Translations under genes and position numbers: made by a program | From: Acidihalobacter sp. | GTDB lineage: Bacteria; Pseudomonadota; Gammaproteobacteria; DSM-5130; Acidihalobacteraceae | Direction of reading: 5' to 3' | Length of the DNA: 37,576 nucleotides | Assembly (NCBI GenBank): GCA_027013225.1 | Contig: JALUXU010000059.1 | Coordinates: forward strand, 1-37,576 | Shown here: positions 1 through 37,576 of the stretch, piece by piece | Numbering within the stretch: the first letter of the stretch is position 1 | Layout: each line of letters starts with the position of its first letter | The notes under the pieces: model-generated | Seen by the model: the letters and a program-made list of their open reading frames with translations, nothing else | Told to the model about the DNA's origin: nothing | The model's database searches: none

Positions 1-114
1 GGGTTGTGGTCAGATGAGGGGGAGGCGATCCGTGCTGCTAGCGGTGTGCGTCACCAAGGCTGTGTCGACCTACCTCCCCCGAGCCTCAACATAACGCTTT
101 TTGGATATACAAGG

Positions 115-243
115 CTGTTGAAATTCGTTCAGGCGAGCGCGGGAAAAGGAAGATTGATCGAAAAAGCGCAGTTTACAGAGCGTAAACAAGCACAAGAGCC
201 CGATTTTGACGCTCTGAGGCGCCGCATGAGAGCATTTCAACAG
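115..243. repeat. IS-end-like inverted repeat pair (possible MITE or solo IS remnant)
   Basis: A perfect 10-bp inverted repeat, CTGTTGAAAT at 115-124 and ATTTCAACAG at 234-243, encloses 129 bp. A few further bases inside the arms also agree. The interior has no convincing gene and no transposase homology. The arms look like terminal inverted repeats of an insertion sequence or a small non-autonomous derivative, but no clear target-site duplication flanks them. This is an inference from structure only, and the family is not identified. Confidence 0.3.
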
Positions 244-344
244 TCTGTTAAAACCAGGTCGGGAACTTGTCTGAGCTGGCGCACATCAGGCAAACAGCAT
301 GACGCATCAGCGGTTTGGCTTGGCGATCGTGTTTTTTGGAAAGG

Positions 345-420
345 TGGCGCTCCCACGGGGACTCGAACCCCGGTTTTCGCCGTGAGAGGGCGACGTCCTA
401 GACCGCTAGACGATGGGAGC
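345..420 (-). tRNA. tRNA-Glu (anticodon CTC)
   Basis: The minus strand reads as a full 76-nt cloverleaf. The acceptor stem GCTCCCA (414-420) pairs with TGGGAGC (349-355). The anticodon arm is TCGCC/GGCGA around the loop CTCTCAC, giving anticodon CTC for GAG codons. The T arm contains GGTTCGAGTCC, and the 3' CCA is encoded (345-347). The layout is the same as in the common bacterial tRNA-Glu(TTC), with C at the wobble position, so this is the minor isoacceptor. It stands alone and reads away from pcnB. Confidence 0.95.
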
Positions 421-445
421 GGGAACTCTGCATGACTCAGAAGAG

Positions 446-468
446 GCTGGTATTATAACCAGCTTTTT
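446..468 (+). terminator. Possible rho-independent terminator upstream of pcnB
   Basis: On the plus strand the palindrome GCTGGTATTATAACCAGC (6-bp stem, 6-nt loop, 446-463) is followed directly by TTTTT. This is the shape of a small intrinsic terminator and could stop read-through from the left edge into pcnB. The stem is short, and the loop doubles as the minus-strand -10 box of tRNA-Glu, so termination activity is uncertain. Confidence 0.35.
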
Positions 469-479
469 GATTATCTCAA
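452..479 (-). promoter_or_regulatory. Sigma-70-type promoter of the tRNA-Glu gene
   Basis: On the minus strand a -35 box TTGAGA (474-479) is followed, after a 16-bp spacer, by a perfect -10 box TATAAT (452-457). This lies about 32 bp before the tRNA 5' end at 420, as expected for a stable-RNA promoter. The -10 box sits in the loop of a small palindrome (446-463). Confidence 0.65.
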
Positions 480-491
480 TCTATTGTAGTC

Positions 492-537
492 AAAGTGTGT
501 CAACAGTGACTTCTAAAGTGTGCCAACAGTGACTTCT
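492..537. repeat. Tandem duplication of a 23-bp unit at the pcnB start
   Basis: Two adjacent 23-bp units (492-514 and 515-537) are identical except for T500 versus C523. Each begins AAAGTGTG and ends CAGTGACTTCT. The predicted GTG start of pcnB (520) lies inside the second copy, so the first codons of the gene are repeat-derived. Short direct repeats of this sort occur at the ends of IS21-type elements, but no transposase is present here; that link is only a suggestion. Confidence 0.8.
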
Positions 538-1863
538 AATGCCTCATCCTCGCCATCGCCTTTAATAATTCCTCGCGCGGAACATGGCATCTCCAGGGCG
601 CTTATCAGCGAAAACGCATTGAAGGTGTTATATCGTCTTAAGGAAAGCGGTTATGAAGCGTATTTGGTGGGTGGCGGCGTGCGTGATCTCTTGCTGGGTC
701 GTGAACCCAAGGATTTCGACGTGGCCACCAACGCCCGACCGGAGGAGGTTCGTTCATTGTTCCGCAACTGCCGTTTAATTGGCAGGCGATTTCGATTGGC
801 GCATGTACGTTTTGGACGGGAAATCATCGAGGTGGCTACATTTCGAGCGCCTCATGATGTGGCTGATAATGACAAGGCGGCGGCTTTGACTGCGGATGGA
901 CTGATTTTGCGGGACAATGTTTACGGAACACTCGAACAGGATGCTTGGCGTCGGGATTTCACTGTCAATGCCCTGTATTACAATATCCGCGATTTTTCCG
1001 TGCTTGATCATACGGGCGGCTTGGCTGATCTGAAAGCCGGCGTATTACGTTTGATTGGTGATCCTGAACGGCGCTATCGCGAGGATCCTGTTCGCATGTT
1101 GCGGGCAATCAGGTTTGCCGCCAAGTTGGGCTTTAGAATCGAACCGGACACCGAGGCCCCGATTTTCGAACTCGGCAGATGTCTAGGGGAGATTGCTCCC
1201 GCCCGCCTGTTCGATGAGGTACTCAAGCTATTTCAGGGCGGGGTGGCCGTCGAGACGTTCGAAATGTTGCGCCATTATGGTCTGTTTAAGCCGATGTTCC
1301 CGCTGACAGAAGCGGCCTTGGCCAAGGAGACGCAGGGATTTCCCCGCACTTTCATTGCCCGTGCCTTGGCCAATACGGATCGCCGCATCCAAGAAAACAA
1401 ACCCGTTACGCCGGCTTTTCTATTCGCCGCTTTATTATGGGAGCCCGTGAGGCAACGCAAGGCGGATCTGGTGCGTGCGGGAACCGATGAAATACCCGCT
1501 TTACATGCTGCAGCCGGTGAGGTAATCAGTGATCAGCAAAAGCATGTTTCCATCCCAAAGCGTTTCTCAATCCCCATGAGGGAAATATGGACTATGCAGC
1601 CTCGCTTCGTCCAGCGTTTTCCGAAACGCGTCGAGCGTTTTCTGGCGCATCCACGTTTTCGCGCCGCCTACGATTTCATGTGCTTGCGGGCCGAAGTCGG
1701 CGAGGTCGATGAAAAGCTGGCTGAATGGTGGACTCGTATCCAGGAAACGGACGATGCCGGACGTCAGCAAATGATGCGCCGAGCGAATGCTGGATCGGGC
1801 GCCCGAAAACGCCGCCGTCGCCCGCGAAAGCGCAAATCCCCTGTCAATAAAGGTACGACATGA
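520..1863 (+). CDS. pcnB: Poly(A) polymerase I (PcnB)
   Basis: Adds 3' poly(A) tails to RNA, which marks transcripts for degradation. The 447-residue protein has the nucleotidyltransferase fold of the CCA-adding/poly(A) polymerase family. It shows LVGGGVRDLLLG (49-60), the metal-binding pair DFD (65-67), the RRDFTVNALYY motif (144-154) and the RNA-binding head ERRYREDPVRMLRAIRF (183-199). The C-terminus is strongly basic (RKRRRRPRKRK), as in PcnB rather than tRNA CCA transferases. The length is close to the usual 450-465. It overlaps folK by four bases (ATGA). The start is doubtful: GTG 520 and GTG 529 both lie in a tandem repeat and neither has a Shine-Dalgarno sequence. Family similarity begins only around residue 15 (LIIPRAEH). 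Confidence 0.95.
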   Translation: MPTVTSNASSSPSPLIIPRAEHGISRALISENALKVLYRLKESGYEAYLVGGGVRDLLLGREPKDFDVATNARPEEVRSLFRNCRLIGRRFRLAHVRFGREIIEVATFRAPHDVADNDKAAALTADGLILRDNVYGTLEQDAWRRDFTVNALYYNIRDFSVLDHTGGLADLKAGVLRLIGDPERRYREDPVRMLRAIRFAAKLGFRIEPDTEAPIFELGRCLGEIAPARLFDEVLKLFQGGVAVETFEMLRHYGLFKPMFPLTEAALAKETQGFPRTFIARALANTDRRIQENKPVTPAFLFAALLWEPVRQRKADLVRAGTDEIPALHAAAGEVISDQQKHVSIPKRFSIPMREIWTMQPRFVQRFPKRVERFLAHPRFRAAYDFMCLRAEVGEVDEKLAEWWTRIQETDDAGRQQMMRRANAGSGARKRRRRPRKRKSPVNKGTT

Positions 1864-2363
1864 TAAACAATGGCCTGCCGGTGAGAACCTATATCGGCCT
1901 CGGCAGCAATCTGGATCAGCCTGTTCAACAAGTAATGAATGCGCTTGAAAAACTGGCTAAATTGCCTATGACGCGGCTTCTCGCTCAATCATCCATGTAT
2001 CGCAACCCCCCCATGGGACCCGTGCCTCAGCCTGATTTCGTCAATGCGATTGCAGCGCTGGAGACTTGTTTGAGTCCGAATGATTTGCTTGCCGAACTTC
2101 AGCATATTGAATATTCACAAGGACGAGTGCGCCATGAACGTTGGGGGCCGAGAACCATTGATCTCGATTTGTTGCTGTATGCTGAGTGTATTGTCGATGA
2201 ACCGCATTTGCGGATTCCCCACCCGGCTATGCATGAGAGATCCTTCGTGCTGTATCCTCTCGCCGAAATCGCCGCCGACCTGGTCATTCCTGGCAAGGGG
2301 CCACTGGCCCGCTACCTGGCTGAATGTTCCTCGAATAATCTCGTGAAACTCCATTCGGGCTAG
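1860..2363 (+). CDS. folK: 2-amino-4-hydroxy-6-hydroxymethyldihydropteridine pyrophosphokinase (HPPK)
   Basis: Transfers pyrophosphate from ATP to 6-hydroxymethyl-7,8-dihydropterin in folate synthesis, in the cytoplasm. The 167-residue protein opens with YIGLGSNL (11-18). It carries the family signature RWGPRTIDLDLLLY (94-107), whose Asp101 and Asp103 bind magnesium, followed by IPHPAMHERSFVLYPL. Length and motif order are typical for a stand-alone HPPK. The ATG overlaps the pcnB stop (ATGA), so the two genes are translationally coupled, an arrangement common in gammaproteobacteria. Confidence 0.96.
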   Translation: MINNGLPVRTYIGLGSNLDQPVQQVMNALEKLAKLPMTRLLAQSSMYRNPPMGPVPQPDFVNAIAALETCLSPNDLLAELQHIEYSQGRVRHERWGPRTIDLDLLLYAECIVDEPHLRIPHPAMHERSFVLYPLAEIAADLVIPGKGPLARYLAECSSNNLVKLHSG

Positions 2364-2509
2364 AATCAAGCAATTTTCAGGATTCTCTTGCTATGGAATA
2401 ACAGCGACATCGTCAACCGTCAGCCTGAACGCCAAGTACCCGTCGGCTAAATCAATGCGAGGCAAGAGAGGTGTCGATTTTTATGTTTTTATAGGTCTAA
2501 TCAAGATTG

Positions 2510-3322
2510 ATGAGTACAAGCGATAAAAAAGAACGAGTTACTGTAGCGACTCTTCAGCGCATGCGCGGAGCGCAGGAAAAAATCGTGATGCTGACCGCCT
2601 ATGATGCGGCTTTTTCTCGCCTTGCGGACGAGGCGGGTGTCGATGTGATTTTGGTCGGTGACTCTTTGGGTATGGTCGTTCAGGGGCGCGAAAACACAGT
2701 GGGAGTGACTGTGGATGACATGGTTTATCACACTCGCCTTGCGCGGCGCGGACGCCGCCACGCTTTGCTGCTGGCGGACATGCCTTTTTTGAGTTGTGCC
2801 GATTCTTCCACTGCATTGCGTCATGCTGGCCGCCTGATGCAGGAAGGCGGCGCGGACATGGTCAAGCTCGAGGGTGGGGCAGAGCAGGTTGAGGTGGTTA
2901 GGCGTTTGAGTGTCAATGGGGTGCCAGTGTGTGCTCATCTCGGCCTGCGTCCTCAATTTGTTCATAAATTAGGAGGTTACCGTGTTCAGGGGAGAGATGA
3001 GCAAGGCGCCAAGATCCTGCGCGAGGATGCGCGCGCATTGGAAGAGGCCGGCGCCGAAGCCTTGTTGCTTGAATGCGTTCCTGCCACTTTGGCGGCACAA
3101 ATCACGGGGTTTGCGCGTATTCCGGTAATCGGTATTGGAGCGGGTGCGGACTGCGATGGCCAGGTGCTGGTCTTGCATGATGTTCTCGGCATCACCCCCG
3201 GACGGCTGCCGCGGTTCGCGCGCAATTTCATGCCGGGACACGACAGTATCCAGGCCACCTTGCGCGCCTATGTGAAGGCCGTGCGCGAAGGCCGTTTCCC
3301 CTCGCAAGAGGAGGCTTTTTGA
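2510..3322 (+). CDS. panB: 3-methyl-2-oxobutanoate hydroxymethyltransferase (ketopantoate synthase)
   Basis: First committed step of pantothenate (vitamin B5, coenzyme A precursor) synthesis: transfers a one-carbon unit from methylene-tetrahydrofolate to 2-oxoisovalerate. The 270 residues form a TIM barrel with LTAYDA (28-33), VGDSLGMVVQG (49-59), KLEGG (119-123) and the catalytic-glutamate motif LLLECVP (186-192). The end GRFPSQEEAF resembles the usual FP..EHSF tail. The ATG at 2510 is preferred over the in-frame TTG at 2507, which would only add one residue. It lies 146 bp after folK, so it may have its own promoter, and it directly abuts panC. Confidence 0.96.
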   Translation: MSTSDKKERVTVATLQRMRGAQEKIVMLTAYDAAFSRLADEAGVDVILVGDSLGMVVQGRENTVGVTVDDMVYHTRLARRGRRHALLLADMPFLSCADSSTALRHAGRLMQEGGADMVKLEGGAEQVEVVRRLSVNGVPVCAHLGLRPQFVHKLGGYRVQGRDEQGAKILREDARALEEAGAEALLLECVPATLAAQITGFARIPVIGIGAGADCDGQVLVLHDVLGITPGRLPRFARNFMPGHDSIQATLRAYVKAVREGRFPSQEEAF

Positions 3323-4183
3323 GTGCGTGAAACCCAGCGAGATTTCGAGTTGCGAACCATAATCCGAGGTTGGCGCAGCCAGGGCGAGCGCATCGTTTTG
3401 GTGCCGACGATGGGGAATTTGCATCAAGGTCATCTGGCCCTTGTCGATGAAGCAAAGCGACGGGCTGACCGTGTGGTGGTCAGCATTTATGTGAATCCCT
3501 TGCAATTTGATCGTCAGGACGACCTGGCAAACTACCCGCGGACTCTGGATGCCGATAGGCGCGCGCTCGAAAGCCGAGGTGTGCATCTTCTGTTTTTACC
3601 CAATACTGAATTGCTGTATCCATTTGGCCTGGAGCAATCCACGCGGGTAGAGGTGCCGGAACTTGGCGAGATGCTGGAAGGCGCTGCACGGCCAGGGCAC
3701 TTCATGGGCGTCGCCACCGTGGTTAGCAAACTGTTCAATCTGGTTCAACCCGATGATGCGGTTTTCGGCGAGAAGGATTATCAACAGCTGATCCTGATCC
3801 AGAGACTGGTAGCGGACTTGCACTTGCCAGTTCGTATTCATGGTGTTCCAGTAGTACGTGAGGCGGATGGTCTGGCCTGTAGCTCCAGAAACAGCCGCCT
3901 TGGCGTTGCCGAGCGTGCACGCGCGCCGGTCTTGTACAAGGTGTTGCTGAAAGCGGCCAGATTGCTGGAGGAAACCGCGCCGCCGGCTGCTGTGGAAGCA
4001 GCGGCCAGTGAACGTCTCGAGCGTCAGGGATTTCGCGTAGAATACGTGACGGTGCGACGGGCGGCCGATTTGGCGGCGGCAGATGAACAAGATGAAGATC
4101 TGGTCATATTGGCGGCCGCATGGCTGGGTGCTGTCCGGTTGATCGATTGCCTGCGCCTTCAGCGTTTTCCGAAATCGATCTGA
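3323..4183 (+). CDS. panC: Pantothenate synthetase (pantoate--beta-alanine ligase)
   Basis: Joins pantoate and beta-alanine with ATP to give pantothenate. The 286-residue protein has the nucleotidyltransferase motif PTMGNLHQGHL (28-38, HxGH type), VSIYVNPLQF, GHFMGVATVVSKLFN, GEKDYQQL and the KMSKS-like segment SSRNSRL. The start is GTG directly after the panB stop, with AGAGGAGG about ten bases upstream, so panB and panC are coupled. The last 25 bp overlap the 3' end of tamB on the opposite strand, leaving no room for a separate terminator between these convergent operons. Confidence 0.96.
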   Translation: MRETQRDFELRTIIRGWRSQGERIVLVPTMGNLHQGHLALVDEAKRRADRVVVSIYVNPLQFDRQDDLANYPRTLDADRRALESRGVHLLFLPNTELLYPFGLEQSTRVEVPELGEMLEGAARPGHFMGVATVVSKLFNLVQPDDAVFGEKDYQQLILIQRLVADLHLPVRIHGVPVVREADGLACSSRNSRLGVAERARAPVLYKVLLKAARLLEETAPPAAVEAAASERLERQGFRVEYVTVRRAADLAAADEQDEDLVILAAAWLGAVRLIDCLRLQRFPKSI

Positions 4184-7100
4184 TAAAGAAAACTCAGGGC
4201 TTGTGAAGCGCCGGACTGAACCTCGATGCTCAAATGTCTGCTCAGTTCATAACTCAGCGAGAGCGTGTTCGAAGGCTGAAACAATCCTGTGATGAGCTTG
4301 ACGTATAGCTTCGGAGTTAAGTACGCGCCCAACACCAGCGCGCTTTGTTGCAAAGTATCTCCGCCTTGTACGCCGATTTCATTCAATCCGGTCTTTTTCT
4401 TGACCTCATTTAGTATGCCGCCATTGCCACCGCCACCCATTTTCAGGCTGTAGATTGCTTTCAGCAGCAGCGCGGTGTCATTTTTCGATGCGCCATTGAG
4501 GCCGTGGCCGGTCAGCAGATAGGAAAGGGCATCCGCCTGAGACAAAGGCGGATCCGAGCTGATTTCGGCATGTGGTGTTTGCAGGGTGCCGGTAAGACTC
4601 AGTTTTGCGGTGACTGAGCCCGCCTGGCGTTCAGCGACGAAATCCAGCCCGGGCGTGTTCACTGGGCCGGCGAAGTTGAGCACGCCGCGGCTCAAGGTGA
4701 GATCGAGTCCGTAAGCGGCATAGGTGCCGTTGACGATATTGACGCTGCCATAGGCGCTGGGGAATCGATTTCCCTGTTGCCGCACCTGCAGCTCGCCCCG
4801 CAGGTCGGCTTTGAGGCCCATGGCGTCGATATGCACCTGATGACCGAGAATGACTGTCATCACAACATCGATCAGAGGACCGCTGGGGGCATTGGGTTCT
4901 TGTTCACCGACGATGATGGCGTCGGAGGAAACGCCGACGGTGTGCGGCGGCAGGCGCTGAACGCGAATCTCGGCCTGAGGGATGGTCACCTCCCCGCGCA
5001 CCTTGATCAATTTGGAATCGGCGCTGATGGTTAGATTCGGATTGATTTCGGCCTCGACTTCGGGCAGGTCGATGGCGAGAAAATCCTGTCCGGTCACTTT
5101 GGCCTCGAGCTTCGGTTTTGCGAACAATTGCGATACATTTCCACTGATTTGCAGGCGGCCTTTTCCGGAATCCGCGCTGGCTTCGATCAGGAGTCTGTCC
5201 TGGCCGCGCGGCAGATTGAGCAGGAGATTTAAATCCCGGATGTGGGTGCCGGTAGCCAGTACGGTCGCCGTCCCATGGCTCAGGGTCGCCTTGCCGTAGA
5301 TTTGCGGTTTTTGCAGGCTGCCGGTGACTATGAAGTCGGCACCAGCCGCGCCGCCAAGGCCGTGCAGTTGCGGCACAAACGCCTGAAGCGCCGACAAAGC
5401 CGGTACATTGGCCTGTAGCCCACCCGCTAAAGGCCGCATGCCCGCCTTGTCGGGAACGCCGATAGCGAGCCGGGCATTCAGGCTGGCATGTTGTCCGTGT
5501 AATTGCATGCTGGCCTGGACGTTGACCGCGCCACTCTGCAGATGTGCCTGAAACACAGGGATGGCGAAGGCAACAACTTTTTGATCCAGACCCAATCGTC
5601 CTTGACTCACTCGGACTTGCATCTGGCCGTTCAAGGAAGTCATCGGTCCGCTCAACCGAGCTTGACCATTGACCTCGCCGGTAAGCTTCATGCCCGCCGG
5701 GAGCCATGGGCCGAGAAGGGTGAGCGGTAAAGAGCGTATGTCTGCCCGTGCGGCGAGACGGAGTGGGGTGCGCTTCATTTGCAGACATATACTGGCTCCA
5801 GCGCGTTTTGTTGGGTGGAGGCAGGTTTGGCCGATTTCCATGGCGTGAGGGCTGAGGCTGAGTGTCGCGGCCTGGGTGAGCTGCCAGCCCGCGCCCGTGT
5901 TTGGCCTCAGCGTTAGTTGTGTCAATCGCCCCTGCCAGTTTTTTCTGGTGTGATCAAAAACACCCTGAACCGCCATAGTCAATCCGCCTTGTCCGGCGGC
6001 GACCTGCAGCCTAAGCCGTTGGCGCTGCAAATCGCCGCTAAGCTGGGCTTGAACCCGTCGCAGATCAAGGCTGCCACGTTGCAAGTCGAGGAGCACGAGG
6101 TCTGCCTGCAGCGTATCGCCGCCGAGCGGACGAATGGTCAGCGTGGCGTCCCCTATGCGGATGTTTTGCCACCCCAATGCCTGAGCCTTGAAATCGGCCT
6201 CGATCCGCGGCTTGAGCCATTCACCCGAAAGCTTGCCCGCGCCATGCAGTCCGCCATGTAAGCTGGGAAGGAGCGTGGACAAATGGGGAAAGTCGGCGGA
6301 CAGTTGGAGTTTCCCGTTCCGATGGCCGACCGTGCCTTTGGCCGAAAGCCGGCCGTCACCCGCATGGATGTCGGCTTTGACAAGATGCAGGATTTCATTG
6401 CGCCAGCGGGCGTTCAGTTGTGCCGTTAAGGGCGCGCCGTGCAGCGTACCTTTAAGAACGTCGAGTTTAAGCAGAGCGTCTTGCAAGGTGCCAGAGGTAA
6501 TAAATAAGAAGCCGATATTCCCACGCATGTCGGCCCATTGCTTTCCAGGATCGAGATTTTTTCCGCTCAGTTGCAGTTTCCAGTGAAGTTTGGGGCGCAT
6601 TCCGATCTGGCCGATACCCTGAATGCGCCCTCCCAAGGTATTTACTTGCAAATCAGCGATATCAAAATTTTCTCTATGGCCCGTGCCTTTGAAAGTCACG
6701 CCCGCAGCCGGGAGGCGGGTGCTGGCGGCCAGATCGGCGCGAAGACTCAGGCTATAGGATGCAAGCGTTCCCTGCATGTGCAGGCGGCCATCTGGGCTGG
6801 ATGCGGTGACCGCACCCTCCAGGGGCCAACGAGCGCGCTGCCACTGCAGCATGAGATCGACACTTTGTTGTTGCGGTGATAGATCGCCGCTGAGAATCAC
6901 CGGGAATGGTGCGGTGATAGTCTGGTTCAGCCGCAGCCGCTTGATGTCACCGCTTATTTTTCCTTGACCGGTGATGCGCGTGATGCGCGCACCATCGCTT
7001 AATGAAATATGCCACTCGATCTCGACCGCATTCGTGTAGGGCGGATGCAGCAAGGCGCTTCCGCTTGCCAGCAGTGAACCTTGGGGCGCTAGGATGCGAA

Positions 7101-7620
7101 AGCTCGAGAGGTGGAGCGTGCTGTCGTGAAGTTGGGCCTGAATCGTAATCGAGTCTATTTTGAAGTGTTGCCGACCTTTTTCTACGGTGATATCGTTCAG
7201 GACAAGGGCTTTCAAATCGACGCTGATCGGAAAGCTGATATGCAGCGGTGGGCCGGCTTTCTTCGACTTATCAGGGGGTGGCGGATGTTCAGGCAAAAAA
7301 ACCCTTATATGGGATGCGCTGAGGCGTTCGATTTTCAGCTGGCCGTGAAATAGAGCGAGAGGTTTCCAGCGTAGTTCGGCGCGTTGTAACTGGAGGCGGG
7401 CGGTGGGGCTTTGCCAGTCGATTCCATAGAGATCGAGTCCGTCGAGCAGGCTGCCATGCAAGCGCTGGTAATTGATGGGCATATGTCCATAGCGGATCAA
7501 AGTGTCGAGCAGCAGGCGGGTGCCGGGCGTGGTGCCTGCGAGCCCATAGATCAGGGCGCTGAGGGTAATTAAAAAACCCAATAGAACAAAGAGGATTGGC
7601 AATGTCCATCGCCTCATCAT
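4159..7620 (-). CDS. tamB: Translocation and assembly module subunit TamB
   Basis: Inner-membrane-anchored periplasmic protein that works with TamA. The TAM has been linked to outer-membrane protein insertion and, through the lipid-groove fold of this family, to phospholipid transport to the outer membrane. The 1153 residues start with one membrane anchor (about 6-28, ILFVLLGFLITLSALIYGL). Long beta-rich repeats typical of the AsmA/TamB class follow, then a C-terminal DUF490 domain (about 790-1153) with QADALSYLLTGHGL and a terminal YQIDFGKR that resembles a TamA-engaging end. It is slightly shorter than the E. coli protein (about 1260). Its ATG overlaps the tamA stop (ATGA), so the pair is coupled. 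Two adjacent ATGs are present; the upstream one is used here. Confidence 0.93.
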   Translation of the reverse strand: MMRRWTLPILFVLLGFLITLSALIYGLAGTTPGTRLLLDTLIRYGHMPINYQRLHGSLLDGLDLYGIDWQSPTARLQLQRAELRWKPLALFHGQLKIERLSASHIRVFLPEHPPPPDKSKKAGPPLHISFPISVDLKALVLNDITVEKGRQHFKIDSITIQAQLHDSTLHLSSFRILAPQGSLLASGSALLHPPYTNAVEIEWHISLSDGARITRITGQGKISGDIKRLRLNQTITAPFPVILSGDLSPQQQSVDLMLQWQRARWPLEGAVTASSPDGRLHMQGTLASYSLSLRADLAASTRLPAAGVTFKGTGHRENFDIADLQVNTLGGRIQGIGQIGMRPKLHWKLQLSGKNLDPGKQWADMRGNIGFLFITSGTLQDALLKLDVLKGTLHGAPLTAQLNARWRNEILHLVKADIHAGDGRLSAKGTVGHRNGKLQLSADFPHLSTLLPSLHGGLHGAGKLSGEWLKPRIEADFKAQALGWQNIRIGDATLTIRPLGGDTLQADLVLLDLQRGSLDLRRVQAQLSGDLQRQRLRLQVAAGQGGLTMAVQGVFDHTRKNWQGRLTQLTLRPNTGAGWQLTQAATLSLSPHAMEIGQTCLHPTKRAGASICLQMKRTPLRLAARADIRSLPLTLLGPWLPAGMKLTGEVNGQARLSGPMTSLNGQMQVRVSQGRLGLDQKVVAFAIPVFQAHLQSGAVNVQASMQLHGQHASLNARLAIGVPDKAGMRPLAGGLQANVPALSALQAFVPQLHGLGGAAGADFIVTGSLQKPQIYGKATLSHGTATVLATGTHIRDLNLLLNLPRGQDRLLIEASADSGKGRLQISGNVSQLFAKPKLEAKVTGQDFLAIDLPEVEAEINPNLTISADSKLIKVRGEVTIPQAEIRVQRLPPHTVGVSSDAIIVGEQEPNAPSGPLIDVVMTVILGHQVHIDAMGLKADLRGELQVRQQGNRFPSAYGSVNIVNGTYAAYGLDLTLSRGVLNFAGPVNTPGLDFVAERQAGSVTAKLSLTGTLQTPHAEISSDPPLSQADALSYLLTGHGLNGASKNDTALLLKAIYSLKMGGGGNGGILNEVKKKTGLNEIGVQGGDTLQQSALVLGAYLTPKLYVKLITGLFQPSNTLSLSYELSRHLSIEVQSGASQALSFLYQIDFGKR

Positions 7621-9404
7621 AGACGTGATCCTATGCTGATGCTAAGGCGGAAGTAAGGGCCTGGCCGCTCGAAGGGATGAGCGAGGTCTATGCGGATGGG
7701 GCCGACTGGCGAGTGCCAGCCAAAACCGATGCCGGCACTACGGTAGACAGTAAAGGGGATCTTGTTGAAGGCGTTGCCTAGATCATAGAAAACGCCCCAA
7801 TAATATGCGCCAACGAGACGATGATCATATTCCAGACTGCCGACGGCCAGGTACCGGCCCCCGATCACGCTGCCGCTGGCATCGGTGGGGCCGAGGCTTT
7901 GGTAGGCATAGCCACGGATGGACTTGTCCCCACCGGTGTAGAACCGCAGGGTGGATGGCAATTGCGTGATTACGTTTACCGCTGTAGCGCCGAGATGCAG
8001 GCGGCCGAACAGCCTGCCACCCAAAAGCGGATGCATTCCTTTCAAGCTGAGGTTGATCTGGGCGAAACTGACCGTGCTGACAAAACCATCCACAGCGCCC
8101 AGCAGCGTGGCGTCCACCGACCAGCCACGGGTGGGATAGAGCAGGCGGTTGCTGCGGGTTCGTGAAAAGCCGATACCGGGAATAAGTAATTCGGAAGTTA
8201 GGCTCTGGCCGGCAGAATAGGAGTATTCGTTCAGGTATTGCAGCGAAATCTTGCGCAGCCAGCCATTTTCCAGCAAATGGGTGCGCACGCCGCCCAGGGT
8301 GAGGGTGCGGGTGATTGCAGTGGTGGTATGCTGGTATTGGTAATTGCTGGCCAGATTCAGCCAGTTGGTCAGCGGGCGCCGCAATGGAATCTTGTATTCG
8401 AAGCCGAGTTGGGACTGCACAGGCGAAAGCTGGGTGCTGAGGGTGTAGCTGTGACCGGTGCGATTGAGGCGGTAATCGATGAGTTTTCCATTGAAGTTGG
8501 GGCCGATGTTGGTATTGTAGCCCGCGCCGAGTATGAGCCGATAAGGGCGGGCAGCGGTCAGAGTGAGGCTCATCGGCACTTGGTCATCATGACGTTTATC
8601 CACCTCGCTTTGAAGCTGAACCAGATCGAAATAACCGGAAGCCACCAGGGCGTTCTGGCTTTGTACCACGAGGTTCGCTGAGTAGGGTTCGCCTTGGTGA
8701 TACAAAAGATAGCCGCGCACCAGCCAGGGGGCGAGCACGCTTTGGTGCAAAACGGTAGGCCCGAAAACATAACGCGGCCCGCTTTGCATGATGAGCGTGA
8801 TTCGGGCGCTGCGCGTGTAAGGATCGATGAGGATTGTATGTCGCGTAAAACGGGCGTCGAAATAACCCATCTCGCGTGCATAGCTTTTGAGTCGTTGTTT
8901 GAGGCTGGAATAAAGCCCCTGATTAAGCACCTCCCCTACTTTGAGTCCGGATGAATCAATGATTTTTTTAAATCCGGGGTTGTTGTCCCCCGGCCCGACG
9001 ATAGCTACGTCCGACCGGGTTATGCGTACTGGCGGGCCGGGATTAATTTTTATATCGATGTGCCAACAATGATTTTGCCGCTTAAACGAAAATGTAAGAC
9101 GGGATCGATAATATCCGAGAGCCTCAAGGGCGAGGCGTGTTTTTTCACGTGCTTGCGTGAGGGCCGCATCGACCTGCCACTGCGGCGCCGAGCAGGAAAG
9201 TTGCAGCGTGGATAGGTATCCTTCGATATTGTCGCGCAGTTTGCCTTGCACGCCATCCACGCTGAAGGCTGCGTTGGCAAATGCCAGACCTGGCAGTAGG
9301 CACAGGAGCCCAAGCGTAAAACCAATGGGGCGGGAAAACATCGTGAGTCGCGTGTACAGCAGGCGCAACAAGTGTTTGTTCCATGATGAAAAGGGATTTC
9401 GCAC
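7617..9404 (-). CDS. tamA: Translocation and assembly module outer-membrane subunit TamA (Omp85 family)
   Basis: Omp85-family outer-membrane barrel partner of TamB. The 595 residues (E. coli about 577) contain a signal sequence (hydrophobic FTLGLLCLLPGLAFANA, about 28-44), three POTRA-like domains up to about residue 280 and a C-terminal 16-strand barrel. The barrel has the conserved loop motif GGDKSIRGYAYQSLGP and ends with the aromatic-alternating strand YFRLSISIGSRL. The GTG start at 9404 has AGGAG about four bases upstream. A later ATG at 9341 would give a tighter signal peptide but lacks a ribosome site. It is divergent from the exopolysaccharide locus, and about 110 bp is shared between the two. 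Confidence 0.93.
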   Translation of the reverse strand: MRNPFSSWNKHLLRLLYTRLTMFSRPIGFTLGLLCLLPGLAFANAAFSVDGVQGKLRDNIEGYLSTLQLSCSAPQWQVDAALTQAREKTRLALEALGYYRSRLTFSFKRQNHCWHIDIKINPGPPVRITRSDVAIVGPGDNNPGFKKIIDSSGLKVGEVLNQGLYSSLKQRLKSYAREMGYFDARFTRHTILIDPYTRSARITLIMQSGPRYVFGPTVLHQSVLAPWLVRGYLLYHQGEPYSANLVVQSQNALVASGYFDLVQLQSEVDKRHDDQVPMSLTLTAARPYRLILGAGYNTNIGPNFNGKLIDYRLNRTGHSYTLSTQLSPVQSQLGFEYKIPLRRPLTNWLNLASNYQYQHTTTAITRTLTLGGVRTHLLENGWLRKISLQYLNEYSYSAGQSLTSELLIPGIGFSRTRSNRLLYPTRGWSVDATLLGAVDGFVSTVSFAQINLSLKGMHPLLGGRLFGRLHLGATAVNVITQLPSTLRFYTGGDKSIRGYAYQSLGPTDASGSVIGGRYLAVGSLEYDHRLVGAYYWGVFYDLGNAFNKIPFTVYRSAGIGFGWHSPVGPIRIDLAHPFERPGPYFRLSISIGSRL

Positions 9405-9447
9405 CGGGCTCCTACATAAGAAATCTCATTTAAAGATGTGAGTTGGC

Positions 9448-9476
9448 TTGCGTAATCTAGGTTACTTTGCCATTAT
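9448..9476 (+). promoter_or_regulatory. Candidate promoter of the exopolysaccharide locus
   Basis: In the tamA/eps divergent gap, TTGCGT (9448-9453) is separated by 17 bp from CATTAT (9471-9476). These match the sigma-70 -35 and -10 boxes at about four positions each. It lies about 40 bp before the first start codon. No sigma-54 -24/-12 pair was seen here, although sigma-54 control has been reported for parts of PEP-CTERM regulons. Confidence 0.3.
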
Positions 9477-9515
9477 CCATTCACAAAAGGGGAATAATTC
9501 AACGTGGGGACTGAA

Positions 9516-10133
9516 ATGAAAAGGATACGCCTTGTTTTGCGCCTGATAGCAGGCACCCTGTTCCTGGGCACGCTGGCCGCGTGCGCTTCTCATCTGCCGC
9601 CCCTGACTTCCGCACCCGTGTCGGAATCGACCCCAGTTTATCGCATTGCTGCGGGAGATGAGCTGCAAATCTACGTGGCGGGGCATCCGGATTTGTCTAC
9701 CACCGTTCCGGTCGGCCCAGACGGACGCATCTCGATTCCTCTCGTGCAAGGTATAGAGGCAGAAGGGAAAACTCCTAGTCAACTGGCAAAAGATATAGAA
9801 AAACACCTGGCGCGTTACATTAGAAATCCAGATGTCACTGTCATCGTGCGCAGTTTTAACAGCTCGTTCAGCAACGAGGTGCGCGTGATAGGCCAAGCCG
9901 TCAAACCGCAAGCCATACCTTATTCCAAAGGAATGACATTGCTCGATGCCCTTACGGCTGTAGGCGGTCTTACTCCCTATGCCGCCGGAAACCACGCCGA
10001 ATTGATACGGCGTGTGGATGGCAAGGAGAAAGTCTACCGCGTTTATCTCAGTAGTCTGCTCAATGGGAATATGAAAGACAATGCGCGCTTGCAGCCGGGT
10101 GATGTCATCGTGATACCCCAGAAGCTGTTTTGA
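9516..10133 (+). CDS. epsE: Polysaccharide export outer-membrane lipoprotein (Wza/EpsE-like, XrtA type)
   Basis: Outer-membrane polysaccharide export component. The 205-residue protein begins with a lipoprotein signal (LIAGTLFLGTLAAC, acylated Cys23). A Poly_export (SLBB-like) domain follows: YRIAAGDELQIYVAGHPDLS, GPDGRISIPLVQGIEAEGKTP and RNPDVTVIV, then a SLBB segment VIGQAVKPQAIPYSKGMTLLDALTAVGGL and a final LQPGDVIVIP. It is much shorter than Wza (about 380), as is usual for the XrtA-associated form. The ATG at 9516 has GGGGA five bases upstream, better than the GTG at 9504. It is the first gene of the locus and is followed by the chain-length protein after 60 bp. The symbol is by analogy with Methylobacillus eps. 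Confidence 0.9.
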   Translation: MKRIRLVLRLIAGTLFLGTLAACASHLPPLTSAPVSESTPVYRIAAGDELQIYVAGHPDLSTTVPVGPDGRISIPLVQGIEAEGKTPSQLAKDIEKHLARYIRNPDVTVIVRSFNSSFSNEVRVIGQAVKPQAIPYSKGMTLLDALTAVGGLTPYAAGNHAELIRRVDGKEKVYRVYLSSLLNGNMKDNARLQPGDVIVIPQKLF

Positions 10134-10193
10134 TTGGCCGGATGTCACCCATCCAGCGGCACTCGTCCATAGGTGTATTTGAGGTAATGGAAT

Positions 10194-11726
10194 ATGCATG
10201 AGGTTATTGATCGGCTGCTGATGGAGTTGCGCAGTGCCTGGCGTTTCCGGTGGCCGGCGCTCGGTATTGCCTGGTTGGTGGCCCTTGGTGGCTGGGCATA
10301 TGTCTATTCGCTGCCGAACGTATACGAGGCACATGCTAAGGTGCATGTGGATACGGCATCCATTTTGCGCCCTTTGCTCAATGGCCTGGCGATACAACCC
10401 GACCTCAATCAGGAAGTGCAGCTGTTGACCAAGACCTTGCTCAACCGCGCCAATCTGGAGCAGATCGCGCGCAAGAGCAATCTAGATCTTGGAGGGTTGT
10501 CGCCTGCAGCCAAGGACGCACTGTTGCGTTCCCTGGCCCAGGGAATACACATCCAGGGTTTGGGTCAGGACGTGTACCGAATTAGTTATGCCAGCACTGA
10601 TCCCGCGACGGCGCAGGCCGTAGTGCAGCAGGTGCTGAATATCATGATGGCGGATGCCCTCGGCAACACCAATATGAGTTCGGCCGCTGCGCAGAAGTTC
10701 CTGCAGGCGCAGGTGGCCGATTATGCGAACAAACTCAACCTGGCCGAACAAGCACTGGCGAAGTTCAAGCAAAAAAATCTTGGTTACCTGCCAACTGAGA
10801 GCGGTAATTATTTCAGTAGCTTGCAACAAGCACAGCAAAAGCTTGGCGAGCTTAAAAACCAACTCGTTCTTGCGCAAACCCAGTATGCCGCGCTCAAAAG
10901 TCAGACTCGGCCCATGCTGCGCCCAGACAGCGATCCTCTGATCGCGGCCCTCAACAGGCAAATACTAAAGGATGAACAATCCTTGAACGACATGTTGACC
11001 CAATATACCTCCGAATATCCGGGAGTCATCGCTTTGCGTGAAAAGCTCAAGCTGGAAAAGAAACAGCGTGTCGCAATGGTCAAGCAATTCATGGCTGGTA
11101 ATGGTCAGGCCGCCGCGCCTGACAGCATTGCTTACCAAAACCTGGTGCAGCAGCAAAGCGAGGCAGCGGTAAAAATCCAAACGCTCCGGCAGAAAATAAG
11201 GCAAACCGAGGCCGCCATCGCGAGTCTCAAGGCGGGGGCTGATAAACTCACTAACGTGGAAGCCGAACTCAGTACATTGACGCGCAACTACAATGTCACG
11301 CGCAAGAAATATGACCAATTGCTCAACCGCCTGTATACGGCTCAGCTTTCTCAAAGTGCTCAGGAAAGCGGGAATCCTCTCAAGTTCCAGGTTATCGAGC
11401 CGCCGATCAAACCTCTGCTGCCAGCGGGTCCCAAAAGGCATTTGATGTCATTGGTCGTACTGTTCGGCGCCTTGGGTGCTGGTCTGGCTTTCGCTTATTT
11501 GCTGGCACTGCTGAAACCCGTATTTATGACGCGATCCGAGCTTACCGCCGGATTGGGACTGCCGGTCATTGGCTCGGTCTCCCTGGCCGCGACCAACACC
11601 TATCTTCGTGCCAAAAGAATGGGTGCATTTGGTTTTGGCTTTGCGGTGCTTTTGTTGGTGGTCGGCGGCGTGGCAGTCGCCGAATTTGCCAATCATGGCG
11701 CCCAATTGCTCCATGCCAAACTATAA
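10194..11726 (+). CDS. epsF: Polysaccharide chain-length determinant / co-polymerase (EpsF-like, Wzz family)
   Basis: Inner-membrane polysaccharide co-polymerase that controls chain length and links polymerisation to export. The 510 residues have an N-terminal membrane segment (about 22-40), a Wzz domain with VYEAHAKVHVDTASILRPLL, a long periplasmic coiled coil (about 165-385, rich in Q, K, L and A) and a GNRL-like region NVTRKKYDQLLNRL. Two C-terminal membrane segments are present (about 420-444 and 475-500). There is no fused kinase domain; the separate kinase gene follows after nine bases, the usual EpsF-EpsG split of XrtA loci. The symbol is by analogy. Confidence 0.9.
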   Translation: MHEVIDRLLMELRSAWRFRWPALGIAWLVALGGWAYVYSLPNVYEAHAKVHVDTASILRPLLNGLAIQPDLNQEVQLLTKTLLNRANLEQIARKSNLDLGGLSPAAKDALLRSLAQGIHIQGLGQDVYRISYASTDPATAQAVVQQVLNIMMADALGNTNMSSAAAQKFLQAQVADYANKLNLAEQALAKFKQKNLGYLPTESGNYFSSLQQAQQKLGELKNQLVLAQTQYAALKSQTRPMLRPDSDPLIAALNRQILKDEQSLNDMLTQYTSEYPGVIALREKLKLEKKQRVAMVKQFMAGNGQAAAPDSIAYQNLVQQQSEAAVKIQTLRQKIRQTEAAIASLKAGADKLTNVEAELSTLTRNYNVTRKKYDQLLNRLYTAQLSQSAQESGNPLKFQVIEPPIKPLLPAGPKRHLMSLVVLFGALGAGLAFAYLLALLKPVFMTRSELTAGLGLPVIGSVSLAATNTYLRAKRMGAFGFGFAVLLLVVGGVAVAEFANHGAQLLHAKL

Positions 11727-11735
11727 GGAGTTATC

Positions 11736-12674
11736 GTGAGCATCATCGAGCGTGCGGCAGACAAGATCAAGCAAGAGACGAAGCCGATCATCCATGGCGA
11801 TCAGAGGCGTCCTCCTGATTTTGCGGATGCCGGACATTCGAGTATCCCGGAAAGTCTGGCCGATGAGATTGTAGCTGCCAGGGAACGCACTGCTGTTCCA
11901 GAAACCGGTCACCGACTCGAAGTGGATTTATCCCGCCTGACGGCCGCCGGACTTTTTCCACCACCCGATTCGCGTGAGCGTATAGAAAACGAATATCGTC
12001 GTATCAAGCGCCCATTGCTGGCCAATATCACCGGGCGTGGCGCCATGCCGGTGGAAGACGCCCGTCTAGTCATGATCACGAGCGCGCAAGAAGGCGAAGG
12101 CAAAACCTATACTGCTTTCAATCTGGCTTACGGCCTGGCGCAGGAACGTGATTGGCAAATTATTCTCATCGATGGCGATAACACACGCCGAAGCCTGTCG
12201 AGCAGGTTGGGAGTGGGCGAAGAACATCCAGGATTGATGGACTTGTTGAGCAATCCTGGAATGATGCTGGAATCCGCTTTGTATGCAACCAGTATTCCGC
12301 GACTGACATTCATCCCAGCAGGAACACGCCATGAGGACGCGGCAGAATTGCTGGCCAGCCGAGAAATGTCTAATTTGTTGCGACGATTGTCAGCTGACCC
12401 GAACCGTATCATTGTGATCGACTCCACTCCATTGCTGGGCAGTGCCGAATCCCTGGCTTTGTCTGAATGGATGGGGCAGATCCTGGTGGTGGTCAAAGCG
12501 GGAGTGACTCCAAGAGCGGCTGTGGCAGCAGCCGTGCAGCCATTGGATAAGCGCAAGGCCATCAATGTGTTGCTCAATCAGGTGATCAAGGAACATGGAG
12601 ACGCTTATGGCGGTTATTCCTCTTATGTGTATGGCTACGCGGACACGCAAGAAAAGCCCGCGCATTTGAGATGA
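11736..12674 (+). CDS. epsG: XrtA-associated tyrosine autokinase (EpsG-like BY-kinase)
   Basis: Cytoplasmic bacterial tyrosine kinase that cycles with the chain-length protein to control polymer assembly. The 312 residues have a variable N-terminus (1-85), then RIENEYRRIKRPLL. The Walker A motif SAQEGEGKTYTAFNLA (116-131) has lysine 123. A Walker A' strand follows, then VIDSTPLL as Walker B. A C-terminal tyrosine cluster YGGYSSYVYGYA is the likely autophosphorylation tail. An odd point: the A' motif reads ILIDGDNTRRS instead of the usual LIDADLRRP. The start is GTG with AAGGAG upstream, nine bases after epsF. Confidence 0.9.
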   Translation: MSIIERAADKIKQETKPIIHGDQRRPPDFADAGHSSIPESLADEIVAARERTAVPETGHRLEVDLSRLTAAGLFPPPDSRERIENEYRRIKRPLLANITGRGAMPVEDARLVMITSAQEGEGKTYTAFNLAYGLAQERDWQIILIDGDNTRRSLSSRLGVGEEHPGLMDLLSNPGMMLESALYATSIPRLTFIPAGTRHEDAAELLASREMSNLLRRLSADPNRIIVIDSTPLLGSAESLALSEWMGQILVVVKAGVTPRAAVAAAVQPLDKRKAINVLLNQVIKEHGDAYGGYSSYVYGYADTQEKPAHLR

Positions 12675-12800
12675 AACTTGCTTGCTGCAAACAAACTGCC
12701 CTTGACCACAATAGGGCTTTATGAACAAGGCAAACGACGCCCATTATGATGATTGAAGGTTGCATTAAGGTATTGGGGCGGAGTCTGAAAAGGGGATGCC

Positions 12801-14489
12801 ATGAAATGGCTGCATGGATCGACTTCTAGCGGATCGTTGAAATTCGACTCATGGGACTCAACAATCGGCCAGAGGGGAAATGCGCATAGGGAGCCTTGGA
12901 GCTTTTCAAGCCCCAAGGGCGTTTGCGGTGCGCTGTTCGCGCTGGCCTTCGGGTTCGCGCCAATCCAGTCGATGGCGGCGGATCTTGGGAGGGGTGGTAT
13001 TGACGGTTATACAGCCCCGCCGCAGGTTCCTGGCTTTCCGCTTGAGTCACCCCGTCAAGGATATGTCCGGTCTTCCGGATCCAATGCTGCGGCCCGCCCC
13101 CAAGCACCCAGTTGTAATCCTCCAGTCTTTGGGGCGCAAGCCGGTGACCCGGCGGCTAAGCCGCCTTCCTTGGGGTATTACCTCAGCCCTTCGATAAGTG
13201 TGGGTGAATTCTATTCGGATAACATTAACCTTGCGCCCGACAGTGCCAGACGTTCGGATTCGGCCACGATTCTGACGCCTTCACTCAAAGGATGCACTGC
13301 GGGTTCACGCTTGCGAGCTCAGTTCGATTACAGTGCCCAGGCCATCCATTACGCCAGGGAAACTCCCAAAGACAAATATTACAATCGCTTCAATGGCACT
13401 TTGAATTCAGCCCTGTATCCGGATCATCTTTATTTCGATGCGAGCGGAAGCTATGGCCAGACGGTGATCAATCCAGGACAGCCCTATAGCGGCAACGATG
13501 TATTTATCACGAGGAACCGGACGAATACCTGGAATTATCAGTTGAGTCCCTATTGGCGTCAGGGACTGGGGCGAGTGGGCCTGGCTGTATTGCGCTACGA
13601 CTATGGACGCACGGGATACAGCGATTCCAGTCTGAGCGGGTCACGCTCCTTTTCGGCTGCATTCGATTTGACAAATCCGCCCGATTCTCTCGCTTGGTCA
13701 TGGCATCTGCACTGGAAAACCTCACGGGTAAAATATGACCAGGGCGGTGATGTGCAGCACTTCGATAATGCCTACTTGAGCCTGGGATATCTCTTGTTCC
13801 CGAATTTGCAACTGCTTGCCAAGGGCGGATTGGAAACCGAGTATCAGCCAGACGGCACGGTCAAAAGATACGGCAGCCACTATGGCAGCGCTGGATTCAA
13901 ATATGCCAACGGTTTTGCTTCCCTGGCTGTCACCTATGGCTGGCAGTATTTCGGCCATGTCTGGTCGATCGATGCTTCATACCGCCTGCCGAGGCTCCTG
14001 TTTGGCGCATCTTATGCAGAAACCACCACCAGCACGTCGCTGCAGGCGGCGCAAACCACGCAGTCGGGCGCCATCGTGCCCCTCAATCAACCCCAGATCA
14101 TCAACGCCTACATCAGCAAGCGGGCGAGCGGTAGCATGACTTACCTGATGCCGCGCAGCCGGCTCGTGTTCACCGCGTATGACGAACGCCGCTATTATCG
14201 GCCAAGCAGCATCGGCCATGACCGCACCACCGGCGGCAGCGTGGACTGGAAATGGCGATACAATACCCTGACCGCCGTGAATGCGAGTTTCTCTCGTGAG
14301 CGGCTGACAACGGTGCAAACGCCGGACAGCCCGGATTTCATCAACCAGGCGAGTCTTGGAATTACGCGAATGCTGCTGCCGAACCTGGAATTGAGCCTGA
14401 ATCTGCTGCGCCAGTCCCGCAGCTCCCATATCGAAGCCAACACCTACACGGCCAACAGCGCCGCCATTCAACTGACCGCACACTTCTAA
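12801..14489 (+). CDS. PEP-CTERM system-associated outer-membrane beta-barrel protein (TIGR03016-like)
   Basis: Predicted outer-membrane barrel that probably helps export or anchor the polymer. The 562 residues begin with an unusually long N-region before a signal peptide (about 42-61, FALAFGFAPIQSMAA). A proline-rich linker follows, then from about 125 many amphipathic beta strands with aromatic girdles (LSPSISVGEFYSDNINLAPDSARRSD, split by turns), ending in a typical aromatic-free but alternating strand SAAIQLTAHF. YSDNINL followed by a barrel is typical of this XrtA-linked family. The ATG has GGGGA four bases upstream. The 126-bp gap before it holds only a weak hairpin (12698-12717). Family assignment is by recall and gene order. 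Confidence 0.8.
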   Translation: MKWLHGSTSSGSLKFDSWDSTIGQRGNAHREPWSFSSPKGVCGALFALAFGFAPIQSMAADLGRGGIDGYTAPPQVPGFPLESPRQGYVRSSGSNAAARPQAPSCNPPVFGAQAGDPAAKPPSLGYYLSPSISVGEFYSDNINLAPDSARRSDSATILTPSLKGCTAGSRLRAQFDYSAQAIHYARETPKDKYYNRFNGTLNSALYPDHLYFDASGSYGQTVINPGQPYSGNDVFITRNRTNTWNYQLSPYWRQGLGRVGLAVLRYDYGRTGYSDSSLSGSRSFSAAFDLTNPPDSLAWSWHLHWKTSRVKYDQGGDVQHFDNAYLSLGYLLFPNLQLLAKGGLETEYQPDGTVKRYGSHYGSAGFKYANGFASLAVTYGWQYFGHVWSIDASYRLPRLLFGASYAETTTSTSLQAAQTTQSGAIVPLNQPQIINAYISKRASGSMTYLMPRSRLVFTAYDERRYYRPSSIGHDRTTGGSVDWKWRYNTLTAVNASFSRERLTTVQTPDSPDFINQASLGITRMLLPNLELSLNLLRQSRSSHIEANTYTANSAAIQLTAHF

Positions 14490-14514
14490 TCGTCGCAGGA
14501 GCCTTATCCGGACC

Positions 14515-15705
14515 ATGTACGAAGCGTTTTATCAACTCGACAAACGCCCTTTCGCCTTGACGCCGGACAGCGCTTTTCTGTTTCTGAGCGCGACACACCG
14601 CAAGGCATTGTCCTATCTGATCTATGGTTTAGGGCAACGCGAAGGATTCATCGTGATTACCGGTGACATCGGCACCGGTAAGACGCTGATCATCCAGACT
14701 ATGTTCGAGTATCTCGAGAGCAAGGCCATACGCGGCGTTCGTCTGGCCGCGGCCAATGTGGGACCGGAAGATGTACTCCCTTTAGTGGCTACCGCTCTTG
14801 GATTATCCCAGAACGTCTCTACCAAAGCGGCCTTGCTGGCGGAGATCGAACGTACTTTGTTGCATCGTTATCCCAATGGGGTGCTGTTAATCGTGGACGA
14901 GGCGCAAACTTTTACACCCGAAGCGCTCGAGGAATTGCGTCTGTTATCCAACATGAGCATCAAGGGAAGGGCATTGCTACAGATTTCCCTGGTTGGCCAG
15001 AGCGACCTTCGGGCCACACTCGATCACCCGCGTATGGAACAACTCAGGCAGCGGATCATCGCCTGGCATCATCTGGAACATTTGACCGAACCAGAGGTTC
15101 AAGAATACATCGAATCCCGCCTTAAGACAGCAGGGCGGAAGGACAGCCCTGTTCTGGCGCCAGACATGTTTCCCCTGATTCATCGATGGTCAGGTGGTAT
15201 CCCAAGGAAAATCAACCTTCTTATGGATCGTTTGCTGCTGTTCGGATATCTAGAGGAAAAGGACTCCTTCGATGCCAAGGATGTATCGAAAGTCATTGCG
15301 GAAATGGAACAGGAATTTGGACGCAAACCTTCTTCCGTTGGGGCGGCGGAACGTGCCGGAGAACCCGTTTCCCACGATGACTTAAAGATGGCTCCCCGCC
15401 GCGCCCCGGGGGCAGGCAAAGATGAATATCCGCTTGACGAAGGTTTATCCATGCCACATCGAAGCGATGAAACAACGGCATCTTCGGAAGGAGATGCGAA
15501 AGCGATCCAAGATAGCGCCCAGGATCTCGAACGCGGCATCGCGGCGCTACATTCCCAGCCGGAAGAGAAGAACGACGTGCCCCAGCCCGTTTTGGATGAA
15601 TTGCCTCACGCTACTAAGAAGGAAGTGGGAGCGAATAAAAAAACCGCGGCACTTGAGCCCGAAGTTTCACGGAAGGGATGGTTCGCTCGCTGGATCGGGC
15701 GATGA
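14515..15705 (+). CDS. XrtA/PEP-CTERM-associated ATPase (ExeA-like AAA, TIGR03015-like)
   Basis: Cytoplasmic AAA ATPase of the ExeA/GspA type, regularly found in XrtA loci; its precise role is unknown. The N-terminus MYEAFYQLDKRPFALTPD is the family hallmark. Walker A is GDIGTGKT (50-57), Walker B VLLIVDEAQ (123-131), followed by ELRLLSN and the arginine-rich sensor region RQRIIAWHHL. The AAA core ends near residue 265 (EMEQEF). Residues 270-396 are charged and low-complexity, and end in the basic amphipathic KGWFARWIGR, which could contact membrane. Other members also have variable tails. Confidence 0.88.
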   Translation: MYEAFYQLDKRPFALTPDSAFLFLSATHRKALSYLIYGLGQREGFIVITGDIGTGKTLIIQTMFEYLESKAIRGVRLAAANVGPEDVLPLVATALGLSQNVSTKAALLAEIERTLLHRYPNGVLLIVDEAQTFTPEALEELRLLSNMSIKGRALLQISLVGQSDLRATLDHPRMEQLRQRIIAWHHLEHLTEPEVQEYIESRLKTAGRKDSPVLAPDMFPLIHRWSGGIPRKINLLMDRLLLFGYLEEKDSFDAKDVSKVIAEMEQEFGRKPSSVGAAERAGEPVSHDDLKMAPRRAPGAGKDEYPLDEGLSMPHRSDETTASSEGDAKAIQDSAQDLERGIAALHSQPEEKNDVPQPVLDELPHATKKEVGANKKTAALEPEVSRKGWFARWIGR

Positions 15706-15731
15706 GCCTTGTCTCGTAAACGTCCCGGAGA

Positions 15732-16631
15732 ATGACAATGCGCAATGCGCTCAGTATCGATGTGGAGGATTATTTCCAGGTTTCGGCATTCGACCCGGTG
15801 TTGGCTCGGGAGAACTGGGGCAGGTTCGAACTGCGTGTCGAGCGCAACGTTGATCGCCTTCTGGAACTGTTTGACCGTCACCAAGCCAGAGCGACCTTTT
15901 TTACTCTCGGTTGGGTAGCAGAACGCCTTCCCGACATGCTACGTCGAATAGCGGCGGCGGGTCATGAAATCGCCAGCCATGGGATGTCGCATCAGCGGGT
16001 GACGAGCATGAGCCCCAAAGAATTTCGCGATGATATCCGCCTATCGAAAGCGCTGCTCGAGGATCTGGGTGGGCAAGCGGTGCAGGGCTATCGTGCGCCG
16101 AGCTATTCCATCGGTCGTGAAAACCTATGGGCGCTGGATGAGCTAGCCGAGGCTGGCTACCGCTACAGCTCCAGCATTTATCCCATTTATCACGACCATT
16201 ACGGCATGCCGGAGGCGCCTCGTTTCCCTTTCTTTTCAAGCAACCATGGGGTGCTCGAAATTCCTGTGACTACCTTCGTTTGGGGTGGGCGGAACTATCC
16301 AGGGGGCGGGGGCGGTTATTTCCGCTTGTATCCTTATGCCTTGACCCGATGGGCAATCCGACGGGTGAACCGTCAAGATTCACAACCGGCCGTATTTTAT
16401 CTTCATCCATGGGAAATCGATCCGCAGCAACCGCGCATCCAGGGAATAAGCCGCAAGACACGCTTTCGGCATTACCTTAATCTGCATCGTACCGAAGCTC
16501 GGTTGGCGTGCCTGTTGCGGGATTTTTCCTGGGATCGGATGGATAGAGTGTTCGCGGACGAATTACACTCCGCCCGCCAGTCGCCGCCAGCGAAAAAAGC
16601 GTTTTTGCAGTCAGGAAGGGAGACCGCATGA
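15732..16631 (+). CDS. XrtA-system polysaccharide deacetylase (NodB homology, TIGR03006-like)
   Basis: Carbohydrate esterase family 4 type deacetylase that probably removes N- or O-acetyl groups from the exopolysaccharide. The 299 residues carry the NodB motifs: SIDVEDYF (catalytic Asp10), metal ligands in SHGMSH (His83, His87), GYRAPSYSIG (Arg121) and FYLHPWEID (222-230). No signal peptide is visible, as in the XrtA-linked subfamily, so it may act on the cytoplasmic or lipid-linked intermediate. The start could be ATG 15732 or 15738. It is the last gene with about 55% G+C and overlaps the FemAB gene by four bases. Confidence 0.92.
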   Translation: MTMRNALSIDVEDYFQVSAFDPVLARENWGRFELRVERNVDRLLELFDRHQARATFFTLGWVAERLPDMLRRIAAAGHEIASHGMSHQRVTSMSPKEFRDDIRLSKALLEDLGGQAVQGYRAPSYSIGRENLWALDELAEAGYRYSSSIYPIYHDHYGMPEAPRFPFFSSNHGVLEIPVTTFVWGGRNYPGGGGGYFRLYPYALTRWAIRRVNRQDSQPAVFYLHPWEIDPQQPRIQGISRKTRFRHYLNLHRTEARLACLLRDFSWDRMDRVFADELHSARQSPPAKKAFLQSGRETA

Positions 16632-17653
16632 CCACCGTGCGGATGATGCAAGCAGACGATGTCTCTGCTTGGGATGAATTTGTTGTCAGTCACCCTGAGG
16701 CAACTTTTTTTCATCGCGCAGGATGGAAAACCGTTCTGGAGCGGGCATTTTCTCATCGCGGACATTATCTACTGGCGGAGCGGAATGGCGAAGTGACCGG
16801 TGTTCTGCCCTTGGCGCGCGTGCGCAGCCGCCTGTTCCATGACGCCCTCATCTCCACCCCGTTTTGCGTCTATGGCGGCCCCGTGGCGGCGGACGAGGCC
16901 GCGCGCGAGGCCTTGATCGAAGCCGCCAGCGCCCAGGCGCGCCGGCTGGGCGTCGATTACCTGGAATTGCGCGAGCGTCGGCCCAGCCGTCCCGATTGGG
17001 CCGCGAAGTCGCTGTACGTGACTTTCCGCCGCGAACTCGCCGCCGATCATGAAGCCAATCTCAAGGCGGTGCCGCGCAAGCAGCGCGCGGTCATCCGCAA
17101 GAGCCTCAAGGCCGGCCTGGAGGCGAGGGCGGACGGGGATCTCGATGCCTTCTATCGCGTCTATTCCGAAAGCCTGCGTAATCTCGGCACGCCGGTGTTC
17201 GCGAAACGCTACGCGCGCATGCTGCTGGAAACATTTCCCGAAGACACGGAAATCCTCACCGTGCGCCGGCAGGGGCGGCCGCTGAGCGCCGTGCTCAGCT
17301 TCTATTTCCGCGACGAAGTGCTGCCCTATTACGGCGGCGGCATTCCGGCGGCGCGCGAACTCAAGGCCTATGACCTCATGTACTGGGACCTGATGCGGCG
17401 GGCGGTGGACCGCGGCATCCGCGTGTTCGATTTTGGCCGCAGCAAGCGCGACACGGGCTCATATGCCTACAAGGTGCACTGGGGTTTCGAGCCGCAAGCG
17501 CTGCACTACGAATACGACCTGGTGCGTCTGCGGCAGTTGCCAGACCTCAGCCCCAAGAATCCCAAATACGAGCGTTTCATTCGCCTCTGGCAGCGCCTGC
17601 CGTTACCGCTCAGCCGGGTGCTGGGGCCGCCGCTGGCCCGGAGTCTGGGCTAA
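16628..17653 (+). CDS. FemAB-family acyltransferase, XrtA-associated (TIGR03019-like)
   Basis: GNAT-fold protein of the FemAB class. Known relatives add amino acids from aminoacyl-tRNA to peptidoglycan stem peptides; the substrate of the XrtA-linked branch is not known. The 341 residues show two tandem GNAT halves: HPEATFFHRAGWKTVLERAFSHR (N-half) and FYRVYSESLRNLGTPVFAKRYARMLLE with VFDFGRSKRDTGSYAYKVHWGFEPQALHYEYDL (C-half). Its ATG overlaps the deacetylase stop. Base composition changes inside the gene: about 48-58% G+C up to about 16800, then above 70% from about 16860. Confidence 0.88.
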   Translation: MTTVRMMQADDVSAWDEFVVSHPEATFFHRAGWKTVLERAFSHRGHYLLAERNGEVTGVLPLARVRSRLFHDALISTPFCVYGGPVAADEAAREALIEAASAQARRLGVDYLELRERRPSRPDWAAKSLYVTFRRELAADHEANLKAVPRKQRAVIRKSLKAGLEARADGDLDAFYRVYSESLRNLGTPVFAKRYARMLLETFPEDTEILTVRRQGRPLSAVLSFYFRDEVLPYYGGGIPAARELKAYDLMYWDLMRRAVDRGIRVFDFGRSKRDTGSYAYKVHWGFEPQALHYEYDLVRLRQLPDLSPKNPKYERFIRLWQRLPLPLSRVLGPPLARSLG

Positions 17654-18885
17654 TGGCCGAAGACCTGCTGTTTCTGGCTCACCGCATTCCCTATCCGCCG
17701 GATAAGGGTGACAAGATCCGCTCCTTTCATCTGCTGGCCGGGCTGGCGCGGCGCTATCGGGTGCATGTGGGCGCGTTCATCGACGACCCCGAAGATGCGG
17801 CCCACGCCGCTGACTTGCGCCAATACTGCGCCAGCGTGTATATGCCCCGTCTGCACCCCCTGCTCGGCGACCTGCGCGGCCTGCCGCGCACGGTACGCGG
17901 CGCGCCCTTGTCCCTGGCCCGTTATACCCATGGCGCATTCGCCCGCTGGGTGGGCGAAACGCTGCGACGCCAGCGCATCCGGCGTGTGTTCGCCTTTTCC
18001 GCCGCCGTCGGTCGCTATGGCCTGCATCCGACACCCTGGAGCACGGCGCGCATCATGGACTTCGTCGATGTCGATTCCGAAAAATGGCGGCAGTACGCCG
18101 CGCGCGAACGCGGCCCTCTGCGCGCCGTGTATGTACGCGAACACCATACACTGGAACGGGCCGAGGCAGCGCTGGCCGCGGCCTACGATGCCAGCCTGTT
18201 CGTCTCCGCCGAAGAGTCCAGGCTATTTCTTGCGCGCCATCGCGAACTGGACGGCAAGGTCCACGCCATTCCCAATGGCGTGGACGGCGGCTACTTCGAT
18301 CCCGGTGCCAGCCATCCGCGTCCCTTCGCGCAGGGCGTGCGGGCGGCGGTGTTCACTGGCGCCATGGATTATCAGGCCAATGTCGACGGCGTGGTCTGGT
18401 TCTGCCGCGAGGTCTGGCCGGCCGTTCGCGCGGCCCGTGCCGATGCAAGGCTGTATATCGTCGGCCGCCGTCCGTCCTCGGCGGTGAGGGCGCTGACGCG
18501 ACTGGACGGGGTGGAGGTGACCGGCCGCGTGCCGGATGTGCGCCCCTATCTGGCGCATGCGAAGGTGGCGGTGGCGCCGCTACGGGTGGCGCGGGGCATC
18601 CAGAACAAGGTGCTCGAAGCCCTGGCCATGGGGCGGCCGGTGGTCGGTTCCGCCGCCGCCTGGGAAGGGCTTGGGCCCTTCGACCCCCTGTTCGGAGCGC
18701 GGGAGGATGCGCCTGAGGACTTTGCCCGCGCCGTGATCCGCCATCTCGACGCGCCGAATGGCGAGGGCGAGGCGCGGCGCGCGGCCATTCTCGCCCGGTT
18801 CAGCTGGGAGCGCGCGGTGGAACGTTGTCAGGAATTGCTGGAATCCACAGTGGCGCAAAAGCTGCCGCTGGAGGCCGCCCCATGA
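17653..18885 (+). CDS. PEP-CTERM/XrtA glycosyltransferase (TIGR03087-like, GT4)
   Basis: Cytoplasmic glycosyltransferase with a GT-B fold, one of the two transferase types most tightly linked to exosortase A. The 410 residues begin LLFLAHRIPYPPDKGDKIRSFHLL, which is diagnostic of this subfamily. The rest carries PNGVDGGYFDP, FTGAMDYQANVDGVVWF, LYIVGRRPS and a C-terminal nucleotide-sugar region around KVLEALAMGRPVVGS. The sugar donor cannot be deduced. It overlaps the FemAB stop by one base (TAATG) and the xrtA start by four (ATGA). Confidence 0.9.
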   Translation: MAEDLLFLAHRIPYPPDKGDKIRSFHLLAGLARRYRVHVGAFIDDPEDAAHAADLRQYCASVYMPRLHPLLGDLRGLPRTVRGAPLSLARYTHGAFARWVGETLRRQRIRRVFAFSAAVGRYGLHPTPWSTARIMDFVDVDSEKWRQYAARERGPLRAVYVREHHTLERAEAALAAAYDASLFVSAEESRLFLARHRELDGKVHAIPNGVDGGYFDPGASHPRPFAQGVRAAVFTGAMDYQANVDGVVWFCREVWPAVRAARADARLYIVGRRPSSAVRALTRLDGVEVTGRVPDVRPYLAHAKVAVAPLRVARGIQNKVLEALAMGRPVVGSAAAWEGLGPFDPLFGAREDAPEDFARAVIRHLDAPNGEGEARRAAILARFSWERAVERCQELLESTVAQKLPLEAAP

Positions 18886-20402
18886 GCGTGGCCGCAGTCC
18901 TTCCCGCCGCCGAAATCCAGCGCCGCCGCAGTATGAGTCATGCGCTGTTCGTTGCGCTGCTGCTTGCCTATGCAGTCGTGTTCCACACCAGCTTGTTGCG
19001 CCTGGCCGAAGTCTGGGCGGGAGACGGCACCTTCCAGTTCGCCTTCCTGATTCCGCCCATCAGCCTGTTCCTGGTCTGGGAGCGCCGGCACCGGCTGGCC
19101 GGGGTGCCATTCGCCCCGTCCGCGCTCGGCGCGGCGACCATCTTCGCGCTGAGCTTGTTGTGGATGCTGGGCGAGCTGGCGGGGGTGCAGCAGGCACAGC
19201 AGATCGCCCTGGTGGCGCTGCCGCCGGCGATGGTGATCAGCGTCTATGGATGGCAGGCGGCGCGGGCCCTTTTGTTCCCGCTGGCGTATCTGTTCTTCGC
19301 CGTGCCCTGGCCGGTGGAACATTTGATCACCGTGCTGCAGCACATCACCGCCGTGTTTGCCGTGAAGATCCTGCAGCTGACCGGGTTCACAGTGTATCTC
19401 GACGGGGTGCTGATAGAAACGCCGGTTTCGGTGTGGCATGTGGCCGACGCGTGCAGCGGCATCAAGTTTTTCATCGCCATGGTGGCCCTGAGCTTGCTCT
19501 ACGCGCAGATGTTTTTCCATAGCCGCAGGCGGCGGCTGATTTTCGTGGCGCTGGCTTTCATCGTCCCCATCGTCGCCAATGGCCTGAGAGTGTATTTCAC
19601 CATCGTCATCGGCGAAGTATTTGGTGTGCAGTACGCCACCGGCACCGATCACATGATCTTTGGCTGGCAGTTCTTCGGCACCGTATTGCTGCTTTATTTC
19701 CTGGCAGGTTGGCCGTTTCGCGAACCGCCGCCGCCCGAGCCGGCGCCTGCGCCGCCGGCCGCCGCACCGCCCGCCGCCCCCGTCCTGCGCTGGACCCCGG
19801 CGTTGATGCTCTGCCTGCTGGCCGGCCCCATCGCGGCATTTTCTTTAGTACACGCCGCGCCGCGCCCGGCGCCGGCGCCGCCGCTTCCGGAACGGCTGGG
19901 CACATGGCGACTGAACGCACGCGAGCAGGACGTCCTGGGCGCGCATTTCCACCGCGCGGCGCGCCTGTCGGCGCTGCGCTACGCAGACGGCACGGCGCCG
20001 GTGTATCTGGTGGAAGCGGACTATCCAGGACCGCCGCGCCATGGCCGCAAGCTGTTCATGGCGGGAAATCACTGGTATGACCGGGCCTTGTGGCAGGCGC
20101 AGGCGGAACACGATGCCACGCTAAAATTGCCTTCCGGCCAGGCGCTGGTGCTGCGCGAGGCGGTGCTGAACGGGCCGGGGCAGCGCCTGCTGGCCTGGTA
20201 TTGGTACTCCGTCGATGGCCGGCCGACCACTTCCGTACTGCAGGCCAAGTTTTGGCAGCTGCAACGCGTGCTGAGCCTGCACCCGCTGGATACCCGCATC
20301 ACGGTGGTGGCGACGCCTTACCGGCACGACCGGGACGCCGCGCGCACGCGCCTGTCCGCTTTCACGCGCGCGCTCGCCGCCCACGGTGGAGGCGGCGTAT
20401 GA
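18882..20402 (+). CDS. xrtA: Exosortase A fused to a C-terminal EpsI domain
   Basis: Integral-membrane cysteine protease/transpeptidase that cleaves PEP-CTERM signals on exported proteins. The 506 residues give about eight transmembrane helices (about 20-280) with the exosortase catalytic set: Cys191 in ADACSGIKFF, Arg236 in ANGLRVYF and His257 in GTDHMIFGW. A proline/alanine linker (about 282-305) leads to another membrane helix and a periplasmic EpsI domain (about 325-506: PLPERLGTWRL, FMAGNHWYD, WYWYSVDGR). The ATG at 18882 overlaps the previous stop; an in-frame start at 18825 would lie wholly inside the upstream gene. No PEP-CTERM substrate is encoded in the window. Confidence 0.93.
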   Translation: MSVAAVLPAAEIQRRRSMSHALFVALLLAYAVVFHTSLLRLAEVWAGDGTFQFAFLIPPISLFLVWERRHRLAGVPFAPSALGAATIFALSLLWMLGELAGVQQAQQIALVALPPAMVISVYGWQAARALLFPLAYLFFAVPWPVEHLITVLQHITAVFAVKILQLTGFTVYLDGVLIETPVSVWHVADACSGIKFFIAMVALSLLYAQMFFHSRRRRLIFVALAFIVPIVANGLRVYFTIVIGEVFGVQYATGTDHMIFGWQFFGTVLLLYFLAGWPFREPPPPEPAPAPPAAAPPAAPVLRWTPALMLCLLAGPIAAFSLVHAAPRPAPAPPLPERLGTWRLNAREQDVLGAHFHRAARLSALRYADGTAPVYLVEADYPGPPRHGRKLFMAGNHWYDRALWQAQAEHDATLKLPSGQALVLREAVLNGPGQRLLAWYWYSVDGRPTTSVLQAKFWQLQRVLSLHPLDTRITVVATPYRHDRDAARTRLSAFTRALAAHGGGGV

Positions 20403-21547
20403 GCGAGGCGATGCTGATCGCGCATGTGCTCAATCGACTGGATTACGGCGGCATGGAGACGGTGCTGGTGAACCAGATCCAAAAGATGAGCGATGCGCCC
20501 TACCGGCATGCGGTGATCTGTCTGTCGGGTCATGGCCGGTTTGCGCGCCGCCTGCCGCCCACGGTGCCAGTCGTGGACATAGGCAAGCGCCCCGGCAAGG
20601 ATCCGGCGGCTTACGCGCGGCTGTGGCGGGCCTTGCGCCAGCTGCGTCCGCAACTGGTGCATAGCTACAACCTGGCCGCGCTGGAGATCGCCCCGCTGGC
20701 GCGCCTGGCCGGCAGCTGCGTGGTGCATGCCGAACACGGCTGGACCGCGGATCGTGCGTCGGTGCCCCAAAAATACCGGCTTTTGCGCCGGGCGATGAGC
20801 CCCTTCGTGGATCGATTCGTCGCCGTTTCCCGGGATCTCGAAAACTGGTTGCGCGAAGATGTCGGCATTGCCCCGGCCAAGCTCGCCTGCATCCACAACG
20901 GCGTCGATCCGGCGCCCTTGTCCGACGCATTGGTGGCGAGAGACGAAGCGCGCCGCCGTCTGGGCGTGCCACAGGATGCCTTCGTGGTCGGCACGGTGGC
21001 GCGGCTCGACCCGGTCAAGGCGCATGCCCTCCTGATTGAGGCGGTCGGCCGCCTGGCCGCCGCCAAGAAAGCACCACCAGTACGGCTCTACATCGTCGGC
21101 GAGGGCGAAGAGCGCCCACGCCTGGAGGCGCTGATCGAGGGGCGCGGTCTCGGGTCGCTGGTGCATCTACCCGGCGCGCGCGACGACATCGCCCAATGGC
21201 TGGCCGCTTTCGATGTATTCGCCCTGCCGTCTTGGAACGAGGGCGTGTCCATCGCGGCGCTGGAGGCCATGGCCGCGGCCTTGCCGGTGGTGGCCACGCG
21301 CGTGGGGGGCAATCCGGAAGTGGTCGCCCATGAAACCACCGGATGGCTGGTGCCGGCGGGCGATGTCGAGGCCTTGGCCGAGGCGCTCGCCCGCTATCGC
21401 GACGCGCCCGAGCTGCGCCTGGTCCACGGCCGGGCGGGGCGGGCAAGGATGCAGGCCGAATTCTCCCTGCATGCCATGGTGCAGGCGTACACGGGTTTGT
21501 ACGGCGAAGTGTTGCAACGCCACGCGCCCGCGCGGGGGGCGGCCTGA
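20399..21547 (+). CDS. PEP-CTERM/XrtA glycosyltransferase (TIGR03088-like, GT4)
   Basis: Second XrtA-specific glycosyltransferase. The 382 residues begin MLIAHVLNRLDYGGMETVLVN (split after the G-G-M), with the G-G-x-E motif of GT4 enzymes. HAEHGWTADRASVPQKYRLLRR is typical of this subfamily. The C-terminal donor domain has VGTVARLDPVKAHALLIEA, GEGEERPRLEAL, NEGVSIAALEAMAAALPVVAT (E-x7-E) and GNPEVV. The start is ATG 20399, chosen for its ATGA overlap with xrtA and because similarity begins there; the open frame extends about 300 bp upstream within xrtA only by chance. It abuts the amidotransferase gene with no gap. Confidence 0.9.
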   Translation: MSEAMLIAHVLNRLDYGGMETVLVNQIQKMSDAPYRHAVICLSGHGRFARRLPPTVPVVDIGKRPGKDPAAYARLWRALRQLRPQLVHSYNLAALEIAPLARLAGSCVVHAEHGWTADRASVPQKYRLLRRAMSPFVDRFVAVSRDLENWLREDVGIAPAKLACIHNGVDPAPLSDALVARDEARRRLGVPQDAFVVGTVARLDPVKAHALLIEAVGRLAAAKKAPPVRLYIVGEGEERPRLEALIEGRGLGSLVHLPGARDDIAQWLAAFDVFALPSWNEGVSIAALEAMAAALPVVATRVGGNPEVVAHETTGWLVPAGDVEALAEALARYRDAPELRLVHGRAGRARMQAEFSLHAMVQAYTGLYGEVLQRHAPARGAA

Positions 21548-23464
21548 ATGTGCGGTGTGGCCGGTATTTTGTGTCGCGATCCGCAGGTCAGCCCGCAGCA
21601 TGGCCTGCTCGCGGCCATGGGCGCGGCGCTGTCGCATCGTGGCCCCGACCAGTCCGGAGAGCACGCGGCGCCCGGCATTGGCCTCGCGCACCGGCGGCTG
21701 GCCATCATCGACCTCGCGGGCGGCCGCCAGCCCATGCGCTCGGCGGACGGGCGCTGGGCGTTGAGCTACAACGGCGAGATTTACAACTTCCGCCAGATTC
21801 GCGCCGAGCTGGAAGCCGAGGGCGCGCAATTCCAGGACCATTCCGACACCGCGGTGCTGCTCGAGGCTTGGCGCGCCTGGGGGGCGGCCTGCCTCGATCG
21901 TTTCATCGGCATGTTCGCTTTCGCCTTGTGGGACGGCGAGCGCCGGGAACTGCACCTGGTGCGTGACCGGCTGGGGATCAAACCCCTGTATTACGGCCGT
22001 ACCCGCCGCGGCGACTGGGTGTTCGGTTCCGAACTCAAGGCCCTTCTGGTGCATCCTGAACTCGGGCGCGAGCTCGACCCGGCCGCCGTGGAGGACTATT
22101 TGGCCCTGGGTTACGTGCCGGACCCGCGCTCCATACTCACCGCCGTGGAATCGCTGCCGCCCGGCTGCCGCCTGCGCCTGCGCGCCGGGGACGAACGCCC
22201 CGCACTCTACCGCTGGTGGGATCTGGAGCCCGCGGCCCAGACCGCGGGCGACGCCGGGCGCTGGGGCGAGGAGCTGCGCGCGCTGTTGGACGACGCGGTG
22301 CGCCTGCGCATGATCGCCGATGTGCCGCTGGGCGCGTTCCTGTCCGGCGGCGTGGATTCGAGTACCGTGGTCGCCCTGATGAGCCGGGCGCAGACGGAGC
22401 CGGTGCGCACCTGCGCCATCGGCTTCGACGACCCCGACTATGACGAAACCGCCCATGCGCGCGCCGTGGCGCAGCGTTTTCACGCCGATCACGAACAGGC
22501 GGTGGTGCATCCGGATGGGGCGGCCCTGTTCCGGCGGCTGGCTGCGATCTACGATGCACCGTTCGCCGATGCCTCGGCCATGCCCACCCTGGCGGTCTGT
22601 GAGCTCGCGCGGCGGCGGGTGACGGTGGCGCTTTCCGGCGACGGCGGGGACGAGGCGCTGGCGGGCTACCGGCGGCATGTGTGGCATCTGCGCGAGAGCC
22701 GCCTGCGCGCGCGCCTGCCGCGGCCCCTGCGCCGGCTGGCGGGCATGCTGGGAGCAATCTACCCCAAGGCGGATTGGGCGCCGCGCCCGCTGCGCGCGAA
22801 AACCACCCTGCAGGCCCTGGCGCGCGACGAAGTGGCGGCTTATTTCCATACGGTCAGCGTCATTCCCGCCGAGGTGCGGGCGCGCCTCGGCACGCCGGCC
22901 TTCGCGCGCGCACTGCAGGGCCATAGCGCGTTGGAAGTCTTCCGCGGTCATGCCGCCCGCGCCGACACTGACGACCCACTGCGTCTCGCCCAGTATCTGG
23001 ACTTCAAGACCTGGCTGCCCGGCGACATCCTCACCAAGGTCGATCGCGCGAGCATGGCGCACGCCCTGGAAGTGCGCGTGCCGCTGCTCGACCACCGGTT
23101 CGTCGCTTGGGCCTTCAGCCTGCCGGAATCGGCCAAGATACATGGCGGCGAAGGCAAGTTCGTGCTCAAGCGCGCCATGGAGCCGGAGCTGCCCAAAGAC
23201 ATTCTCTACCGCCGCAAGCAGGGATTTTCAGTGCCGCTGCGCGCCTGGTTCCGCGGTCCCCTGGTGCCCGCCTTCGAGGCGGTGCTCGGCGATTCGCCCC
23301 TGCTCGCCACCGGCTGGTTCGAGCGCGACGCGCTGGCCGGCCTGCTGCGCGAGCACCGCGCCGGCGTGCGCGATCATGGGCGCGCGCTGTGGAGCCTGCT
23401 TATGCTCGACGCCTCGCTGACGCACCTGCTATCCATGCCTGCTTTTTCCGGGGGCGGACGCTGA
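21548..23464 (+). CDS. XrtA-associated amidotransferase (asparagine synthase, glutamine-hydrolysing type; TIGR03108-like)
   Basis: Class II glutamine amidotransferase joined to an asparagine-synthase-like ATP pyrophosphatase. It takes ammonia from glutamine and forms an amide on a carboxylate after adenylation. The 638 residues begin with the catalytic cysteine (MCGVAGI, Cys2) and keep LSHRGPDQSG, YNGEIYN, the PP-loop SGGVDSS (266-272), ALSGDGGDE and KVDRASMAHALEVRVPLLDH. It is longer than AsnB (about 554), as is typical for the exosortase-linked group. In an exopolysaccharide locus its likely substrate is a uronic acid or similar carboxylated sugar rather than free aspartate (inference). Confidence 0.92.
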   Translation: MCGVAGILCRDPQVSPQHGLLAAMGAALSHRGPDQSGEHAAPGIGLAHRRLAIIDLAGGRQPMRSADGRWALSYNGEIYNFRQIRAELEAEGAQFQDHSDTAVLLEAWRAWGAACLDRFIGMFAFALWDGERRELHLVRDRLGIKPLYYGRTRRGDWVFGSELKALLVHPELGRELDPAAVEDYLALGYVPDPRSILTAVESLPPGCRLRLRAGDERPALYRWWDLEPAAQTAGDAGRWGEELRALLDDAVRLRMIADVPLGAFLSGGVDSSTVVALMSRAQTEPVRTCAIGFDDPDYDETAHARAVAQRFHADHEQAVVHPDGAALFRRLAAIYDAPFADASAMPTLAVCELARRRVTVALSGDGGDEALAGYRRHVWHLRESRLRARLPRPLRRLAGMLGAIYPKADWAPRPLRAKTTLQALARDEVAAYFHTVSVIPAEVRARLGTPAFARALQGHSALEVFRGHAARADTDDPLRLAQYLDFKTWLPGDILTKVDRASMAHALEVRVPLLDHRFVAWAFSLPESAKIHGGEGKFVLKRAMEPELPKDILYRRKQGFSVPLRAWFRGPLVPAFEAVLGDSPLLATGWFERDALAGLLREHRAGVRDHGRALWSLLMLDASLTHLLSMPAFSGGGR

Positions 23465-24648
23465 TGCGGGTACTGAGCTTCACTACGCTCTATCCCAACG
23501 CCGTGCAGCCGCGTCACGGGGTGTTCGTGGAAGAGCGCCTGCGCCATCTGGCCGCCAGCGGCGAAGTCGAACTCACGGTGCTCGCGCCGGTGCCCTGGTT
23601 CCCCTCGCGCCATCCTCGTTTCGGCCGCTACGCGGATTTTGCCGCCGTGCCGCGCGAGGAGAAGCGGCACGGCCTGCGGGTGCTGCATCCGCGCTATCCG
23701 GTGTGGCCCAAGGTCGGAATGAGCGCCGCCCCCGCGCTGATGGCCGCCGCGTTGTGGCCTGTGTTGCGCGGGCTGGAGCGCGAGCACGGGCCCTACGACC
23801 TGATCGACGCGCATTATTTCTACCCCGATGGGGTGGCGGCCGTCTGGCTGGGCCAGCGCCTCGGCAAGCCGGTGGTGGTCACTTCGCGCGGTACCGACGT
23901 CAACTGGATTCCGCGCTATCGCGTGCCGAGGGCGCAGCTGCGTTGGGCCGCCGCGCGCGCGGCGGGGCTGATCAGCGTCTCGAGCGCGCTGGGCGAACAT
24001 CTGACGGCGCTGGGGGTGCCCCGCGAGCGCATCACGGTGTTGCGCAACGGCGTCGATCTGGAGGTGTTCCGTCCGCTGCCGGAAGCGGGCGCTGCGCTAC
24101 GCCGTGAACTCGATCTGGCCGGGCCGCTATTGCTGTCCGTCGGCAGCCTGATCGAGCGCAAGGGGCATCATATCGCCATCGAAGCCCTGCGCGGTCTGCC
24201 TGCGGCGACCCTGTTGATCGCTGGCGAAGGGCCGTGGCGCGCCCGCCTCGAGCGCCAGGCCGAAACGGCCGGCGTAGCCGCCAGGGTACGCTTCCTTGGG
24301 CCGGTGGCGCATGCCGATCTGCCGCGCTACTACAGCGCCGCCGATCTGTTCGTGCTCGCCTCCAGCCGCGAGGGCATGCCCAACGTGGTGCTCGAAGCGC
24401 TGGCCTGCGGTACCCCGGTGGCGGCCTGCAATGCCGAAGGCGTGGCCGAATTGCTGGCCGATCCGGTGGCGGGCCGGATCGTGCCACGGCGTGAGGCCGA
24501 AAGCCTGCGCCAGACTCTCTCCGCGCTGCTGGCCGCACCGCCGTCGCGCGAGGCGGTGCGCGCCTACGCCCGGCGCTTCGCCTGGGACGAGACCAGCGCC
24601 GGCCAGCTCGCGCTGTTTCGCGCCGTCGTGGAGAAAGCCGTCGCATGA
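23464..24648 (+). CDS. GT4 glycosyltransferase (TuaC-like)
   Basis: GT-B fold glycosyltransferase. The 394 residues begin VLSFTTLYPNAVQPRHGVFVEERLRHL, a start shared with teichuronic-acid and exopolysaccharide transferases of the TuaC type. They continue with DAHYFYPDGVAA, SRGTDVN, VLRNGVDLEVFRP, SVGSLIERKGHHIAIEAL and SSREGMPNVVLEALACGTPVAA (E-x7-E donor motif). The ATG at 23464 overlaps the preceding TGA by one base. The frame is open for about 350 bp upstream, but that part lies antiphase inside the amidotransferase gene and is not coding. Donor and linkage are unknown. Confidence 0.88.
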   Translation: MRVLSFTTLYPNAVQPRHGVFVEERLRHLAASGEVELTVLAPVPWFPSRHPRFGRYADFAAVPREEKRHGLRVLHPRYPVWPKVGMSAAPALMAAALWPVLRGLEREHGPYDLIDAHYFYPDGVAAVWLGQRLGKPVVVTSRGTDVNWIPRYRVPRAQLRWAAARAAGLISVSSALGEHLTALGVPRERITVLRNGVDLEVFRPLPEAGAALRRELDLAGPLLLSVGSLIERKGHHIAIEALRGLPAATLLIAGEGPWRARLERQAETAGVAARVRFLGPVAHADLPRYYSAADLFVLASSREGMPNVVLEALACGTPVAACNAEGVAELLADPVAGRIVPRREAESLRQTLSALLAAPPSREAVRAYARRFAWDETSAGQLALFRAVVEKAVA

Positions 24649-25820
24649 AGCCGCCGATGAAGATCCTTTATCACCATCGCATCGGCTCCAAGGACGGGCA
24701 GTACGTGCACATCGCCGAGATGATCCGCGCCCTGGAACAGGAGGGCGCGCAGGTGATCGTGGTCGGTCCGGCCACGGTGGCGCGTGCTTCCTTCGGTGGC
24801 CAGGCGGGTTGGGTGGCGCAGCTCAAGAAACGCTTGCCGGGGGCGCTGTATGAATTGCTGGAGCTGGGCTACAGCCTGTTCGACTACCACCGCCTGCGGC
24901 GCGCCATCGCCGCGCACCGGCCGGACGCCATCTACGAGCGCTACAACCTGTATTTCGTCTCCGGCGTGTGGGCGCGCCGCCGCCACGGCCTGCCGCTGCT
25001 GCTCGAAGTCAACGCGCCACTGCTGGACGAGCGCAGCCGCTACGGCGGCCTCGCGCTCAGGCGTCTTGCGCGTTGGAGCGAGCGCCTGGCCTGGCGCGGC
25101 GCCGATCGCGTATTCACCGTGACCCGGGTGCTGGCCGGGCGCATCGCCGCTGAGGGCGTGCCCGAGGCGCGTGTGCGGGTGACGCCCAACGGCATAGATC
25201 CTGACCAGTTCGCCGCCTTGCCGACGCGCGAGGCAGCCAAGCAGCGCCTGGGATTGAGCGGTCGCCTGGTGCTTGGCTTCACCGGCTTCGTGCGCGAATG
25301 GCATGGGCTGGAGGGGGTGATCGACCTGCTCGCCGACCATCCCGCTCTCGATCTGCATCTGCTGCTGGTCGGCGACGGTCCGGCCCGCGAAACGCTGGAA
25401 AGCCGCGCCGCGCAGCGTGGCGTCGCATCGCGCGTGACCTTCACGGGGCTGGTCGAACGCGAACAGGTGCCGGCCTATCTCGCCGCTTTCGATATCGCCC
25501 TGCAACCGGCCGTGGTGCCCTACGCCTCGCCGCTCAAGTTGTTCGAATATCTGGCGGCGGGTTGCGCGGTGGTGGCGCCGGCCTGTGCCAATATTCGCGA
25601 AGTGCTCGAAGACGGCGTCAATGCTTTGCTGTTCGAAGCCGAAGATGCGAAAGCGCGCGGCGAAGCCATTCTGCGCCTGGCCGGCGATGAGCCATTGCGC
25701 CGGCGGCTGGGGGCGGCGGCGCAGGCGACCATCGCGGCGCGTGATCTCACCTGGCGCGCCAACGCCCGGGCGGTGCTGGGCGAGATCGAAGCCCTGCGCG
25801 CCCGGGAAGACGCCGGATGA
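24645..25820 (+). CDS. GT4 glycosyltransferase
   Basis: GT-B fold glycosyltransferase of 391 residues. Visible are KILYHHRIGSKDGQYVHIAEM at the start (a G-S-x-D-G-Q-Y acceptor loop), AIYERYNLY, VNAPLLDERSRYG, VTPNGIDPDQF, LGFTGFVREWHGLEGVI, VGDGPARETLESRA and the donor-site segment YASPLKLFEYLAAGCAVVAPA. PLKLFEYLA.G groups it with WbuB-like transferases. It is coupled by ATGA overlaps on both sides. A second ATG at 24657 is possible and would remove four residues. Substrate unknown. Confidence 0.88.
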   Translation: MKPPMKILYHHRIGSKDGQYVHIAEMIRALEQEGAQVIVVGPATVARASFGGQAGWVAQLKKRLPGALYELLELGYSLFDYHRLRRAIAAHRPDAIYERYNLYFVSGVWARRRHGLPLLLEVNAPLLDERSRYGGLALRRLARWSERLAWRGADRVFTVTRVLAGRIAAEGVPEARVRVTPNGIDPDQFAALPTREAAKQRLGLSGRLVLGFTGFVREWHGLEGVIDLLADHPALDLHLLLVGDGPARETLESRAAQRGVASRVTFTGLVEREQVPAYLAAFDIALQPAVVPYASPLKLFEYLAAGCAVVAPACANIREVLEDGVNALLFEAEDAKARGEAILRLAGDEPLRRRLGAAAQATIAARDLTWRANARAVLGEIEALRAREDAG

Positions 25821-26983
25821 AGGCGCTGACGGTTCCGGCGCTGGTAGTGGGCGGCGGGCTGAACGGGCTGGGAGTGGCCCGCAGCCTGGGCGCCGCCGGC
25901 GTGCCGGTGTATCTGCTAGAAGCCCGAACCGACGATCCGGCTCTGGCCAGCCGTTACGTGCGCGCACTGCGCGCGTCCGCGCTGGCGGGCGAACCGTTGC
26001 TCGCCACCCTGGAACGGCTGGGGCGCGAGCGTTTCCGCGGCCAGCGCCCCGTGCTGCTGTTCACGCAGGAACACAGCGTGTCCACACTCGCCTCGTCCCA
26101 GGCGCAGGCACGACTGGCGCTCCTGTACCGCTTTCTGTCGCCGTCGGCCGAGGTGTTGCAGGCGCTGTTGCGCAAGACTGATTTCGCTGTCCTGGCCGCC
26201 GACGCCGGCTTGCCGGTGCCGAAGACGGTGCGCCTGCGCGGCCTCGTTGACCTGGAACGGGCGTTGGCGCTGCGTTTTCCGGTCGTGCTCAAGCCCGCCT
26301 GGCATGACCCGGCCTATATCCGGTCCGGTCTGGCCAGGGCCTATCGAGCGGAGACGCCGGACGAAGCCCGGCGGCGCATCGAGGACATGCAGCGCGTGCT
26401 GCCGGAGGTGGTGGCCCAGGAATGGGTGGAGGGCGGTGACGAGGCCATTCATTTCTGCCTGCAGCATCTTTGCGCCGAAGGCCGTCCGCTCGCCACTTTC
26501 GTCGGTCGCAAACTGCGTTCCTGGCCGCCGCGGATCGGCGGCACCGCAGCCTGCGTCCCCGCCCCGGAGGCCCGGGTGCTGGCCGAACGTACCGCCCGTT
26601 TCTTCGCCCGCCTGCGGGTGCGGGGGCTGGCCGGCATGGAATACAAGCTGAATGCGCAGGGCGAATATCTGGCCATCGAGCCCACCATCGGCCGCAGCGA
26701 TTATCAGGAAGAGGTAGCGACCCTGAATGGCGTCAATCTGCCGCTGGCCTATTATCTGGACACCCTGGGGCGGGGCTGTGAATACCGTGACGGCCCTGCG
26801 CGCCGCATCGTGTGGGTGGATGAAGAAGCAGAGCGGCGGTCCGCGCTCGCGCAGGGGCTGGCCCCGCGCCGCTGGGCGCGGGCGGACGGGCCGGTGCGCG
26901 GCGCCCTGTGGCGCCTGCGCGATCCCATGCCCTGGCTCGCACTGCGCGCGCGGCGACTGGCCGCGCGCCTGGGGCGTGCATGA
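25817..26983 (+). CDS. ATP-grasp family carboxylate-amine ligase-like protein
   Basis: Predicted ATP-grasp enzyme that would activate a carboxylate as an acyl phosphate and join it to an amine. The 388 residues have an N-terminal pre-ATP-grasp/Rossmann segment (PALVVGGGLNGLGVARSLG, 7-25) and a central ATP-grasp region: KTDFAVLAADAGLPVPKTV, FPVVLKPAWHD (phosphate-loop lysine), VAQEWVEGGDEA, then RGLAGMEYKLNAQGEYLAIEPTIGRSDY, where E-x-K and E-P-x-x-G-R supply metal and ATP ligands. The C-terminal 60 residues are basic. Its position beside an amidotransferase and a FemAB protein suggests amide decoration of the glycan or its precursor. Exact substrates unknown. Confidence 0.8.
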   Translation: MKALTVPALVVGGGLNGLGVARSLGAAGVPVYLLEARTDDPALASRYVRALRASALAGEPLLATLERLGRERFRGQRPVLLFTQEHSVSTLASSQAQARLALLYRFLSPSAEVLQALLRKTDFAVLAADAGLPVPKTVRLRGLVDLERALALRFPVVLKPAWHDPAYIRSGLARAYRAETPDEARRRIEDMQRVLPEVVAQEWVEGGDEAIHFCLQHLCAEGRPLATFVGRKLRSWPPRIGGTAACVPAPEARVLAERTARFFARLRVRGLAGMEYKLNAQGEYLAIEPTIGRSDYQEEVATLNGVNLPLAYYLDTLGRGCEYRDGPARRIVWVDEEAERRSALAQGLAPRRWARADGPVRGALWRLRDPMPWLALRARRLAARLGRA

Positions 26984-28095
26984 ACGCGCCTTGGCTGCGC
27001 GCGCTGCGCGAGCGCCTGCCGCTGCCGCGGCGCGCGCTGGAGCCGGAGACGGCGTGCCATGCCCTGGCGCGATGGCTCGCCCGGGCGCAGGACGCGGGCG
27101 GCGGCGGAGCGAGCGCCTGGTACGACGCGCGTCAGCGGCGCTGGGCGGCGGCCTATCCGGAAGTGAGCGGTTACATTATTCCCACCTTGTTCGATTATGC
27201 CCGTGACTTTCACGCGCCGAAGTTTCATAAACGCGCCTTGCGCATGGCGGACTGGGCCTGTGCGGTGCAACTGCCGGACGGTGGCGTACGCGCTGGATTG
27301 ATGGACGCACCGCAGGTGGTGCCCACCGTATTCAATACTGGCCAGTCCCTGTTCGGCTGGGCGCGGGCGTTGGAGGAAACCGGCGAGTCGCGCTATCGGG
27401 AGTCCCTGCGCCGCGCCGCCGACTGGCTGCTTCGCGCGCAGGACGAAGACGGGGTCTGGCGGCGCTTCGGCTCCCCGTTTTCGGCCCCGCCGCCCAATGC
27501 TTATAATACCCGCACCGCTTATGGGCTGGCGCGGGCCGCAGAGGCGCTGGGCGAGCCGCGTTACCTGGCGGCGGCGCGGCGCAACGTGGATTGGGCGCTC
27601 GGCCAGGCACGCGCCAACGGCTGGCTGCCGCACAATGACCTGGAAGACGCCGCCCGGCCCTTGACCCATACCATTGCCTATGCCCTGCGCGGTATTCTCG
27701 AAGTCGCGGCGCGGGATGGCGGGGCGGGGCTGGAGACCGTGGCGACCGCCGCCCGCGTCTTAGCCCGCGCGCAGCGGCTCGACGGCGCGCTGCCAGGCCG
27801 GATGGACGCCGACTGGCAGGCCGCGGCACGCTGGAGCTGCCTGACCGGCAACGCCCAGCTCGCTCTGGTATGGTTGCGGCTGGCCGAAGTGGGCGGCGAG
27901 GCTGGCTGGATGACGAGCGCCACGCGCGCGCTGGACTTCAATCTGCGCTGTCTGCGGGTGGCGGGGGCGGATGGCATAGTGGGCGGAGTGCCGGGCTCGC
28001 ATCCCTTCGACGGCCCTTACATGCGCTTCCGCTACCCGAGCTGGGCGGCCAAATTCATGCTGGACGCGCTGCTGCTGCGGCGCAGGATGAGCTGA
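26980..28095 (+). CDS. Alpha/alpha-toroid protein of unknown function, XrtA-locus associated
   Basis: Not assigned to a characterised enzyme. The 371 residues lack a signal peptide and are predicted all-helical with at least five repeats of one helix pair ending in a short glycine turn: MADWACAVQLPDGGV, AADWLLRAQDEDGVW, NVDWALGQARANGWL, AARVLARAQRLDGAL and ALDFNLRCLRVAGADGIVGG. This is the pattern of (alpha/alpha)6 barrels such as sugar epimerases, unsaturated glucuronyl hydrolases and terpenoid cyclases. A late GVPGSHPFDGPYMRFRYPSW segment could line a sugar site. Start ATG 26980 overlaps the ATP-grasp stop. A cytoplasmic sugar epimerase or hydrolase acting on the precursor is possible (inference). 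Confidence 0.7.
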   Translation: MNAPWLRALRERLPLPRRALEPETACHALARWLARAQDAGGGGASAWYDARQRRWAAAYPEVSGYIIPTLFDYARDFHAPKFHKRALRMADWACAVQLPDGGVRAGLMDAPQVVPTVFNTGQSLFGWARALEETGESRYRESLRRAADWLLRAQDEDGVWRRFGSPFSAPPPNAYNTRTAYGLARAAEALGEPRYLAAARRNVDWALGQARANGWLPHNDLEDAARPLTHTIAYALRGILEVAARDGGAGLETVATAARVLARAQRLDGALPGRMDADWQAAARWSCLTGNAQLALVWLRLAEVGGEAGWMTSATRALDFNLRCLRVAGADGIVGGVPGSHPFDGPYMRFRYPSWAAKFMLDALLLRRRMS

Positions 28096-28096
28096 G

Positions 28097-29425
28097 ATGC
28101 GTGGTTTGCTGTTGATTCTGTTCGTGATGGGCACCTTGCCGATGGCACTGGTGGAACCCTACATCGGCCTGTTGCTGTGGACGCTTTTCAGCGACATGAA
28201 CCCTTACCGTGAGGTCTATGGCTTCGCGGCGCGCATTCATTGGGTGTACCTGATCGCGGCGGTGACCATTTTTTCGGCCATCATCCATGCCAACAAGCTG
28301 CAGCGCCTGCGCTGGGACGCCTTGACCGTGCTGATGGTGTTCTTCGTGCTGTTCACTGCGGTTTCGAGTTATTTTTCTGTTGTGCCGTGGTATGCCTGGC
28401 CGCACTGGCAGCAATTGTTCAAGGTGGTGTTACTGTCGTTTTTCATCATCCTTTTGATCGATTCGCGCAAGCGATTGGATCTGTTGATCTGGGTGTTCGT
28501 GATCTCTTTCGGCTTCTGGGGCATGAAGGGCGGCCTGTTCACGCTGGTGCATGGCGGCCATTACATCGTCATGGGTCCGGCAGCGTCCTTCTACGGAGAC
28601 CGCAACCAATTCGCCCTGGTCATGTGCATGACCCTGCCTCTGATGCGCTATCTGCAGTTGCAGGTGCGCTCGCGCTGGGTCCGGCTTGGTTTGTGGGTGG
28701 GTATGGCTCTCGTGGTGATGTCGATTCTTGGCACCTATTCGCGCGGTGGCCAGATCGCCCTGGCCTTTGTGCTTCTGGCCCTGATCTGGAAGAGCCGTGG
28801 CCGCTTCCGGTTGCTGTTCCTCACCGCGGCACTGTTGCCGCTGGCTCTGAGTTTCATGCCGGCGCAATGGACCCACCGCATGGAGGCCGTGGTCAGCGGC
28901 GGGGCCGAGAAGGGAGGCTCTTTCCAGGGACGGGTGCAGTCCTGGGAGTTCGCGACCAACTACGCCCTGCATCATCCCATTCTCGGCGGCGGTTTCGGCG
29001 TTTGGCTCAGCCGGGATGCCTGGGATCAGTACGGCCCGCCGGGTGCGCATCACCGCGCCATCCACAGCGTCTGGTTCCAGGTGCTGGCCGAGCAGGGCAT
29101 GGTGGGCTTCGGCCTGTATGTGCTGATGTTGGCCAGCGCCTGGCTGTATCTCGGCCGCGTGCGCAGGCTGGCCCGGGGCGACCCCGACAGCGTGTGGATG
29201 TACGATCTGGCCGGCTTCATTCAGGTGAGTTTGGTGGCGTTCGCAGTAGCCGGCAGCGCCTTGCCGCAGGCATACTTCAATTTTCTGTTCCAGTTGTATG
29301 CCGTGGCGTCGTTGCTGCTCAAGTTCGCCTTGCAAAACCGCATAGCACAACGGGCCACCGCGCCAGCGGGCTATCGGACCGCCCCCAGCCGCCCGCTGGC
29401 GTATGACAAAAGTGCGCTGCGATGA
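28097..29425 (+). CDS. O-antigen-ligase-like membrane protein, exosortase A-associated (TIGR03097-like)
   Basis: Polytopic inner-membrane protein of the Wzy/WaaL superfamily, a candidate polymerase or glycan-to-protein ligase. The 442 residues give about ten to eleven transmembrane helices. They carry the subfamily start LPMALVEPYIGLLLWTLFSDMNPY, then GPAASFYGDRNQFALVMCM and LGTYSRGGQIALA. The large periplasmic loop has GRVQSWEFATNYALHHPILGGG and HRAIHSVWFQVLAEQGMVG, where Wzy_C enzymes place key Arg and His residues. It starts one base after the toroid gene. No other Wzy-like polymerase is in the window, so this protein may be the polymerase itself. Confidence 0.88.
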   Translation: MRGLLLILFVMGTLPMALVEPYIGLLLWTLFSDMNPYREVYGFAARIHWVYLIAAVTIFSAIIHANKLQRLRWDALTVLMVFFVLFTAVSSYFSVVPWYAWPHWQQLFKVVLLSFFIILLIDSRKRLDLLIWVFVISFGFWGMKGGLFTLVHGGHYIVMGPAASFYGDRNQFALVMCMTLPLMRYLQLQVRSRWVRLGLWVGMALVVMSILGTYSRGGQIALAFVLLALIWKSRGRFRLLFLTAALLPLALSFMPAQWTHRMEAVVSGGAEKGGSFQGRVQSWEFATNYALHHPILGGGFGVWLSRDAWDQYGPPGAHHRAIHSVWFQVLAEQGMVGFGLYVLMLASAWLYLGRVRRLARGDPDSVWMYDLAGFIQVSLVAFAVAGSALPQAYFNFLFQLYAVASLLLKFALQNRIAQRATAPAGYRTAPSRPLAYDKSALR

Positions 29426-30677
29426 GCCGACGATACCGCGTTTACAACGGAAGATCAATCGCGTGAGGCAGCCAAGCCAGGTGCTGCTGCTGGCGAGCAA
29501 TTTCCCGCCGGTGATCGGCGGCTCGGCGCGGGTGTATGCCCAGATTGCCCAGGCGGCCGCGGGGCATGTGCGCGTGTTGACCGCTCGCCGTTTCTATGTG
29601 GATGGCCGCGAGTTGGCCGATTGGCGCGTTCATGACCAAGCGCAGAATTATCTTGTCGAGCGGCTGGATTTGTTGCGCACGCCATTGCAGGGTGGCGGGC
29701 AGCACGGTGGACTGCGCAAGTGGCGGCAGCGTCTGACTGATATGATCTTGCGTACCCGTGTTCTGGCGGCTTTGTTCAGGCGCGTATATCTGGGGCCGGT
29801 ACGCTGCGTGTGCATCGGCGAACTGGTGGCCAACGGCTGGATCGCGCGCTGGCTCAAGTTTTGGCCTGGCGTGCGGACGGTGATCTATGTCCACGGCGAG
29901 GAGCTCACCACGGCAGATGGTTACGATGCCGATGGTGCGCGGCGCCGGTGTTTTTTGCGTGCGGCCGATGCCGTGATCGCGGTCAGCCGCTTCACCGAGC
30001 AGACACTGCATCATTTCGCCGGCGAGGATCTGCCGGTCACGGTGATTGCTAATGGCGTCGATTTCGCCCGCTTCGAACGGGCCGCGCCGGGCGAACACAG
30101 GCAAGGTTTGGGTTGGGACGATTGTTTCGTTTTCATCAGCGTGTGCCGCCTGCTGGAGAAAAAGGGCATCGATCACGCCTTGCGCGCTTTCGCCCGCCTC
30201 GCCAGACAGCGGGTCGAGGTGCGCTATCTGATCGTCGGCGAAGGGGAATACGAGCCTCGCTTGCGCAGGATCGCCGCCGAAGAAGGCATCATGGACCGGG
30301 TGGCCTTCGTCGGCAGGGTGGATGAGGGAGAACTTCCGGCGATCTACAAGGCGGGCGATGTGTTCGTGATGCCCAACCGCAGGCTGCCCAACGGCGACAC
30401 GGAAGGCTTCGGGCTGGTGTTTCTGGAGGCGAACGCCGCCGGTCTGCCGGTCATCGCCGGGCGGGACGGCGGCAGCGTGGACGCGGTGCGCGACGAATAC
30501 AACGGTCTGCTGGTCGATGGCGCTTCGATCGATGCCATCGAGGCGGCCATGGCACGTCTGCTGGACAATGCCGTATTGCGCCGGAAACTTGCGGAAAACG
30601 GCCTGCGCCATGCGCGCGAGAATGACTGGTACCGCAAGAGCTGGGAATTTTTGCGATTGTGCCTGGGCGAAACATGA
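29403..30677 (+). CDS. GT4 glycosyltransferase
   Basis: GT-B fold glycosyltransferase, 424 residues from the first ATG. Core motifs are VLLLASNFPPVIGGSARVYAQIA (G-G acceptor loop, split by P-P), YVHGEELTT, VIANGVDFARFER, SVCRLLEKKGIDHALRAFA, VGEGEYEPRLRR and the donor motif EGFGLVFLEANAAGLPVIA followed by GGSVDAV. The ATG at 29403 overlaps the ligase-like gene by 23 bp and has no ribosome site. A GTG at 29463, with GGAAGA about eight bases upstream, would remove 20 poorly conserved residues and is the better-supported start. Substrate unknown. Confidence 0.87.
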   Translation: MTKVRCDEPTIPRLQRKINRVRQPSQVLLLASNFPPVIGGSARVYAQIAQAAAGHVRVLTARRFYVDGRELADWRVHDQAQNYLVERLDLLRTPLQGGGQHGGLRKWRQRLTDMILRTRVLAALFRRVYLGPVRCVCIGELVANGWIARWLKFWPGVRTVIYVHGEELTTADGYDADGARRRCFLRAADAVIAVSRFTEQTLHHFAGEDLPVTVIANGVDFARFERAAPGEHRQGLGWDDCFVFISVCRLLEKKGIDHALRAFARLARQRVEVRYLIVGEGEYEPRLRRIAAEEGIMDRVAFVGRVDEGELPAIYKAGDVFVMPNRRLPNGDTEGFGLVFLEANAAGLPVIAGRDGGSVDAVRDEYNGLLVDGASIDAIEAAMARLLDNAVLRRKLAENGLRHARENDWYRKSWEFLRLCLGET

Positions 30678-32257
30678 ACTGGTTTGGCGTACGTTTTCCT
30701 GAAAACTTCAACGCGATTCCGGAAACCGGAGTCGATTGCGGCTGGCAGGATTTGCGAAAACAGGGCTCCGTGGTCGCCCGCACCGCCTTCGGCGCGGCCT
30801 GGATCATCGGTTGGCGTTTCGTCAACCGTTTTCTTGGCATCATCAGCACCCTGATCCTGGTGCGCTTGCTGGTGCCGGCGGACTTCGGCGTAGTGGCGCT
30901 GGCCATGGGTTTCGTGCAGGGCTTGCAGCAACTGGCCGAGCTCGGCACCGAAAACGCCATCATCCGCGCCGACATGCCGGACCGCCAGCTTTACAACACC
31001 GGCTTTACCATCAACGTGCTGCGTGGTTTCGGCGTGGCCGTGATATTGCTCATCATCGCCGTGCCAGCGGGACATTTCTTCAACAGTCCCCACTTTACCC
31101 AGGTCACTTTCGTGGCCGCGGCGGTGAGCGCCATCTCCAGTTTGCAGAACATTGGTGTGGTCGATTACCGCCGCTACATGGCTTTCGACAAGGAATTCCT
31201 GCTCAAGCTGCTGCCGCGCCTGGTTTCGGTGAGCACGGCCATCGGGTTGGCCTTCGTATTCCGCGATTACTGGGCGCTGATCATCGCCATTCTGGTCAAC
31301 GTCATCGTCGACACCCTGTTGAGTTATGCCTTGCATCCTTACCGCCCTGGTTTCACTCTTGCCGGATGGCCACGCATGGCTTCGTATTCGACGCTTTTGT
31401 GGCTGTCCAATATCGCCGGCCTGCTGGGCGGTCTGGGCAGCAAATCGACCATCACCAAGATGACGAATGTCGGCGCCCTGGGCTTGTTCGAGGTCGCCAG
31501 TGAGGTGGCTCAACTGCCGAGCTCGGAGCTGATCGCTCCGTTGACGCGGGCGATGTTCTCCGGCCTTTCCGAAGTGCGCACCCAGGCCGACCGGGGTGCG
31601 GCTTTGCTGGTGAAAATGATGACCACCATGAACATGATCGTTCTGCCCATGGGGGTGGGTTTGTCGCTGGTGGCCGAGCCTGCCATCCGCCTGGCCTTCG
31701 GCGAAAAATGGCTGGGGGCGGTGCCTTTGCTGCAGGTCTTGGCGCTGGGGGGGGCGATCTCCATTTTCGGGGAAATGAGCCGGCAGGCGTTCGCGGTGCA
31801 CGGCTGGATGAAGGCGATGCTCAAAATGAGCGTGGTGTTCGGCTTGTCGGCCATCGGCAGTATCGTTTTGTTCATCCACCTGTTCGGTTTCCCTGGCATC
31901 GCCATAGGGTTGGTGCTCAATGGCACGCTCGGCGGTTTGATCTATTTCGTCGTCGCCATGCAGCGATTGCAGATCTCATGGCGACGCCTGGGCGCGGGGG
32001 TATGGCGCAGTTTCGCCGGCACCGCGGTCATGGCGGGGTTGATGGACGTCATGGGTTTTGGCTGGTTCGATTTCCATCCAGGCCTCGGCAACGGGGCGCT
32101 GGCGCTGCAACTGGCGGAAATGATCGGCATAGGCGCCGTTTCGTATGTGGCGAGCGTGCTTGTGCTATGGTGGATTTCCGGGCGGCCTGCAGGGCCGGAG
32201 CGCGATCTGCTCGGGTACCTGCAAGGCATTATTCAAGGCCGAAAGGCCAGGCGATGA
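30674..32257 (+). CDS. Lipid-linked oligosaccharide flippase (Wzx/WzxC-like, MOP superfamily)
   Basis: Membrane transporter that would move the undecaprenyl-linked repeat unit to the periplasmic face. The 527 residues hold about 12-14 transmembrane segments beginning near residue 40. The polysaccharide-synthase signature is IISTLILVRLLVPADFGVVALA with GTENAIIR. The protein continues with a second half (MTNVGALGLFEVASEVAQLPSSELIAPLTRAMFSGLSEV, broken by helices) typical of WzxC-type proteins. The ATG at 30674 overlaps the preceding stop by four bases; the open frame from 30659 would add five residues. With the ligase-like protein it completes a Wzx/Wzy-type route. Confidence 0.88.
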   Translation: MNWFGVRFPENFNAIPETGVDCGWQDLRKQGSVVARTAFGAAWIIGWRFVNRFLGIISTLILVRLLVPADFGVVALAMGFVQGLQQLAELGTENAIIRADMPDRQLYNTGFTINVLRGFGVAVILLIIAVPAGHFFNSPHFTQVTFVAAAVSAISSLQNIGVVDYRRYMAFDKEFLLKLLPRLVSVSTAIGLAFVFRDYWALIIAILVNVIVDTLLSYALHPYRPGFTLAGWPRMASYSTLLWLSNIAGLLGGLGSKSTITKMTNVGALGLFEVASEVAQLPSSELIAPLTRAMFSGLSEVRTQADRGAALLVKMMTTMNMIVLPMGVGLSLVAEPAIRLAFGEKWLGAVPLLQVLALGGAISIFGEMSRQAFAVHGWMKAMLKMSVVFGLSAIGSIVLFIHLFGFPGIAIGLVLNGTLGGLIYFVVAMQRLQISWRRLGAGVWRSFAGTAVMAGLMDVMGFGWFDFHPGLGNGALALQLAEMIGIGAVSYVASVLVLWWISGRPAGPERDLLGYLQGIIQGRKARR

Positions 32258-32282
32258 GGCGTGAACACCATGGGTCAGTACG

Positions 32283-34394
32283 ATGAATAAACAGGAAGGC
32301 TCCTCATGGACGAGGGCGGGCAAGCAGTTTTCCATCAGATTTCTGCTCAGCCTGCTCTTCGTCCTTCTCTTCGCGCCGGCTGCCGCCCAGGCGGCGGAAT
32401 GGGTCAAGGCGTCGTTGCTGCCTGCATTGAGCGGGCCGAACGGCCTGGCCGTTTTCGCCTTGCAGAACACATCGAAAAAAGAAATCCGCTCCAGTTTTCT
32501 GTCATTAGCCACCGTGCTCGCGCCGGGCGCGCTGCGCCGGCCTTTTGCAGTGCAAGGCAAGCTGGAAGGCCGGGTCGTCCCCGTGCAACTCGATCCGAGA
32601 ACCCATTACGCGGATGGCTCCATACGTTTTGCCATGGTCACGGTGAAAGTGCCTGGCCTGCCTGCAAGGGGGCTGGAACGGCTGAAGCTCGTCCGCGAGC
32701 CGGCACAAACAAGCCGACCCGCCCCGGCCGTGGCCATCGCACCCGTACTCGAGCGTTTTGCACCCGTGGTGGTGCTGAAGTTTTATGCCATCGACGGCAA
32801 GAAACTGAGCGCGCCAAAAATGATTCGCGTCGATCTTACCTCGCTGCTCAACATGTCGCGCAAGGCGCAGTCTGCGCTCGATTATTGGCGGCACGGCCCG
32901 TTGGCGACGGAAGTCAGGCTGCAACGGCCGGTGCTGTCATCACTCAGGCTGGTGGCCGATGCCACGGCTTATGCCGACGGTTCACTGTCGCTCGACGTGC
33001 AGTTCAATAACGACATCGCTATGTCACCGCAGGGCGGTACGCTCGTCTATACGGCGCAATTGCGGATCAAGGGGCAAACCGTATATGACAGTGGCATGAT
33101 CAAGCAATATCAATACCAGACTTGGCATCGGGTGTGGCGCTCGGCGGGCTGGCCGCCTGTCAATGTGGTGCACGATGTGCCGCGGCTGGCGGCTCTGGAA
33201 GTGATCCCGAATTATCAGACGCTTTATGGCCTGCCGGCCGGGCTGTTACGCAATGAGTTGAAATCGTTGCGCAGCAAGGGTTGGGGCAGACCTCTTTCGG
33301 GCAATGATGTGACGCCTTACATGCCCATGACCGGAGGACGTCCCGACATCGGGCCGGTGACAGGAGCCAACGCGGCATGGCTGATCACGCAAAATCCCGT
33401 GGCCGCGGCTTTTGCACTGGGACAGGCGGATACCGCCGGGGCCGTGCCCTGGCATTTCTATCTGCCCGCCAGGGGCCGCTATCTCACCACCGAGGATTAC
33501 CCCGACTTCTGGGCCGACCCACGCGGTGGTCCGCATTCCCATACCACGGGCCTCACGCAGCCGTACCGTTTTGCCGGCGGCTGGCATCCTGATGTGGCGC
33601 ACATGCCCAGCCTGGCCTTCGTGCCCTATCTGCTCACAGGCCGGCACTATTATCTGGACCAGCTCAATGCCGAGGCTTTGTACGCCATCCTGGGACAATG
33701 GCCATCGCCGCGCCAGAACGGCAAAGGCATAGTGGTCGGTCCCGGCGCGCAGGTCAGAGGCGGGGCATGGAGCCTGCGCGAGATCGCCTACGCCGCTTGG
33801 GTCAATCCGGAAAATTCATACTTCGGGCGATATTTTCGCAAGATATTGCGCAACAACATGCGCTTCCTGGAGCAACACTTGCCTGAATGGACCCGCGAGG
33901 AAGGCCAGGCGTATGGCTATGTCCCCGGTTCCTACGGCCATTCGGGCGCAATGGCGCCATGGCAGCAGGATTTTCTTGCCACCAGCGTGGCTACCATCGC
34001 GCGCCTTGGCATACCCGGCGCCAAGCGCGTGCTGCAATGGCAGACGCACTTCCTCGCCGGCAGTTTGCAGCCACAACCCGGCTGGAATCCACACGACGGC
34101 ATCGCCTACAACCTGTTCGTCTACAACCCGAAAACGAAGCGGCGTTACACCACCTGGGCCAAGATCCGCAAAGTCACTGAGAAGAATGGTCAGGCCAATG
34201 GCAACGGCTGGAAACACAGCCGCGGTTATTACGGTATGGTGCGCATGGCCGCGCTGGCGTCCATCTATAACGTCACCGGTTCGAAACAGGCCCTGGCGGC
34301 CTACCGCTGGCTGGCCGGCAGCGGCGCGCCTGGAGTGTCCCATGCGGCCCGAGCTCGACAGCCACAGTACTGGATCGTGCCTTTTGCACAATGA
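32283..34394 (+). CDS. Secreted RIFT-barrel plus alpha/alpha-toroid protein (PcRGLX/YetA-like, polysaccharide lyase-like)
   Basis: Probably an exported carbohydrate-active protein. The 703 residues begin with a signal peptide (hydrophobic FLLSLLFVLLFAPAAAQA, about 20-38, cleavage after AQA). A beta-rich part (about 40-340) with YADGSIRFAMVTVKVPGLPARG resembles the N-terminal RIFT barrel of exo-rhamnogalacturonan-lyase-like proteins. From about 350 to 690 it is helical and rich in aromatic and histidine residues (GPHSHTTGL, GGWHPDVAHMPSLAFVPYLLTG, GYVPGSYGHSGAMAPWQQD, GNGWKHSRGYYGMVRMA), consistent with an alpha/alpha toroid with a sugar cleft. It could trim or release polymer in the periplasm. 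Family assignment is by motif recall and needs a profile search. Confidence 0.6.
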   Translation: MNKQEGSSWTRAGKQFSIRFLLSLLFVLLFAPAAAQAAEWVKASLLPALSGPNGLAVFALQNTSKKEIRSSFLSLATVLAPGALRRPFAVQGKLEGRVVPVQLDPRTHYADGSIRFAMVTVKVPGLPARGLERLKLVREPAQTSRPAPAVAIAPVLERFAPVVVLKFYAIDGKKLSAPKMIRVDLTSLLNMSRKAQSALDYWRHGPLATEVRLQRPVLSSLRLVADATAYADGSLSLDVQFNNDIAMSPQGGTLVYTAQLRIKGQTVYDSGMIKQYQYQTWHRVWRSAGWPPVNVVHDVPRLAALEVIPNYQTLYGLPAGLLRNELKSLRSKGWGRPLSGNDVTPYMPMTGGRPDIGPVTGANAAWLITQNPVAAAFALGQADTAGAVPWHFYLPARGRYLTTEDYPDFWADPRGGPHSHTTGLTQPYRFAGGWHPDVAHMPSLAFVPYLLTGRHYYLDQLNAEALYAILGQWPSPRQNGKGIVVGPGAQVRGGAWSLREIAYAAWVNPENSYFGRYFRKILRNNMRFLEQHLPEWTREEGQAYGYVPGSYGHSGAMAPWQQDFLATSVATIARLGIPGAKRVLQWQTHFLAGSLQPQPGWNPHDGIAYNLFVYNPKTKRRYTTWAKIRKVTEKNGQANGNGWKHSRGYYGMVRMAALASIYNVTGSKQALAAYRWLAGSGAPGVSHAARARQPQYWIVPFAQ

Positions 34395-34418
34395 ACTCAT
34401 GCGTAAATACGGATTGAA

Positions 34419-34907
34419 ATGACCCTAAGAATACTCAGTGTGCTGTCTGGCGCCGGATTTACTTTTGAGACGGAAAAATTGCTCGAACCGTTGGCGGACA
34501 AGGCATCCTTCATTGTATTGAACACATGGTTCGGCGGACGATTGGATGAGCATCGATTCAATATGGCCGAGTATATTTCTGTGCCGAGCTTTCCTACCGT
34601 CACCCAGCCATCCAGGATGCAGGCGGTTCGCGCATTCTGGCAGACGTACCGCATCGCGCTACGCGCCTTCGAATCGCACCGCCCTGACCTGGCGGTGGTC
34701 GTGGGTTGCAGCCATGCGGTGCCGGTCTTTTTGGCCGCGCGCCGAACAGGCGTGGCCACCGTTTTCGTGGAAAGCATCACCCGCTGTGACCAGCTCTCGC
34801 TGACCGGCAAACTGGTGCGCGCTCTGCGCTTGACCGATCTGTTCATCGTGCAATGGCCCGAATTGCAAAAACACTATCCGGGCGCGCAATTGGGGAGCAT
34901 ATTGTGA
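34419..34907 (+). CDS. PssD/Alg14-like glycosyltransferase membrane-anchor subunit
   Basis: Half of a split GT28-type glycosyltransferase: Alg14-like proteins anchor and supply the acceptor site for an Alg13-like catalytic partner. The 162 residues start ILSVLSGAGFTFETEKLLEPL, a variant of the N-terminal glycine-rich acceptor loop. DLAVVVGCSHAVPVFLAARRTG follows, then the conserved FVESITRCDQLSLTGKLVRAL and FIVQWPELQKHYPGAQLGSIL, the usual C-terminus. The stop overlaps the GTG of the partner gene. In rhizobia PssD-PssE adds glucuronic acid; the same donor here is plausible but unproven. Confidence 0.85.
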   Translation: MTLRILSVLSGAGFTFETEKLLEPLADKASFIVLNTWFGGRLDEHRFNMAEYISVPSFPTVTQPSRMQAVRAFWQTYRIALRAFESHRPDLAVVVGCSHAVPVFLAARRTGVATVFVESITRCDQLSLTGKLVRALRLTDLFIVQWPELQKHYPGAQLGSIL

Positions 34908-35371
34908 TTCTGGTCACCGTCGGCACCACCATGCCTTTCGATGAATTGCTCGCAGAAGTCGACCGGCTCGCCGAAAAAGGTTTTTTCGAGGGCACGCTGC
35001 TCGTGCAGTCCGGACAATCGAAATACCGTATGCGGCATGGCGAGCAATTCGTCGGCCGCCCCGGGCTTCAGGATCTGATCGATCAAAGTGATATGGTCAT
35101 CACCCACGGCGGCGCGACCGTGATCCAGCTTCTATTGTCCGGCAAGCCGTTCGTGGCCTTTCCCAATCCGCGCGCCGCCGGCGATCACCAAACGGCGTTT
35201 CTGTGCCAAGTGTCCGAGGTCATGGATATTTCATGGAGTCGGGATGTCGCCGACCTGGAGCGCCTTTGCACAGAACGCAGAAAAACAGGGCCGGCGCGAA
35301 ATGACGGCGCGTTTCCCAAGGCCGCTTCTCTGATTGAAAATTTCGCGCGCCACAAAAAAGACGATATGTGA
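34904..35371 (+). CDS. PssE/Alg13-like glycosyltransferase catalytic subunit
   Basis: Donor-binding half of the split glycosyltransferase. The 155 residues from GTG 34904 begin ILVTVGTTMPFDELLAEVDRLA, the Alg13 start. They keep QSGQSKYRM, LIDQSDMVITHGGATVIQLLLSGKPFVAFPNP, the GT28 UDP-sugar site with HGG, and GDHQTAFLCQVSEV. The GTG overlaps the PssD stop by three bases; the longer frame from 34853 is rejected because it lies inside PssD and similarity begins at the GTG. It is the last intact gene of the locus. No clear terminator follows. Confidence 0.88.
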   Translation: MILVTVGTTMPFDELLAEVDRLAEKGFFEGTLLVQSGQSKYRMRHGEQFVGRPGLQDLIDQSDMVITHGGATVIQLLLSGKPFVAFPNPRAAGDHQTAFLCQVSEVMDISWSRDVADLERLCTERRKTGPARNDGAFPKAASLIENFARHKKDDM

Positions 35372-36277
35372 GGGTGAATATCGATCACTCAGACTTAAAT
35401 CATTGGCCTTGTCAATCATGTCGATCGCAAACGGATACAACGCCTCATGAGATTGGTGGGCCTGCTCCAGTGACGCCAGGTTCTCATGCCCGTCGTCCAT
35501 TTCCGCAGTACAAGGCCTGTTCCTATTGGCCAAGGGGCCTTGCTATCACACGCCCCCGCCGCTGGTCGAGTGCAGTTTTTGACCTGCCAGTCGTATTCCA
35601 GGGAAGGCCAGAGGGTTGTCAGGTCTTCGGACAATGGAGTCAGACGATTTGGCATGGGCCGGTGTCATGCGGATGCAGGGCGTGCATTCAAAGCATACCG
35701 TTACGCGAGTATAGATATGGATTAAACGACAGCAAGGGGCGGCATGGGAGGTGCGAGGCTCAAACTGCGCTCATGCCATGAGAAGTGAGGTCATGCCGTA
35801 GGACATCGCGATCCCAAATCTTTGTTTGTGAATAGTGTCGAAAAATCTTACACACTTTTTAAGCACATGTATTAGACAAGAATCTCTGACGTTGTCTCAT
35901 GGTATTTGCCTGTTCATTCGTCTGTTCCTTTGTCATGTCAAGCGCCTTGGCTCAGGGCCTGTACGGCAGATGGTGACGGTGGATCATGCGGATATACGTG
36001 GATTGGTGACCACCGGACTTCACTGCGTCGCGGAGCTGGCCTTGATCTAACGTCAGGGTTCATCGGCCGGGGGGCTCGTGTGATATCGTCCCGTTATGCC
36101 CTATTCGAAGCGAACGGTCTGCAGGACAATGCAAAATTTGCGCGACATCACCGCGGGATCGTGCGTGGGTACGGCCGGTTTCTCCATCGCAATGCGGTTC
36201 TCGGGCGTGCCAGTACGCCTGAAAAACGGGCTTATCTGGCCTCCGACGAGGCGTTTACCGGTTAGGCGCGTAACGAG
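35372..36277. other. About 900 bp without a convincing gene
   Basis: Short frames on both strands show no recognisable domain, poor starts and lower G+C than the locus. Two things stand out. A minus-strand stretch (35655 down to about 35480) reads LSEDLTTLWPSLEYDWQVKN and, after a frame change, DDGHENLAS; this vaguely recalls a decayed zinc-ribbon (DUF4379-type) protein. An A/T-centred near-palindrome, TGTCGAAAAATCTTACA, lies at 35836-35852. The stretch looks like decayed accessory DNA between the polysaccharide locus and the frameshifted acetyltransferase gene. Confidence 0.5.
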
Positions 36278-36986
36278 ATGACGCGCGAACGTGAACGACT
36301 GCTCGCCGAGGCGGTGCGCCAGGCATGTATTGATGCCTGGCGTGAGGGGTATGAGTCGGCGTGTATGAGCGGGTTGTGTGCTGAAGGTGCGCTCGAAGTG
36401 GGGCTCAGTGCCGTGCAGAATCTCGATCTGACAAACGTGACCGCTCTTGGGCGGATTCCGCAGTCTGCTGCTCAATCCCAGGCCGCGACGTTCGATGGGT
36501 TTGACGTGCGCCGCGCGACGTCCGGGGATTGGCCGGCTATCTGGTCGTTTTTTCGGCCCATCGTCGAGGCCGGCGAAAGCCATCCCTATCCGTCCGATAT
36601 ATCCGAAGACGCTGCCCGCGCGGCATGGATGGACACGCCGTCCGCGACCTATGTTGCAGTGCGTGACGGTCGTGTAGTCGGCAGTTATTACCTCAAACCG
36701 AATCAGCCGGGCCGCGGCGCACATGTGTGCAATGCAGGCTATATGGGTCGATCCGGCGGCGCGCGGCGGTGGCGTCGCTACGGCGCTGTGTGTGCATTCA
36801 CAAGCTGAAGCGAGGCGACTGGGGTTTCGCGCGATGCAGTTCAATCTGGTGGTGGCGAGCAATGCGGCGGCGATCCATCTATGGCGCAAGCTTGGTTTCG
36901 AGCAAATCGGGGTGTTGCCCCGTGCGTTTGATCACGCGCGCCTGGGGCTGGTCGACGCGCTGGTGTTGTATCGCTGGCTGGATTGA
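36278..36986 (+). pseudogene. GNAT acetyltransferase gene with a one-base frameshift
   Basis: Two overlapping frames together spell one protein of about 235 residues. The first (36278-36808) holds an N-terminal helical segment (about 1-50, QACIDAWREGYESACMSGLCAEGALEVGL) and the first half of a GNAT domain (FDVRRATSGDWPAIWSFF to YYLKPNQPGRGAHVCNAGYM). The second frame continues with VDPAARGGGVATAL, the acetyl-CoA loop, AIHLWRKLGFEQIGVLP and a normal C-terminus ending at 36986. Removing one G from the GGG run at 36745-36747 restores the full protein, so this is either a recent mutation or a sequencing error. The N-terminal part resembles a small stand-alone family often mislabelled acetyltransferase, here fused to the catalytic domain. 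Not obviously linked to the polysaccharide locus. Confidence 0.8.
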
Positions 36987-37098
36987 GGCTCCGCCACGAT
37001 CTGCGCGGGCGATGGGCGCTATAACGCGATGAATTCGGGCGGCGGTCGGCGTCCAGCCGTAGCAGGCCGTGTTCCGTCCGCGGCGGCCAGATGCCTTG
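36987..37098. other. Junction between the acetyltransferase pseudogene and the IS91 fragment
   Basis: No gene or recognisable repeat is seen. It may contain the breakpoint at which the transposase gene lost its 5' part. The transposase frame is open from 37025, but residues before about 37100 do not resemble the family. Confidence 0.4.
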
Positions 37099-37099
37099 C

Positions 37100-37576
37100 C
37101 CGGCGGTATCGGAAAAGCGCCTGTCACTCACGCCCAACGGCACCATCCGCTACCAGCTCAAGACGCCCTACTGGGATGGCACCACCCATGTAATCTCTGA
37201 GCCGCTGGACTTCATAGCAAGACTGGCGGCGTTGGTGCCGAAGCCGCGTGTGAACTTGACGCGCTTCCACGGCGTGTTTGCCCCGAACAGTCGGCACAGG
37301 GCGTTGGTGACACCGGCGAAGCGGGGCAGGGGGCACAAGGACCGGGTAGCTGGTGAACCGCCAACGCCAGCCGAACGGCATACCTCGATGACATGGGCAC
37401 AGCACCTCAAACGCGTTTTCAATATCGACATCGAGACCTGCAACGCCTGCGGCGGCGCTATGAAGGTGATTGCCTGTATTGAAGACCCGGTGGTGATCAA
37501 GCAGATCCTCGATCACCTGGAGCACAAATCAGAAGCCAGTCAGCCCAGGGCGCTACCCGAAAGCCGGGCGCCGCCG
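37100..37576 (+). pseudogene. IS91-family transposase, 5'-truncated, runs off the window
   Basis: The frame from 37100 to the last base encodes the C-terminal part of an IS91-type (Y2 rolling-circle) transposase. It reads PAVSEKRLSLTPNGTIRYQL, LKTPYWDGTTHVISEPLDF, PRVNLTRFHGVFAPNS and, further on, the CNACGG-containing segment FNIDIETCNACGGAMKVIA. The N-terminal zinc finger, the HUH motif and most of the catalytic domain are missing upstream; similarity stops abruptly near 37100, probably with a small deletion. The stop codon lies beyond the window. The first ATG in this frame is 37091. It is a likely non-functional relic marking the right edge of the accessory region. Confidence 0.85.

Follow-up and report, generated by a model that had tools for sequence, protein, structure and literature searches.

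The window (the whole stretch of DNA analysed here, 37,576 nucleotides long) carries an XrtA exopolysaccharide (EPS) locus in which a gene for a 703-residue protein is packed between a Wzx-type flippase gene, 25 bp away, and a PssD-like glycosyltransferase gene, 24 bp away. An earlier note on this DNA had described an exported protein of this length between the flippase and PssD/PssE genes, and that description holds: the open reading frame is exact, the neighbours are found in place, and the N-terminus is of Sec type, with a charged start, a hydrophobic stretch (9-residue hydropathy above 3) and then AQA-AE. The note's XrtA label is equally correct, since exosortase A (TIGR03109) and four further XrtA-system models (TIGR03097, TIGR03108, TIGR03007 and TIGR03016) score above their cut-offs in the locus. 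The features that matter for the argument below are collected in Table 1.

Table 1. Coordinates of the 703-residue gene, its domains and conserved residues, and neighbouring genes of the XrtA locus.
Feature	Position	Strand	Basis
XrtA-system chain length determinant	10194..11726	+	TIGR03007 420 bits, cut-off 278.85
Exosortase A with EpsI domain, XrtA locus marker	18825..20402	+	TIGR03109 290.1 bits, cut-off 208
XrtA-associated ligase-like protein (TIGR03097)	28097..29425	+	396.5 bits, cut-off 188.1
GT4-type glycosyltransferase	29403..30677	+	PF00534 8.8e-41
Wzx-type flippase, directly upstream	30659..32257	+	PF13440 6e-56
703-aa PL26-related secreted protein	32283..34394	+	ATG start; open reading frame, relatives and model
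Signal peptide, about residues 1-39	32283..32399	+	Sequence and hydropathy, low model confidence at 1-36; estimated cleavage site
Beta domain, about residues 42-298 (RIFT-barrel-like part and reduced beta sandwich)	32406..33176	+	Model, Foldseek, PF19501 in relatives
Alpha/alpha toroid, residues 299-703	33177..34391	+	Model and PDB matches
His440, proposed catalytic base (putative role)	33600..33602	+	89/89
Tyr449, proposed acid (putative role)	33627..33629	+	81/89
Arg492, proposed carboxylate binder (putative role)	33756..33758	+	89/89
Arg499	33777..33779	+	89/89
Asp563, acid if the enzyme is a hydrolase (putative role)	33969..33971	+	89/89
PssD-like glycosyltransferase half	34419..34907	+	NF041549 67 bits, below equivalog cut-off 110
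PssE-like glycosyltransferase half	34853..35371	+	NF041548 81 bits, below equivalog cut-off 120

The reading frame is not a chance one, because the congeneric genome G263 (G and L numbers are our handles for genomes and loci) encodes a copy that is 73% identical, with dN 0.19 and dS 1.49 between the two genes, and because further relatives were confirmed. The G263 copy sits in a largely syntenic XrtA locus. A consensus scan of positions 28000-37576 found 0 sigma-70-like promoters where 3.0 were expected, and the gene is therefore likely to be co-transcribed with its locus neighbours. Elsewhere in the window, a search against Rfam returned only a tRNA, which lies close to the window edge (348-420, minus strand). 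GC content is 67-71% in the core of the XrtA locus (18001-28000) and 53-58% at positions 1-16000, and the core looks like an acquired island; the XrtA locus of G263 likewise rises to 64-70% GC across much of its length. The locus also holds a separate pair of genes, at 26908-28095 and 25817-26983, for a toroid-type protein that is probably cytosolic (Pec_lyase 4e-5, squalene-cyclase-C 2e-4) and a dinucleotide-binding or ATP-grasp-like protein; G263 and L104 have both genes again, L071 the toroid gene alone and L092 part of it.

The window protein has no match at E<=1 in Pfam, NCBIfam or PHROGs, including the alginate-lyase (AlgL/PL5) models of Pfam, and the family that it represents has no Pfam or NCBIfam name. 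In the profile search for a RIFT barrel that the earlier note had proposed, the window protein itself falls in no Pfam family, and its relatives do match PF19501 (PcRGLX_1st), the RIFT model of PcRGLX, the PL26 exo-rhamnogalacturonan lyase (EC 4.2.2.24 type). Ten of the 14 aligned family members (alignment A1) match it at E<=1, the best at 5e-5, though only this N-terminal PcRGLX model is matched and mostly below its 22.1-bit cut-off, with L035 reaching 23.3. Neither of the other two PcRGLX models, PF21345 and PF21346, is matched in the genome of the window protein. PF21345 is matched elsewhere in the class, in 10 of 274 genomes, by other PL26-like proteins; of 13 loci with such proteins, five show BLAST similarity to the family, and only a weak one (best E-values 1e-5 to 1e-4).

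A link in sequence to PL26 runs through five PL26-like proteins of the same class (alignment A3: L109, L111, L112, L113 and L117). A3 finds PcRGLX in the PDB at E 1.6e-15, and a profile comparison of A3 with our 62-row family alignment (A2) gives Prob 90 and E 1.6e-6 over 507 columns, the latter being a pairwise and not a database E-value. Without this bridge, neither phmmer with the window protein nor the A1 and A2 profiles reached PcRGLX among PDB sequences. We reject ordinary PL26 membership, because no PL26 model matches the window protein and because the large central beta sandwich is reduced: PcRGLX_2nd (PF21345) alone has 360 positions, and the whole beta part of the window protein only 259 residues. 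As judged from sequence and model, the family is related to PL26, lies outside it and has a reduced middle domain.

The predicted structure leads to the same place. An AlphaFold2 model built from A2 (pLDDT 92.1, pTM 0.92) has a beta part up to about residue 298 followed by a toroid up to 703, which is the PL26 trait of a RIFT-barrel front and an alpha/alpha toroid back. A Foldseek search of the PDB returned seven matches with E<=0.001, all of them PcRGLX chains, though with poor superposition (TMq 0.27-0.31, rmsd 17-20). In the VIA comparison PcRGLX (5XQ3, 5XQG, 5XQJ and 5XQO, the last with a tetrameric substrate) is the best PDB match over both parts, with Z 13.1, rmsd 4.2 and 11% identity over 506 residues (model 51-703); the remaining VIA rows (GH88/GH105, sugar epimerases, GH76, GH48 and C5-epimerases) have Z of at most 10.8 and cover nearly always the toroid only. 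We weight coverage of both domains above Z, since helical folds can reach comparable Z by chance. When the beta part is folded alone (pLDDT 93.7), PcRGLX is the sole Foldseek match with E<=0.001 (best 1.8e-4), while VIA places the beta domains of GH38 mannosidases at 8.8 and PL26 at 7.5. The 259 residues of the beta part align by VIA to PcRGLX 24-509 over 206-223 residues. The architecture is common to both proteins, and the PcRGLX beta part is longer; the two differ further in their low identity (about 10%) and in having no direct sequence match. The earlier note's picture of a RIFT-barrel-like front (model, PcRGLX matches and PF19501 in relatives) and a toroid back (model and PDB toroid matches) is borne out, as is similarity to a carbohydrate-active fold, and a PL26-like fold is, going by the model, almost certain.

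The toroid-only matches raise the question of whether the chemistry could be that of a different enzyme class. Unsaturated uronyl hydrolases of GH88/GH105 and AGE-type epimerases have a toroid in common with the window protein (Z 8.4-10.8 over about residues 312-703), in each case as a toroid-only match with no family-level sequence match. One alternative is therefore that the protein is a glycoside hydrolase with the same place and role, in which the toroid would cleave the chain by hydrolysis, Asp563 or Asp437 serving as the acid. The GH88/GH105, GH76 and GH48 rows in this Z range speak for it, as do the conservation of Asp563 in 89/89 sequences and of Asp437 in 85/89, and an exported GH16 enzyme, PrmQ, is predicted to trim the EPS of Sphingomonas (PMC11340318); because the hydrolase matches are confined to the toroid and the two-domain match is a lyase, we consider this reading unlikely. 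A second alternative is a uronyl C5-epimerase, in which the toroid would take the C5 proton and then re-protonate, altering the polymer without cutting it. Lyases and epimerases have their first chemical step in common, and toroids of D-glucuronyl C5-epimerases match at Z 8.8-9.1, beginning at about residue 299 and ending at 681-689. These matches have lower Z and span 227-238 residues against 506 for PL26, which leaves the epimerase with a slim chance.

Conservation within the toroid bears on whether the protein is an enzyme at all. We inspected 20 toroid positions over 89 sequences, and five of them, His440, Arg492, Trp496, Arg499 and Asp563, are invariant in every sequence; Asn525 and Tyr609 follow with 87 of 89, His391 (like Asp437) with 85, and Arg353 and Arg477 with 83. 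In A2, conservation of 95% or more is seen at 24 of 405 toroid positions and at 8 of 257 beta-part positions; Gly82, Gln102, Ser113 and Gly205 are the invariant ones of the beta part. The conserved His, Tyr and Arg of the toroid that the earlier note had named as a possible sign of catalysis are present, together with Asn, each in 81-89 of the 89 sequences. The His/Tyr/Arg/Asn set may resemble the active sites of PL5 and PL8, and its conservation fits a lyase type without proving one. All five bridge proteins of A3 have a Tyr at the place of Tyr449, a count to be read with the search pattern in mind, which itself demanded Tyr or Phe there. Four of the five have a His one residue further upstream (H-x9-Y versus H-x8-Y in the family), L111 being without it, and because of this one-residue offset we do not treat the conserved His as strictly equivalent to the PL26-like His.

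The same data speak to the idea that the protein is non-catalytic and binds or anchors polysaccharide on a degenerate lyase fold. We know of no activity for any family member, and the pI of the mature window protein, 10.1, could suit the binding of an acidic polymer. A high pI is not general in the family (the median is 4.75 in the alpha clade and 6.9 in the other rows), and in the toroid five residues, all polar or aromatic, do not vary in any of the 89 sequences even though members are mostly 23-47% identical to the window protein; we therefore give a purely binding role a very slim chance.

Now we consider where the family occurs. In a class sample of 369 genomes, drawn evenly, 13 carry the family (the window's own genome included) and 113 have an exosortase at E<=1e-10. 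Exosortases are found in 12 of the 13 carriers, where about 4 would be expected, against 101 of the 356 other genomes (Fisher p 4.3e-6; the exception is G191). The association persists when counted by genus (9/10 versus 79/261, p 2.2e-4), when the window's own genus is removed (10 of 11 carriers, p 3.9e-5) and when only XrtA above cut-off is accepted (8/13 versus 65/356, p 9e-4; 6/11, p 0.009, without the own genus), these statistics correcting for shared ancestry at genus level only. In the other direction, just 12 of the 113 exosortase genomes have the family protein, which is thus optional there.

A scan of contigs confirmed 204 stretches that encode relatives, of which 80 were kept. Thirty named loci, chosen by hand, lead to 28 genomes, with XrtA above cut-off in 20 and any match in 21 (Acidiphilium rubrum included), a count of which the base rate of XrtA in those lineages is not part. 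Family gene and exosortase lie on one contig in 12 of these 21 genomes, 3-44 kb apart at the nearest, and on separate contigs in 9; among the class carriers that have an exosortase they are on the same contig in four of 12 (window, G263, G167 and G335) and on different contigs in eight. A test against uniform placement, which left out the different-contig genomes and the window contig, gives p 3e-4 for 14 same-contig pairs and p 2e-5 for the nine contigs longer than 300 kb. In L126, L124, L125, L127/L128, L129/L130, L131, L133 and L134/L101 the family gene adjoins or forms part of a stretch that holds XrtA and further locus genes; in L138 it stands between a glycosyltransferase gene and AsnB on a contig without XrtA. 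XrtA loci with family copies are found among alpha-, beta- and gammaproteobacteria, so that the presence in other XrtA loci on which the earlier note had staked its proposal is seen in co-occurrence, linkage and named loci alike, and a recurrent association of the family with XrtA loci is well supported. At least one of 16 EPS proteins of the window is encoded nearby (E<=1e-8, loci of at least 9 kb) in 14 of 17 loci from the alpha group and in 12 of the remaining 53; the 16 markers include common glycosyltransferases and come without a background rate, and an off-locus stretch (L098) matches two of them.

Some observations on individual neighbourhoods can be added. The XrtA locus of G167 (L101) encodes, directly adjoining the family gene, 630- and 666-residue proteins (3956-5848 and 5845-7845) with no Pfam match at E<=0.001, and Oceanibacterium (L038/L130) has three consecutive family copies in one XrtA locus. 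Many Massilia copies adjoin peptidase genes. Within that genus one group (L043, L048, L055) has M20 and S9 peptidases with LysR as fixed neighbours, and another (L041, L044, L057) a diheme cytochrome c and an M13 peptidase.

This distribution is also the place to weigh whether the protein scavenges foreign polysaccharides and is found in EPS loci by accident. The single characterised enzyme of PL26 acts on pectin (PMC10461819; title of 5XQ3), with PcRGLX serving fungal pectin breakdown where the window family belongs to bacterial EPS loci; most exosortase genomes of the class do without the protein, and in Massilia many copies lie away from EPS loci. Against scavenging stand the co-occurrence and linkage with exosortases and the tight fit of the gene between the Wzx and PssD/E genes of the window, and we see it as a distinctly unlikely explanation. 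That the protein acts on the cognate polysaccharide of its own locus is, by contrast, probable.

If the substrate is the cell's own polymer, the site of action becomes important. The window protein carries a signal peptide, and no anchor is visible in it; no PEP-CTERM tail was seen on it, and TIGR02595 has no match at E<=0.01 in its own genome. No T2SS secretin scores above the GspD cut-off in the window's own genome (G000) or in G263; sub-cut-off matches of 192-194 bits are present. Because of the signal peptide, the missing anchor and the lack of a secretin above cut-off, the periplasm is the most likely location for the window protein. Many relatives probably act extracellularly or at the outer membrane, because they have RTX-like repeats (by motif in 8 of the 24 alpha-clade rows, confirmed by Pfam in the three tried, L031, L035 and L037) or a lipobox-like N-terminus (22 of 65 other rows, by a loose pattern). 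The family thus appears to work beyond the inner membrane. GlyGly-CTERM-like tails suspected in L005, L007, L009 and L011 were rejected, there being no such NCBIfam match; the tail of L009 has only a weak NCBIfam match, to a rhombosortase-dependent M36 C-terminal model.

Known systems offer two models for such a role. AlgL is a periplasmic alginate lyase proposed to clear misguided alginate from the periplasm, and deletion of algL in P. aeruginosa is described as doubling the yield and leaving polymer length unchanged (PMC5099689). Like the window protein, AlgL is exported and encoded in a polysaccharide locus; the window protein, a putative lyase, differs in lacking an alginate-lyase Pfam match at E<=1. 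In view of the relatives with RTX repeats or lipoboxes we have dropped a strictly periplasmic AlgL analogue for the family and kept it for the window protein. PrmQ, ExoK and ExsH are likewise exported and trim the EPS of the cell that makes them (PMC11340318, PMC5748678, PMC5099689); they differ in being hydrolases and not PL26-like, PrmQ belonging to GH16. We model periplasmic clearance on AlgL and trimming during secretion on PrmQ.

How did such a gene come to this locus? In an 89-row tree (a quick method with SH-aLRT support only and midpoint rooting) the window and G263 proteins fall within a clade of 24 rows that is alphaproteobacterial apart from them (support 100), grouping with L018 (92), then with the Acidiphilium rows (84) and L019 (100), while the remaining gammaproteobacterial rows are in the other half of the tree. 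Because it nests among alphaproteobacterial copies, the window gene was probably acquired horizontally. Wzx directly precedes the family gene in L018 and L019, and in Acidiphilium (L016, L017) PssD/PssE follow it after 1.3-1.9 kb, for which the simplest reading would be that a partial cassette moved between acidophiles. A complication is that these Acidiphilium copies, the nearest to the window's, lie near PssD/PssE and off the XrtA contig. Acidiphilium also has a longer paralogue, an open frame of 1361-1379 residues, 3-6 kb from XrtA (G369 C25, G370 C11).

Bringing these lines together, we propose that the protein is an exported, PL26-related, two-domain carbohydrate-active enzyme that cuts the exopolysaccharide of its own XrtA locus by beta-elimination, a complete reading that we rate at about even chances; lyase chemistry taken by itself is just as finely balanced. 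In the proposed mechanism, the polymer would contain uronic acid and the toroid would bind the chain, with the carboxylate held by Arg492, Arg499 and Asn525, His440 acting as base and Tyr449 as acid. Beta-elimination would then break the bond, and it would be the natural chemistry for a PL26-like toroid if uronic acid is present. The cut would trim chains or clear them away, either within the periplasm or as they are released, and relatives with RTX tails or lipoprotein anchors would make it extracellularly or at the outer membrane.

The expectation of uronic acid comes from the glycosyltransferase genes, because PssDE-type enzymes add glucuronate: PssDE of Rhizobium is described as a glucuronosyltransferase that adds glucuronic acid to lipid-linked glucose (PMC5748678). 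By this analogy, uronic acid in the locus polymer is plausible but not established, since PssD and PssE of the window score below cut-off and since no PssD/E match was found in 49 kb around the enzyme gene of G263 (best E 0.68). The two NDP-sugar dehydrogenases in the window's own genome are uninformative, with 13 of 14 controls matching too.

The predicted fold, the export and the recurrent association with XrtA loci are well supported, and the lyase chemistry and role are reasonably inferred. A more far-reaching reading, which we put forward tentatively and at somewhat less than even chances, is that of a new lyase family, a sister of PL26 without the large central sandwich, which would serve as a recurrent depolymerase of XrtA loci in three proteobacterial classes (alpha, beta and gamma), at a site that depends on the lineage (periplasm, outer membrane for lipoproteins, exterior for RTX proteins), and which in acidophiles would have moved between classes, perhaps with the flippase and PssDE. 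XrtA loci have been tied to biofilm and floc formation (PMC5418355, PMC9850573). Our literature search, with subscription journals mostly outside its scope, found no paper pointing to a lyase of XrtA, exosortase or PEP-CTERM loci, and in a term search the founding PEP-CTERM paper (PMC1569441) had no words that begin with lyase, hydrolase or glucuron. A lyase-like protein conserved at the XrtA locus is a direct handle on this system: the chemistry of the polymer could be read from its products, and knocking the gene out would show whether trimming matters. For the PL26-like enzymes, among which one member of PL26 itself has been characterised (PMC10461819), the family would add a branch that acts on the producer's own exopolysaccharide.
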